DNA of 64,000 bases from Pseudeuparius sepicola. Taxonomy: Eukaryota > Arthropoda > Insecta > Coleoptera > Anthribidae. Where the stretch lies: NCBI GenBank assembly GCA_963920635.1, contig OY987307.1, forward strand, positions 19,421,735-19,485,734, in the 5' to 3' direction. Under the pieces are notes generated by a model, which saw only the letters and a program-made list of their open reading frames with translations, was not told the DNA's origin and searched no databases. Shown here in pieces: positions 1 through 64,000 of the stretch. Position 1 is the first letter of the stretch, and every line of letters starts with the position of its first letter. The translations under genes and the position numbers were made by a program.

Positions 1-439
1 TCAAAAATATTACAGAAATGTATCTAAATATTGAAACACTTACGAATTAAAATACAAAATAGGTACATGTTAAATATCAGAGAGCATATAGAGTTTCTTA
101 AATTTAGTTTACTTTACTCCTGTATATTTCTATTTTAAAGCCATATATTCGGTATTTTTATTCAGCGCCCGGAAAGTTTTTCCATGCGCTGTTTCCGTGG
201 CTTCCGTGCGCTAGCCCGAAAAACCCCATCTTTCATTATTGCTAAAGCAGATGAAAATAAGGTGTTTTCAAATAATAAATACTCCTTTTCCGAGCCACCT
301 AGACAAATTCTGTGACAAGAACCCGCTTGGTTTGAAGGTGCTGCCAAAAATCCACTGGGTCAGTTGTCAGTTCAATTCCGTGTCTTTATGCGTACGCATT
401 GTTCTATTCGTTATGATTTTACGACCTAGAGCGACATTA

Positions 440-770
440 GTCCGGGGCCCGTCCAATTAGACGCGGGCGTCCGGGCGCCGGGGGCCGCGCAGCCGACGCA
501 GCGGCGGCGCATATTTTCGCCCGTATAGGTATCGTTTGATTTTATCGGTGTATAAACAAAACCTGCCTAATGTAAAGATAAGAGAACAAAGGGGCCACAG
601 TTATAGCTAATAAAGCTGATGTTTTGAGGAGCCCGTCGCGGCGGGGTGCGGCCCGCTGCTCCTTTGCCCGCACCGACGTTCTACCTCCGAAGGTGACCGT
701 CTCCCCCCCCCCCCCCGGGTTATTTACGGCTTGACGGGCGGACCGGGCCGTATATACCCGGATTCTACTC
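440..770. other. GC-rich block with poly-C tract in omb intron
   Basis: Two CpG-containing GC-rich patches (about 440-515 and 615-760) stand out from AT-rich surroundings. One has a run of about 14 C at 703-716 followed by GGG. There are short open frames on both strands but no recognisable protein. It could be a regulatory module or a low-complexity GC island. The rest of 1-1440 shows nothing I can name. Confidence 0.3.
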
Positions 771-1442
771 AATATTATCTGTGGCTCTTTTTTTGGTTGT
801 ACGAGAAATTTTGCCTTCCAACTAAAATTGCTAGGGCGAGTGCACACGTCACAGCCGCATACAGCCGCTATCACTCGCAGTTTTACGGCGCCTTATATGG
901 TAATATGCACAAAGGACAGCAGATAATGAGACTGTTCTGCGAATTCAAACAAGTAATTCTCTGCAGAAGATATTGTTTGATTTTAAAGGCGTTTCAAGAT
1001 TTTTTTTTTGTGAACATCCCGTATTTATTGGTCCTGGCGGTTCCCAGAAAAAACGCTTGATTTCTCTCTGTCTCACACGAGGTTTCACAGTAAAAACAAC
1101 ACCTGATTTTTTTTGTTAAATCATTGTTTTTACTAGTTTTATTTGTATTTTTTATTTACAACCAGAAATTGACTTGTAGTGTCATTTACATAACATTAAT
1201 ACCTCTAGGAATTACAAGATATTCCATGATTCCTATTTATTACTCCCTTTTATAATATTACTTATTTATAGGTTCATATGTCTTACATGCATGGCATGGC
1301 CGCCGGCAGGGGGGTCAAGGGGGGTCGGCTGACCCTCCCTGGTTTGAATATTACCTGATTGAATTCAAAATTGACTAAATCGATAACAGATCGATAACGA
1401 CTAAACCGACAATCGTCGAACTTGATCATCTCATCTCCCATA

Positions 1443-1980
1443 CCTATAGTCAAATTATTTTAAGAAGTCCTTACTGGGACTGTCAATTGGTAATTTCGAT
1501 ATCCTAAGTTGGCCTCAATGCAGCAAAAAATCCAACCGGGTCATAAGTTCAGGTCAGTAACGAGCCCATTTGCACTAATAACACGAAATGGAACAAGAAC
1601 AAGGACAACACAGATAACGGTAAAATTCACTGTCACTTTGACACACCGCCCATAGACGCTGCCGAAAGCAGCTGATTATACCAAAATACCAAAATGAAAA
1701 GTGTTTCCATAGCGTTTGAAATTATTATTAAAATGAGTTGTGGTCATAGTTATTTTTATTTATAGCGATATAATCGTGATTGCAATAGGGTTTTTATTTT
1801 ATTATGTTATTTTTTTCGTATCACTTGGGTAACTTTTCACATCATAAATCAATGAGTGACGTCATTAACTATTTGAGACACATTCTACCAATGTTATACC
1901 AATGGTCAACAGAAAATTCCTAGGGATTTTGTGGAGAATGTCATCTGACAAAATCGGGACTTCTTACAGTAATCGGGGTA
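1443..1980 (-). repeat. Dispersed repeat family R1, copy 1
   Basis: This stretch matches, in reverse complement, the two halves 17915-18207 and 20349-20645. Shared landmarks include the segment around accaaaataccaaaatgaaaa, the block gagtgacgtcattaac, the block agcccatttgcac and the segment aattggtaatttc near 1487. The copies are diverged, with many substitutions and small indels, so the insertion is old. No coding region is visible. This copy is abutted by a separate MITE at 1985-2305. Confidence 0.7.
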
Positions 1981-1984
1981 TATA

Positions 1985-2305
1985 CTAAAATCGAGCAATT
2001 CTGACGCCTGGCGTAAATAAAAGCACGTGTTCGATGACGTTCCGCGAAACAAGGCGATTGGTCAACAGGCCATAAAATATCAGCCCGCCTGGCAACAGGG
2101 ACGTACTCGATCGCAAAAGTGTATTTACGGGATTTTATCTTATTGTTTTCAGCTATTTAGACACTGCTACAAATAATTTTATCGATGTTTTGAACCATTT
2201 TAATGAAGCCAAAATTTTTTTTTCAGAATATTTTGATGTATACATTTGTAAAACTAAAAATAAATAAAGGTCGTGCCTGAGTGCGTAAGAGTTGCTCGAT
2301 TTTAG
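1985..2305. mobile_element. 321-bp MITE with CTAAAATCGAGCAA ends
   Basis: Terminal inverted repeats of about 18 bp: CTAAAATCGAGCAATTCT on the left and the reverse complement of AGAGTTGCTCGATTTTAG on the right. TATA flanks both sides, consistent with a TA or TATA target duplication. The interior is non-coding, with a stretch (about 1995-2110) that is GC-richer than the rest. It is a non-autonomous DNA transposon of undetermined superfamily. The 475 bp after it (2306-2780) are AT-rich with nothing recognised. Confidence 0.75.
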
Positions 2306-2780
2306 TATAGCTACCTAAATTCCGGCAACACTGCTATATAACTATACAATAATGACTGATATACAAAAAATGTTAAAGTCATGTCGTCAAGATTATCAAT
2401 AACTAATACATTATTAGGTACAAATAGGTACCATTGATATTTTTTTGTGTGGTGGCCTAGTGTAAATATCGTTCAAAATAGATGTAGGTACATTCCAGTT
2501 TTTTAAATTATTTGTAAAGTAAAATTGCTTTGTAGAAAAAAATATTTTTCCTTGCATAAGGGCATGTAAGATTCAGTAAGTTAATGAAAATTAATGTTTT
2601 ATTACACATATACCTAATAATAATGAAATATTTAGAAAATTACTACATTTTATTTTTATGAAACAATGCATCAGGCAAAAGTAATTTTAATGTTGAAGAT
2701 AAAAGTAATTTTACCTGTACAATTTTTTACTGTGTACTGTTATTGAATTAAGTACTTACTATTCATTATAATATAATAGA

Positions 2781-3405
2781 TACAGGGTGTTCGTTTGGAA
2801 ACTTATCTCCCCCAATATCTCGCAAAATACCTACAAAAAATTAAAAAATCGCCATAACCCGTCGATTTTTGTTGAATCTTCTTCCGCGCACATTATTAAG
2901 TCACTCCTGTGTTTACCACCAACCACAACTTTCAAATGGTACTACCCCGTTTGTGCCACTTTATTTGAAAAATACTTTTTTTCTATTTCAGCATTTACCT
3001 ACTTTTTTTGCAGTTATTAAATTTATAAAAGTTATAGCTTGAAAAACTCTCTGGCAAAAATAGGATACATTGTTTTGCGTTCGAAATCAGTTTGATTTTA
3101 AAGGACGTGAGCGGTTAAGTAGAAAATTGCAGGAGGCACAAATTGAATTTATCGGCCATTTTGCCGCAGAACCAGACATATCACTATAAGAAACCTCAGA
3201 AGCACCTGTTTCTCTTGAGTCAGTGCAAAAGGTTTCGGAGCTACACAAGTTCTATCCAAGCTCCTATAGGTGCACAAGAACGTAACGAAGATGATTTCAA
3301 CAGGCTTTCCCAGTTTTGCGAAACTTTGAAGGAGAAAATCAACAGGCGGAAATTATCCATTACCAATATCTGTTTTAGCGATGAATGCATCAACATTTGA
3401 TAAAT
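2781..3405 (+). pseudogene. Tc1/mariner-like element fragment
   Basis: Begins with a TACAGGGTGTTCG terminus typical of insect DNA transposons. Further in, the frame from 3143 to 3400 ends with RLSQFCETLKEKINRRK... and NICFSDEC. That is the RxxFCE...SDE pattern around the first catalytic Asp of Tc1/mariner (IS630) transposases. The rest of the DDE domain and a matching right end are missing; no ACACCCTGTA end is found before the next element at 4199. So this is a truncated 5' and central relic. The TE class is seen; the exact family is not determined. Confidence 0.6.
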
Positions 3406-4198
3406 TAAAGACCTCATATAATTCGATGACTATTATCTACCTAAAAAGCTACTAACTTTGAGAGTGCATTAAAACTAGTTTTATGTTTATAACTTTTGTT
3501 GTTCAGTATAAATATATTTATATTTTGTGAGATATTGGTGATGATATTATAACTTTAAAGGCAAAATTTAAAGATGTGGTTAAACTTAGCGTTTAACTCT
3601 TTCAATTTGCGATCTACTATTGTATAATATTGTTCACCATGTTATCGTTCCATCATAGCAAACCTAGCTCTATGGTGGGTGGCTATTGTATTAAAAAGCA
3701 AGCTGGAAGCTGACTATTTCAATTATAATAGTGAATAATTAAGTCTCAAATTGTCAGATGTTAAAAAATCTCAAACAACCTGAGAGGAAACAGTATTATC
3801 ACCGAACATAACCGTATATAGAAGGTTCACTGGACAAAAGCGCGAATACGGCAGAGACAGTCCGATCGTCATTGCCCCTTCCTTCTCGTCTCGCTAAAAA
3901 TCATGCAAAACGCAGTTCATTTATTAGGCGGCATGTTTGCGTCTGTAATTTAAAGCCGATGTCGAGTAAACGATATTAAAGTAGCGAGCCCATCAGTGAC
4001 CCTTCTAGGTGTTATAAATATATTCGGTGGTATTTTAGTAGAACCAACCGAGACAACAATATTATTATGTATCAGTAAACTAAAATATTCATATTATAAA
4101 ATATTAGTGAATAATCACTTGTCCATTTTTCATGTAACCTTGTTTTGAATGTCATACTTTTAAAGGTAGTTTATGACCTAATTAATCTGCTCTGAAAT
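3406..4198. other. Non-coding stretch with one GC-richer block
   Basis: Positions 3406-3790 and 4020-4198 are AT-rich with nothing recognised. Positions 3790-4020 are GC-richer and look single-copy, with no open frame or repeat structure. It is a possible regulatory block of the omb intron, on composition only. Confidence 0.25.
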
Positions 4199-5502
4199 AT
4201 ACAGGGTGAGTTTTTTGACCACTATGGGGATCTCGGAAACTAGCAGAGCTAGAACAAAGGTTAAATGGGGAAAGAATTGCAGTGATTTTTTGCTATTTCA
4301 TCAGATCTCTGTAGCTCCCTTATTTCTGATTATACAGAAAAACTGTAGAGACAAAAATTGTAGATAATTTTGGGCTTAATAAGATAATCTAATCCAATTT
4401 TTATGCTGTTTGTGATTTTTGAAATATGACATAAACTTGTGTTTTTTTTTTAATGTAAATTATAGTTGGCTGTAGCTTTATCAAATCGGCCATTTTTTAA
4501 GCTTTCCAAATATATAATACTCCGTAGTTATTATAAAAAATAAAAGAGGTATGGCTAATTTTCTGATTTTTTAAAATTTGCCATGGAATATTATCATAAT
4601 TACATTCTATTTTATAATAAGACTTTAAATACTTCAAACTTTCAAATATTTTATTTTTAGCTGGTAACAAAATGTAACATAACAAAATAAAACGAAAACT
4701 ATCATGATGGAGCTCCACCATATAATTATTTGCCCGTAAGAAATTACCTAGATCAGCTCTATCCAAATAGTTTGGATAGGGAGAAATAGACCTATTTCCT
4801 GGCCGCCCCGATCCCCCGATTTTTCTGTTTTGGATTTATTTTTGTAGGGAACAGTACAAAATAAAGTACGAGACAATTGATGAAAGGCGACATATTCAGT
4901 TTTAAAAAGATGCAATATTTGTATAAATAATAATGGTGGATTGCTTGAACACCTTTTAAAATAATAATAAATTGAATTTGAGTTTTTTAATTTTTGTTTT
5001 ATTTTGTTGCATTTTGTTACCAGTTAAAAACAAAATATTAGAAAGTTTGAAGTATGTCTAATTATAAAATAGAACGTAATTATGACAATATTCCATGGCC
5101 GACTCTTTTATTCTTTATAATAACTATGCCGAGTATTATATCTTTGGAAAGATCCAAAGAGCCAACTATGATTTACATTTAAAAAAAACACAAGTTTATG
5201 TCATATCTCAAACAATATAAGTAATTGGATTAGATTATCTTATTATGTCCAAAATTATCTACAATTTTTGTTTCTACAGTTTTTCTGTATAATCAGAAAT
5301 AAAGAAGCTACGAGATCTGATGAAATAGCAAAAAATCACTCTTTTCAAAATATCTGGTGAGCCATGAACTTTTTAAAAAATCCAAAAGGGGCATTAGATT
5401 GAGCATTCAAAACCGCAATTCTTTCCCCATTTAACCATTGTTCTAGCTATGCTAGTTTCCGAGATCCCCATAGTGGTCATCGAAAAAAACCCACCTTGTA
5501 TA
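4199..5502. mobile_element. Foldback element, ACAGGGTGAGTTTTTTGACC ends
   Basis: Giant inverted repeat. The left arm runs about 4201-4690 and the right arm about 4985-5500, joined by a spacer of about 300 bp. Termini are ACAGGGTGAGTTTTTTGACC and the reverse complement of GGTCATCGAAAAAAACCCAC plus CTTGTATA. Shared landmarks include GGGGATCTCGGAAACTAGC, a block around ttacattctattttata, and CCATGGAATATT. The right arm carries an extra ~70 bp (about 5345-5415) absent from the left. The short open frames inside are by-products of the arms. Non-autonomous and probably mobilised in trans. Confidence 0.85.
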
Positions 5503-5765
5503 TGCACTATTTTTAATGAAATTTTAGGGGCACAACCAAGGGCAAGGGTACAGCAAATAGTGTGCACATCTAAAATTACGAAACTTGGTTTACATACCAG
5601 ACGTTTCTATCAGTATATGTGTATTGTACTGATTAATGATAACTTAAACAAACTTATTACTTAAAACAAAAAATATAGTGTTAGCCACATAATATAGGTA
5701 CTATACCTGTATGAGGTATGCATAATGAGCAGTATAAAGTCCCACTATATTTTCTGTCGTCTCTA

Positions 5766-5990
<225 letters not shown>

Positions 5991-7138
5991 CTAACAACAT
6001 ATATATTTCTATACGGTTAAATTAGAACTATTCTAATCTACAACTACTAGAACGGCAATATTTTAGGAATCATTTTCAAGATGGTCTTGGTATGTACTTA
6101 TTAGAATTAGTTCTCTCGTTTCTTGCAAGAATGTTTCGTTTATTTTAAGCTTTTCATAGGTGGACCAATAAATCGGCTTGTTATAACCATAGAATACATA
6201 TTGTGGTCAAGAGGTCTAAGCAAAGAAAGTTGTTTTCAAAGTCCAAATAAATTATTAATTAATTTATTATTGTGCAATATCTACAGTGGTTTCAAATTTT
6301 CTCTTTGAATTACATGTAAAGTTATTGTGTATGCTTATGTTCTCATTTGATAACGAGCTTTGTGCATCGCATAAGGGAAGTAGAAAAACAAGTAAATTTA
6401 TAGAAATTCCGAGCAATACCTAACTCAGACCTGCTTACTGAAGGATTTGCAACCCGTTGAAACATTATTTAAAATTGTATTTAAGTGTTCGAACGGGCAT
6501 GTTAAGTAGATTTTTTTTGGTTGCCCACACTTGAAACACTTATAACCCGTTTGTCAACGCGGTTAAGTACGTCCGTCTAGTTTTTTAATAACAACATGCA
6601 ACAATGTTAATAATCTACATAAGTTACACTACAAGTTACTTAATTTTCATTTGTGAAGAAATAACGATTTCACATGTCCAACTTTTTCGACTAAGCTCGT
6701 GGTGATTTTTTCGCATATTAGCGTAGATAGCGGTCTCATTTAAAAATAATGAAGTAACCGATAATCCACGGTGAAAATTTTCAAGACCACTATCGGCGTC
6801 ACACTATGCATTTCATTATTTTTAATAAGTCGGCTTATTCGCAACGGCGCTACATTGTTATTTCTTCTTTTATCTCCCTACAAACGCATGCTTCGTGCTC
6901 CTTTGAAACACTAAACACTTCGGGCATTTGCTTTCAAAAAACAATTCACCGCGACTTTCAAAAACAAACACCCGAAAACCAAACGGCCACCCCGAACGAC
7001 AAAACATATATGGTAATATGTACACACGGTCGAACCATATAACACAATTTAGACCAATAATAGGTGTTACTCAACACTAAGTGATCGACACACTTCCGTT
7101 TTGTGAGAAACAACTATGGGAAGATTTACAAAAAAAAC

Positions 7139-7479
7139 ATGGAAGACACGTTTTCTATTATACTTAAATTTGTAGCGCCGGAGCTAAAATTTTTCTTTGC
7201 CTTGGAACTACTTTGATAACTTGTAGGTATGGGGAGAAAACAGATACCTATGCAATGGAAAAAGTCTTCAAAAATGGCAGAATAACCATGTACCACGACA
7301 ACCTGTCGCAATTGATTTCTCTCAAAATAGACTTTGGTAATTTTGAAAATTTGGCAAAAAATCCCGCTACAACAACTTTCAAACTTAAATTTTGGAGCGA
7401 AAACAAATTAAATCAGATAAATTGTAATGTCTTAGAATTCTTAAGACTCGATACTAACTTGCGTTATATTTTAATTTAA
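7139..7479 (+). pseudogene. Unassigned short reading frame, possibly frameshifted
   Basis: An ATG at 7139 opens MEDTFSIILKFVAPELKFFF... and stops at about 7215. In another frame, from about 7213 to 7479, a frame continues with YGEKTDTYAMEKVFKNGRIT, then MYHDNLSQLISLKIDFGNF, ending at a TAA. The residue composition looks protein-like: charged and hydrophobic residues alternate with few low-complexity runs. One shift near 7213 would connect the two parts. I do not recognise the product. It may be a relic of a transposon ORF or chance. Confidence 0.2.
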
Positions 7480-7849
7480 TAGTTATTAGTTTTTATATAA
7501 AATTCTATGCAAAATATTTTGTTGTAGCGTGCGAAATTTCAACAATGGTTCTAAGAGTCTATGTGCAGCTTTGTCTATGCTAAAGTCGATATGGGCAATA
7601 TTCCCCTAAAATTTTTCCAAGATGATGGAACTTCCAGTTATATCTACCGGAAATTGATGATATTTGTTTATTTAAATAGCATACCCTATATATTATTTCA
7701 TTTGTAGATTCTAAGCAAAATTCTACACATTCCCTGTGTAATATCCTTATACCAAAGTATCACCGTTCATTTACATACTTTAAATTTTATGTCAAAAATG
7801 ACGTTTGCATGCCTAAACATAACCATTAATTTCACATGAAGTCCTTTAT

Positions 7850-8099
7850 TATTAATTTGGGGTTGGTTTCCTTGTAAAAGAAGATCTACTTTCGTGGACT
7901 GTGATGATATTTTGATAGTTAAAAGTCATTTTTTCAAATAGAAACAACCTATTTCTATAATTTTATCTTATTTTGCATTTAGAACAAGGGTGAATTTGTA
8001 TAAGGTTGCCTATTTCAAAATGCTGCCAAATTTTCAAAAATTTCAATCTATTTTCAGAGAAATCGAACGCGGCAGTTCGTCGTAGGACACCCTATATAT
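7850..8099. mobile_element. Truncated transposon right end (GGACACCCTATA)
   Basis: Ends at about 8083-8095 in GGACACCCTATA, the inverse of the TATAGGGTGTCC-type terminus common in insect Tc1/mariner-like and foldback elements. The segment preceding it (gaaatcgaacgcggcagttc) is typical subterminal sequence. No matching left end was found upstream, so the left boundary is a guess. Confidence 0.4.
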
Positions 8100-8303
8100 A
8101 AGCAGATGGTTTCCTTGAATATTTTTTGTATTATATCATAGATAGTGTTGTAGAGAAAGAATGCACTCACTTATGCAAATTATTAAAAAAAGTGCGACTA
8201 CTTAATATTTACAATGAAGGGAAAGCTCCTAAATTGAAAAACAAACATTTCTATTTAATTTGCTTCATACACTGTGATGCCATTATAAATGTAGAGTTTC
8301 AGA

Positions 8304-8789
8304 TATACAGTGTGTCTCCGGATTGTTTGGACGACTCTTGTAAATGACAGAAAAAAATCGAGTATTTTACCTTTTGGGGTTCAGCCCTGCTTGGTTTGAA
8401 ACTAATTTGTGGCAATTTTACTTTCGAAAAATCAAGTATGTTTTGTACATTTTGAAAAAAGTATTTTTTACATCAGTAAAGTGCTCTTTTTGTAGGCTTT
8501 ACAACAAAATGTTATTAAGGAAACTTGTTGAGAATGAATGAGGGTAGGTTTACTGATGTAAAAAATAGAAGTAAAGTGCTTTTTTGTAGGTTCTACGATA
8601 AAATTTAATTAAGGGAACTTGTTCAGAATGAAAAACTGAGTAGAATTGCAAAATTTCAAATTTCCAAAGCATACTTGATTTTTCGAAAGTAAAAAAAAGC
8701 CAAGCAGGGCTGAACCCAAAAAGATCATTTGTAGAAATGTAAATGTCATTTACAAGAGTCGTCCAAACAATCCGGGGACACACCGTATA
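8304..8789. mobile_element. Foldback MITE, TACAGTGTGTCTCCGG ends
   Basis: About 485 bp. The termini TATACAGTGTGTCTCCGGAT and ATCCGGGGACACACCGTATA are inverted, and both arms carry TTGTTTGGACGACTCTTGTA or its reverse complement. The interior also has a pair of diverged direct repeats (about 8470-8545 and 8560-8630) around TAAAGTGCTyTTTTTGTAGG and GGAACTTGTT. No coding capacity. Confidence 0.85.
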
Positions 8790-9443
8790 TATTTTACATT
8801 TTATGGGTATATATCTGGCCAATGTTGATTAAAAAAATAATAATATGCAGTGTCCTCTAAAAAGCTCCTATCGTAGGGGGGATTTTTTATAAATGACTTA
8901 TTTTTAAATTTAACCCTATAGGCATATCTACTTTTTGCTCTATAAGAAAGATTAAAATTGACCCACTCAAATGTGGTCACGTGATTTGGACTCATTTGTT
9001 AAAATTTCAAAAAACTTTTACTTGTTCGTGTAGTTGTTTCTCTTCCAATTTTACATACCTAAGTGTAAATTTTTTAACATATTTATGACATTTCTGAAAA
9101 TTTTGAAAACTTTTGACTTTCTTTTAAAATTGAAATGGTTGTAGAGTTTAGTCTTTCACTTTAAAATTAACCGGTAAAAGGTACTCAAAGAAATAAGTAA
9201 GTACAGTAAAGGTTTTGAATATTCGTCTGAAATAAAAAAAATTGTGCTAGTTTTATGTGGTTTATCCATAAATGATGTTAAGTGTTTTTTTTACAAACCA
9301 TACTGAATGTTAATGAAGATTCGAGTGCTTCTATTTCGACGGCTGTAGTCTTTGTAGCATTTGAAAATTTAATGCAGTTTTGTCGTCTGGGGTGCCCGGA
9401 ACATCAAGAAAGGAAAAAAAACGGTATTATTCCGGGTTCTAAC

Positions 9444-9557
9444 CTGTTATGGAACTTATATCGGCAATCGTCCGCAGCCACGATGTCCATTAGCAGTATA
9501 TATTTGGATTTTTTGTCTAAGCCCGACACCCGCACTTTATAAGCAGGAAACATGCGC
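9444..9557 (-). CDS. omb: omb/Tbx2-3 T-box exon, alternative version B
   Basis: A second exon for the same T-box segment as 9611-9724, also 114 nt and in the same phase. It has one leading base, 37 codons starting [16 protein letters not shown] and ending DDCRYKFHN, then AG. The acceptor is a pyrimidine-rich ...ccattgttacag; the donor is AG|gttaga. It is uninterrupted. Compared with exon A, 29 of 37 residues are identical, and 17 of those 29 use a different codon, so silent sites have diverged while the protein has been held. Its differences (R for Q, KV for KF, KK for LK, M for L, C for Y) make it closer to the vertebrate TBX2/TBX3 version as I recall it. The AG end splices in frame to 5805-5958. 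A decayed pseudo-exon would be expected to show stops or lost splice sites; it shows neither. Confidence 0.88.
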
Positions 9558-9610
9558 CTGTAACAATGGAAAATCCGTTTCAACGATCGGTTGTTAAATT
9601 GTGACGTCAC
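9558..9610 (-). other. 53-nt spacer between the two alternative T-box exons
   Basis: In transcript order this runs from the donor of exon A (gtgacgtcac...) to the acceptor of exon B (...ttccattgttacag). At 53 nt it is near or below the usual lower limit for an intron that can hold donor, branch point and acceptor at workable distances. That would favour skipping one of the two exons. The first ten bases form the palindrome GTGACGTCAC, overlapping the exon A donor. Steric exclusion is inferred; the spacing and splice signals are seen. Confidence 0.6.
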
Positions 9611-9724
9611 CTGTTGTGGAACTTGTAGCGGTAGTCGTCGGCCGCCACGATGTCCAGCAGAAGGATGTACTTGGCCTTCAGGTCGAGACCGGACACCCGG
9701 AATTTCATCTGCGGGAACATTTGC
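9611..9724 (-). CDS. omb: omb/Tbx2-3 T-box exon, alternative version A
   Basis: Internal exon of a minus-strand T-box transcription factor that binds DNA in the nucleus. The frame reads one leading base, then 37 codons beginning [14 protein letters not shown] and ending DDYRYKFHN, then two trailing bases (AG). The acceptor has a strong pyrimidine tract ending ctag; the donor is AG|gtgacg. This is the N-terminal part of the T-box, following the GR of the GR(R/Q)MFP motif. From memory the wording ([16 protein letters not shown]) matches Drosophila omb rather than vertebrate Tbx2/3. The trailing AG joins in frame to the T CGA TGG at the start of the exon at 5805-5958, giving HNSRW. The G+C content is higher than in exon B. 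Only 53 nt separates it from exon B, which encodes the same segment, so the two are probably used alternatively. The preceding exon (end of the VTLE...MVITKSG segment) is not in the window. Confidence 0.92.
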
Positions 9725-10205
9725 CTAGAAAAACGAGAACAACGGGGTCAGAGCGGGATTTTTGGCGGCGCTGCTTCAATCCCAGGTGGAGTGAGCTCAG
9801 GTTGGAAACCTCTGCTGGAGGCTGGTGATGTTCTACGGGTTCCTGCACCTGAATATGGGGACTACATCAAAAATATATGAAAATCAGGGTCTACTCAGAT
9901 GTAGAATCTATCTGGAAATTGTTTATTATATCCAGTGATACATTTTTGCGTGATTGGCACATTAATTTTGTCATTTTAGATAACCTTTAAAATTCTGACT
10001 AAAGTTTGATACTCTCTCTCTCTGTTTGTATGTATATAAGCACTAGATGAAATTTTTATGTGTACTGGATATAAAAAATGAGTATAAGTACATATGCCAA
10101 GTTTTTCGACTGAAGGGCATAAGTGTCTGAAAAGCCGTAGATATAAAATAGCGAAACCAGACTTGAAATAAAAAAACAAACTGCATATTCATCTCAAGTC
10201 TCTTA
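9725..10205. other. omb intron just upstream of alternative exon A
   Basis: The first ~150 bp (9725-9870) are GC-richer than the surroundings and include the polypyrimidine tract of exon A's acceptor. They could hold splicing regulatory elements for the alternative exon pair, which is inference. The remainder is AT-rich with a short CT repeat near 10012. Confidence 0.35.
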
Positions 10206-11799
10206 TAAACTCCTGGACAAAATAAACGCACAACCCATATTTTTCTCGATATTTTTTGTATTTTTTCTCGACAAGTAGGCCATGGACCTTTTTTGACAGT
10301 GACAGTGGTTATATAAGCTAACTATAGTATCACATAACTTTGTTTTGACAGTAATTCGTATTAAGCCTCGCTTTAGGTTAAAACTGTGTTAAAATTTTCT
10401 TAAAAAGTGCTGACTAAAGCAAAATGTCTGTGCAAGCTTTCGATTGTGATGGTTTTTATCACATGCATGTTGTGAAGTTCGTTTTCGAGTAAACCAATTA
10501 AGGAAAATGAACCGCCAAAGAAATTTGTCAATTGAGGATGAATTGCGAGCATCGACTCTCCTGGATGAAGGATATTCAATGCGATGTTGCTGGTTTCTTA
10601 GGAAGACATCATTCCAGCGTCTGCCGCATGATGAGACGACATAATGAGACGGGCTCGTATCATCAAAGACCAGGTCAATGGCAAAAACGTTGCACTAATC
10701 AAATTGATGATCGTTTTTTGAGACAACGTGCTCTCAGAGACAAGAGAGACACCAGCAATCTGCTAAAAGATGAATTAGCAGATGTTCTAAATATCGCTAT
10801 ATCGTTTCGAACGGTTAGAAGATGTTTACATGAAGCGGGATTGAGCAACAGAAGACCGGCCAAAAAACCATTGCCTACCAGAGAACACAAAGTTCAGAGA
10901 TTTAATTTTACAAGACTACATCAGAATTGGACCATCAATATGATTGGAAACATGTTCTGTTCTCCGACGAAACAGAGTTAGCCCTAAAGCTACAGATGGA
11001 CGTAAGCGCATCTGGCGAAGGCGAAGAGAAAGGTTTGCCAGCTGCAATATCTCTCCTAAAGTATACCTTTTGGTGGTGACTCTAAAATGTTTTGAGAGGA
11101 ATTAGCTTCGATGCTCGCACGGAGTTGGTCCCTATACTTACGAGGTCTATGAATGCCCCATATTACTTAGACAACATTATTGTCGAACGTGTCATCATAT
11201 GTTTGCTAGGTTTGTTGGACTTAATTTTATTCATGCAGGCCAATTATTAACGCTCGCCCCCATGTGGCTAGACAGGTTATTGGCTACCTAAATGATGTTA
11301 ATATCCCTTTACTACAGTGGCCACCTAACAATCCTGACATGAATCCTATAGAGCATCTATGAGGCTATCTAAAAAAAGATTTGAAATCCCCCCTGTTGCT
11401 TATCACAATCAACTCATAGAGGTTGCTATTGAAGAATGGGAGAATATTCCTCAAGCTTTTGTTGAACATTAATTTGATATCAAGCATGCCTCTACGCATA
11501 AATAAAGTGACAAGAACTAGAGGAGGGCATACACGGTATTGGTGTTGACCCAGATGCATTTATTGTTTTGATGATTTGTTTCTTTTTTTTAATCTGGAGT
11601 TGTGCTGACCTATTTGTGCATTTTCAGCAAAAACACATTTTTAATGAAACATTAAGGCAAATTAAGGTCATGTTAGGATCATGTTTGACTAATTTGTAGG
11701 TGTTCATTATCATTTCAATATAACTTAGACTTATTTTGTGTTTTTATTGTAAATATTTAGATTAATTAAAGTGGTGCGTTAATTTTGCCCAAGAGTTTA
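10206..11799 (+). mobile_element. Degenerate Tc1-like DNA transposon
   Basis: Terminal inverted repeats of about 29 bp: TAAACTCCTGGACAAAATAA on the left, and the reverse complement of the right end begins TAAACTCTTGGGCAAAATTA. TA flanks the element. Between the ends lies a plus-strand Tc1-type transposase (about 10507-11555) broken by frameshifts and a stop. Recognisable parts in order are: an N-terminal HTH (MNRQRNLSIEDELRASTLLD, then GRHHSSVCRMMRRHNETGSY in another frame); a second HTH region (LRDKRDTSNLLKDELADVLN); the first catalytic Asp in HVLFSDET (third frame); QWPPNNPDMNPIEHL followed by a stop where Trp is expected; and a C-terminal TRTRGGHTRYWC. Nearly complete in length (1.6 kb) but inactive. 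Confidence 0.93.
10507..11555 (+). pseudogene. Tc1-like transposase, frameshifted
   Basis: A DDE transposase that would cut and paste the surrounding element at TA. The coding path changes frame at least twice (between GYSMR and the GRHHSSV segment, and before the FSDET Asp). It has an in-frame stop in the conserved PIEHLW motif near the third catalytic acidic residue. The longest intact part is 10532-10981. The motif order matches the usual ~340-residue Tc1 transposase. The longest open segments give no sign of adaptation for a host function. Confidence 0.88.
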
Positions 11800-12052
11800 T
11801 TCCTCAATATATAATTCGTTTGCGGAAAATCTTTGCCTCGTTCCAATGTAAAATATGATATTATATCAGGTATATTTCAGTTGGTGGCAAAAACTATGAA
11901 GTGGTCCAGTCACTGCCTACCTCGCTGCCTATATACTAACTTTTTTATATTACAATCTACCAGAAAAATGTCTGAGCAATTTTATTTTATATTTATGTGT
12001 CCTCTGCATCTATTGTATTTTTGACAATGACAGGCATTGACTAACTAGATAT

Positions 12053-13207
12053 GCAGGGTGATTCAGTCATGAATGTTAACACAGGTGGGAAAAAATAGCT
12101 TAATACGAATTCGGAATTTAAAATTTCTTAGTGGCTGAGTGGATGTGTAGGAGTTTGCAGAGACTGCAGTATCAGACAAAACATCAAAACTATGCACAAA
12201 ATGTGCAAATATGCATCGAAATTGAAACACTCTAATATCACTGTTTATTTTCAACTTCAATAGGTACAAGTTTAAGGCCTCGCGTATCGAGGAACACTCT
12301 ACACGCCATGGTCCACACACCTGTACTCAAGATATTGACAAGACTGAGTCGCTACAGTCGGTATTGTTCCTTTCTTACCGCATGCTACCGCCACCACCCG
12401 ACCATTGCTTTTGTTCTGGGAATAGTTATTCAACCGCAGTTAGTTCACATCAACGAAACTTTAACGTGGGGCTAAAACGAACTGTGAATACTTTATTAAG
12501 AATGCCTTGAAATAATTTTACTGATATGAATTAGCTGCGGTTAATTAACTATTCACAAAAACAATCCTCCTACTTTCCGAGATGAGTGGAGCCATCGCCA
12601 TCTATCCGGCGGTTTTTGAACTTGCCGACCCGTATAAGTAATCTGTATAATAATTGAATTACTGGCGCATCTGATGCGCCTAGTCACTGACAGACAACGC
12701 CGCCAGCGTCTAGTGGCCTGCCAGTCAATAAACTAAACAATCACGTCATAATAACCAAGCAACTTAAAAATGTGATACAAATGTGTTTGCGAAAATTTGC
12801 GAAAAGACTTTAAGCAAATATTTACTGGTGCTTATGACACAGATAACAGGCTTATGATGTGAATACCTGCAACATTTTTTTAAGATAAGTATTAGAAGTG
12901 TAATAATGTTATGTAAAATCAAGACTGAATACACAAAAAATGCAGATGAAAGGTACCTAGGTACCTAGATATTTCTTATTTCTTCAGTTTCACCTTCCAC
13001 AAAAAAGATTGAAATGTGGCAACATAGCTCTCCAGTGCCAACCTTGACGGTTGACATTGAAGCAGAAGCGTCGAGTTACTCAGGTATTAAGGTTCATTTA
13101 CCCAAGTTTTAAACTTAGAGAAAAAAATTCTTTCGCATTTTCCTTTTTAATAGACCTCCCCCACTGTGTGGTTAAAATTTTTTACATTATGTCTGAATCA
13201 CCCTGTA
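12053..13207. mobile_element. DNA transposon, CAGGGTGATTCAG ends, family R2 copy 1
   Basis: Short terminal inverted repeats: CAGGGTGATTCAGTCATGA on the left and the reverse complement of TCATTATGT-like CTGAATCACCCTG on the right. No transposase is recognised. Its segment 12150-12575 matches, in reverse complement, parts of the tandem units at 30300-30680 and 31455-31860. Shared blocks lie around gcatatttgcacat, acaggtgtgtggacc, tgactcagtcttgtcaa and gcagctaattcatatcagta. So the same family is represented three times. It is followed after 35 bp by another foldback element. Confidence 0.7.
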
Positions 13208-13242
13208 CAATTCATAAGAAAGGCTATTAGATTTTAGATCGG

Positions 13243-14525
13243 TATATACAGGGTATCCCAACGAAAACTTGACCCCCAAAAAATTCGAAAACCGAACAAT
13301 ATTTGAAAATTCGCCGAGACCCGTCGATTTTTGTTTTTTGGGGGGAGCTTTTTTGACAAACAAGCCAACCCGACATGTTCGTCCCCCTAAGCCCTAGCAA
13401 CCCCAACTTTAAAATTTCAAATGGAACTACCCCCTTGTGGCGCATCAATTTAAAGCCCTTTTTATTGAGAATACAGTGATGTATCGTTTTTAGAATTCTG
13501 TTGAGGTTTGACAGAATTATTGGCTAAAAACGGAAAGTTGACAATACACTGTACGCGTAGTAATTTCTAGACAAATAATGCCCGCCACTATTAAGTTTAT
13601 TATCTACTACACACGACCAAATTACATAGTTTTTATTGACGTCTCGATCAGTTTACAAAAAAGTCACAAATGAAAAAGCACAAGCAAAACAAACCTTATA
13701 TGTTTTTAAAATATGTAACAAAAAGTCACTGTCACAAAAAAAGTTCCCGTTTTTTTGCTTCTAATCACGAAATCGTTACTTTCAGCCTGCTATTGAAAGT
13801 GGAAACGTATTTTCGAAATGGTTTGTTTATTCTATCGCGGAAAGGGTAAAAATGGTTGCAATTTGATATCGAAATTATGATTGCGCTAAAGCTACAGCAC
13901 GAATTGCAACAATTTCTAACCTTTCCATGATAGAATAAACCATTTCAAAAACACGTTTACACTTTCAATAGCAGGCTGAAACTAACGATTTCGTAGTTAC
14001 AAGCAAAAAACGGGGACCTTCTTGTGACAGTGACTTTTTGTTACATATTTTAAAAAGATATGGGGTTTGAATTCGTATGAACTTTTTTTGTTTTGCTTCA
14101 GCTTTTTCATTTGTGATTTTTTTGTAAACTGATCGACACGTCAATAAAAACTAGGTAATTTGGTCGTGTGTAGTAGATAAAAAACTTAATAGTGGCGGGC
14201 ATTTGTGTAGAAATACAGTGGATTGTCAACTTTCCGTTTTTAGCCAATAATTCTGTCAAATCTCAACAGAATTCTAAAAACGATACATCACAGTATTCGC
14301 AATAAAAAGGGCTTTAAAATGATGTGCCACAAGGGGGGCAGTTCCATTTTAAATTTTAAAGTTGGGGTTGCTAGGGATTAGGGGGATGAACATATCGGGT
14401 TGGCTTGACTGTCAAAAAAGCTCCCCCCAAAAACAAAAATCGACGGGTCTCGGCGAATTTTCAAATATTGTTCGGTTTTCGAATTTTTGGGGGGGTCAAG
14501 TTTTCGTTGGGATACCCTGTATATT
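13243..14525. mobile_element. Near-perfect 1.28-kb palindromic foldback element
   Basis: Termini TATACAGGGTATCCCAACGA and TCGTTGGGATACCCTGTATA. The arms run about 13243-13870 and 13905-14525 and stay highly similar almost to the centre, where AATGGTTTGTTTATTCTATC meets its reverse complement. The visible differences are scattered substitutions and small indels. No transposase remnant is seen. It would form a very long stem-loop in single strands. The equivalent open frames near both ends (e.g. 13227-13448 minus and 14362-14553 plus) are the two arms read in mirror image, not genes. Confidence 0.92.
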
Positions 14526-15480
14526 TGGTATTACCAGATGCCGAAATATTTAGTCCTATAAATATTATATTCAAAATGTAAAATCAAAACAATACCGCGT
14601 GAAACATATAGTCGACGCGAAGTGGTGTGTTAAAATGTTCCACGTGTTTCCTTATCGTATCGATTCAGTGTCACTACTGACGTCGTATTCGATATTCCTG
14701 GGTTAATTAACTGAAACGGAATTCGAAAATTGGACCCAAAAAACTTGCTGGAGCCCGCTACTTAAAATATTTCCGAAACATTTAGTGAATATTAAACGCG
14801 GTTGTTTGGAAAATGGGAGCCCCTATAAAAAAAATACCCAACTCGAGGTGGTAATGAATGAAAGTGGCGCCAGGGTTTTAAACCTACATGATATCCCCCG
14901 AGGCTATACTCTTTAATCACGCTCGGTGAAATGGCTACGAAGGCAAAATAATAGTAATTGCCTCCCTCCCCCGCATAAGCAGTCAGTTGCTTCTGGGGTA
15001 CTCCTAGTTTGGAGTATTGTGAGGGTGAGAATTATTATATTATTATTCTCTATTACCAAACATACCTAGTTTGGTTCCTAAGATTTCGATCTATAACGAA
15101 GATCTTGCTTATAATAATAGGTATATGAATATATGGGTGGTCTAGTAGCAGGAATCCTTCTTCCTTTCATAAAAATAAGTTTTTCGACATACTTGACCAT
15201 CAACTTTCCTTCACTATCAACAGTTCGACTCGTTTCAACTGTCGAATGTACAAATAGTCAAATTATAGATAATTCCCATTCTCAACGTATCGATATAATT
15301 ATTACTTAAACGAAAATTGAATGTCTAGTATCCAAATTTCTAAAAAGCTTATTTATTAACTAGTTTTGTTCCAAGGTTGGATTAAGGTTCATCTGTCAAA
15401 TGTTTTTATCTCATTGGTTGGAAATGTTAAACAAACACCGAAACAGAATAAAGGAATGAAATCTCTTTGTGTCTCCTAAC
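14526..15480. other. GC-mixed non-coding block with dispersed motif
   Basis: Positions 14580-15000 are moderately GC-rich, apparently single-copy, and have no reading frame; this is a possible regulatory block. At 14996-15032 there is a TACTCC...GGAGTA stem-loop followed by TTGTGAGGGTGAGAATT, also seen at about 22386 and 41984. Positions 15060-15480 are AT-rich with nothing recognised. Confidence 0.3.
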
Positions 15481-15628
15481 GGTAAAATTTTTATTATACT
15501 TGATCTATATCTTCATGTTGTTGCTTGCTTCTTCCAGAAACTATATGCACTTTGCTTATATTGAAACTAATGTCTCTAGCAGTTTCTACTACTTCAGCAC
15601 ATAATCGACCATATTATCCAGTCCCGTT

Positions 15629-16082
15629 TCATTTAGTTGCATTCCGAAGGGGCCATGTTCCGATAAGAACATTACTGTCATTACAGGTGACTAGTCTAAA
15701 TAAAACTGCACTGCTAACTTGACTTTTGCACAAACATGGAGATACAAAGTAATTCCCAGTGCAGGTTAGGTGGTATTGCGTCTCAGTACATTTAGTGCCA
15801 ATAGCCAATAGCAGCTCTTCTTGAACAACACTTGGATATCCCTGGTGGTTTTTTGAAATGTTTCTACTCCCATTTGTTTCGTCCACTCCGTTGAAAAAAA
15901 TATTTTTTTGCTTTGGTGGCAGGGCTGTTGGCAATAGATAATCGCAGTGTTATTGACATATGGGTAAGTAATGTAAGTGGGAATGTGAAATTTCGCTGAT
16001 GAAGATGTTGCGAAGAACGAAACCAAGTACGGAACCTGGGATGTCTTCGATAGGCTTCACGGAAGAGGTGAATCCCAAGCAA
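15629..16082 (-). pseudogene. Unassigned minus-strand coding remnant
   Basis: Three overlapping minus-strand frames (15864-16082, 15766-16026, 15629-15934) cover one region. The most protein-like runs include LPPKQKNIFFNGVDETNGSR, then TKCTETQYHLTCTGNYFVSP and CLCKSQVSSAVLFRLVTCND, giving five cysteines in about 45 residues. This could be a decayed secreted or transposon-encoded product. I do not recognise a family, and no splice structure is evident. Confidence 0.2.
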
Positions 16083-17914
16083 TTGAAGAGATACGAGGAG
16101 ATGGCTTTGACAAAAACCAATTATTGTTTCTGCATTATCATTGCACTATTCCAGTGTCTTGATGTTCAAATGTTGTAGTACCTAAACTTCTGCATTTGGT
16201 CGGATTTAATAAAATTTTAAGTACTAATTAGAGACATTTCTATACTGAAAATGACCATAGTATAAAATATAATTTCTGTGGGCCAGCTTCTACAATGCAA
16301 TGTAACACGAACAAGTCGTTAATTTAGCCTCGGTCTTATAAGAATTGCTGTGCGTAGCACCTCCTGTTTTTTACACTGCGAGTTACATGCCCGTGTATAA
16401 TAAAAATACCAGGCGTGTTTACACTTGACATGGAGCCGTATTTACAGGCAAACGAAAAAAAAACTCGAAATAAACCCTCGCAACTTGCGAGAGGGGAGAA
16501 ATCAAATGCTGAAGGAATGTCTTAATATTCTCCGAGCTGTCTTAAAATATTCCAATTTAGGCGGTTCGAATGCGTGGGGATGCGAGTGTATTTTTCAATT
16601 TGGCGAAATTGGAAGGTATATATGTTACTTGGTTTTCATAAATCTCAAGCGTTTATTTTCGGAGAAGTGACACTTTCTCTCCCTACTCAGAAAAATTGGT
16701 TTCAAGTTCTAAATTAAGGTTGACTAACACATGAAAAGTTATTGATATGTTATCTACAAACAACAGTAGGTAATATAGTATTCTCTTCAAGAAAATATGA
16801 CAACAAAAAAGGGAAATTCATGAGTTTTAGGAGCGATCTGTATCAAAATATATTATAATGGCTAGAAAAGCAAGCCTGAATGGAATGGGCGGTCCTACTC
16901 AAATATTAGTAATAGCATCTGATAAAAATAGGAGGAAACAAAATATACCTACTATAATAGTGTCAAGTGTTAACACTCAGCCGGTGTTATAGTTTGAACA
17001 ATGTTAACGTTTTTACCTAAACCTTACACACACTATTTTAAACAGATAAGGCAATCTAAAACAAACAAAACACTCGACTTTATGGGATAAGCTTTGGAGA
17101 TTATCACCACGAAATATAAAATTTAAAAGTTTTTGAATGAGACTGCACACTTCTTAATCGCGATTTCGCTTCTGCCCCCGACTGTACCAATAATAGCAGG
17201 TACCAATGTTCTCACCTACCTGAACAAACATGTAATTACCGCGTCACCGTTTATAAATACAGTAATTTTTACCTTATACATCACAGATAAATTCCAAATA
17301 ATTTCATAAATTATAGGTTCCGGCGGGACGAGAGCGCCAGAAATGTTTATGTTCTGATACCCCTCAAATATTTAATATGACTTCCAGGGCGCCCGCAGCC
17401 AAACACATCTTCGTTTGCATGATACTGCGGTTGTGTGCTATTTTTTTGCACCTAACTCGTTTTCGCGTCTGGAGTGTTATATAATGTGGGTAATATGCCC
17501 CCAACCGTACACTATAATTTAATTAATGTGGATAGAATACCAGCAGGTAGAAGCTACAGTGTTTGTAACCGGTGAGTTCTTACTTTGCAAGTGCGGCAAC
17601 ACTGTAGCTAGTGGAATAAGTCCTGTGCTTTTGCTTAGGTGCAATTGCAAGCATTAGATATGGGGCACCCTTTTTAAGAATGTGGTATTAGTGAAGATTG
17701 TTTGGACGTTTAATCCCTTTCTTTATGATTAGAAAATAACTTTTTACGTCTGAACTCTATTTAACAAAAAAAGTAAAGGTGAAATATTTACAATGTTCAG
17801 ATCTCGGTTCAGATCCATTTAATTTTTAGTTTGTTTTTTCGCCATGACGAGATAGGCCAATACCTATGCCTTATAGAAATGTTGTTTGTTTCCGAGAGAT
17901 TATTGTGGCAATAT
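16083..17914. other. Mostly AT-rich non-coding stretch
   Basis: No repeats or coding features that I can support. Positions 17160-17560 are somewhat GC-richer and look single-copy (a possible regulatory block). A short open frame at 16425-16670 has no recognisable homology. Confidence 0.3.
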
Positions 17915-18207
17915 AGGTACCTCGATTGCTGTAAGAAGTCGGTATTTTGTCAGATGACAATTCTTCACAAAATCCCTAGGAATTTTCTGTTGTCCGTGGG
18001 TATAACAGTAGCATAATGCGTCGCAACCAGTTAATGACGTCACTCATTGATTTATGGTGGTAAAAGTTTCCCAAGTGATACTAAAAGAGCACAATAAAAT
18101 AAAAACCCCATTGCAATCACTATTATACCCCTGCATATAACAATAATAATTATGTAAACACTTTTCATTTTGGTATTTTGGTATAGTCAGCTGCTTTAAG
18201 CAGCGTC
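17915..18207 (+). repeat. Dispersed repeat family R1, copy 2, left half
   Basis: Reverse-complement match to 1680-1975. It is split from its other half (20349-20645) by the 2.1-kb insertion at 18210-20346. Comparison with copy 1 across the junction shows the pre-insertion sequence ran through a single TA. Confidence 0.75.
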
Positions 18208-18209
18208 TA

Positions 18210-20346
18210 CCCAATAAACACATACACGTTGATTAAACGTTTTAAAATGTCAAGACACCAATTGAAAAAAGCGTGTCTTCCATACGTAGAATCAACTTTT
18301 AGATGTCGCGGTTTTAAACGTGTGAATGTACGTTTTAGTTTATAAAATATTCAAATTTTACGTATTGTTAAAAGATTGCTTAAACGTTCTTCCTAACGTG
18401 TTATTTTAGTGTCTAAATTATTGGTAATATTTTACGTACCGTTCAACGAGTATTTTAGTTTCTTTATAACGTTATACCTTATTGCAGTTTTAACGTAAAT
18501 TAGACGTTAAATTATGCGTCTAAAAAATGTGTTTTCTCAACAAAACTTTAACGTATTGTACCCGAAGTAATATAGAGTATTACTTGTTTAAAAATTGTAT
18601 AGAAAATGTTCCGTTACAAAATAGTAAACAATTATAGTATAACAATTTAAATTATTAGTAATGAAAATATGACATTCCTGGTCTGACAGCCGACCCTTTT
18701 ACAGGACATTTTCTTTTTAAATGTTCTATTTTCAAAAATTAAAAATCCAAAAAATTAATCATTTTTTTCGAATCTTAACTAATTATTAAATTATTTGAAT
18801 AATTGTCCTATACCCTTCGAATTTTTGACATAAATTTCATACCTAGAACAATTTGTTTCAAGGAAACTGCCATCATTTAATATATTGTTTTGTTAATAAT
18901 AAGTTTATTGATATTACAAAAAAGGTTTCTACATCTTTGAACTTTTCATTTTTTTATTTCTTGTGGGTCACTTATTTGTAACAACGTTCCAATAAAATGC
19001 TATTTTTTGTTATTTTGTTTTGTGTTATATTTTTTCGAAAAACTCTAAAATTAAGTAACATTTTGTGTTATGAAATACTGAGTAGGTATGAAGTATATAA
19101 GAACTTACAATGCGTAAAAATGTGTGATAAAGATAAATAAAGTTACATGCAAGTTACAATAATTATTTTTGTTTCTTTCCCTGATTTAGTCTAGTCCCTG
19201 AATGTTTTAGCCATTCCTTGACTGTCCAAGCAACCTGGTTATCATTTCTTTCGTGAACTGGGTAAGTTCAATTTTGCTGCCTCTAAAACAAGAATGATCA
19301 AAATTTAACAAAGCTATAAAATAAATAGGAGGCGATGGAAAATGTAAATTTACAAAAATCAGATATAAAACGAACAGTCAAAAAAGATTAGTGTTTAGTT
19401 ATCCCCAGTTCTAATAATATTTTACACACGTCTGCTCCAGAGGATATATTTTTATTAATTTGGCAGTTAGTGATATAACAATCCCTATTAATTGTAAATT
19501 GAGTATATTAAACATACAGAGCAAGAGTTTTGATAGATGTACTTACCCAAAATAAGAAAAATTACTATTTACACTTATTTATTCAGCGAACCTGGTGTAG
19601 GTACACTTGCTTATCTAGCTGCGACGATTTTTCTGATGTTGGTCTGCCGCAATAATAGAGCCAGCCGTGCATCGAGTATTCTCGAGTCGCGCGGTCACGT
19701 GATCTTCTGTCCACCAATCACATACATTGGTTTATTAAAAGCCGTTAGTTGCGCGTTTATAGAAACGTTATAAATACGTTCAAATAATACCATATTTTTA
19801 CGTTATATTTCAACGGTAGTTGTAGGTGTTTAATGAGCCCATATTTTAGAAATTGGTTTCAAGCAATGTTAAAAACACGTATCGATACACGTCAAACATG
19901 TGATCCGTTTGTACGTTATTCTTACATAAAAATATTGACTATTATATTTTCGTCAAAAAAATACGATTATAAAACGTTTGTTATTTCCAGTCATTAAATT
20001 AATTTAATTAGATGTTAGTTAAAACGTTTAAAAGACGTTAATTGTATTAGACCTTTTAATGTATTATCAACACATTAAAAAAACGTGTGTAAGATGCTAA
20101 TATGGTTAAAATGTAAGTTATAAAAACGTGTCGTAATTTAATAAATTTAAAACTTCAAAATAACGTCATATTAACCTGAAAGTTTTCTTAACTTAGATTT
20201 TGGTTAAAAATGTTCGTATAAAGAACGTTGAATAAAAACGGTGTTTTTTTGTATCAAAATAAAACGGTTGATTTTCTAACGTACACGTTTTATCAACCAA
20301 TGACACGTTGATTTTACGTTTAATAAATGTAAGTGTGTTTATTGGG
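18210..20346. mobile_element. 2.1-kb TA-inserting element with ACGTT-rich ends
   Basis: Terminal inverted repeat CCCAATAAACACA at both ends, flanked by TA on each side (18208-18209 and 20347-20348). The uninterrupted repeat copy at about 1665 has a single TA at this place, so the target duplication is TA. Both ends are packed with ACGT cores, mostly AACGT or ACGTT: by my count 13 in 18210-18560 and 17 in 19740-20346, against about 1 in the 1.2-kb middle. There is no transposase; the longest frame inside (19537-19773) is unrecognised. It is a non-autonomous element with subterminal binding-site-like arrays. Confidence 0.8.
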
Positions 20347-20348
20347 TA

Positions 20349-20645
20349 TGTGCAGACTCAGGCAAATTTAGTTTCGGTGTGTCAAAGTGACACTGAAGGG
20401 TTTCCGGGTCGTTCAAACTGACTCAAATATTCGGCAGTGAAAATATTCGCGGGTTTTGTACGTTTCGTGAGTTTTACCGTTATCTGTGTTGTTCTTGTTT
20501 ATGTTCACTACTTTCCGTGTTCATTGTGCAAATGGGCTCGTTACTGACCTGAACTCATGACACGGTTGCATTTTTTGCTGCATTGATGCCAACTTAGGAT
20601 GTTGAAATTACCAATTGACAGCCCTAGTAAGGACTAATTGACTAT
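20349..20645 (+). repeat. Dispersed repeat family R1, copy 2, right half
   Basis: Reverse-complement match to about 1445-1665, including acaccg/cggtgtgtcaaagtgac, ccgttatctgtgttgttctt, gcaaatgggctcgttac and accaattgaca. It continues the family interrupted at 18208. Confidence 0.75.
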
Positions 20646-21606
20646 ACCTACCAAATAACCAAGCTACTGAACTAAAATTTAGCACTGTGTTTTTTGCTTT
20701 TACTTGTTGCGTTGAGGAAAAATTCCCTCTATGAACAAGTTATCAAAAATTGTTCGCTTTCAAAATGGAACGGATTGAATCAATGGTGTTATTCCCAATG
20801 CCCCTCTGTGAGAAATATAGGAATTCACATCTTCAGCTGATCTTCCATCTCAAAAAAAAAAACAGCAGCGCCAAATTACAGTTCAGCAGCTTGACTATTT
20901 TGGTAGATATAGCCAACTTCAATGCCCAAACAACATTTGTGTAGGGCATATTGTACTCATCCACTCAGTCTCATTTTGGTCTCCTCTAGTCTCATGGTAT
21001 AGATTTGCCCAATGAACTCTATAGTAACGTAGAGTTCAGTGGATTTGCCTCTGCAATTAAAACTGCGCCATCTTCTTCAATAGTCTGTCTATTATTACCG
21101 GTCCTGCTTCTTTAAAGAATAAGGCTTCACATTTGATTCGGTTCAGATACATATTTTGGCAGCCTTTCGTTTTCCCAAGTCTGTCGTTCCTATGTCATCA
21201 CTTCTCAGACCTACTACAAAATGTGTAGATGTTAAACATTCAGAAAATCTGGATCTATATAGATAAGAGATCGAGTATTTAAAATTTACTCAACTTCTAC
21301 CAAGGCTGATTACAAAGTCTCCTTTTGGCGCTTTCCATGTGTCTCTCTGCCTTCTTATGCACCCTTCACTCATACTTTGCGATCTTTTCGGCGTGCTTTA
21401 CAAATAAATTGTAGTTGTTGGAATGACCATATCAATAAGAGTTGCGGTTTACAAGAAATTTTATTCTGTAATGTAAGGTGACTTGTGCCTATAAGTAACG
21501 TACAGTAGGTGTATATAGCTATAGGTATACTTCCTATACTTTCGCTTATCCAAAACATTAGTATTAGGTATATTATAAGTATTTTAAATGCGAAATCGAC
21601 ACAGTG
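20646..21606. other. Non-coding stretch, nothing recognised
   Basis: AT-rich sequence with short chance frames (e.g. 20750-20944 plus, 21370-21675 minus) that show no family motifs, repeats or splice context. Confidence 0.4.
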
Positions 21607-22199
21607 TACAGGGTGATCCAAACTCGAGGCCCCAGGCCTACAGCGGGAACACGAAAACTCAAAATAAAATTTCAAAAGGGGGTTCTTAAATGGGACATAC
21701 TAAGGTCCAATTTTGACGGAAAGTTAGCTTTTTTTTATGTTTGGGAAAATGGCCGCTGTGGCGTCATCGATATTATTTTCCCAGAAACATACCAGTTTTT
21801 CTCTATATATTGAAAGTCCTTATCCTTCTCACCAACTTTTGTAGGAAAAGATTTTCTGCATCTTTTATTGTTCAAAATATACAGGGCCAAATATGTAAAA
21901 AACATGGAATTTTTTCTAATCATTTTTCGAAATCTAGATAGCCATGGAAACAATTGATAGTCAGAAATTATTTAAGAGTATGTTAGGTTGCCTTGCGCAC
22001 CCTTAAATTTATTCAACTGGAATATTTTTAATTTTTTTTTGTAACAAACAATAATAACAAACAAGTTAGTAACAAGCACAATTCAGAGATTTAAAAAATA
22101 TTCCAGTTGAATAAATTTAAGGGTACATATTTGACCCTGTATATTTTGAACACTAAAAGATACAGAAAATCTTTCCCATACAAAAGTTGTTGAGAATGA
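21607..22199. mobile_element. Foldback element, right arm truncated
   Basis: The left terminus is TACAGGGTGATCCAAACTCG. Inverted arms pair 21815-21895 with 22130-22199 (landmarks TATATTTTGAACA and AGAAAATCTTT), and an inner perfect stem of about 30 bp is formed by 22000-22034 with 22090-22125 around TTCAACTGGAATATT. The right arm stops at about 22199, where sequence of another foldback family begins, so about 200 bp of right arm is missing. Confidence 0.75.
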
Positions 22200-22568
22200 A
22201 CCTGGCTTCGGAAAACCAAAGGCTTGAGTATTGCAGATGGCTATAAATGGTTGAAATAAGGGCGTAATCTTGTAAAGAAATATCGAGATTTTGACCGATT
22301 TTTCCACACAAGCCCATCGAAGGTATGAAAATAATCATCGTCACTAGCCCTAAAAACACAAAAAACATACTATGCATATACTTCTGGGGTACTCCTATAG
22401 TTTGGAGTATTGTGAGGATGAGAATTTTTTCCATATGTTATCCCCAGGGGCCACTCGTAAATTTCCCTTCATTCTACTCAGCATCGATGTACTTTTCAAC
22501 CCTCTTCGAGGCTAGTATATAGGTATGCGAAAATGGAGCAGCTAAATCTGTCACTATCTGACGGTCTT
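22200..22568. mobile_element. Partial copy of foldback family F3
   Basis: Half of the family also seen complete at 23363-23920 and 55616-56516. It contains the GGCTTCGGAAAACCAAAGGC segment, the CACTAGCCC segment, and the right end TCCATATGTTATCCCCAGGG through CTGTCACTATCTGACGGTCT. The dispersed TACTCC...GGAGTA motif sits in its middle (22386-22425). The left terminal half is absent. Confidence 0.7.
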
Positions 22569-23362
22569 AAATATATGAAACTAAATGGCTAACGCGACGC
22601 TCTACTAAACTATAATGCATGCATGCATTATGAGTGGTCGGCCGTCGACGACGGCGACTCTACTCGTCTCTTTTCAGCTTCAGAGCGGGCGCGTATGCTG
22701 TTGCCTCTGTCTCACTTACAATGCATTTATCCTTGTGGATTGCTATAATAACCCGTGAGGTCAATTTAAAATAGGGCCAGGCAGACAGCGGATAGGAATG
22801 AATTAGATATTAGTAACCTTGGCTCCATTATCGGTCTATACTTAGTTACATTTTGTCTAGATACGACGTGTCGCGTGCGCGAACAAAAAAAAAGGCGTCC
22901 AAAAAAGCCATGTTCACAGTCGAAATAATCCGTTTAGGGGAAATGCCGATTCGGCCAAATTCGTTTTTAATTAATGCGTTTGCGGGCGATATTTCAGCGC
23001 GACATTTAAAACGAAAAAATTCAATTAGAAGCGAAAACGCCCCCTGTGCGCGAAATCAATTTGCCAGCACCGCGCCGCTCCCGAATTATTCGCGGTTTCG
23101 TTTCGGCCGTTTTTCCGCTGCGCCGCAACAGATATTTTTGGGCGCTGTGACGGCAAAACATTAGTTCCCCGCATTTCAATCAGATAATTCCATTTGAAAT
23201 GCTAATTAACTCGGATTCGCTATATAGGACCGCTTTGCCACTGTGTTTCGCGTTAAACGCCGATTCCGGGGCGCTTTCACAAAACGAAAAGAATCACACG
23301 TTGGCCGGATTACCCCGCAGTTTGCGGGTTTATCGGCGTAACTACCGGGAATTGTTTTATAT
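22569..23362. other. GC-rich single-copy block between foldback copies
   Basis: Contains a perfect 20-bp palindrome ATAATGCATGCATGCATTAT (22612-22631). A stretch rich in CpG and homeodomain-like AATTAA follows at about 22830-23350. One open frame (22853-23164) has the R/N/K-rich composition of translated non-coding DNA and no recognised family. The block is flanked on both sides by the same foldback family in opposite orientations. It is a candidate regulatory module by composition only. Confidence 0.3.
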
Positions 23363-23920
23363 TAGACAGTGAGATAGCCACAGATTTAGGTGCTCCATTT
23401 TCGCGTACAAGCCTCGAAGAGGGTTGAAAAGTACATCGATGTTGAGTACAGTGAAGGGAAATTTACTTTACGAGTGGCCCCTGGGGATAACATATTACGG
23501 AAAATTGGATTCTCCTGTATAATATACTCGTATATTATGATATGTTAATTTTATGTATAATATATTTTTTTATGTTTATCGGGCTAGTGACGATGTACAT
23601 TTTCATACTTTCGATGGGCTTGTGTGGAAATATCGGTCAAAATCCAGATTTTTCCTTAAAAAATTACTCCCTTAATTAAACCTTTTAGCCACCTGCAGCA
23701 CTCAATAAGCCTTTGGTCTTTCGAAGCCAGGTTCTATTAATTAATAATATAGTGAACACGCGGCTTGCGTGAAAAAATCGGATTTTCCATATGTTATCCC
23801 CAGGGGCCACTAGTAAATTTCCCTTCATTCTACTCTCAACATCGATGTATACATTTCAACCCTTTTCGAGGCTTGTATGCGAAAATGGGGCACCTAAATC
23901 TGTCACTATCTGGAGGTCTA
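23363..23920. mobile_element. Foldback family F3, complete copy
   Basis: About 560 bp. The left arm begins TTAGACAGTGAGATAGCCAC and the right arm ends CTGTCACTATCTGGAGGTCTA; both contain the CCTCGAAGAGGGTTGAAAAG-type segment and GGGGATAACATAT-type segment in inverted orientation. The left tip lacks five bases relative to the right. No coding content. Related to 55616-56516 and 22200-22568. Confidence 0.8.
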
Positions 23921-24420
23921 TTATATGGAATAAGTGAGAATCTCTATACTATGTCAGGTACTATCTTTCTAACATTTTCATTTACAACCTATATTTGACA
24001 AGTTTTTTAAATGAAATCTGTTTTTGACCTTCCACTAACTTCTTAAGCGGTTAAATTTCCTCAAGGCTGCTCGTATGTATATTTACACTACCATTTTGTG
24101 GAGATATTTAGATTAGTGAGAAATTTTGCTGTCATTAACCCCAAGGCTCCATTTTAGTTAGGTACTGTTTTATGTTTTCCCTTTATACTTTGCTGTAAGC
24201 ATTTTATAAATATAAGTCTAAAAACTGTGATTGATAATTAAGTATATTACCTGCTACTAATTTCCATAATTCAGAAATTATTAAATTAAATTACATCATT
24301 CCTGTTCTGCCTTATTTCTTGCGACTAGATATCACTTTTCCATTTCTTGGGTTCTTCTCTAAAAATTTGTCCTAAATTCTTTATAAAATTGCCGTTTTTT
24401 TTCGGTTAAATATCTTCTTT
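23921..24420. other. AT-rich stretch, nothing recognised
   Basis: No coding, repeat or regulatory features that I can support. Confidence 0.4.
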
Positions 24421-25660
24421 TATACAGGGTGTAACTAAACTGATGGTCAAAAATGAAACCACGTATTCTTGGAGTCAAAATAAGGGCACTTCTTCATATA
24501 TTTTTTTCTCCTACGGGCCATAGTTTTTTTTATACAGAGCGTAGAAGTTTGGAGAAAAATACACATATTTCTTAGTATTTCTAGAAGTATACGAAATATT
24601 TTCGTCAAACTTGGCGTGTCACATGAGCGGATGAGTTGTCAAATTTAAGGTTAATATGAAGCTTGTGAGGCCCCCAGTTGCAGAGATACAGGGTGTTATT
24701 AAAATTAATTAGTTCAGAAAAATATGAATACCCTGTATAATCGCATTTTTTAAATTTGTTTTGAATGGTAAATTCAATGGTTAACAAAAAGTATCTCTTA
24801 GTATTTGTTCATATTCGCAGCCGTTTCTTAATTATTTTTAAAAAAACGGCAACGCTGCAATGAGCAATAGTCACTTTAAGAATAAATCTAGCAATCAGTG
24901 GATGTCAATTAAACTTTATTTAACAAAATACAAAAGCAAAAACAATAATAAAAGAAACGAATTGCTATTAGAAAATTAAATTATTAAATGTTCGAAATGA
25001 CCGCCGTTTCTTTCAATACACGCAACTATGCGTTTCCGCATGTTTATTATTGCCATTGGCAAGTCCATAGCAAAAGTGCATATCAGTCAATTCTTCAAAT
25101 GAAAATATAATTTTTCAAAATATTGATACTAAAGTGCAAAGTTGGCAGCCAAATGATTCAAATAATGCCAAGTTTAATTGACATCCACAGGTTGTTAGAT
25201 TTATTCTTAAAATGACTTGTTTATTGCAGCATTGCCGTTCTTTGAAAATAATTAAAAAACGGCTGAGAATATGAAAAAATACTAAGAGATACTTTTTGTT
25301 AACCATTGAATTTACCATTCAAAACAAATTTAAAAAATGCATATGCATATCATATTTTTCTGAACTAATTAATTTTAATAACACCCTGTATCTCCGCAAC
25401 TGGGAGCCTCAGAAGCTTCATGTCAACCTTAAGTTTGACGGCTCATCTGCTCATGTGACGCGCCAAGTTTGAAGAAAATATCTCGTATACTTCTAGAAAT
25501 ACTAAGAAATATGTGTATTTTTCTTCAAACTTCTACGCTCTGTATAAAAAAAAACTATGGCCCATAGGAGAAAAAAAATATATGAAGAAGTGCCCTTATT
25601 TTGACTCCAAGAATAAGTGGTTTCATTTTTGACCATCAGTTTAGTTACACCCTGTATATA
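24421..25660. mobile_element. Foldback element with fossil transposase tail
   Basis: Termini TATACAGGGTGTAACTAAAC and GTTTAGTTACACCCTGTATA. The arms (about 24421-24915 and 25140-25660) mirror each other closely, including GACCATCAGTTT, GAGTCAAAATAAGGGCACTT and AACGGCAACGCTGCAAT-type blocks. The spacer (about 24916-25139) carries on the minus strand a short frame MRKRIVACIERNGGHFEHLI followed by a stop. That is the C-terminal tail pattern of a Tc1/mariner-type transposase. The element therefore looks like an internally deleted, inverted-duplicated derivative of an autonomous transposon. Confidence 0.85.
24990..25077 (-). pseudogene. C-terminal tail of a Tc1/mariner-like transposase
   Basis: The minus-strand frame reads ...LPMAIINMRKRIVACIERN, then GGHFEHLII and a stop. 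The ending R(V/I)xxCIxxNGGHFEHL is a recurrent tail of insect Tc1/mariner (IS630) transposases as I recall them. About 30 codons survive; the catalytic region is gone. It sits in the spacer of the foldback element 24421-25660. Confidence 0.6.
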
Positions 25661-25799
25661 GTGCTCACTTTTTCACCCGGTATAATAGTTCCTTTCTTAC
25701 TAAATCTAGATTTGTAGATTTGCAGATTTCCTCGGGGTCGTTTGGTCCTAATGGCTTTTCTTCACTGCGACCTATGTAGATCTTTTGTGAGTGACCCTA

Positions 25800-26045
25800 C
25801 TCTAATAAATGCCAAGGTCACCTAAGCTTTTAATAAAGCTCAGTATTTTCCTTGGGGCCATGTTGCCAATTTCGTTTGGATTTATATCCATATTTTTGAA
25901 GTGTTTGAGTCTGCTTCGGATTAAGAGGGGACACTCGCAGAGTATATGCTCGCTAGTCTCATCACGTTCGTTGCAGAATCTACATAGTTTTAAGATGATA
26001 TCCTAATGGGCAGTGTCCAGTAAGGAGACCTGTGTCATTCTTGTT
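25800..26045 (-). pseudogene. Non-LTR retrotransposon C-terminal (RNase H tail) fragment
   Basis: The minus-strand frames read NDTGLLTGHCPLGYHLKT, then after a one-base shift LCRFCNERDETSEHILCECP, LLIRSRLKHF and a stop after LGDLGIY. The TGHCxxxxHL...CRxCxxxxETxEHxLCxCP pattern is the zinc-finger-like C-terminus that follows RNase H in I- and R1-like non-LTR retrotransposons. Only this tail is present; the frame is broken between the two parts. No poly-A or target duplication was identified. Confidence 0.75.
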
Positions 26046-26699
26046 ACTAAATCTAACAATAAAAATAGATTACAATGCAAAATTAGGGAGAAAAATATGA
26101 TTCTTTAAAATCTGACACAATTTTTTCCCATTTGGTACAAATTTTATGAATATCATAGCATTTGTATATTGTGGCCGATCCGATGATATTTGAAGTTTGA
26201 CTGAATCATTTCATTTTCATTTCATCACGTATTCGATGATATACTTTTTAGGCGCCAATATGACGTTAAGTTAAAATTTATAGATATATTGTAGATCGTC
26301 TATTTGAATACGTTTTTCTAAATTTGGTTACAAAATTATTGTTTAATTTATGAATCATCACCTACAATAAAGCAAAAGTTAACTTTTTCACTTTCCATAA
26401 TATTTATGATGCGGTAGGTAATGTAAATTTATTTAAAACGAGTTATAAAAATTTCAGCAAAATGACCTCATTCATACAAAATCCAAGACCATGACAGTTT
26501 CTAATTATTGTTGAAAATCGTCGGGCTAATTATGGAGAGTTTCATGGAATCAGGCAACAGAAAAATGTTTTTCCAGGGCAACTTGTTACAGGGCTGCCCG
26601 AAAAATAGGGTTTAAAACTTACAAGGTAAGCCCAAACTGTTTCGGATTTTTTTCCGTTTTCAATTTTACGATCTGTAGGCAAAGGAAAAGCCTTTACTA
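26046..26699. other. AT-rich stretch, nothing recognised
   Basis: No motif, repeat or coding signal that I can support. Confidence 0.4.
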
Positions 26700-27240
26700 A
26701 CAAAGAGGCAGAAGAAAAATATACTTTTTGTGGGTAAAAGAGCACAGAGCTTGGTCTCAGCATCAATGGAACTCAATTATATGGAGTGATGAGGCTAGAT
26801 TTGAAGTTTGTGTTGGTGATAGTCGAAGCCGAGTCATTAGAACTAAAGGAGGAGTGTATCACACGGACTGCCTTGAGAAGAAAGTTAAGTTTCCGTCCTC
26901 CGTGATGATTTGGGGATCCATGTCAGCAAGAGCGGTCGGAAAATTACACTTTGTAGATGGCATCATGAACGCTGATAAATATATACCTACATTAACGTCC
27001 TTCAAACTAATTTGAAACTAAAAAGTGAAGAACTGCGTTTGCAAAATATTGAATGTGTCTTCCAACAAGATGGCGCCTCTTGTCATACGGCTAAAAAAAG
27101 TGAAAGATTGGATGTTAGAAAACAATATTTCACTTTTAAAATGAACCGCTAGTAGTCCAGATATGTCGCTGATTGAAACATTATGGCATATAATGAAGAT
27201 GATTTCCAAATATTAGTAATCGTATCGAGGCAGTAATAAG
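26700..27240 (+). pseudogene. Tc1-like transposase fragment, DDE region
   Basis: The frame at 26728-27015 contains EHRAWSQHQWNSIIWSDEAR, the first catalytic Asp in WSDE, then VMIWGSMSARAVGKLHFVDG. Downstream in shifted frames are QQDGASCHTA (second Asp) and a diverged PDMSLIETLWHI, corresponding to the usual NPIExLW near the third catalytic residue. So the DDE core is represented in order over about 500 bp, broken by frameshifts and stops. The N-terminal HTH part and both terminal repeats are missing. It is a different subfamily from the element at 10206-11799. Confidence 0.85.
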
Positions 27241-27492
27241 TCGAAAACGCAGTGGTAATTTTCTATTTAATTTTTGTCGATTTTCTGTTTATTGGCAATA
27301 TTAGGAATTTCTTTTAAACAAATTCTTTGTTAGTTACCTAGTTTATATATGCCAAAAGTGAATAAACGTTTCCTATATAATTATAGAAAAATGTGTTTAT
27401 TTTAATAAATTTTCCGTTAACACGATAAATTTCTTCAAAAAACATATTTTTATTATACTTTGAACCAACTTCACTGAGACAGGGCTCGTAAT

Positions 27493-27520
27493 ATAAATAT
27501 ATATATATATATATATATGT
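27493..27520. repeat. AT dinucleotide microsatellite
   Basis: An uninterrupted AT run of about 24-28 bp in AT-rich sequence. 27241-27490 and 27521-27770 hold nothing else recognised. Confidence 0.8.
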
Positions 27521-27769
27521 TATGTTTATGGTACCTTAATTACTTGTGTTGGTAACGGAAACACTGACTCATTAAACATTCCTAGGAAGTTTTCGTAATT
27601 TTGAAAGTTACCTTTACTATCTCGCAAAACAATCTGCCAGCGAAATTGATTCTAAAGATGTAATGACAATTTAGCCCGAGGCACTGTCTAATATACTAGA
27701 TGGATTTGCCTAAATTGATTAGTTTTTAAACGCAAATTGAAAAATGTTTTTACCTGGAGCGGGCATTCG

Positions 27770-28460
27770 AAAAATATTTCTGCTTTTATGTCAGCACGTC
27801 GTCGTCGATGACGGAACGAGCCGCGGGGCCGGCAGCCCGCCCAACACCACCGGCCAATTTGTGTCTGCCTCTAAAAAAGAAATTACCCGAAAATAAAAGA
27901 CCACACAAAGGACCCTGTATCGCCAACGATGTGTGTTTTAGCAATTTGCCTAAGCCCGCAGTCGCCCCGAAACTCGGCGTAACCCATCATTAACGCTGGA
28001 AGGCACTTCTCGGGACGGTTTTTGTACGAGGCTAGCCTCGAAAACACTGTACGTGTGGTCTACAGCACCTGTCTCTATTATTACTAGAGATAGGAAGTAA
28101 TAAATCATCGGCTAATAATGTTATGAGAGTTAGTTTAAAAACGGTAATTGCCCGGGGACGAAATTATATTAATTCTCGAAGAGTGGACGTAATCGCTATG
28201 CAAGTGGATGGATGAAATGTCCGCCTTATGAAGTTACTAACGCATGTATAATGGCTGGACGATCCGCGTTGAAGGTAGTGTGCGTTTCGTGAAGGCCTAA
28301 GTTCGTTTTAAATGTCGTTCGGACACGAATGAGGCCCATCAGGATATCAGATGCACCTAATTCTTGTTAAGCCTCGTAAGCTCATGCCCATCAAGGCATA
28401 GAAGGTGGCGCCTGCGGTAATTTTGATCGATCTGCTCAAGAGCCGGCGCACATCATGTGT
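27770..28460. other. GC-rich single-copy block
   Basis: CpG-containing sequence (GTCGTCGTCGATGACGG, CGCGGGGCCGGCAGCCCGCC) with a 14-bp palindrome CGAGGCTAGCCTCG near 28025. There are no transposon signatures and no convincing frame. It resembles the other GC-richer islands in this window and may be regulatory. Confidence 0.3.
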
Positions 28461-28825
28461 TTATTTACACAGATTTGTTAATTCGATCATATTGCCTTTC
28501 TTGGAAAGTTGCATTCTATAAAATGTATCGAATAAACAACGCGCGGCATATTGATATACACGCTGATAGCTCCAAAGGCCTATTAGCACATATAGTACAA
28601 CATTATTATGAATCCTGGAAAATATGCAAAAAGATTAATTTTCAATTTAAAAAACTGATGGGTAAACGAGACCTGACCAAAAATGAGAAATTAAAATATT
28701 TGAACCAATTGTTTCATAAATATTGTCACATTTTTACTTCTCAGAAAAGAATCAAGGGGTACCTTTTGTTCTTTTTTTTTTTAACAAAATTACATACAAA
28801 ATCTGTTTGTACAATAAATAGGTAA
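28457..28825 (+). CDS. Hypothetical reading frame, 122 codons, function unknown
   Basis: An ATG-initiated frame rich in Y, H, K and I, with a run of five F near its end (KGYLLFFFFLTK). It has no Kozak-like context or splice sites that stand out. I recognise no domain. The mid-part (HIDIHADSSKGLLAHIVQHY, ESWKICKKINFQFKKLMGK) is protein-like in composition. It could be a decayed transposon ORF or a chance frame in AT-rich DNA; the second is more likely. Confidence 0.15.
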   Translation: MFIYTDLLIRSYCLSWKVAFYKMYRINNARHIDIHADSSKGLLAHIVQHYYESWKICKKINFQFKKLMGKRDLTKNEKLKYLNQLFHKYCHIFTSQKRIKGYLLFFFFLTKLHTKSVCTINR

Positions 28826-29639
28826 CTTCTTAGTTCAATTAAATATTTTGAGAAACCCAGATGAATTACTAATAAAATTCGTTTTTCAATATACCTACAT
28901 ATTATATCGATAAATTAATGGCATTTACAATGTTTTTCCACGAAGTTTTATTTAGATACGATGCGTTTACAATTAGAAAGTGAATACTCATTAGAACAAA
29001 AGATGTCCATTGTTCCATTTTTACCTGCTTTGCAATTTACTGCAGCCCTTTAATTTTTTCATGTGTATGTTAGATCAAACGGATTTAAGTATGTATGATC
29101 TGTTTTAAGATTTAAGGTGTTACATTGATTTTGCACGAAAATTGTTTAACATCAAATACATTGAAACTTCTAATATTTAAAATTGTACCGTAGAAAAACA
29201 TTGTAAAAGACAGCGCAATGTTTTTACCGTAAAACTGATGAAATTTTTGGAATTGTAAGTACAAAAAAATGTTGAAAAACTCGTTTGTTCGAAAATGTAA
29301 CTATAGTATCTAAGAAAGATCGTGATATGATCTTTGATATTATAGTTAATACCCACTCATCCAAAAGCTTTTTTTGCACGGCAGAGAGAGTAAAAAATTT
29401 TAGTTTCTTCGGATTAAAAGTAACAAAAACAATAGAGACTATGACCAACTACTTACGTACTTTGTTTAATAACATTAATTAAATGAACAGTAACGAAACG
29501 CAGTAGATAAACAAATTAGGATTCTACGGAAAATTCTAAACACATCTGAAGAATGACATTTTTAAGAAATTTGTAGATTCAGAGCTATGAACCGTTAAAA
29601 ATAGTCATTTTGACTACTTTGCAACGTTGTAGAGACAAA

Positions 29640-29795
29640 AGGGGTGCTACCTTAACTTTTCAAGAGCTATCCGGTGGTGTGACTGATGGTTGGTACCAAG
29701 GTACCAACTTTTGGAACCAATTTTGGCGCCATGGTAGCAATTGGTAGGTACCAACTCCATTAGGTAGCCCTTGAAAAGTTCAGATAGAAATGTGA
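29640..29795. repeat. Short imperfect inverted repeat
   Basis: CTTTTCAAGAGCTA near 29658 mirrors TAGCCCTTGAAAAG near 29765. Between them lie several GGTACC- and TTGGTACCAA-like palindromic words. The surrounding 28826-30196 is otherwise AT-rich and unannotated. Confidence 0.5.
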
Positions 29796-29941
29796 AATTC
29801 ATTTTGATCTATCCCAAATTGTTTCCTCGCTACAGCGGTGTAAAGTAGTAAATTGGTATACTGTCAAATTTTTCTTTTCACATTATATCTTGTGAATTTT
29901 TAAATTTTAGTTCTTTCGGTGCAAAGAATAGCGTATGTACA

Positions 29942-29999
29942 ATGGGACTAAAGTGACTCTTAATCCCTCAAATGATTAAAAGAATCACTTTAGTCCCTT
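29942..29999. repeat. Compact hairpin, ~22-bp stem
   Basis: GGGACTAAAGTGACTCTTAA and, 8-10 bases later, its near-exact reverse complement (TTAAAAGAATCACTTTAGTC plus CC). The stem has two small bulges and a short loop. It is too short and isolated for the foldback elements here. It could be a tiny MITE core, a hairpin RNA precursor or chance. Confidence 0.5.
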
Positions 30000-30196
30000 G
30001 GAACATAATATATACTATTATTGAAAAATATACAAAAAACGACCATTAGTTAAAATTATATTAGCATTTTTATTACCCAAAATTTTCAAACCTCTCCCCT
30101 GAAAAGTAGATTTTTGTCAATTACAAATGTTTTTGCGTGCATTTTTGTCATTTTCTTGTTTTATTTATTTTTCCTGCATCCAGAGGCATTTAAATA

Positions 30197-31374
30197 AAAA
30201 AATAATAGTAGGCAGGGATTCATTTTTTTTTAACTTCAGAATGTTCGCGTTTGCTTTTGAACACTCCAGAAATCTATGAAGAGCTGAGCAAAATTCGGAG
30301 ACTAGGAGCCTCGGTTTTGTGAACAATTATTTATCCGCAGCCGCAGCTAATTCATATCAGTAAAATTGCTTCAAGTTATTGTTAAAAAAGTATAGTCACA
30401 ATTCGTTTTAGTCCTACGTTAAAGTAAATTTAGCTCCCCCTGACTTTCGTTGATACCGACTGTGGCGCCCTAGCGACTGTGGCCACTCAGTCTTGTCAAC
30501 ATCTTGAGTCAATTAATGGTACAGGTGTGTGGACCGTGGCGCGTAGAGTTCCGTGATTCGCGAATGAATGAACCTATTAAAGTTCGAGTAAACAGTGATA
30601 GAGTGTTTTAGTTTTGATGCATATTTGCACATATTGTGCTTAGTTTTGAATTTTGTATGCTACTGCAGTCCCCGCAAATACCGTGTATCCTTTTTGGGAA
30701 ACTATGAGTTTCCTATAACCCTACGCACTCCACTATAATTACTGTTGATTGGCGTTGAAGAAACAATCATTGACATTGAAAACTCAATCATGATCATAAA
30801 ACCTAAAAGGCATTGAAAACCTTTTTTTGGAAAGATCCAGTTCAGACCCAAACCAATGGAACCCTGCGAGAGCAATATTCCAGAAATCATACGGGGTAAT
30901 ATATTCCGCCCGATGTGTTCGACGAGAACCTCGCAACACTCGAAATTCGACCGTGCGGCCCGAGGGCCCCGGCCGGGGGCCCAGACTGGAAATTATCGAC
31001 ACACTCCGGCGCGGCGCGCACCTTTGGGAAATCCACCGCCGGAATTGAAGGGGAAACGCGGGACGAGGGCGAGGTAATCGTCTACGGACAAACGCGCCCT
31101 ATGATGTCGTATCGGCCCTGAGGGCCATCAAAGATATGCCTGCGTATCACGCGGGCCGCCGGCGCCTCGAGTATTATTCACGCCTCCTTCACGGGAAATC
31201 GATGGACGGAAACTCCTCTTGAAGTGGTTGCCCCGGATGGGTCGACCGGTTTTTTAGTGGCATCAGATAGATTGGCCGGATTCGGGATTCCAACCCGGGA
31301 TTCACACGTAAGTGTCGATCAATTTTAAATTAGGAACACCCTATGTATTAATTCGCAGCTTGCTATCTAAAAAA
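30197..31374. repeat. Tandem duplication unit 1 (~1.18 kb)
   Basis: The first half (about 30240-30700) belongs to family R2 (see 12053-13207). The second half (about 30700-31340) is GC-rich and CpG-dense. The unit is repeated directly at 31375-32552; the second halves are almost identical, the first halves differ by several indels. Breakpoints fall in an A-rich AAAAAAATAA run. Short frames on both strands recur in both units because the DNA is the same; none looks like a real protein. A GGGAAATCCA word occurs at 31026-31035. Confidence 0.92.
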
Positions 31375-32552
31375 ATAACTAGAGATTCATTTTTTCTTAC
31401 TTAAGAATGTTCGCGTTTGCTTGTGAACACTCCAGAAATCTATGAAGAGCTGCAAAATTCGGAGTGTAGGAGCCTCGGTAGGAGCATTGTTTTTGTGAAT
31501 AGTTATTAAGCCGCAGCTATTTCATATCAGCAAAATTACTTCAAGGTATTGTTAAAAAAGTAGTCACAATTCGTTTTAGTCCTACGTTAAAGTAAATTTA
31601 GCTCCCCCTGACTTTCGTTGATACCGACTGTGGCGCTCTAGCGACTGTGGCGACTCAGTTTTGTCAACGTCTTGAGTCAATTAATGATACAGGTGTGTGG
31701 ACCGTGGCGTGTAGAGCGTTCTGTGATTCGCGAATGAATGAACTTGTATCTATTAAAGTTGAGTAAACAGTGATAGAGTGTTTTAGTTTTGATGTATATT
31801 TGCACATATATTGTGCTTAGTTTTGAGTTTTGTATGCTACTGCAGTCCCCGCAAATACCGTGCATCCGTTTTGGGAAACTATGAGTTTCCTATAACCCTA
31901 CGCACCCCACTATAATTTTACTGTTGATTGGCGTTGAAGAAACAATCATTGACATTGAAAACTCAATCATGATCATAAAACCCAAAAGGCATTGAAAACC
32001 TTTTTTTGGAAAGATCCATTTCAGACCCAAACCAATGGAACCCTGCGAGAGCAATATTCCAGAAATCATACGGGGTAATATATTCCGCCCGATGTGTTCG
32101 ACGAGAACCTCGCAACACTCGAAATTCGACCGTGCGGCCCGAGGGCCCCGGCCGGGGGCCCAGACTGGAAATTATCGACACACTCCGGCGCGGCGCGCAC
32201 CTTTGGGAAATCCACCGCCGGAATTGAAGGGGAAACGCAGGACGAGGGCGAGGTAATCGTCTACGGACAAACGCGCCCTATGATGTCGTATCGGCCCTGA
32301 GGGCCATCAAAGATATGCCTGCGTATCACGCGGGCCGCCGGCGCCTCGAGTATTATTCACGCCTCCTTCACGGGAAATCGATGGACGGAAACTCCTCTTG
32401 AAGTGGTTGCCCCGGATGGGTCGACCGGTTTTTTAGTGGCATCAGATAGATTGGCCGGATTCGGGATTCCAACCCGGGATTCACACGTAAGTGTCGATCA
32501 ATTTTAAACTAGGAACACCCTGTGTATTAATTCGCAGCTTGCTATCTAAAAA
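31375..32552. repeat. Tandem duplication unit 2 (~1.18 kb)
   Basis: Direct repeat of 30197-31374. It differs from unit 1 by an extra TAGGAGCATTG-type insertion in the first half and by only a handful of substitutions in the second half. The duplication is therefore recent, or kept similar by conversion. Its GGGAAATCCA word is at 32205-32214. Confidence 0.92.
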
Positions 32553-32696
32553 ATAGTATATTTCCTATTCTCCATCTTCGCCTAGTGGGTAGACAAATGA
32601 AATAGATGACTCCTTAAACAATCACGTTATTGCAAGTGGGCACCATGCGATATTTTATGTGTGGCGGTTAAATATAATTTACACAATGTCATATAC

Positions 32697-33070
32697 AATG
32701 GTTGCGTTCAATGCGCTCCCAAATCTGCAATCGCTGCCAGCGCTTTACGTCAATGTGCATTGAAAAGTGGTTATAACTGCTTCTTGTATCACCAACTCTG
32801 TGCAGTTGTTTATTATTTTTTGGTCGTCATTATAATAATGAGCCAAAATGGTTAAAAATAGACATAGAATATCAAATTATTTTAAAAACGAAAATAAAAA
32901 ATACCGAAAATAAATACATAAACATAACCTACAAAAAAAATCTGATGACAGACAAGACCAAGTTAAAAATTGTTCGTTCAACGTACCACGGCAGCGATTA
33001 CAGCGGTTTCAAAGGTTGACAGCTAGCGCTACCTAGCGATTACATTCGGCCTGCATTGAACGCAGCCAAT
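32697..33070. mobile_element. ~370-bp MITE, TTGGYTGCGTTCAATGC ends
   Basis: Terminal inverted repeats ATGGTTGCGTTCAATGCGCT and the reverse complement of GCATTGAACGCAGCCAAT, with similarity extending inward through ATCGCT...AGCGCT. The interior is non-coding. No clear target duplication could be read, so the superfamily is uncertain. Confidence 0.7.
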
Positions 33071-33227
33071 ATTAATACTTCCATTAATACAGTGTAAAAT
33101 TAATTTATGTGGCTGTCATTGGCACTATAATATATGACGCAAGTTTCAAAAATTTCCAAAAACGTTCTTGAATTTCGCCGTTTCGTTCATATCTTAAAAT
33201 AATAAGAAGTGCTGATTGGCAGAAGCA

Positions 33228-33509
33228 TCAGTATTGACAAACTGTTAAAATAGCGTCTAACATGTCACTTTGAACTGATTTAGAAACAGTATTTCCTTGC
33301 AAATGTTGTTTCATAGCTATATCGCTGTCTGATACAAAATCAATAAGCCCCTTGTATATTCCTGGATTTAAACTCTCCGAAGACTCGTCATGTCCTCGCA
33401 ATGCTGGCTCGAATACGCCACAATCAATAAAATAAGACAGGACAAGATGTAACGATTTTTTACTTGGCCTTTTATTGCTTTTGGATAGCCAGAATCTAAT
33501 AAATGACAA
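33228..33509 (-). pseudogene. DUF4371/ZMYM1-like (hAT-related) transposase fragment
   Basis: A minus-strand frame containing LRGHDESSESLNPGIYKGLI and DFVSDSDIAMKQHL...SDMLDAILTV. The LRGHDES...NxGxFxxLxxF pattern is that of DUF4371 domain proteins (ZMYM1/TTF-type, hAT-derived), which are common transposon products in insects. About 90 residues survive of a normally much longer protein. It ends in a stop where the domain should continue. No start, splice sites or terminal repeats were recognised. Confidence 0.75.
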
Positions 33510-34534
33510 ACATCAACATTGCCAATATTCGAGAGCGGCAATTCATTTCATCAATGAATTTAAGAAGATCCGTGATTTTAATTTTTGTTGATAAATGAGC
33601 TACCTAAATCCCTAGCGACCGTTTTTGTCCATTCTGATGTAGTATTTTCATTGTTTAAAATTAAAAAGGCACGTAGTTTGTCACACCCGCACAACCCCGA
33701 AGTTTTTTTTTGGATTTTTTCTTCGTTTAAACTTCTTGTTCCTTATTGCACATTCTTGAACAATGTTTATCTCCGGCCGAGGTAGTCCATTCTTTTTTAA
33801 TAGCACTCGATTCTCGAAATTATGGGCACTTTCTTTCATAAATTCCACAGAACACGATCCAAGATGCCAAAACTACGAACACCGAAATCGCAAACACAAA
33901 AACACGCCGCACCGGACACGCGCAGTCCTTTGTAGGTATGCTACATGCGCTGTACAAAATGATACTAACAATAGCATAGGTTCACTGTTTTTTCAAGGAT
34001 TTTATAACCTCTCTTTCTAACCACAGGCATTCGCGCAAACCTCTGGCGTTCAATCTGGATATCGCACCAACACCGACCGACCAGCCGGCAAAAAATAAAA
34101 ATGTTCAGTGGCGCATGAAAAATAGATTATCCTACGTACGAGTATAACAAAAATATCAAAATTTAATTTATATTTTTATTGTTATTTTATTGTGATTTAT
34201 GCAATTTACTTAGGTGCACAAATTAACCAATGGTCTATTCCTAGCACGATGGCTTCATATGGGCCTCAGAAGAATCCAAACTAGTCGATATTTTGCCTGA
34301 TAGGTATTTCGTAGATATGCTGCTTAACAAAACAGCGTTACATGGCCGCCAATGATTCAGAAAGAATTCTTCTAGAACAACTTTTTCAACAATCTTCAAC
34401 AGAAACCTATATCGGAATTTGTTTTAAAAAAGTTGTAGAGACCTAACTAGTTAGAAAATTTCTTTTCTTCCTTTATCTTACAATGGCTTCAGCAGCTCCT
34501 TCGAAGCTTGGTGTGCGGTATCCGGAAGAACCTC
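33510..34534. other. Stretch between hAT-like fragment and third unit copy
   Basis: Mixed composition with no supported feature. 33585-34020 has two chance plus-strand frames. 34030-34120 is GC-richer (ACCAACACCGACCGACCAGC). The hAT-like relic may extend into 33510-33760 but I cannot read it. Confidence 0.3.
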
Positions 34535-34745
34535 ATGATCATTAAACTTAAAGGGTATAGAAAACCCTTTTGAAACTGTTCCGTTCATACAAACCAATAG
34601 AATCTCGCGACACCTTTGGGAAATCCAACGCCGGGATTAAAGTGGAAACGGGGCGAGGGCGTGGTAATCGTCCACGGGCAAACGCGCCCTCCTGTGATGT
34701 TGTATCGGCCTCGAGAGCCATCAAAGATGTTGACCGCCGTTGAAG
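34535..34745. repeat. Third, diverged and internally deleted copy of the tandem unit
   Basis: Matches the GC-rich half of the units at 30787-31140: starts CATGATCATTAAACTTAAAG, skips about 120 bp after AATAGAATCTCGCGA, and resumes ACCTTTGGGAAATCCAACGC through ATGTTGTATCGGCC. It keeps the GGGAAATCCA word (34618-34627) despite the divergence and deletion. Confidence 0.8.
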
Positions 34746-34819
34746 GAAGGGTATTCACAAAAACTTCCAGTGAGCAAGAGGTGATGTAATAAGATATTCG
34801 TATTTTCTAAAATTTATTT

Positions 34820-36755
34820 GTGGCGTAAACAGATCCATTGAATTTTAATTGGGTTTTTCGCCACCAAACTGGTTAAAAGACAACTTTTTCAAGTTGCCTG
34901 GAAAATTAACAAACTCTTAACAGTAAATGAACTAAACTTTGGACTTGTAACTCATGTCACGTCAATGTGAAATGACAGATTAATACATTTCAGGTTAAAA
35001 TGTAATGACAACAGAAACAATAGCCTAGCCACCTGTCTGATATTGTACTCTGTATATTGTACCCTTAACTCCGCATCATTCAAAACCTCCACACTTGTAT
35101 TGTTTAACAAAAATACACAAAACTAACATTCCTCTTCGCCCCATTGTAAGGTAAGAATAAATTCACCATGTCATTCGTTAGCAAAATATTTACTGAAAAT
35201 TGTTAATCCGTTAGTAGGAAACTCAATTTCCGGATCATTACACTTATATTAGCTAGTTTTGATGTGGTTAGTCTTTTTACTAATGTCCCTGTTGACAAAT
35301 CATTGAATATTTTACGCAGAAAGTTAGAAAATGATCAGACTTTAGTAGAAAGGACAAATTTGAGTATAGATGCAATATTAGAACTAACAACACTCTGTGT
35401 TAAAACCACTTATTTTCAACCAGGAAATTTTACCAGCAGGAATTTGGAATGGCTATGGGGTCTCCTTTATCACCATTCATAAGCAATTTATTTATGGAAG
35501 ATTTTGAACAAAATGAGTTGACTAGATATGTTCACTAACCTAAGGTTTGGTGGAGTTATGTAGAATAGATGACATATTTGTTATATGGGAACATGGAGTA
35601 GATGATTTAAATTCATTATTAAATTTTATAAACTCGCAAGAACCTTCTATTAAGTTTACCTTAGAAACTGAAAACAATAATCAATTACCTTTCTTAGATG
35701 AAATAAGATAGTATAGAAACGAGTGTCTATAGAAAACCAACACATACTAATAGATATGTCCATTTTAATTCCAATCATCATATTAGTGTTAAAAAAGGAG
35801 TAATTAAAAGTTTGTGTGACAGGGCTAAAGAGATTTGTTCTAATAATACAAGGAGGAAATTAAACATATAAAACATGTTCTTGAGAAGAATAGTTATCCT
35901 ACTGAATTTATTGAGCAAGTTTTTCAGGATTGCCAACAAAATAACAATGCTAATAGAATTAGGGAAATAAATCTGGTGGACCGACCAGTAAATTTAATTA
36001 TTTCTTATATTCCTGGACTATCAGATAAGCTAAAACGCATAGGCAATCGTTTTAATGTCAGAAGAGTATTTAAAACCCAAAAATACATTAAGATCGATCC
36101 TAGTTAAAACGAAACCATTTAATGAGGTACAAAGTTCAAAAAATTGCATTTATAAAATTCCTTGCGAATGTGGAAAGTTATATGTTGGGAAGACTTGTAG
36201 GTCATTTAAGTTCGTTTAAAGGAACATAAAAATTATACTTATCAGGCATAATCAAATTTTGAAGTCGAAAATAAGTTAACACTCTTTTAATAACAATCAT
36301 AGGATTTTGTGGGATAGGTCCCAACCAATTCTCAAAGAAGAAGTAGGAAATAGACGAAAAATTAAAGAATCAGCATTTATTCTAGGAAATACAGACAACT
36401 GTGTTGCTGAATGTTCAGTGGAATTCAGTAAAATATTATTGCCATTGAGTCAAAGAGAAGTTAGTATAAATAATTAGATAGAACACAGGGTACAATATCA
36501 GGCAGGTGGCTAGGCTATTGTTTCTGTTGTCATGACATTTTAACCTGAAATTTATTAATCTGTCATTTCACTTTGACGTGACATGATCTTTGAGAAAGGA
36601 GGAAGATTTATGCTCCGAAAGCTCAGGAAACAAATTTGTTGAAGATATTTTTTGACTAACAAGTTCAAAGCTTAGTTCATTTACTGTTAAGAATTTGTTA
36701 ATTTTCCAGGCAGCTGGTGGCGAAAAACCCAATTAAAATTCAATAGATATTCGTA
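34820..36755 (+). mobile_element. Penelope-like retroelement, degenerate
   Basis: The core is a Penelope-type reverse transcriptase followed by a GIY-YIG endonuclease, with many stops and shifts. Flanks are inverted relative to each other: 34835-35050 (GGGTTTTTCGCCACCA, AATGACAGATTAATACATTT, GCCTAGCCACCTGTCTGATA) mirrors 36485-36735. Inverted flanking segments are in keeping with the complex ends of Penelope-like elements. No second full copy is nearby. Confidence 0.88.
35240..36478 (+). pseudogene. Penelope RT and GIY-YIG endonuclease, broken
   Basis: Domains in order on the plus strand: LASFDVVSLFTNVPVD at about 35248 (RT motif with the first catalytic Asp); GMAMGSPLSPFISNLFMEDF at about 35450 after a frameshift; the YxDD box as IDDIFVIWEHG near 35570, with a two-base insertion just before it; TETENNNQLPFLDE; ETSVYRKPTHTNRYVHFNSN near 35720; and a GIY-YIG module IYKIPCECGKLYVGKTCRSF near 36150. 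A GNRRKIKESAFILGNTDN segment follows near 36350. Several stops and indels make it non-functional. The order and spacing match the usual ~800-residue Penelope protein with its N-terminus missing or unreadable. Confidence 0.88.
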
Positions 36756-38469
36756 CTTACGCTAAATATTTTCCGATTTACGAAGCGTTGAAATGTTTCA
36801 TATAAAAGTCAACTCGTCGATTCCTTCGTCTGGTGGACTACCAGCCAACGACTACATCAGCAGTGTGGGGAACCAATGCCGCGCTGAACGAAGGATATTC
36901 AGAAATGCATTCTAACTTATACTTCTAGTGGACGTCGGCTGATTTATGAAGAGTTGAAGTACGCCCAGGATCCGCCAACGTACGCAGACCATCAGATTAT
37001 TTGCACGACCCCCACCTGCTCTGTCTACCAGTCCAGGTACCTCCGCCGTCGCCGCTGCGGCCCACCTCGAACCCTCCCGTCTCGGATCACCGGATCTAAC
37101 GTGGACCCGCCTGGTCGGCCGTACCTACAGCGCTCGGAAACGTGATAAACGCCAAATTACACCTTATGGCCGTGCGTTATAGGGTTTTTATTGGGCGCGA
37201 TCATTAACGAAACCCGATTACAGGGGGCGCCATGAGAACGCGCGCGTCGACATGTTAATTATTTCTGCCCGGGACGGGATTCCGAGTGAGACGTTGGCGG
37301 TATCGGGGCGCGATCGGAACAACGGACAAGCGCGGAACGGTGTAGATCTGGTGGGGAACATGGAGTAACAACAAGAAAAAGAACCACCAAAATGGTGGCA
37401 AGTCACCGACCAAAATAAAAACGGTGACGAATCGACGTTTAAATAAAATTCAAAGAAGTCACGAGAAATAACCTGTAAACTAACTCCCCACTACCTTTCC
37501 AATATTCAATGAATTGGCCAAGTTTACATGAAATTCACATACCTATTTGAACATGACATTCAAAAATTATGTATTACTACTGCTGTTTGGTGGAGTTGTG
37601 TCAAATTTTTAATTTATAAGACCAACGAGCCACAACTATACCGGAGCAATATCACCTGGATTATCACTTTAGATGTAAGACGACGCAGTTTCTATTTTGG
37701 AATGGTAGGTACATTCTACAAGTTATAGAATGGCTCATATTCCACGTGAGCGATAAATTTGCGAAGTTCTGCCAATCCACGCTTGTTTCAGACTAGACTT
37801 TCACTAACAAGATTTTAGAAACATACAAAATCTTTAAAACTTGAAAACGTCAAACGCCAAGCCAGAAATAAATTCTTCACTTCTCAGGACATAACCATGG
37901 GCATAGGAACCTAACCAAGGTACTGAACTAAAGAACTCCTACTTCTAGATTAGTGATGCCGAGAAAGATGTTTTATTCCTGCCATGCTTTTCAGGAATAT
38001 ACGTTGAGATGGGCAGGTTCACATAAACGACAACTTACTTTTCTTTACATCAGGTCGATTTTTGTCATAGTGATTCGTTCATCCCCCCTCTGGCAACAAC
38101 TTTAAAACCTTAAATGTGATCACCCCACTCCAAACACATAATGTCAGAGCCTTCATATAATTGCGAATGCAACAAAGGCCTTTACTACTACTTTTTGGTT
38201 TGTGTCATTCTAGAGGGTCGAGCTGAGTCAAATTTTCAACAAGACCAACGATCCAAAAGCCCATATTACTATCTTTACCAGCTTGAAATGAAAATTGTGA
38301 TCCAATAGTCACCGCACATATAAATTTGGTATGTGCCCCTATATTAAAGAGGTGCCCGCTAAGAATTTGAATTAGATAGAAATCTTAAAGAACACATACC
38401 TACAGAAGTCTAGTTTAAATACTCACGAGCCACCACTACGTAATAAGATCAACATATATTCAACGCATA
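36756..38469. other. GC-rich block then AT-rich spacer
   Basis: 36790-37450 is GC- and CpG-rich, with sites such as ATTACACCTTATGG and GGGCGCGATCATTAACGA, and no convincing frame; a candidate regulatory module. 37451-38469 is AT-rich. It holds a weak diverged direct repeat (around GTGTCAAATTTTTAATT near 37600 and GAGTCAAATTTTCAACA near 38226) and nothing else recognised. Confidence 0.3.
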
Positions 38470-39130
38470 TTCGAGCTTACATCTGGCAGTAGTGCAAAAT
38501 ATTGAGATCATCAATGTTGGTGAAGTATCTGCAGTTTCTCACTACGAAGCCATAAGATTTGGGTGCCTCGATTGCCTGATGAAAAATATGCTTTGCAAAG
38601 CTATGCTGATGGTTCAACGTGATGCTCAGATCTTTCACTACATCACAACGAGATAAAAAAAGCCATTCGTGGAGTGGATACATCAAGTACTTTCTTGCGA
38701 GTAAACTTTGCAACATTAATTTAATAATATTGAGCGTCAAATTACTGACAGCTCCCGACTCCACAACAACCACAGAGGATTTACTAATGAAGAACTTTGA
38801 ATCAGCAGCAAAGATAAGCTTCGAAGTTAGTAGGAAGATCATTAAAAAAATTAAAAATAGTAAGGGTCCGTGGTTTCATCCTTGTGGGACTCCAGATGAA
38901 GTCAGATACTCGAATGATCTACGACCATTATATTTAAACAAACTGTGATATATTAATGTGCCCTCAGAAAAACAATCGTCGAATGATTAAAACCAAACAA
39001 GTGGAGTTTGATTCATCGGATTAAAGGCCGTTGCAAAATTTGCAATAAATTTTGAATGCAATGCCAAATTGGTCACGTAGATCTTTTAGGTATAAAACCG
39101 TGCTGAAATTAAAAATTAAATGCTTGACAG
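38470..39130 (-). pseudogene. Non-LTR (jockey/CR1-like) reverse transcriptase fragment
   Basis: Minus-strand RT motifs in order, with frame changes: QHGF(I)PKRST.TNL near 39090; TSSGVPQG followed by a stop then GPLLFLIFLMIFL near 38880; LIFAADSK near 38820, where the catalytic F(A/V)DD has become FAAD; and VKDLSITLNHQHSFAKHIFH, then FVVRNCRYFTNIDDLNILHY near 38500. These are motifs of the RT domain and post-RT region of jockey/CR1-type elements. The mutated catalytic pair and the stop show it is dead. The 5' (ORF1, endonuclease) part is absent. Confidence 0.85.
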
Positions 39131-40490
39131 GTGGAAAAATTCAGCAGATTGATTTACTTGTTTAGAAATTTACCTATTGGGTTGGCTGTTATTGCAGACG
39201 CATTTTCAAATGAAATTTTTCAGCCAAATGAGTTTCTAATTTATTATGGGGAATAATAAGACGAGTACATAGATCTACATGTAATAAATATCATACAGGG
39301 GAATATTTATTTGTAAATTACGTAAAGGTAAGATATTTAATGCAAGTAAAAAAAGATTTATAATATCCTTTATACGAGCCTTTATATTATATCCTATGAC
39401 TGGATGTGATTTGTGGAAACAATGACGAAAAGTAATTTCTGAAAATTTACACCAAGCGGAACAGACACCGAATAGGTTTGATCAAACTTCTTTTTGTAGT
39501 TTTGGTTTGACATAAACCTTTCCCCTTATGTATAAGCAATAGATTGTGGTTGAGAGCTTTTATTTTGAGGTGTATTGGACATTTTAATAATTTGTTAGTA
39601 CCTAGGTATCTTCCGTTTAGGTCTATAGGCTCGATTTGATTTTATGGCGCCATTAATTTTACACCTCCGATATGATTTTAATGCGCTTTCCTACACACCG
39701 AGGATATTTTGACAAATTGGAACACGTTCTCCCCGGCACCTGGTCGATCGAAGGAAATGAGGCCTGAAAAGCACGTTTCGCGAACGCTCTCGCGCGAATT
39801 TTCGCTCCGAGCGCCTTCTTTCCATTACCCGCATATTTGGAGCACCACTCGGAAACATTTCACGCCACCTTTGCACAAAAGAGATGCTTCACGGCCAGCC
39901 CGCCCGCCGCCCTCCTGAAAATTATACCGCCCCGAAAAATTTGCATCTTCACCGCGCGCGGCGAATTTGCGGGTCTTCCCGTTTTCTTTGAAGTGAAACT
40001 GGAAGAGAACATGAAAAACGTAAAGTTGAACTGGAGACGGTGGCTTAGTTTGCAGCATAGGTCATCTCTTTAGGGCACGGCGATTAAGAACGTGGTATTT
40101 CCACATTTGCACGCACAATATTTTGGCAAGTAGGGACTTTCAACGTTTAAGTGCATATTTAGGTATATCTTTTGGTTTATAAATACACTCGTTATTCATT
40201 ACATTAATACAAAAGTATCAAAAAGGTCTTATTGTTACAGTTTTACAGCCATTTTACTAACAACAGTAGAGTTTGTCAACATTCTCAGAAACGTGAACAC
40301 CCCAATTAAAGACTGACTATTCTAAAACGGGTACAATTATTGAAAATTCAATTTAAATTTTCTAAAATATTTCGCAAATGAATATGTATGTCCTTAATTA
40401 GTTCACACAATAGAGTGTATTTGGACTGCATGTTTTTCTGCCTTCGATCGACCTTGGGTCAAATCGAGGTCGAGGCAAACTGCGTGCACA
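39131..40490. other. AT-rich spacer and a GC-rich block
   Basis: 39131-39630 and 40081-40490 are AT-rich and unannotated. 39630-40080 is CpG-rich with overlapping chance frames on both strands and looks single-copy; candidate regulatory module. Confidence 0.3.
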
Positions 40491-41762
40491 TACAGGGTGT
40501 CTCATTTTGATCTGGAACACCCCTGTAAAATTTGAACTGGCTTACGGATTTTAACGAATTTTTTTTTGTATACAGGGCCCTCCTAGACGTACTTATCAAA
40601 CACTTTTCAATGACCATACGATTATTCCAGGGCCGGATTAAAATTTTTTTTACCCAAATTTTTGAGTTAAGTTATCAGCGATTTTTTTATCGGAAATCTG
40701 ATAACGTGGCGTTAATCAGGGCCCCTGAAAACCCCCAGATTCCAAATTTCGAGAAATTATTCCCACAAATTATACTTTTTAATCAAAATTTCAATTTGAG
40801 TTCAGCTATTAAGGTGGCTATGGAAACAAGTGAAAATGGTAAAAAGAGGTCCACAGGGGACAATAGTAATAAACCTGATCGGAAACTGTACTCGGTTTCT
40901 CTTTTCCGTATTGCTGTACAGTACAAATTTTATGCCATTTGAGACGCAAGAGAGCTCGCTGCCGTCGCAGGCAGTCGTGCAAGTGCAAACACTTTGAGAA
41001 ACGTTAATTTTTACATTTTTTTGGTACAAATAATGAAGTATAAGATTATACACTACAAAGTACGTATTTGAAGAATGTAATTAAAGGCAGCAATAGGTAT
41101 TTTAAACGGCAGAAATGTATTGACGAATCGATTAGAAATTACATTTTATACCCACTAAATTATTTGTAACACCTAAATTATTTTAGCAACATCAACCCCT
41201 GAATAACATTTGTTGTAAAAATGCATAAACTGACATTTCTGCAAGCCATTGTTTTTCCACGGCTGCCTGCGACGGCAGCGAGCTCTCTTGCGTCTCAAAT
41301 GGCATAAAATTTGTACTGTACAGCGACAAGGAAAAGAGAAACCGAGTACAGTTTCCGATCAGGTTTATTACCATTGTCCCCTGTGGACCTCTTTTTACCA
41401 TGTTCACTTGTTTCCATAGCCACCTTAATAGCTGAACTCAAATTGAAATTTTGATTTTTTGCAATTGTGATGCAGTGTAAAAAGCATAATTGGTGGGAAT
41501 AATTTCTTGAAATTTGGAATCTGTGGGTTTTCAGAGGCGCTGATTAACGCCACGTTATCAGATAAAATAATCGCTGATACCTTAACTCGAAATTTTGGGT
41601 CAAAAAAATTGTTTAATCCGGTCCTGGAATAATCGTATGGTCATTGAAAAGTGTTTGATAAGTGCGTCTAGGAGGACACTGTATACAAAAAAAATTCGTT
41701 AAAATCCGTAAGCCAGTTCAAATTTTACAGGGGTGTTCCAGATCAAAATAAGACACCCTGTA
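40491..41762. mobile_element. Foldback element, TACAGGGTGTCTCATTTTGA ends
   Basis: The arms (about 40491-40980 and 41255-41762) are inverted and highly similar: GATCTGGAACACCCCTGTAA, CAATGACCATACGATTATTC, GCCACCTTAATAGCTGA and GTCGCAGGCAG-type blocks occur on both sides. The spacer is about 275 bp. The frames inside (40532-40942, 41192-41407) are mirror images of the same arm sequence. The METSENGKKRSTGDNSNKPD run and its antisense counterpart may be a transposase-derived remnant, but I cannot assign it. Confidence 0.88.
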
Positions 41763-42267
41763 TGTCTATAGAGAAACACCCCTGATGGAAAAGAGCGCTG
41801 TAGATTCACGACATTACTCAATAATTATATGTATGCCTTACTAATAGTTACTGTCCTACACTCAGTGGGATTACTATACGGTTTTCTAAAATTTTTCGTA
41901 GAGTACTTAAGCGAATGCTATCGTAGTTGTATCAGGGAAAGTCGGACCTAGCCGCAAATGGCAATAAATACAAAAAAATGGCACTCTTAGTTTGGAGAAT
42001 TGTGAGGGTGAGAATTATTATTATTACATATTATTATTATTCATAATCCATCACTTTACTCACTCATTAGTTTTTATATATCTTGACATGATAATATTGT
42101 ATTTTATTATAGCCGTATATTTTGGAGAACCGGGTTCAGGCCTATTTTAAATTCATATTCATTTCTTCAAAGCGAAAAATGCCAAAAACACCGAAATCTA
42201 GGTATGATTCTGCATCTACGTGATCTTAATCTCACTTTTTTGACACGATGCTACAGAACACAATAAA
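41763..42267. other. AT-rich spacer with third copy of the GGAGTA motif
   Basis: Contains ACTCTTAGTTTGGAGAATTG then TGAGGGTGAGAATT at about 41983-42017, matching 14996 and 22386, followed by an ATT trinucleotide-like run. Nothing else recognised. Confidence 0.4.
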
Positions 42268-42545
42268 TCCTGGGGGGCACGAGTAGGTCTTTCGTTGTAC
42301 CCACGTTTTGGCGTCGTACGTCGTGGGTTCGATTCCCACCACGGAAGTGCCCTGGGTATTGTGTGTTTGTCTTTAGATTTTAAGGTAGGATAGGTGTGTA
42401 TATAGGAATGTATCTTCTGGCATGGAGTTTGCCTCGAGCCAGACAATCTCCCGCCAAGAAACTGAAGATAGACGCGTAACGGCCGGTAACCTCCTCTGAA
42501 AAGCCCAAAAAAAAAACCATAAAACCACAAAACCACAAAGAACGA
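42268..42545 (+). mobile_element. tRNA-derived SINE
   Basis: The head resembles a tRNA: it starts at about 42271 with GGGGGGCACGAGTAGG and has a canonical T-arm and B box GTGGGTTCGATTCCCAC at 42327-42343. The body is non-tRNA (about 42355-42505), ending in an A-rich tail with ACCATAAAACCACAAAACC-type repeats at 42507-42540. The D-arm (A box) and anticodon arm do not fold like a functional tRNA. So this is an RNA-polymerase-III-type SINE, not a tRNA gene. Target duplication not clear. Confidence 0.75.
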
Positions 42546-43918
42546 AATGATACAAAATGTGATCTACAACAAAGGTTTTGATCGTGTTAACTTTATGATG
42601 ACGTCGCTGTTGCCTCTGTTCTGAATATATGACAGATTTTGAATAAACCTAAAACGATTTTGTAGTAGCCCCGCAAAAACTGTTTAAACTTGATAAAAAG
42701 TCTTCCAAATTGAATCTGTTAAATACAAAAACAAATCAAACAATATTTTCTCAACAAAAATGGCAAGATTTATGTCTCATTACTTTATGACGTCACTGCT
42801 GTAATTAGGAAGCGTGAAACACACCTATTAATTTCATGTATGTCAAATATATTTTTTCTCAGCCGAACATAATATCAAAATTCACTGTTTAAAAGAGATC
42901 ATTTTAAAAAAAGAAAGTTAGTGGCTTCATGGGAATATATATTTCGGATATTCTAATGGATGTGCCGGTGTTTTCATATTTGAATCGTTCGAGGAAATAG
43001 ACTACGAACAGCTCTTTCCTCTTATTAGGTTCATCAAGGCAGCCATAACCTTCTCGAAAGACTCAAACCTAAATTGTAGTAGTTATAATAGTGTAACTTG
43101 CACTTGTAGGTGAGAAAACCAACCAGTGGCGCCATCTAGTATCAATCTGATAGTACCATAGCCAAAATTTCACAAAACATAGTAAACACCAACAATAACA
43201 AGTTAGGTTGGTGTTGAATCCAGAGAACAAGAAAATAAATGTGAAGAAAAAATGACACAGGAAACAGGTTCATTGGCCATTCACCACTGTATCTTCCAAA
43301 GTGTAAATCAACTAGGATTTGGCGGGGAGCCCTATCCTTGTGAAACTTAGCCGAAGAAATACTAAAAAGATGGTAAAATTTCACGCCCCAAATGGATTTT
43401 ACAAAAAGAAAGTTAGCGGCTTCATGGGACTTTAAATTTCGGCAAAAACGCCGGCACATCCATTAGAACTTGGATGTTGGTATATTATCAATTGCCGAAA
43501 TCTATTGGGGACGTGAAATTTTATAATCTTTTTAGAGATCATTTTGTGATTGGTATACACTTGGTCTTTTGCAATTGGTATACAAAAGCCACATTCTAAC
43601 TAATTATTGGTGCAACAGGCGACAGGCTTCAAAAGGATTCAATTCACCATGATCATTTAAAATTATTCCTCTAATTTGTCTAAATGATACAGCAAAGAAG
43701 CGAATATGTTGTTGGAGAGGGTTGAGAGATTATAAGTTTTCAAAATTAGTGTGATGCTGATAAAGAGATGCCATAATATGAAAGTCTTGTAAATGGACCA
43801 ACTATGAGTTTCCTCGTGTTATTTCAAAGAAAAAGTATATTTTATAGTATACATATGAAAGATTTTAAAGAATTGAATATAATTTTTTGGAGAAAATATG
43901 GAACAGTTTTTTCCGAAT
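42546..43918. repeat. Rearranged repeat block
   Basis: 42895-43545 mixes direct and inverted copies. AAGAAAGTTAGTGGCTTCAT (about 42913) recurs directly at about 43399; CTAATGGATGTGCCGGTGTT (about 42954) recurs inverted at about 43450; and the segment near 43372-43395 (TAAAATTTCACGCCCC) recurs inverted at about 43500-43520. It looks like a scrambled foldback element. Other parts of the interval are AT-rich with nothing recognised. Confidence 0.5.
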
Positions 43919-44788
43919 ATACAGTGTGGATAGAAATTGTGCTTATATTTCTTAAAATATTCCTCATATGAAAAACTTGTTTTAATAAAAGTGTTAGGGG
44001 AAATTATTTCCCATTTAGTGATATCAAGCAATCTTTCGTAGCACAAAAAATGTGGTTGCCATGGTAACCGACTTGATTTTTTTAAATGGCACCATATACG
44101 TTTTTTGGTAAAAATTGATACATTGGAACTTTCTGAATACGATACAATACAATTTTGATGGGGTCGCATAAGAAAAAAAAAATACAAAAAAAATAAGTTT
44201 TCTATTATGCTATTGACAATGTTTATGAAAATAATTATTAACATCAAGTTAGCCATGCCAAAATCAGAACAATGGGAAACTGTCACTAGCTGTCAGTTGC
44301 TTGTAATTGTGTGCACAATGCAATGCATACAGTAAACGTAATTTTTTACTCAATTTTCTGTGTACTTAAGTACCTACCTAGTAAGTGATAATAGCGCTTG
44401 AATTAAGTAAAACGGAAATAATACAGGTTAACATACTAAGTACTTAAGTACACAGAAAATTGAGTGAAAAAGTACGTTAAGTGTAACAATGTACACAGTT
44501 ATACAGCTAGTGACAGTTTCGCATTGTTCTGATTTTGGCATGGCTAACTTGATGTTAATAATTATTTTGATAAACATTGCCAATAGCATAATAGAAAACT
44601 TAATTTTTTTGTATTTTTTTCTTATGAAACCTACCATGGCAACCACATTTTTTGTGCTACAAAAGATTGCTTGATATCACTAAACGGGAAATAATTTCCC
44701 TAACACTTTTATTATGTTACATGTTTTTGATATGAGGAAGATTTTAAGAAATATAAGCAATATTCTACAATTTCTATCTACACTGTAT
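43919..44788. mobile_element. Foldback element, TACAGTGTGGATAGA ends
   Basis: The arms run about 43919-44370 and 44400-44788, with landmarks TAAAAGTGTTAGGGGAAATT, GTGGTTGCCATGGTA, TTAACATCAAGTTAGCCATG and CACAGAAAATTGAGT in inverted orientation. The left arm carries about 90 bp (44065-44155) missing from the right. The loop is only about 30 bp. There is no transposase. Confidence 0.87.
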
Positions 44789-46440
44789 GCTGAAATTTGG
44801 AAATTAGAGGGAATGAGCATAGACTAAGGGAAACAGCTTTGTTTATATAGTTATTCGGAATAACGTTCCAAAGACTTTATTGATTTGCCATACTTTTAAA
44901 CTAACAAAATCAATAAGTAGATGAGACAATGGTTAAACTTCTTAATCTGCGTGCGTAACCTGAGTTCAAAGGAACACAAATTAGGACGCATTTAATGGCC
45001 TCTTTTCTACTTGACTCTTTCTCGATATTTCCACCCGCGCCACTGCCCCACATCAATCCTTACGTCTTGTTTAGGCGCCTGCTGGATGCCCGAACCCCAG
45101 AATTAGCGTGGCCTTCCCATTAAACCATGACTCGATGGTATAATGGCGATACGGGGTACCCGGCTAATATATGTTTTACAAAATACCATGTTGGTGGCAT
45201 GGCACTTTCACGGGTGATTTATCTCCTTTTGATTTCTCGCGCGTTTCACGCCCACCGCGCGACGTCCTTACGACTTCTTCTCGCTTGTTTGGACCATGCC
45301 TTTTATGGTTATTTAGTTGTGATGCCAGTTTTACGGCTGCCTTTGTATTTGCGAGCGCCATTGTCGACGACCATGATTGATGACTAGATATTACAAGTGT
45401 GGTCCCAGGTAAGATCCTTGAGGCACGCCGGTAAAAATACGAACGGTATAGTTATCTCTCTTCCACGACTAGTTTCGTCAAAACTCGTGATTGATTCTCG
45501 CATTTTCTTTTCTGATATTTTCCTTTTCGTTTGCGCTTCAGTGGACAAGCAGACGGAGAAAAACAAACATTGGTCTTAAACAAGACGTATTCTATTCGGA
45601 TGGTTGGACACTGCAGTAGCACACCCATATAGACGACTTAAAAAATGGCGAACGACTAGTAAGTCTATCGGTAGAACGCATTAGCGAAATCTCATGTAGT
45701 TCCATTCGATTGCAGGCGACAACTCGCCAAGCGGAAAATTGATCATGCTGGTACTTCCCGAGCAATTTGCTTATGGTAAAGACATTCGCTATAGGTATTA
45801 GGTTTGTCGGGAAGTAATTTGCCGTTGAGTTTAATATGCTCACAGATAATTTTCTGTCGTATATGGTTTTCTGTGATTTGTTTTGTAGCACACTTGACGA
45901 ATGTAAATCACGATTTCTTTATGTCAAAATGTCGTCTATAAATAAATGTTTCCCATACAAAAGGTGGTCCAATAAGGGTAATAATTATTATTCTAGAAGG
46001 ATCATTCCGACTATGACCGAGGCAGACCCTTTGCCTCTCGTCGGTGGGAGACATTGGTGAAGGCGACTGGAATGGAGCGCACCCTTCTATGGTTCAAATT
46101 CTACTTATAGTCCTCGGCCGTCTATGGATTATTGTTAGACTGGAAAATGCACGCAACGTAACGAAATTTATGCCAACTTTCGGTAATAACCTTTTGACTC
46201 TCCCGATATACCGCGGATTTTGAACTGCCAACAAATTACTGCAACCGTTAGGCCACCAGTCACACACAGTGAATGAACTATGGATACCTGAAATTTACGA
46301 ATTTCCCAATAGTTTATTAATATACAGGTACGTTGTTTATTTACCTTTCCGATTTATCATTAAACAAGTTCATATAACTAACAATTTGAAAATAATGAGG
46401 TATGTAGCAGAACAACAGCCTAAAATAATACGTTGATTGT
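44789..46440. other. Non-coding stretch with one GC-richer block
   Basis: 44990-45400 is GC-richer with several overlapping chance frames (possible regulatory block). 45400-46440 has mixed composition, no repeat and no recognisable coding signal. Confidence 0.3.
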
Positions 46441-46502
46441 ATGAAGAAGAAGAAGCCTAACCTTTACGTTTTGGTGGTCTCCAACAGCCGAGGCCGAGGT
46501 TA

Positions 46503-46960
46503 TTAATGGGAGTGACAGGCAATTTTCTTCCGGCTTTTTCTCCACTCGTCAATAGAACAGGTTCGGTACTTTGTGGTTATATGCACGTTTGATTTTTCTT
46601 CGGAATTTGTCAGTCTTTGTTCATCGTGCATATAGGTAATTAATCTGTTCGTGGCTTGATTTGGTGTAAAAGGAACGTTATAATTGAGTTTATCGTGTTG
46701 TGCTAATATTTTTGTTTTTATTTCATTTTTCATGTGAACACGCCGGAGTATCGTAGGTCGTGATAGGTTTTCAACGGACCAAGCGGTCTTGGGACCCCCT
46801 TGGAGCCTGAGTAGCGAAGGTTAATGGCTTTTGGTTCTGGCTGCGGCAACACATCAATTTGGGGTAAGAGTTTTTTCAATTTTTCTTTTTTGAATATTGG
46901 CTTTGCCGTCTTTGCGAAAAATATCTCACCACCCAGGTTGGCTGTGCTTTTGGGGACCAC
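46503..46960 (-). pseudogene. Two overlapping unassigned minus-strand frames
   Basis: An upstream frame (46960 down to 46730) reads VPKSTANLGGEIFFAKTAKP, then KLLPQIDVLPQPEPKAINLR and PLGPLKTYHDLRYSGVFT. Its TGA stop overlaps the ATG of a second frame (46733 down to 46503) as ATGA. The second frame reads MKNEIKTKILAQHDKLNYNV and LITYMHDEQRLTNSEEKSNV. Both have real-protein composition. I do not recognise a family. It may be one transposon-derived ORF broken by a shift, or a true overlapping pair. Confidence 0.3.
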
Positions 46961-47015
46961 TAGCTATCGGCTGATCGCCTTATCAGACCCGGTTTTTATT
47001 GTTATTTTATATTAA

Positions 47016-48499
47016 CCCATTAGCGCCTTGCGTTACCATATGGCAACGTCCAACAGCTGATCTTTTCGACGCGTCCTAACTTGTCAGCGATTTTATTTCG
47101 TTTACGGTAGGAATCTTATTACCGACGTATTACTGTTTGGAATACATTCGTACTGACAAATTCAGTTTACATTTGATTGTTAGAGTGTGAGCAGTGCTAG
47201 AATATACCGTTCAAATAAATCATCGAAAAAAATGGAGCCTCGGTTTGAGTAAGTATGTTTATTTTTATGTGTCACATATTTTTGTTACTTTGGATTTATA
47301 TTTATGTATAGAATGCGTTAGAGTATTCATTGGCAAAATATAAAGACATTTTACTAAAAACTAGCTGACTTACATATTCGTAAACATGACTGTTGCCATA
47401 TGGCAACGCTAGGCGCTTACATTCAGTAAATATTTATTTTTCAATTCCAGGAGAGGATTCTCAGTTTCTCAAGCACTAGATATGATTTACAATGATGAAC
47501 CTTAGACCAATGATTGAAATGCTAAAAGATCGATGTATCCACAATTTTGTTCCGGAATTGAACCTAGCATACGATGAAAGTATGGTAAAGTATTATGGGA
47601 AGCACAGTTGCAAACAGTTTATTCGGGGCAAGCCAATCAGATTTGGCTACAAAATCTGGAGCCTATAGGCTCCAGATTTAGTGTTTATAAACACTAAAGA
47701 TGGCTACCTAATAAACTTTGATTTTTATCAGGGAAAGAGCCCTAAAATGAATTCGGACTATGATGTTCTATTTGGTAAAGCCGCTAGCCCACTTCTGATA
47801 ATGTTAGATGAACTTCCGCTAGGAAAAAGACAGTTGGGGTATACTTTCTATATGGATAATTTATTTTCTAATCCAGCACTATTTTCTTTTTTGCAATTTC
47901 GTGGCTATTCCGCCATTGGGACAATTCGAGAAAATAGAAGTCCAACACAGTGCACCCTAACTAACAACTTGCGTATCAAGTTCGTCCTAAAGGTGCTGGA
48001 AGACATGCAGGATCAATAGAGTCCTCAGATAATAGCCGTATTTCAGATAATATTAGATTTGATAGAATTGACCACTTTGTTCAGCATACAGAAGGCCATA
48101 AAAAAAGAAGGTGCGCGCGCAGTACATGCAAGTCCATAATTAGAACAATGTGCTGGAAGTGTAATGTAATGTAGCCTTGTGTATTGACTATTTCCAGCCA
48201 TTCCATTGTCGATAGCATAATCTGCTATTGCATATTATTGAAAATAATATATACTTGACGATATTACACTGTTTCATTGCTTTCCAAATAACTGCCAAAA
48301 CCTTTTTGATTTCTTATAAAATTAGATACTTTGACTTCACAAGCTCCTAGCGTTACCATATGGCAACAGCCTATATTTCAAAAAGTACTACTCAGATATT
48401 TTTGGAATAAAATATTTTTGTTTCAGGGAGTCATTTTTTACAGTTATTTAAGAAAAAATATCGAAATTTGAGAAAATACATAATTCAGGCGTTAATGGG
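47016..48499 (+). mobile_element. Decayed piggyBac-family element
   Basis: TTAA target duplications at 47012-47015 and 48500-48503 flank terminal inverted repeats CCCATTAGCGCC and GGCGTTAATGGG. Length is about 1.48 kb, shorter than a full piggyBac because the transposase is internally deleted. Near-palindromic CCATATGGCAAC words sit subterminally at 47031-47048 and 48351-48368, and internally at 47392-47408. Confidence 0.93.
47232..48230 (+). pseudogene. piggyBac transposase, internally deleted and broken
   Basis: The first exon-like ATG at 47232 (MEPRFE) is followed by GTAAGT and a possible acceptor ttttcaattccag at about 47450. Then comes RGFSVSQALDMIYNDE, cut short. After a large deletion the catalytic core resumes: LRPMIEMLKDRCIHNFVPEL, then LAYDESMVKYYGKHSCKQFI and RGKPIRFGYKIW (DDE domain, first Asp region DESM). 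After an inserted palindrome come NTKDGYLINFDFYQGKSPKM, LFGKAASPLLIMLDELPL, YTFYMDNLFSNPALFSFLQF (second Asp in MDN) and GTIRENRSPTQC. A cysteine-rich C-terminus (CWKCNV...) survives near 48150. Stops and shifts make it inactive. Confidence 0.92.
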
Positions 48500-48503
48500 T
48501 TAA

Positions 48504-51079
48504 ATTTTGTTGTAAAAAGGGCTCACCGTTTTGAATTCATTAGCACACGGTATAATAATTCATTAGGTCGGAGTATTTACCATACCGTAGCCTTGTCGGT
48601 TAAATGATAAATTACTTCTTTATATTCCTATTAAAGTCTTGAGTAGAGAAGAAACCCATTTTTTTTATTTTTATTTTTATGTGTTAGAACAGACACTGTG
48701 GTTTTGTTTCTCTTTACATGTAACCACACAAAAAGGAGGTGACTACCCTTAGGAGCAACATCACAACCAACAACTATCAGACCATACTGATAGTAGCGAG
48801 CGGTCAGCACACCACGGAACCCCACTCGAGGCCTACGACCCGCTTCCAGCGAGAGCTAGCTGTGGAAGTCCAGTTTGTAACGAAGGAGTCTGGGTGACGT
48901 GTGGCTGTCCGGCTATCTAACTTCATCGAAGTTGAGGTATCATCGAAAAGGTGTTAGTCAAAAATTCCAAAGAACTTTTAACTTTTTAATGTGTCGAGTA
49001 TTCTAACTAGTCGAGTTTATATTACGAACGTTTTAACGATAAGTTTTGCCAACATTTAGTTTAATATTTTTTTGTAAAAAGCTGAGTGATTTCCTACAGA
49101 CTTGTAAAACTTAACTCAAAAAGTTGCTCATTAAACCTTGTAATCTTTTTATTGTCTTGTTTTATTTGGACTCCATCTTCTGCACTCAGTTTCTGCTTTA
49201 TAAAAAGAAGTATATTATCTGGCGACCAACAATTAGAGCCCATTTTGTTATAATAGCGGTAAGCTTGTGGATCGAAGAGTTCAAAGTATCGCGGCCAGAT
49301 GGAACTACTGTGCTTATACAGGGTATTTCAGAAATGAGTGTCATTCCAGGCAAATCGACACAATACAGTGAGTTTTTCTGTCATTCTACGTCAAGTATAG
49401 TAGTATACGCGGCAATGACAAGGTCCGGCAGCTGAAAGCGATGAGTCATCCATTTTGGTGCATTTAGATATCTACCGGTAAAATTTTCGTAAATGCTAAT
49501 TATTTCTTATTTGCGTGCCTATAGATACAACTAAATTCAAATGAATAAAACCATAAAACTTCCTGATTTTAAGGTAGTTATGTTTAATCATCTAAAATTG
49601 TTAGGAATAACACTCTCCAAACAGTCCAAACCAAAACCACTTTTTTGATGGCCTTAACCCACTTTTCCCTTAAAATGGGGTCTTTGTGGGGGAAAAGCGG
49701 ACACTTTAGGACCGCCTTTGTAGTTTTCCTTGCAGTTGGGAACGGAACACGCCCACTGCATGATTTAAATAAGTCCGAAAGACAACCAAAAACCTATAGG
49801 TAAACTAAAACTGAATTTTAATCACTTTATTCTGAATCACTGCCGTTTTACCACCTTATTAATAAAACTGCAAGTCATATAATACTAAAAAACACAGTCC
49901 AACACACAATAAACACAACAAACGTTCTTTAAGACAGGAAAATCGCCAGACAAGTAAACGTAATTACAACTACAAAAAGTTACCTCCCTCTGATATACTC
50001 TGATGACGTAGTGACGTTTCGCGTCGCCATCTGGCGGGCCTTTATCATTACAACGGTGCCGGTATAAGACCGCATCGGAATGTATTTATTAAATCAATTC
50101 ATGGAAAAACAGTGGAGATAAATAAACTCCAAAATTATCTGTTGACACTAAAGGGAAGGAAACGCTATATGCACAATTAACTGAATTGTTTATGTAGCCT
50201 TTGGTCGCAACTACGTATATACATAGGTACTGCACGGACGGGGACGCCCTATGTCCAAGGCGATCTGACGCAGCAAAACAATCGGCTACAACAGAGCCCT
50301 CACGAGCTGAGTTAAAGTTAGTCGAAGCGCGGGAGTCTGAACATATTTGAGAGATCCCTCTCACGGCTTCTGTATATACAGCATGAACATGAAGATTCTT
50401 TGTGTAAAATTCGAAGTAAAGTGATATTGAAAATTCCCAACGCTTGTGTTACATAGCAACGTTGTTCGAAGCGATCGATCGCGATCAAAATTATAGGCTA
50501 TTTCAAGGTTAAAATTGATGTAGAAAATAAGAGACCATGTTTATAATCTAAAGAACAAAGAGTGTCTTGGTTAGGTATTGTGTACTTATATCTTTTGGTT
50601 GGTAACGAACTTCATGAGTACCTCATTGGGTGTAAGCAGATAACGCATTAGATCTGTCAGTTTATACAGACAAGTTTGGATGAATGTTGTCGTACGCTCC
50701 CGTCTTCACAACAGTGAAGGTAACGGTGTTTAATGCAATCTTGTAACTATTCGTCTACTCAAATCGTGTGAAGTTCTGCTAGGAACACATCTGCACTCTA
50801 TTCAAACTAAATGCAAGTGGCGCGTAAACATTTACACGATGGAAGAACAATTCTGAGGGCTAATACGAGGCAGGACCGCATTAAGGACGATCTGTATGAA
50901 TTTTATAATATAAAATATTAAAATAATATGCCCCAGTATTAAGAACTTTAAAAACAAACTTTTATGGCACACCTAGTCATTCACTTATCCGCAAATTTCT
51001 ACTATTAATACAAATCGTAGCTCCAACAATTAATAAACAGCGAAATAATTATATTGGAAAAAAATAATGGTCCACTTGC
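48504..51079. other. Long non-coding stretch with an isolated transposon tip
   Basis: An isolated TACAGGGTATTTCAGAAATG terminus at about 49317 has no partner that I can find. 48700-48910 is GC-richer. 50089-50364 (minus) is a chance frame. GCGATCGATCGCGATC near 50470 is a short palindrome. Nothing else is supported. Confidence 0.35.
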
Positions 51080-51840
51080 AACTCAATACACCTCTGTAAG
51101 AAACACCGACTCGCTGCACTCGCCCGCCGGGTCAGACTTTATTGCCGGGTAGCCAATAGCAAGCCAATCACGTGCATATCACTCGCTCTAGCCATCCAAC
51201 AACTTGTGTTTATGTTTCACTTGGGTTTAGTTTGAATAGAGTGTATATTTTATCGCTACAGTATAGATTTAAGCATGTACCTTCTTATTCTAACGAACGA
51301 ACACCTTTCATACTCAGTGCGTGACCTATGCGGATCATAAATTACGGATTCCTCGCTGGCGCCAGCTCCTCGAATTCCTCCCTCATTGCCCTGGGTGGTA
51401 GTTACCTGCCCCGTCATTACCTCTCCGTAGGTGTCTGCGCCAGAGCGAGACGGCAACACCGCAATTTGCCGTCTATCCTCGCCCGGCCCAATTATCTTAT
51501 CAACGAATGAAAAATGAAACCCCTAATAACGGGCCCACACTCCTAAACAAACATGTGCCCCGGCAAGAAACCCCGGAATTAGCATAGGCATTAATAAAAC
51601 CGTGGTCCTAGCAGAGGCGTGCACCGGACGAGAGAATGGTGGATGTGTTGGGACAGGGACCGAGTTGCCAATTTGCAGTTTTCGTCCTGCCGGGACCACT
51701 TTGTTCGGAGAACGCGCGGGTGGTGCTAATGCGAAGGCAAAGCTCCTAAAAGAAACAAGGCTGCGCCGCGTACAGTGGGGCCTTTGTCTTAAGATGGCTG
51801 CGCGGCGATGGTTCCCACCGGCTGGATGTTTGTGATTGAA
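51080..51840. other. GC-rich single-copy block
   Basis: GC- and CpG-rich, with overlapping chance frames on both strands. It contains GAATTAGCATAGGCATTAAT, which resembles GAATTAGCGTGGCCTTCCCA followed by TTAA at about 45101 in another GC-rich block. No transposon signatures. Candidate regulatory module of the flanking developmental gene. Confidence 0.3.
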
Positions 51841-53836
51841 ATACAAATTTTAAGACAACAAGTCAGGGCGCTTCACACGTTGATACATATTGCATGGCTT
51901 CTCGTATATCTGAGATCTGCGACGGCCAATTCCATGCGGATGCGGCGATATTTGACAACTGTCGGTAGTTCTTTAGGCTTTTTGAGGTATACTTTCGTAT
52001 ATTTTTTCTTTGTGCCCACTTGGCTATCAATTCTTATTTTATGTAGGTAGTCAGTCAGCCTACTGGGTATATTTACCAATGTTTCCTTTGAAAACTCCGG
52101 TGTCTTGTCGAGCCAAGCACTAAGACCCGGAGACTCGTACCTATAGTTTTTCTGGAACAGTAGTGGAGACAAAGTATTCACAGCCTACAGTTTGGAGTAG
52201 CAACCAAATATTATTCACCTTATGAAAATGAAATAGACATGTTACCTGTTATTGATGTAATGGGGATTTAGAGAGATGTAGATAGCATAAAATTAATTGT
52301 ATGAGCCCTATTAGGTATATATACGTTATTCTATCTTCCAGAAATCTTACATGAAACCATAGACAAAGCTACACCTAGACTGTCTTTCCGGCAGCATTTA
52401 TGTTTTGAGCATTTTCAGCAATAATGAACGAGCACGACCAAGAATAAAAGGCGTACATATGTGTTTCCACAGAAAATATACGGTTTCTGGGGGATTAGAA
52501 TACGCCATTGAATATAAGAAATACGGCCCCTATAGGCTCAATGCTAAACTAGTCTATGGTCCATCCATGCCATTTTGTTGTTTTGCTATTTTATATTATA
52601 TTTTCTGGTTTTGTTCAAAATCAGTCAAAAAGGATTTATTTTTTAAAGTGGACTTATATGGTTGACAAGTACTAAACAGAGTTTCAGACGGGCTATTCTA
52701 ATCATAAAGCAATATCCTGTTATTTGATGAGGAGTTTCACTTATTGCACTTGAGTGTAAACATAATGCATACAAATGTATGCCCTTATTGAAGGTTTCCC
52801 TTGTTCTTTCACATAATATAACATGTTCTCCTTCACAAACACATTTGGAATGTTTTGATCCATCCAAATATTCCATATACTTAATAACACTTAAATACGG
52901 GCCACGTTTATATCTAGAAAATATGATAAATTAAATAGGCACCAAATAATAACAAGTAAAATAAAAAATCTTTTATTGTACCTGTAACCTCAAACGAGAT
53001 CTTTTCTCCATCAACCAATAAAGTTCTCTATTTCGGATTCTGCTTTTAGTTCATTTTTAGTAGCCTTTGCAATTACATAAATCATAAACAATACTGTTAA
53101 ACATTTAACTAAATAAACTGTATGAAGACGACCACAAAATATATAGAAGACGACAAGAACAATGAACAAGAACAAAGAACAACGCAGTGTAAACCCAAGG
53201 CTAGCAAAAGCACCGTGGGGACGATGGCCCGTATATTAGTTCACATAGTCTCATCTTAAATTCAGTCGCCTATGCTAGTAATCACCGCTACATGCTACTC
53301 TAATGCAAAGTTCTTGACTCGTTACATACCGCCCTCTATGGATGATAGTCTGAAGTTCAATTTCTCCCGTCATAGTTTCGCTATTGGTCGCTGGATGCCC
53401 CCAATGGCGCTGCTTACATATACCTATGCCGGAGAACCACAGAGATCATTATATAATAATTCATTACATAACCGCAAAGACAGATTAATTGATCCTAAAC
53501 TCTCAGCATCAGCCTAATGTCTTTTGCCGCCGCCATCTAACGGCAGGAGCTGTAGGTACTCCACGATGGAGCACTAATCTATAGAAAGTTGTTTTGTACA
53601 GTTTTCATACACGCCTCGAGTTAATTCCCAATTTTTAGTAATAGTGGGCAAATGCTATAGCTATACATCTGTCGTTGAAAATTATTTGTCTGTCGTATAA
53701 TGCCAGTTGGTAAGGAATCTTATACAATTATATAATCACTGTCTATGATAAAATGTGCCATTGATTCATTATACGTCGCATATAGGTGACTATAGAATGA
53801 TTCGAGAAATATGCGACACCACTAAATGCAAGTATA
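51841..53836. other. Non-coding stretch, nothing recognised
   Basis: Mixed to AT-rich sequence. The frames at 51873-52181 (minus), 52405-52665 (plus) and 53272-53517 (plus) show no family motifs, and no repeats with other parts of the window were noticed. Confidence 0.35.
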
Positions 53837-54312
53837 TATGTTACGGGTAAGGTAAGGTTAACGGTTAAACTTAGGTTTACCCGGGTAAACTGCGAAATAC
53901 CCAAGAAGCGTGGGTAAAGTAGGAAATATAACCGACATTATAGCTATTTCTGGCTTTACCGGGTAAACCGCGTTCTATCCGGTTTTGTTTGGTTAAAGTG
54001 GGGTGTAGGAATTAGGAAGAAACGTTGTTGCGCGGCGCAATAATAATTCCTACCGCTTTGGTTTCTGGCTTTACCCGGGTAAACCACTTTGGTTAAAGTG
54101 GGGTGTAGGAATTATTGTTGCGCGCCCAACAATAATTCCTACACCCCACTTTGACCAAACAAAACCGGATAGAACGCGGTTTACCCGGGTAAAGCCAGAA
54201 ATACCTATAATGTCGGTTATATTTCGTACTTTACCCACGCTTCTTGGGTATTTCGCAGTTTACCCGGGTAAACCTAAGTTTAACCGTTAACCTTACTTTA
54301 CCCGCAACATAT
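53837..54312. mobile_element. Foldback element built on TTTACCCGGGTAAA palindromes
   Basis: About 475 bp. The arms begin ATGTTACGGGTAAGGTAAGG and end ACCTTACTTTACCCGCAACAT. Four exact copies of the palindrome TTTACCCGGGTAAA (53876-53889, 54070-54083, 54180-54193, 54259-54272) and one 13-bp variant near 53954 are spread along it. A GGTTAAAGTGGGGTGTAGGA segment occurs twice directly (about 53992 and 54092) and once inverted (about 54137). No coding capacity. TATA-like sequence flanks both sides. Confidence 0.88.
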
Positions 54313-55615
54313 ACATTGTGTCCGTTTTTTTTTCTGTAAACACCCATAAAATTCTAAGTAAGCTGCGGGAATTTGACTGGACAATTTTTTTTTGCTATGA
54401 AAGCCTCGCCTTCTGCGTTTTTTTAAGTTTGGCTGTCAGTTTATCTCTCTAAACTTCTACTTATGAGATTTGTTCCAACAGCAGTTCTGAACCGGTTCTC
54501 GCCGATCTAGTTAATTAAAAGCAGTTGTGGAATTACTTTTCAGAGCTGGTTCAGACCTATGATGTGTTGGAAACAAAGTACTATATGCGAGATTCTATTG
54601 TTTTAACCGAGATTCTAAATAAGGTAGGGAACAATTGTATTATATTAATTTGTATAGTATTAATGGTGGACACTGATGCCATTTCATTACGAAAGCAAGA
54701 GAAGATGTGCTTTTTCTCAAAATAAGTACCTAGTCAAGCATTTCTATGTTATTCTTAAGCAAAATTGAAAAGATTTGTAGAATGGCATAGCGTGAAAATT
54801 TTTTTTTGTGAATTGAGTTTGCTCGGTTTTTATTCACCAAACTATAGGTATAGTGCCGCTCAGGACCTGTTATTCAAAATTGGGAAAAAACTGTAAATTA
54901 AGAGAGACTCCAGAAACCTATTAAAATTCTTTCACCTATATAAATACAACTTTATCTTGTAAAATCTACTCCAATATGAAACTGGCGCCAAAACTAAATT
55001 AAACAGAACCGCCTCGTCGGGCCCATGTTTGGATTCCATATGGGGCATTAAAAACGCCCCAAAGTAATCCATCGATATAAATTTTCACCCCGTGAAACCA
55101 TCAGCCTGCCGAGGGTAGTTTCGGGGTAGTTTCATGATAGATTACATAAAGGCAGCTGTCTAAAAATTCGGAGGGGAGAAAAATCGCCATTATTCCGATA
55201 TCTCTATTTGTTCAGTCCACGGCGGGCGAGAATGAGCTTTGCGTAGGGGTGCGTAGGGCGCGTTTAAGGGTGCCATGTTAGGCAGGGGGTTATTAAATGG
55301 ATAATGCGATGCGTTCGAGTTGTAATGGTTGCGTATAAGCTTTAACGTCTTTTTATGATTCCGCATAGGACGTTATATTTTGGTGAACCTTCTCTATAGC
55401 TCCTATAGAAAATAATAAAAATATTATTTAGGTAAGTTTCAAGAATATTTAATCCATTTTCACTCAAAAATAGTCTAAGGCTGAAGGTAGAAGAATAGAG
55501 CAATCGAATGCTGTTAAGACCTTCAACAAGTGACGTCCAAAATCGCATTTTTAGGTTATGGGGACAGAAGTCGAAGTTCATAGCTGTCAAGTCTATACAG
55601 TAGGTACCTACCTAT
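54313..55615. other. AT-rich DNA with a GC-richer block
   Basis: 54980-55330 is GC-richer, single-copy and frame-poor (GTCGGGCCCATGTTTGGATT, GGGTAGTTTCGGGGTAGTTT); candidate regulatory module. The remainder is unremarkable. Confidence 0.3.
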
Positions 55616-56516
55616 TAGACCGTCAGACAGTGACAGATTTTCCTTATTGATTTTCTTATTTATGCCTTGGAGAGGGTTGAAAGGTAAATCGAAGCTGAGT
55701 CAGAAAAAAGTTACTAATTCTCACTTATTCTCATGTTCACCGTATGATTTCTTATACTATTCCGACCTCGAAAACCCAAAGGCATAAGTGTAGCGTGTGG
55801 AAAAAGGGTTGAATTAAGGGTTTGGCAGATCACCCAAAAAATGACTTGGTTTACTGACTCCGTCAGTTATGCCTTTCGAAATGGTGAAAACTTATTTCCT
55901 CACTAGCCCAAAAATTGATTGGCAGAGAGGTGACGCGTGAGGAAAAATGCACTTTTGGGTCGGAAAATAAGTCGGAAAAAAAATTTTTTTTCGTCAACTG
56001 ATTTCTGCACTTATGCCTCTGAAACTATAGAAAGTTTTATTGCAATTCATTTTATCTCTGACAAAATCAGTTGACGAAAAAAAATATTTTCAGATTTATT
56101 TTCCGACTCAAAAGTGCATTTTTCCCCACGCGTCACTTCTGCCAATCAATTTTTGGGCTAGTGAGGTTATAAGTTTTCACCATTTCGAAAGGCATAACTG
56201 ACGGAGTCAGTAAACCAAGTCATTTTTTGTGTGATCTGCCAAACCCTTAATTCAACCCTTTTTCCACACGCTACACTTATGCGTTTGGGTTTTCGAGGTC
56301 GGAATAATAGGTATAAGAAATCATACGGTGAACATGGCATAAGTGAGAATTAGTACCTTTTTTTCTGTTTTGAAAAATCGAATTTTCCATATGTTTTCCC
56401 CGGGGGCCAAACTTAAAATTATTATTTTCCGACTCAACATCGATTTACCTTTCAACCCTCTCCAAGGCATAAATGAGAAAATCAGTAAGGAAAATCTGTC
56501 ACTGTCTGACGGTCTA
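55616..56516. mobile_element. Foldback family F3, long copy
   Basis: Ends TAGACCGTCAGACAGTGACA and TGTCACTGTCTGACGGTCTA, with TA at each side. The arms are highly similar to near the centre (about 56020-56060): GGCATAAGTG-, CAAGTCATTTTTTG- and GTGAGGAAAAATGCACTTTT-type blocks mirror each other. The outer ~140 bp match 23363-23920 and 22200-22568. Confidence 0.88.
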
Positions 56517-57229
56517 TATGTAAGAATCGTGTAGATAAATTCATCTAAATCTTGTCATCTCGTGATTTGATTGAAGATAACTAACATACAGTGTCACCGT
56601 TAAAGTCCGCAACATATGGGATTTATTTTTAAATATCTTATCAGAGATCAGTTGTGGCCAAGCGATCTCTGTTAGCTGTCAGATTTGACATTTGTTGCAG
56701 AGAGTGTCGGAAAGTGGCATTTCTAAATCGAATTTGAAAAATAATTATTTGAAAAAGATGTTTCTACTGCGATTTTATGTAGTTAAGTACGTGTGCAAAC
56801 TTGCAATTCGTTTACCATGGCCAGCTTACTGTTTTAACAATTTACTTAATTACAAAAAATTATGTTTTCAGAAAAGATGCGAAAATTAAAGTCTAATTAA
56901 AATAATGCAATCTTTTGACAGTTTCCATATATACAAGTATCTTACATCCATTTAATATTTTATAACATAAGATATCTACTGATGTATTTTCAAAAGAACG
57001 ATAAAATTATTGGAACTTTGCACCGCTCGTGTCAACATTTTTTATGGTTGCAATTTTAGTTTTTAGAAATATGGAAAGTAAATAAAATATTTATCATGAA
57101 ACTGACTGTGACGGTAAGTATTGTACAAATAAATTAATTTTTACTAGTTAAGTAAACTTTGGATTTGAAAAAATATTTTTCTTGAAATCGGCATTAAAAT
57201 GTCCCAAAATCGTCATTAAAAGCACAGAA

Positions 57230-57262
57230 ATCGTACAATAATGTAGCCCATTATTGTACGAT
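57230..57262. repeat. Perfect 14-bp stem hairpin
   Basis: ATCGTACAATAATG, a 5-base loop, then its exact reverse complement. It lies within the interior of the foldback element 56587-58004. Confidence 0.75.
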
Positions 57263-57538
57263 TTTTTCAATAAGTAGGCCTTGGCGAGATATAAACATCA
57301 AACGTCAGACGCGGAGAAATCGCCCGTCAAAAGTGACCAAATATTCAAAACCCGGCCGATAAAGGCTCATTTAACTTTTCGTACACATTGCGAAATTGTT
57401 TCCTATAGAAGCGCAATCCTTCAGTATACATATTTTAGTAAATTTGAAAATCAATAGATTTGTTGTGTAGGCTGCACAAGAAGCAGCAATTTGGTTTTTC
57501 TGTCAGGAGGTGCCGTACATTATTATACTTGTCCTAGG

Positions 57539-57600
57539 TAGAGCGATCGGTAAAGTCAAGCAACGCCTCTCGTAGTCGGTTCGCGGACGGGTGATCCCTT
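57539..57600 (+). mobile_element. 5S-rRNA-like segment, probable SINE3-type remnant
   Basis: The run AGCGATCGGTAAAGTCAAGC, AACGCCTCTCG, GTTCGCGGACGGGTGATCCC follows the order and spacing of the 5S rRNA internal promoter region: GATCACCGAAGTTAAGCAAC, then GGGCGCGG, then CTTGGATGGGTGACC. The first ~45 bases and the 3' end of a 5S gene are not recognisable, so it is not an intact 5S gene. A 5S-derived SINE head, or a 5S pseudogene fragment, is the likeliest origin. Confidence 0.5.
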
Positions 57601-57657
57601 ATTATTATTTTCTTGCCTAATAAAACATTTTTTTTCCGATTTCAAAAAAATATAATA

Positions 57658-57776
57658 TGTACCTCGGCACTGAAGTTCTTTTTATGACTCATGTGGTTTA
57701 TTTGCCTCGACCAGAGGCCTCAGCAACTAAACTCCACATGAGTCATAAAAAGTTGAACTTCAGTGCCTTGGTACAT
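57658..57776. repeat. Compact palindromic insert, ~40-bp stem
   Basis: ATGTACCTCGGCACTGAAGT, then TTTTTATGACTCATGTGG, mirrored by CCACATGAGTCATAAAAAGT and ACTTCAGTGCCTTGGTACAT. The loop is about 35 bp and contains a GCCTCGACCAGAGGC sub-hairpin. It looks like a minimal foldback element inserted in the larger one. Confidence 0.75.
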
Positions 57777-58004
57777 AAATAACTATTATTTCATATTTTT
57801 CAAATAATTTTTTTTTCAAATTCGATTTAGAAATGCCACTTTCTGCAACAAATGCCAAATTTGAAAGCTAACAAGGATCGCTTGGCCACAACTAATGTCA
57901 TTTTTGCTCTAGTTTGAAGCAAACTCTGTTCCCGACAACAAATTTCAAATCAAAGCTATTTTAAAAAAATCCCATATGGTGAGGACTTTAATAGTGACAC
58001 TGTA

Positions 58005-59499
58005 TAGTGTGAAACCTACATGCCTGATATTTTTTTACTAGATTCTACAACAAAATCATTTCTTCTGTTTTTTGCCAGCAAATAAAAATTTTCTTGGGAA
58101 AATCTTCGGCTGAATTTCTTCAGACGTTACCCAAAATGTTCATGTTCATAAATTTCAGACTAGCAAACAATTTAATCAATAGAAACAAACCTGTTTGTTG
58201 ACTAAGGGAATACACACATAACAGTGGTTTCTGCTTATTACCATTTTGTATACATCAGATTATTCAACAGGCTGATTAAACGTGCGAAATAAATCAGTTT
58301 TTGCCATTACCTTGTAAGTCGCAGTGCAGCCTGCCTGCGTCAACGTTAGTAGTTTCAATTCCACCTTAATGGCAAAAGGAGACTGCTGCTTATAAAGAGT
58401 TCTGGGCCAAGCCAAGGTTTACAAAAAAGAAGATTTATATCCAACTAACTAACAACTATTAATCCATAAATTTAATCTAAACGGTTATGGGGTTAAGGCC
58501 AACGTTTCAAGTCAGTTCAAGTTTTGTAGTTCCTAAAATAAAGATAAAACAACAGGTTTATTACAAATTAAGTCCGAGTTATTTAGATTCTCTTTAGTGT
58601 GTACTTTTACATAGATCTTATAAAGACATCTAATATAATTCCTGCTTATAATGAATATAATTAGGTATTAGGTACGTTCACTATCTCCTTCAATTAAAAT
58701 TAAAATGCAGAAACATACCAAGAGGAGTCTGCACAATGTTGAATGTTTAAGTTACTATATATTTTAATAATAACTACCCCATTTGAAATTCAATGGTATT
58801 TAAATAAAGAAAATGAGACTACATATTGCCTAATAAGCTTATTATACCTAATTGAATGAAGTTAACCCACGACTCATCATATTTAACATATTATATCAAA
58901 ATGTTATAGGAACAAACCTAGTGGAGCATTAGAGTATGAAATAAAGCAACAAAGATCTGATTTCATTAAAGATAAATACCGGGGATTTACCTTGTCAACA
59001 GTTACCTACCTACAAGTTCTATAAATTAGCTTCACCTGATTTTTTGCTTTTTATTACAAATCGATCAAATCCGAAATCAAATTGTTGCAAAATTAGGTAT
59101 GTTTCTACTATATATTCTCATTACATAGGTACTAAATTACTGCACTCCTGTTCATGTTTGCTATTTACCAATATTTTCTAAATAAGCCCTTAGACTGCGT
59201 GATCTACAATTATCTTAGAAATTTCTTAGATCGCCTTAAAACTACTTTATTTGAAAATTCATTCTAGTCACGTTTTAAGAAATGCCATACAAATTTCACT
59301 TGGCCAAACGTGCTAGCATTCTCAGCAATTTGTTCTTTTTGTGGAATAATTTTATAAGTTTAGAAACAGAATGGTTTTGTGATAGAGTATTTTCGTTGGT
59401 AAAGTTTGTATATTGTGTATGTCCTAGACAAATAGAAAATTTTATAGAAGCAAATGATAGATATGCAGATAAGCCATTGCGATGCTTTCAGTCATGAGG
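58005..59499. other. AT-rich stretch left of the LTR element
   Basis: No repeats or domains recognised. A 71-codon frame at 59282-59497 (MPYKFHLAKRASILSN...) abuts the retroelement but shows no known motif. Confidence 0.35.
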
Positions 59500-60412
59500 C
59501 ATGTTGTGTAAAATAAGCGTAGTTACACGCACTGAAACACTATACAACAATTATTTATCTCTATTATTACACTTGTCTTGTTTACACGCGAAGGCATTTT
59601 TTTATATTTTCCACAACGTGTGCCGCGCCCGACCTAAGGATCCCTAATCGTTATTTTTAGTTTATAGTTATAGTTTAGTGGGTTGTTATTTGTGGATAAA
59701 ACCTAGTTCTAGATAGTAAATAGATATTAGTGGTGGTGCGGAGTGCCCAGCCACAGATGTGGTAGTGCGGAGTGCCCAGAGGGGCGGATGTTTTCGGCCG
59801 CTTTGGACGAAACCAACGGAGCGACCGGGGGAGGTCGGGACAGTCGGAGCGAGGCGGCCGGGCAAGGAAGTGAGTGCCTGTGGGCGCACCGCGGGCGATC
59901 GCGACATCGCGACAGCGGAAATCAAGTGGAGCCTGACTGGTACCGACTACCGACTGATTCTTCGTGACAGTATAGTGTGTGGCCGGCGTGGCCGCTGTAA
60001 GGGATTCCAGAGCGTTGGCTGGCAGGAACCTCGACGGTGAAGACGAGAACGAAGTCAACTGAAGCAGTAATCCGAATGCGCCAAGGCTGTTGGTGCATCT
60101 CACAGTATTTGGGAGTGTTTTGGCAGTGGCCTAGCGGGGAACAGACAGTATACCTATTGCCAGGTTGAAGGAGAGTTTGGGGTCGTAAAGATCTCCACAC
60201 ACGGACCGCGTTTGGCTAGGGTATTAACCCCCGCCCAGGACTTATGGTGAGGTCTTTCTGATGGGGTTAAACAATTTTATAACTGGACAATTCATGACTA
60301 GTCGTAAATAAATGCTTAAATTTGATTACGCTTTTTCAATTTGCGCTCGCAGCTGGAATCCACGCTAGTCGGGTACGCTACAGTTCCCGCTCTACAACTG
60401 TAGTCGCGTGCA
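59500..60412 (+). repeat. 5' LTR of Ty3/gypsy element (left end approximate)
   Basis: The right end is set by the primer-binding site: TGGCGCCCAACGTGG begins at 60415, two bases after a terminal CA at 60411-60412. The left end is placed near TGTGTAAAATAAGCG at about 59501 because the LTR should begin with TG, but without the 3' LTR in the window this is a guess. A GC-rich stretch (59740-60060) and an AATAAA at 60306-60311, about 100 bases before the LTR end, are consistent with a transcribed R/U5 region. Overlapping short frames in the GC-rich part are not genes. Confidence 0.6.
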
Positions 60413-60414
60413 TT

Positions 60415-60430
60415 TGGCGCCCAACGTGGC
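60415..60430 (+). other. Retrotransposon primer-binding site
   Basis: TGGCGCCCAACGTGG lies directly 3' of the LTR's terminal CA, with two intervening bases. The TGGCGCCC start is the usual complement of a tRNA 3' end (CCA-bearing) used to prime minus-strand synthesis. I did not identify the specific tRNA. Confidence 0.75.
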
Positions 60431-60539
60431 TGCGAAGCTGCAGGTTGGATCAGTGTTGTTAGGTTTCCTTTTATAAATTTGAATTAGAGATAATTCTGCA
60501 TTTATTTGTTTTATGTGAAGTCTAATTTCATTCAACAAA

Positions 60540-61196
60540 ATGCCGAATGAAAATAATGATAGGGGGAATGGGGTTGAAGAACCGTCATCGGACCAAGTAC
60601 CAAATGTTGATACACCACGTACTGTTGAAGACTATCTGAGCCAATTAGCTTTTTGTGTTACAAATCTCAGCCTAAACTTGAACCAAGCTATGTGTAAAAT
60701 TTCGACTGATGTAAATTCCATTAAGAAAACTGTAAAACAATTAGAATCTGACAAAGATAATAACGATTCGGGAGATCTAGGTTATGGGGTGTTAGGGTCG
60801 GCACGACCCCCAGCTAAAACCGTTTCTTTTCAAAATGAGGTGGAAAATTCTGTTTTAAATGAATCGTTGGGGAGAAGATCTGTTGCCCTTTCTCAGACTT
60901 CGCATTATTCTTTGTTGTGGAAGGAATTGGGGGGTTATAATTTACAATTTAAACCTGACGGAAATTTGCATCCGGTTGCCTTTGTAAAAAAGTTAGAGGT
61001 TATGTTTGAGGACGCTGATGTGCCGGAAAATAGACGCGTACAACTAGCAGTAGGAGCGCTTCGCGGCTCTGCGGCCGACTGGGGTCAAATCAAGGAACAA
61101 CAATTCCTAGATTTTGGAAGGTTTAAGGAATTATTTTTGCAACGGTACTGGGGTGTTGAGACTCAGCGAAATATGTACCAAAAAATTGATGTATAG
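60540..61196 (+). CDS. gag: Ty3/gypsy Gag, N-terminal part
   Basis: Starts MPNENNDRGNGVEEPSSD about 110 bases after the primer-binding site, with an ATG preceded by AAA. The acidic, S/N-rich N-terminus is followed at about residues 125-215 by a capsid-like region (LHPVAFVKKLEVMFEDADVP, AVGALRGSAADWGQIKEQQF, RFKELFLQRYWG). The frame stops at 61196 shortly after a run of six A (61180-61185). The capsid C-terminal half continues immediately in another frame (61189 on). So the stop probably reflects a one-base indel in the A run within gag rather than the natural gag end, although programmed +1 shifting cannot be excluded. No CCHC zinc knuckle is present. Confidence 0.88.
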   Translation: MPNENNDRGNGVEEPSSDQVPNVDTPRTVEDYLSQLAFCVTNLSLNLNQAMCKISTDVNSIKKTVKQLESDKDNNDSGDLGYGVLGSARPPAKTVSFQNEVENSVLNESLGRRSVALSQTSHYSLLWKELGGYNLQFKPDGNLHPVAFVKKLEVMFEDADVPENRRVQLAVGALRGSAADWGQIKEQQFLDFGRFKELFLQRYWGVETQRNMYQKIDV

Positions 61197-64000
61197 CGAA
61201 TGTAACACGGGTTCTAGAGCCGACTACTTTTTAAAATTGTTTATGGAGGCCACCTTTCTAAACAGCCCTCCAAATGAAAGGGAAATTGTTGATATGATTT
61301 CCAATCACTTTTCTTTGGACATTCGCAGAGGAATTTTGAGTGCCGGACTTAAGACAGTCGATGAAGTTGAGGCGTACCTGCGCAAGATGGACGCATTTGA
61401 CCGCGAAGAGCAGGTTAGGCGCAATGTTAGTAATCAGAGTAACTGGCGGGAAAATCGTAGAGTAGCAAATCCGAATCCGATTAGTAGTGGAAATCAGGGA
61501 CGTGCGGGACCGGTTAGGAATGATGTTAGGAATGATGTTAGGAATGAGGCAGGAAATGAACAGGGTGCGCCTAGGGCAATTAATAGGTCGATTTTCACTT
61601 TATTTAACAGCAGTCCTGATGAATTGCTGCAGGAAAGCGAACCACAGGTTATGAGTTCTAAGAAATCGCGCGTTCGACCGATTTTGAATATAAAGGTTTG
61701 TGGTATTAGGAAAAGTGTCTTAGTCGATAGTGGTTGCGATATGTCGGCAATAAGCGAGGACTTTTATAAGTATCTTAAGGCAGAGGGTGATCAACCACTC
61801 CCAGTGTTGCCAATGAATAGTGTAACTGTGACAGGCTCGATTAAAGCGCCTTCTGTAACGGTTAATAAGCAAGTTTTTCTTACTTTTAAGTTTGGTAATG
61901 TGGTTTTCGACTACCCTTGCATAGTCGTGCCATCTCTATTGCGAGAAGTGATTTTAGGGTGGGACTGGATTGGCGATAATTCCCCGGTTACAATGGATGT
62001 CCCTAGATCGAACCTTTCCTTTATGTTGAAGGGAACGTTAGTTTCGTTACCATTTGGTGGAACTAGCTCTGTGGAATCGTGTGAGCTGAAGGTCGCCGTG
62101 AACGAGGTTCAATCGAGTAGTGAGAGGGATGTTATTTATTCGCTCCCTCTTATTCAAGTCTATGATGAATGTAAAATTAAAGAGGTTGCAAATCAGTCTC
62201 CTTTATTGGACGATAGACAGAAAAATGAGTTGTCAGGTTTTCTAATGTCTTTTCAAGACATATTTTCCGATAATCCAGGTAGAATTTCGAAGTATGAACA
62301 TAAAATTGAGCTCAGGGACGAGTCTCCTTTCTATCTGAGATCGTTTCCCGTTCCACATGCCTATAAGGAAGAAGTTGATAGGCAGGTGAAGGAAATGGTA
62401 AAGTGGGGGGTTGTAAAGAGGGCCCAAACCGAGTATATTAGCCCTTTGGTTGTGGTGCGCAAAAAGGATGATTCAATTCGCGTATGTTTGGACGCTAGAC
62501 ACATAAATAAACGGATGGTTCGGGACCACGTCACACCTCCGAATCCAAACGAGTTCATTGGTCATTTTACGCCTGGGCAGATCTTAACTTTAATCGATTT
62601 GACTGCTAGTTACTGGCAGATTCCCGTTTATGGCCCTCACCAGAAGTATTTGGGCTTTGCGTACGGAGGCTACACCTATGTCTTCACGGTTTTGCCTTTC
62701 GGCTTAAGCACATCGGTAGGTAGTTTTATACGAGGTTTAGACATAGTTCTCGGCGAAGAAGTCAAAGGGTTTGTACTGGCTTATGTCGACGATATACTCG
62801 TTTACTCTGAGTGTTACAAGGATCATTTGGCTCATCTGAATATCATTTTCAAAAAGTTTAGAGAAGTGGGCATTACTGTCAAGTTGCGGAAATGTGAATT
62901 CGCTAAAGAAGAGTTGAGGTTTTTGGGTCACCTCCTAACACCCAATGGGATTAGTGTTGATCCAAATAGAGTTAAGGCTATCCAGGATTTTCGTAATCCA
63001 AGAAATCTCAAGGAACTTAGATCCTTCTTAGGGTTTGTTAATTATGATCGCAGGTTTTGTGAGCGATTTTCGAATCTGACCGTTCCCTTACTCCCCCTGT
63101 TGAAGAAGGGTAGCCGTTGGAGCTGGAAACCCGAGCACCAAGAGGCGTTCGAGGCAATTAAAGCGGGTTTTTGTGATGTCGTAATGCAACACCATCCTGA
63201 CCCTACCAAACGGTATTTTGTACAAACTGACAGTTCAGCGTACGGTATAGGGGCATGCCTCTTCCAGCTAAGTGACGAAGGTGAAAAAAATATTATTGCT
63301 TTTTATAGTCGGACTCTCAAAGGCGCCGAACTAAATTATACTGTGACAGAGAAGGAAGCATTAGCTGTTATTGCTGCTCTCCAACAGTGGCGTGTGTTCA
63401 TTTTAGGTCGTGAAACCACTGTCATTACAGATCATAAAAGTTTAGTTTTTATGCAATCATGTAGGTTAGTGAACGCGCGTATTTCTCGATGGATCCTATA
63501 TGTCCAAGAGTATTGTTTCGATGTGTTGTATTGTAAAGGATCAGAAAATGTTATGGCAGACATTTTAAGTAGGTATCCCATTAAAGGTGAGGATTCGAAA
63601 CTAGAGGAAGTTCCTGATTGGGGGAACAAAAAGATTATGATTGCTGTGACTCAGACAGAAAAGTTGGAAAAGGTTCTTAAGTGTCAATTTCGTGAGCTAA
63701 TACCTTTACAACAAGAAGATGACTTCTGTAAACAGGTTTTACGGTGGTTAGGAGATGAAGGGTGTCCACCCAGATTTAAGAAATGGTTTATGGTACATGA
63801 AGGTGTGTTATTTAGACGGGGTTCAACTGAACTTCCTAGTTTTAGGGTTGTTATCCCTAAGGGTATGATTATCTCTCTTGTAAGGGAAGAGCACGAATCT
63901 AATGGTCATTTCGGTTCGTCAAAATGTTTCGACTATTTGGTAAAATACTATTACTTCCCGAGAATGAGGAAACGTGTCCGAAATATAATAAGTACTTGTG
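61189..64000 (+). CDS. pol: Ty3/gypsy Gag C-terminus-Pol polyprotein (runs off window)
   Basis: An uninterrupted frame to the window edge, open from 61111, with its first ATG at 61189. It begins with the rest of capsid (PPNEREIVDMISNHFSLDIR, VEAYLRKMDAF) and an N/R-rich linker containing RNDVRNDVRNE, with no zinc knuckle. Then come the protease (LVDSGCDMSAIS, Asp at 61726), the reverse transcriptase (LTLIDLTASYWQIPV, LPFGLSTS, LAYVDDILVYS with YVDD at 62782-62793), RNase H (QTDSSAYGIGA, Asp at 63229; TVITDHKSL), and the start of integrase with its zinc domain (HESNGH at 63892-63909, first Cys of the CC pair at 63997). The PR-RT-RH-IN order is that of Ty3/gypsy. Catalytic residues are intact and there are no stops in 2.8 kb, so this copy is young or recently active. 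Confidence 0.93.
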   Translation, partial: MYSECNTGSRADYFLKLFMEATFLNSPPNEREIVDMISNHFSLDIRRGILSAGLKTVDEVEAYLRKMDAFDREEQVRRNVSNQSNWRENRRVANPNPISSGNQGRAGPVRNDVRNDVRNEAGNEQGAPRAINRSIFTLFNSSPDELLQESEPQVMSSKKSRVRPILNIKVCGIRKSVLVDSGCDMSAISEDFYKYLKAEGDQPLPVLPMNSVTVTGSIKAPSVTVNKQVFLTFKFGNVVFDYPCIVVPSLLREVILGWDWIGDNSPVTMDVPRSNLSFMLKGTLVSLPFGGTSSVESCELKVAVNEVQSSSERDVIYSLPLIQVYDECKIKEVANQSPLLDDRQKNELSGFLMSFQDIFSDNPGRISKYEHKIELRDESPFYLRSFPVPHAYKEEVDRQVKEMVKWGVVKRAQTEYISPLVVVRKKDDSIRVCLDARHINKRMVRDHVTPPNPNEFIGHFTPGQILTLIDLTASYWQIPVYGPHQKYLGFAYGGYTYVFTVLPFGLSTSVGSFIRGLDIVLGEEVKGFVLAYVDDILVYSECYKDHLAHLNIIFKKFREVGITVKLRKCEFAKEELRFLGHLLTPNGISVDPNRVKAIQDFRNPRNLKELRSFLGFVNYDRRFCERFSNLTVPLLPLLKKGSRWSWKPEHQEAFEAIKAGFCDVVMQHHPDPTKRYFVQTDSSAYGIGACLFQLSDEGEKNIIAFYSRTLKGAELNYTVTEKEALAVIAALQQWRVFILGRETTVITDHKSLVFMQSCRLVNARISRWILYVQEYCFDVLYCKGSENVMADILSRYPIKGEDSKLEEVPDWGNKKIMIAVTQTEKLEKVLKCQFRELIPLQQEDDFCKQVLRWLGDEGCPPRFKKWFMVHEGVLFRRGSTELPSFRVVIPKGMIISLVREEHESNGHFGSSKCFDYLVKYYYFPRMRKRVRNIISTC

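What the first reader, a model, noticed from the sequence alone, without database searches (positions are those of the whole stretch)
9444..9724. Mutually exclusive exon pair inside the omb/Tbx2-3 DNA-binding domain
Seen: two adjacent minus-strand exons (9611-9724 and 9444-9557), both exactly 114 nt with identical splice phases. They encode the same 37-residue piece of the T-box (29/37 identical), and both fit in frame to the single downstream exon at 5805-5958. Neither has a stop or a broken splice site. Of the 29 identical residues, 17 use different codons, so both copies have been under protein-level selection for a long time. Known: T-box genes have one copy of this segment. Vertebrate TBX3 has an alternative inserted exon in the T-box (the +2a form), so isoform control within this domain has a precedent, but I know of no swap of this segment. 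Inferred: the gene makes two proteins with different T-box N-terminal faces, possibly differing in DNA or partner preference.
Basis: partly seen in the sequence, partly recalled or inferred. Interest (0 to 1): 0.92.

Follow-up and report, generated by a model that had tools for sequence, protein, structure and literature searches.

The report
Swappable DNA-binding exon in insect omb
A beetle copy of the developmental gene omb carries two interchangeable versions of one piece of its DNA-binding domain; the same pair occurs in other insects and in a shrimp, so this classic regulator probably exists as two long-lived protein forms, one of which seems to be missing in flies.

Summary
Two adjacent minus-strand exons, A (9611-9724) and B (9444-9557), are each 114 nt, agree at 29/37 residues, have intact splice sites, and either fits in frame between omb exon 1 and exon C. 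The genome (769 Mb, unnamed) looks like a beetle's. Of 227 listed relatives, 99 carry A only, 102 B only, 23 both in the order A-B, and 3 start inside A. Every listed A carrier with a name is pancrustacean; B is the general animal Tbx2/3 form. In three lepidopterans, equal-length annotated isoforms differ at seven residues, all in this exon. So this is an ancient tandem exon duplication giving two T-boxes by alternative splicing. Strict mutual exclusion is not shown: both-in stays in frame, 14 annotated isoforms contain both exons, and 53 nt is an ordinary intron length in this genome. Of three MXE criteria, one is met and two stay inconclusive without RNA-seq. No report of it turned up in the papers searched. 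What the A/B difference does is inferred, not tested. New member of a known kind.

The parts
9611..9724 (-). exon A: derived (omb-type) version of the T-box segment, [37 protein letters not shown]
   Evidence: 122 relatives' segments of this type
9444..9557 (-). exon B: ancestral (Tbx2/3-type) version, [37 protein letters not shown]
   Evidence: 125 relatives' segments of this type
9558..9610 (-). 53-nt intron between A and B, GTGACG...TTACAG
5805..5958 (-). exon C, common downstream T-box exon (SRWMVAGK...DKHGF), 154 nt
5959..9443 (-). intron B-C, 3485 nt
9725..64000 (-). part of the 85.5-kb intron between omb exon 1 (outside the window, G000 C9:19516985-19517409) and exon A

Best explanation
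This is a tandem exon duplication inside the T-box of omb (Tbx2/3), older than the split of shrimps from insects. The pre-mRNA joins exon 1 to either A or B and then to C, so one gene makes two T-box proteins that differ at about seven or eight positions in the N-terminal part of the DNA-binding domain. B keeps the general animal Tbx2/3 residues; A is derived, with fixed replacements including Gln for the second Arg of the SGRR motif. Shown: the exon pair, the frames, its breadth, and paired annotated isoforms in three lepidopterans. Inferred: that one exon per mRNA is the rule in this beetle, that the choice is regulated, and that A and B differ in DNA affinity, sequence choice or partners.
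For:: A and B both join in frame to exon 1 and C without stops. Q1, Q5, M6, F8, L23 are fixed in 122 of 122 A segments, and R1, K15, M23, C31 in 125 of 125 B segments; segments were assigned by majority over six diagnostic positions, so this is partly by construction, but only 2 of 247 segments (P0023, P0122) were mixed at all. Helicoverpa armigera X6/X7, Nymphalis io X3/X4 and Achroia grisella X6/X7 are equal in length and differ at 7 residues, all in this exon, 0 outside; beetle-like proteins from short contigs (2.9 and 2.6 kb, source 'lgn', no name) carry A alone (P0040) and B alone (P0149), although the gene spans more than 230 kb here, so they look like spliced mRNAs (inference). A precedes B in 23 of 23 two-exon proteins, from beetles, moths, butterflies, a termite, ants and a shrimp; saturated synonymous sites. 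B is closer than A to TBX3, TBX5, a TBX2-type protein (P0181) and this genome's org-1-like gene (32/28, 27/23, 34/30, 18/15 of 37); the five other T-box genes whose matching exon I could read in this genome all have Arg where A has Gln.
Against: 14 annotated 'isoform X' proteins in 8 species (7 Lepidoptera, Penaeus monodon) hold A and B together, so exclusion may be loose. Joint inclusion stays in frame, so mRNA decay would not remove it. 53 nt is an ordinary intron length in this genome: six other short introns, presumed constitutive, measure 53, 56, 56, 57, 58 and 77 nt. A local fold of the region is no stronger than shuffles (z -0.49). No transcript of this species was available. The isoforms cited are database models, not experiments.
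Confidence: 0.8

Rival explanations
1. A and B are two independently included cassette exons. A-only, B-only and A+B proteins are all normal products, and the A+B form (38 extra residues within the T-box) has its own role, for instance as a non-binding or dominant-negative form.
For: 23 of 227 listed proteins hold A+B; 14 of them are named isoforms X. The A+B join is in frame and the 53-nt intron is of spliceable size here.
Against: 9 of the 23 bear names such as hypothetical protein, unnamed product or partial, which suggests automatic models that may chain every open exon (my judgement from the names). None of the 10 entries whose only source is 'lgn' holds both: 5 A, 5 B. But only the five A and P0149 bear on the question: the other four B entries (P0157, P0176, P0204, P0207) look non-insect, and P0204 reads into intron. 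A second copy of the segment inside a compact beta-barrel domain is unlikely to fold (inference; the AlphaFold attempt was too poor to test it).
Confidence: 0.17
2. B is a leftover ancestral exon that is rarely used in this lineage, A being the working form, as seems to be so in flies.
For: All dipteran entries in the three lists are A only, and in the two Acromyrmex models B has five departures from the usual B.
Against: In beetles B-only proteins are annotated in Leptinotarsa, Diabrotica, Nicrophorus, Aethina, Sitophilus, Anoplophora, Onthophagus and Lamprigera, and B here has no stop, the full set of B residues and consensus splice dinucleotides.
Confidence: 0.04
3. Assembly artefact or merger of two paralogous genes.
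For: None found.
Against: One DNA match in the genome; the same A-B order in 23 of 23 two-exon proteins from many species; the eight other T-box loci fetched (L001-L008) are at most 55% identical to a beetle omb protein.
Confidence: 0.01

Closest known systems
TCF3 (E2A) exons 18A/18B giving E12/E47 (PMC12585103, passages read)
   Same: Two neighbouring exons chosen alternatively within a transcription factor, giving two protein forms with different behaviour; the paper treats it among mutually exclusive exon events. That these exons encode part of the bHLH domain is recalled.
   Different: bHLH factor, described in human cells; regulators (PTBP1 and others) are reported there and unknown here.
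Mammalian TBX3+2a (PMC4625211, passages read)
   Same: Splice variant inside the T-box of the same gene subfamily.
   Different: A 20-residue insertion into the e-e' loop, not a replacement of a segment.
COE/EBF duplicated HLH exon (PMC2394523, abstract and outline read)
   Same: Tandem duplication of one exon of a conserved transcription factor.
   Different: Vertebrate, fixed by mandatory inclusion of the duplicated exon; not a swap.
OGDH exons 4a/4b (PMC7969005, passages read)
   Same: Anciently duplicated exons, mutually exclusive, with an intervening intron restricted in size.
   Different: Metabolic enzyme; branch points were mapped there and could not be located here.

Membership tests
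Mutually exclusive exon cluster (criteria as quoted from PMC5740500) | neighbouring internal exons of similar length and sequence with the same reading frame | tested here: met
   114/114 nt, 29/37 identical residues, same phases
Mutually exclusive exon cluster (criteria as quoted from PMC5740500) | each exon joined to flanking exons while bridging the other | tested here: inconclusive
   no reads of this species; in relatives, equal-length isoforms differing only in this exon
Mutually exclusive exon cluster (criteria as quoted from PMC5740500) | no exon-exon joining transcripts unless they shift the frame | tested here: inconclusive
   14 annotated isoforms X and 9 other models hold A+B, in frame, which speaks against; reads not available
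MXE of the steric-interference type | donor to branch point too close for splicing A to B | tested here: inconclusive
   53-nt intron, but six control introns are 53-77 nt, one of them also 53. The branch-point motif scan is not usable: the A-B intron has nTnAy motifs at 4, 9, 17 and 50 nt from the donor, one control has a motif at 17 too and one control has none at all
MXE of the frame-shift/NMD type | joint inclusion breaks the frame | tested here: not met
   114 is divisible by 3; A+B is open
MXE of the competing RNA structure type | docking and selector sequences | tested here: inconclusive
   only a local fold was run, z -0.49; no cross-species intron DNA was available
omb / Tbx2 subfamily of T-box factors | T-box domain closest to TBX2/TBX3 | tested here: met
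   PF00907 E 5.9e-34 and 4e-35; best solved chain TBX3, 173 bits against 120 for TBX5 (A+C query only); 12 listed proteins at 100% over A+C, 11 named, all from beetles

The most novel reading that the evidence does not exclude
Pancrustacean omb has for several hundred million years encoded two T-boxes with different DNA-binding or partner behaviour, chosen by splicing. Flies lost the ancestral B form, so what is known of Drosophila Omb describes only the derived A form, and other arthropods keep a second, vertebrate-like Omb.
Probability: 0.45. Interest if true: 0.8.

Novelty: new member of a known kind. Interest (0 to 1): 0.64.

Why it matters
omb/Tbx2/3 is a textbook patterning gene (wing, eye, optic lobe). 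A splice switch inside its DNA-binding domain, kept from shrimps to beetles and moths, would be a second layer of control that may have gone unstudied because the fly model seems to have only one form. It gives a clean, testable pair of proteins differing at seven or eight residues, and a case of how exon duplication tunes a DNA-binding domain.

Tried and rejected
Steric exclusion by intron length alone: not supported. Six other short introns in this genome, presumed constitutive, are 53, 56, 56, 57, 58 and 77 nt (one in an org-1-like T-box gene, five in CCT chaperonin genes). I looked at six CCT joins; in one (L016) I could not place the intron. Branch-point distance: I first thought the A-B intron unusual (motif 17 nt from the donor), but one control also has a motif at 17 and another has none, so the scan decides nothing. 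Frame-shift/NMD enforcement: rejected. Local RNA structure: no signal. AlphaFold models of an A-only protein (P0042) and an A+B protein (P0006): mean pLDDT 51 and 49, pTM 0.22 and 0.20, not interpreted, no fold search made. Chelicerate A exon: a chimeric query (chelicerate-like flank plus A) showed no A in the chelicerates listed; the scorpion, horseshoe crabs and spiders listed were all B, but only the best 120 of 1346 hits are shown. I saw no myriapod name in the three lists, so the origin cannot be placed more finely. Beetle mini-exon at the C-D boundary: a short-motif scan of the window's 5804 bases downstream of C found none; not pursued further. Daktulosphaira: my anchor string missed its A exon, so its row (0 inside, 10 outside) is not usable. 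In one search two further same-species pairs (Helicoverpa X4/X2, Achroia X6/X8) have 7 differences inside, 1 outside and 6 gap columns.

Limits of the counts: searches list only the best 120 of 1624, 1197 and 1346 hits, from a database described as clustered at 90%; the 227 proteins are what those lists hold together. The three proteins not classed by my pattern (P0088, P0096, P0115) begin inside exon A and read as A. Absence of B in Diptera rests on these capped lists alone.

Full report
What is there. On the minus strand the window holds three coding exons of omb (Tbx2/3): A 9611-9724, B 9444-9557 and C 5805-5958. A and B are both 114 nt, have the same phases, and encode 37 full residues of which 29 agree; 17 of those 29 use different codons and 34 of 114 nt differ. 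The synonymous distance is saturated and dN is 0.19. Exon 1 lies outside the window in the same genome (G000 C9:19516985-19517409) and ends GGGAG|GTAGGT; A and B both begin with the G that completes the split Arg codon, and both join C as ...HN-S-RW. Exon D is at C9:19282453-19282602. Exon1-A-C-D, exon1-B-C-D, both-in and both-out are all open. Introns are 85,526 nt (1-A), 53 nt (A-B), 3485 nt (B-C) and 144,936 nt (C-D). A DNA search of the 769-Mb genome with the A-B stretch gives one match, itself.

How wide it is. Three protein searches (best 120 listed of 1624, 1197 and 1346) gave 227 proteins. By majority over six diagnostic positions, 99 have A only, 102 B only, 23 A followed by B, and 3 begin inside A and were not classed by the pattern. 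Listed A carriers with a name include Coleoptera, Lepidoptera, Diptera, Hymenoptera, Hemiptera, Orthoptera (Schistocerca), Ephemeroptera (Cloeon), Isoptera (Cryptotermes), Collembola (Folsomia, Orchesella), Artemia, Lepeophtheirus, Palaemon and Penaeus: all Pancrustacea. Listed B carriers include beetles, moths, butterflies, true bugs, a lacewing, Penaeus and Eriocheir, and, outside Pancrustacea, ticks, spiders, a scorpion, horseshoe crabs, acorn worms, echinoderms and vertebrates (orders assigned by me from the species names). In A, Q1, Q5, M6, F8 and L23 are fixed in 122 of 122 segments; position 15 varies (Ala 93, Leu 15, Asn 6, Pro 5, Thr 2, Ser 1). In B, R1, K15, M23 and C31 are fixed in 125 of 125. 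Since segments were sorted by these positions the fixation is partly built in, but only 2 of 247 were mixed: decapod A has Cys at 31, as B does (P0023, P0122). B is nearer than A to solved TBX3 and TBX5, to a TBX2-type protein and to this genome's own org-1-like gene, and five of five other T-box genes read here have Arg where A has Gln, so B is ancestral and A derived. The two-exon models put A before B in 23 of 23 cases, from a shrimp to ants, so one duplication before the malacostracan-hexapod split is the simplest account; the date of that split, over 450 million years, is recalled.

Are both used? In Helicoverpa armigera (X6/X7), Nymphalis io (X3/X4) and Achroia grisella (X6/X7), two annotated isoforms of equal length differ at 7 residues inside this exon and nowhere else. 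Beetle-like A-only and B-only full-length proteins come from 2.9-kb and 2.6-kb contigs of a source marked 'lgn' (P0040, P0149); since the gene spans more than 230 kb here, I read these as assembled mRNAs. They are probably from different species (83 differences and 23 gap columns outside the exon). None of the ten entries whose only source is 'lgn' has both exons (5 A, 5 B), though four of the five B entries look non-insect and say nothing on the point.

Is it exclusive? Not proven. Fourteen annotated isoforms X in eight species (Papilio xuthus, Maniola jurtina, M. hyperantus, Bicyclus anynana, Bombyx mori, Plodia interpunctella, Danaus plexippus, Penaeus monodon) and nine other models contain A+B. 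Mutually exclusive exon criteria as stated in PMC5740500 need junction reads (passages), which I could not see. I tested ways of enforcing exclusion. Frame shift: no, 114 is a multiple of three. Intron too short: the A-B intron is 53 nt, but presumably constitutive introns of 53, 56, 56, 58 and 77 nt in CCT chaperonin genes and 57 nt in an org-1-like T-box gene occur in the same genome. Distant branch point, as reported for OGDH 25-41 nt from the donor (PMC7969005, passages): undecided, because my motif scan finds a motif 17 nt from the donor in the A-B intron but also in one control, and none in another control. Local RNA fold: z -0.49. How the choice is made stays open; trans-acting splicing factors, as for TCF3, are a guess.

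What the swap could do. PMC4625211 (passages) numbers a Gly-Arg pair G129/R130 in TBX3; the double mutant G129A/R130S showed no DNA binding there, and the paper cites TBX5 G80R, Omb R355K and TBX2 R122E/R123E as matching cases. Placing G129/R130 on the SGR that precedes the swap (my reading), the first full residue of A and B is TBX3 R131, matching TBX2 R123: Arg in B, Gln in A. So the swap begins right after two residues needed for binding and changes one of the two arginines altered in the TBX2 mutant. That A works as a transcription factor follows from flies, whose listed omb proteins are A only. A change in affinity, motif or partner is my inference, not a result.

Literature. Searches for T-box or optomotor-blind with mutually exclusive (exons), alternative splicing or exon duplication showed no account of this exon pair; I saw listings (30 of 73 papers, 12 of 20) and one passage of PMC8465105, a table row 'Optomotor-blind protein-like' with two numbers whose headings I did not see. 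The library lacks most subscription papers, so this is not proof of absence. The isoforms themselves stand in public annotation.

Verdict. A real, old, and apparently undescribed alternative exon pair in the DNA-binding domain of omb; new member of a known kind (precedent: TCF3 E12/E47). Certain: the exons and their breadth among the listed relatives. Likely: one exon per protein as the main mode. Open: the mechanism of choice and the functional difference.

Noticed in passing
C-D exon boundary, window 5805 and downstream (exon D outside the window): Many insect omb relatives carry inserted peptides at KHGF|TILN: beetles LKEKAVDFL and variants, Lepidoptera ELIYSQSQRMLSKLLWPN...DHL and/or CVTQ, several orders VST, mosquitoes VGDASTVW (39 of 227 did not match the pattern). 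This looks like the place of the mammalian TBX3 exon 2a insertion: a second variable splice site in the same domain.
   Followed up: partly
L006 1689-1745 (G000 C9 about 33.416 Mb): An org-1-like T-box gene (name from recall) has a 57-nt intron at what looks like the same codon and phase (FHS|SSW) as the B-C intron of omb, so this intron position may be shared between T-box subfamilies.
   Followed up: partly
30224-32217: A stretch of about 1.2 kb is tandemly duplicated (spacing 1166-1179, 94-99% alike) within the omb intron.
   Followed up: no
40488-41765 and 43998-44700: Long inverted repeats (arms 87-99% complementary), possibly non-autonomous DNA transposons.
   Followed up: no
10511-10978 (+) and 47669-48016 (+): Transposase remnants: Tc-type helix-turn-helix (PF01498, 1.8e-14) and DDE_Tnp_1_7 (PF13843, 3.3e-8; piggyBac type by recall).
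   Followed up: no
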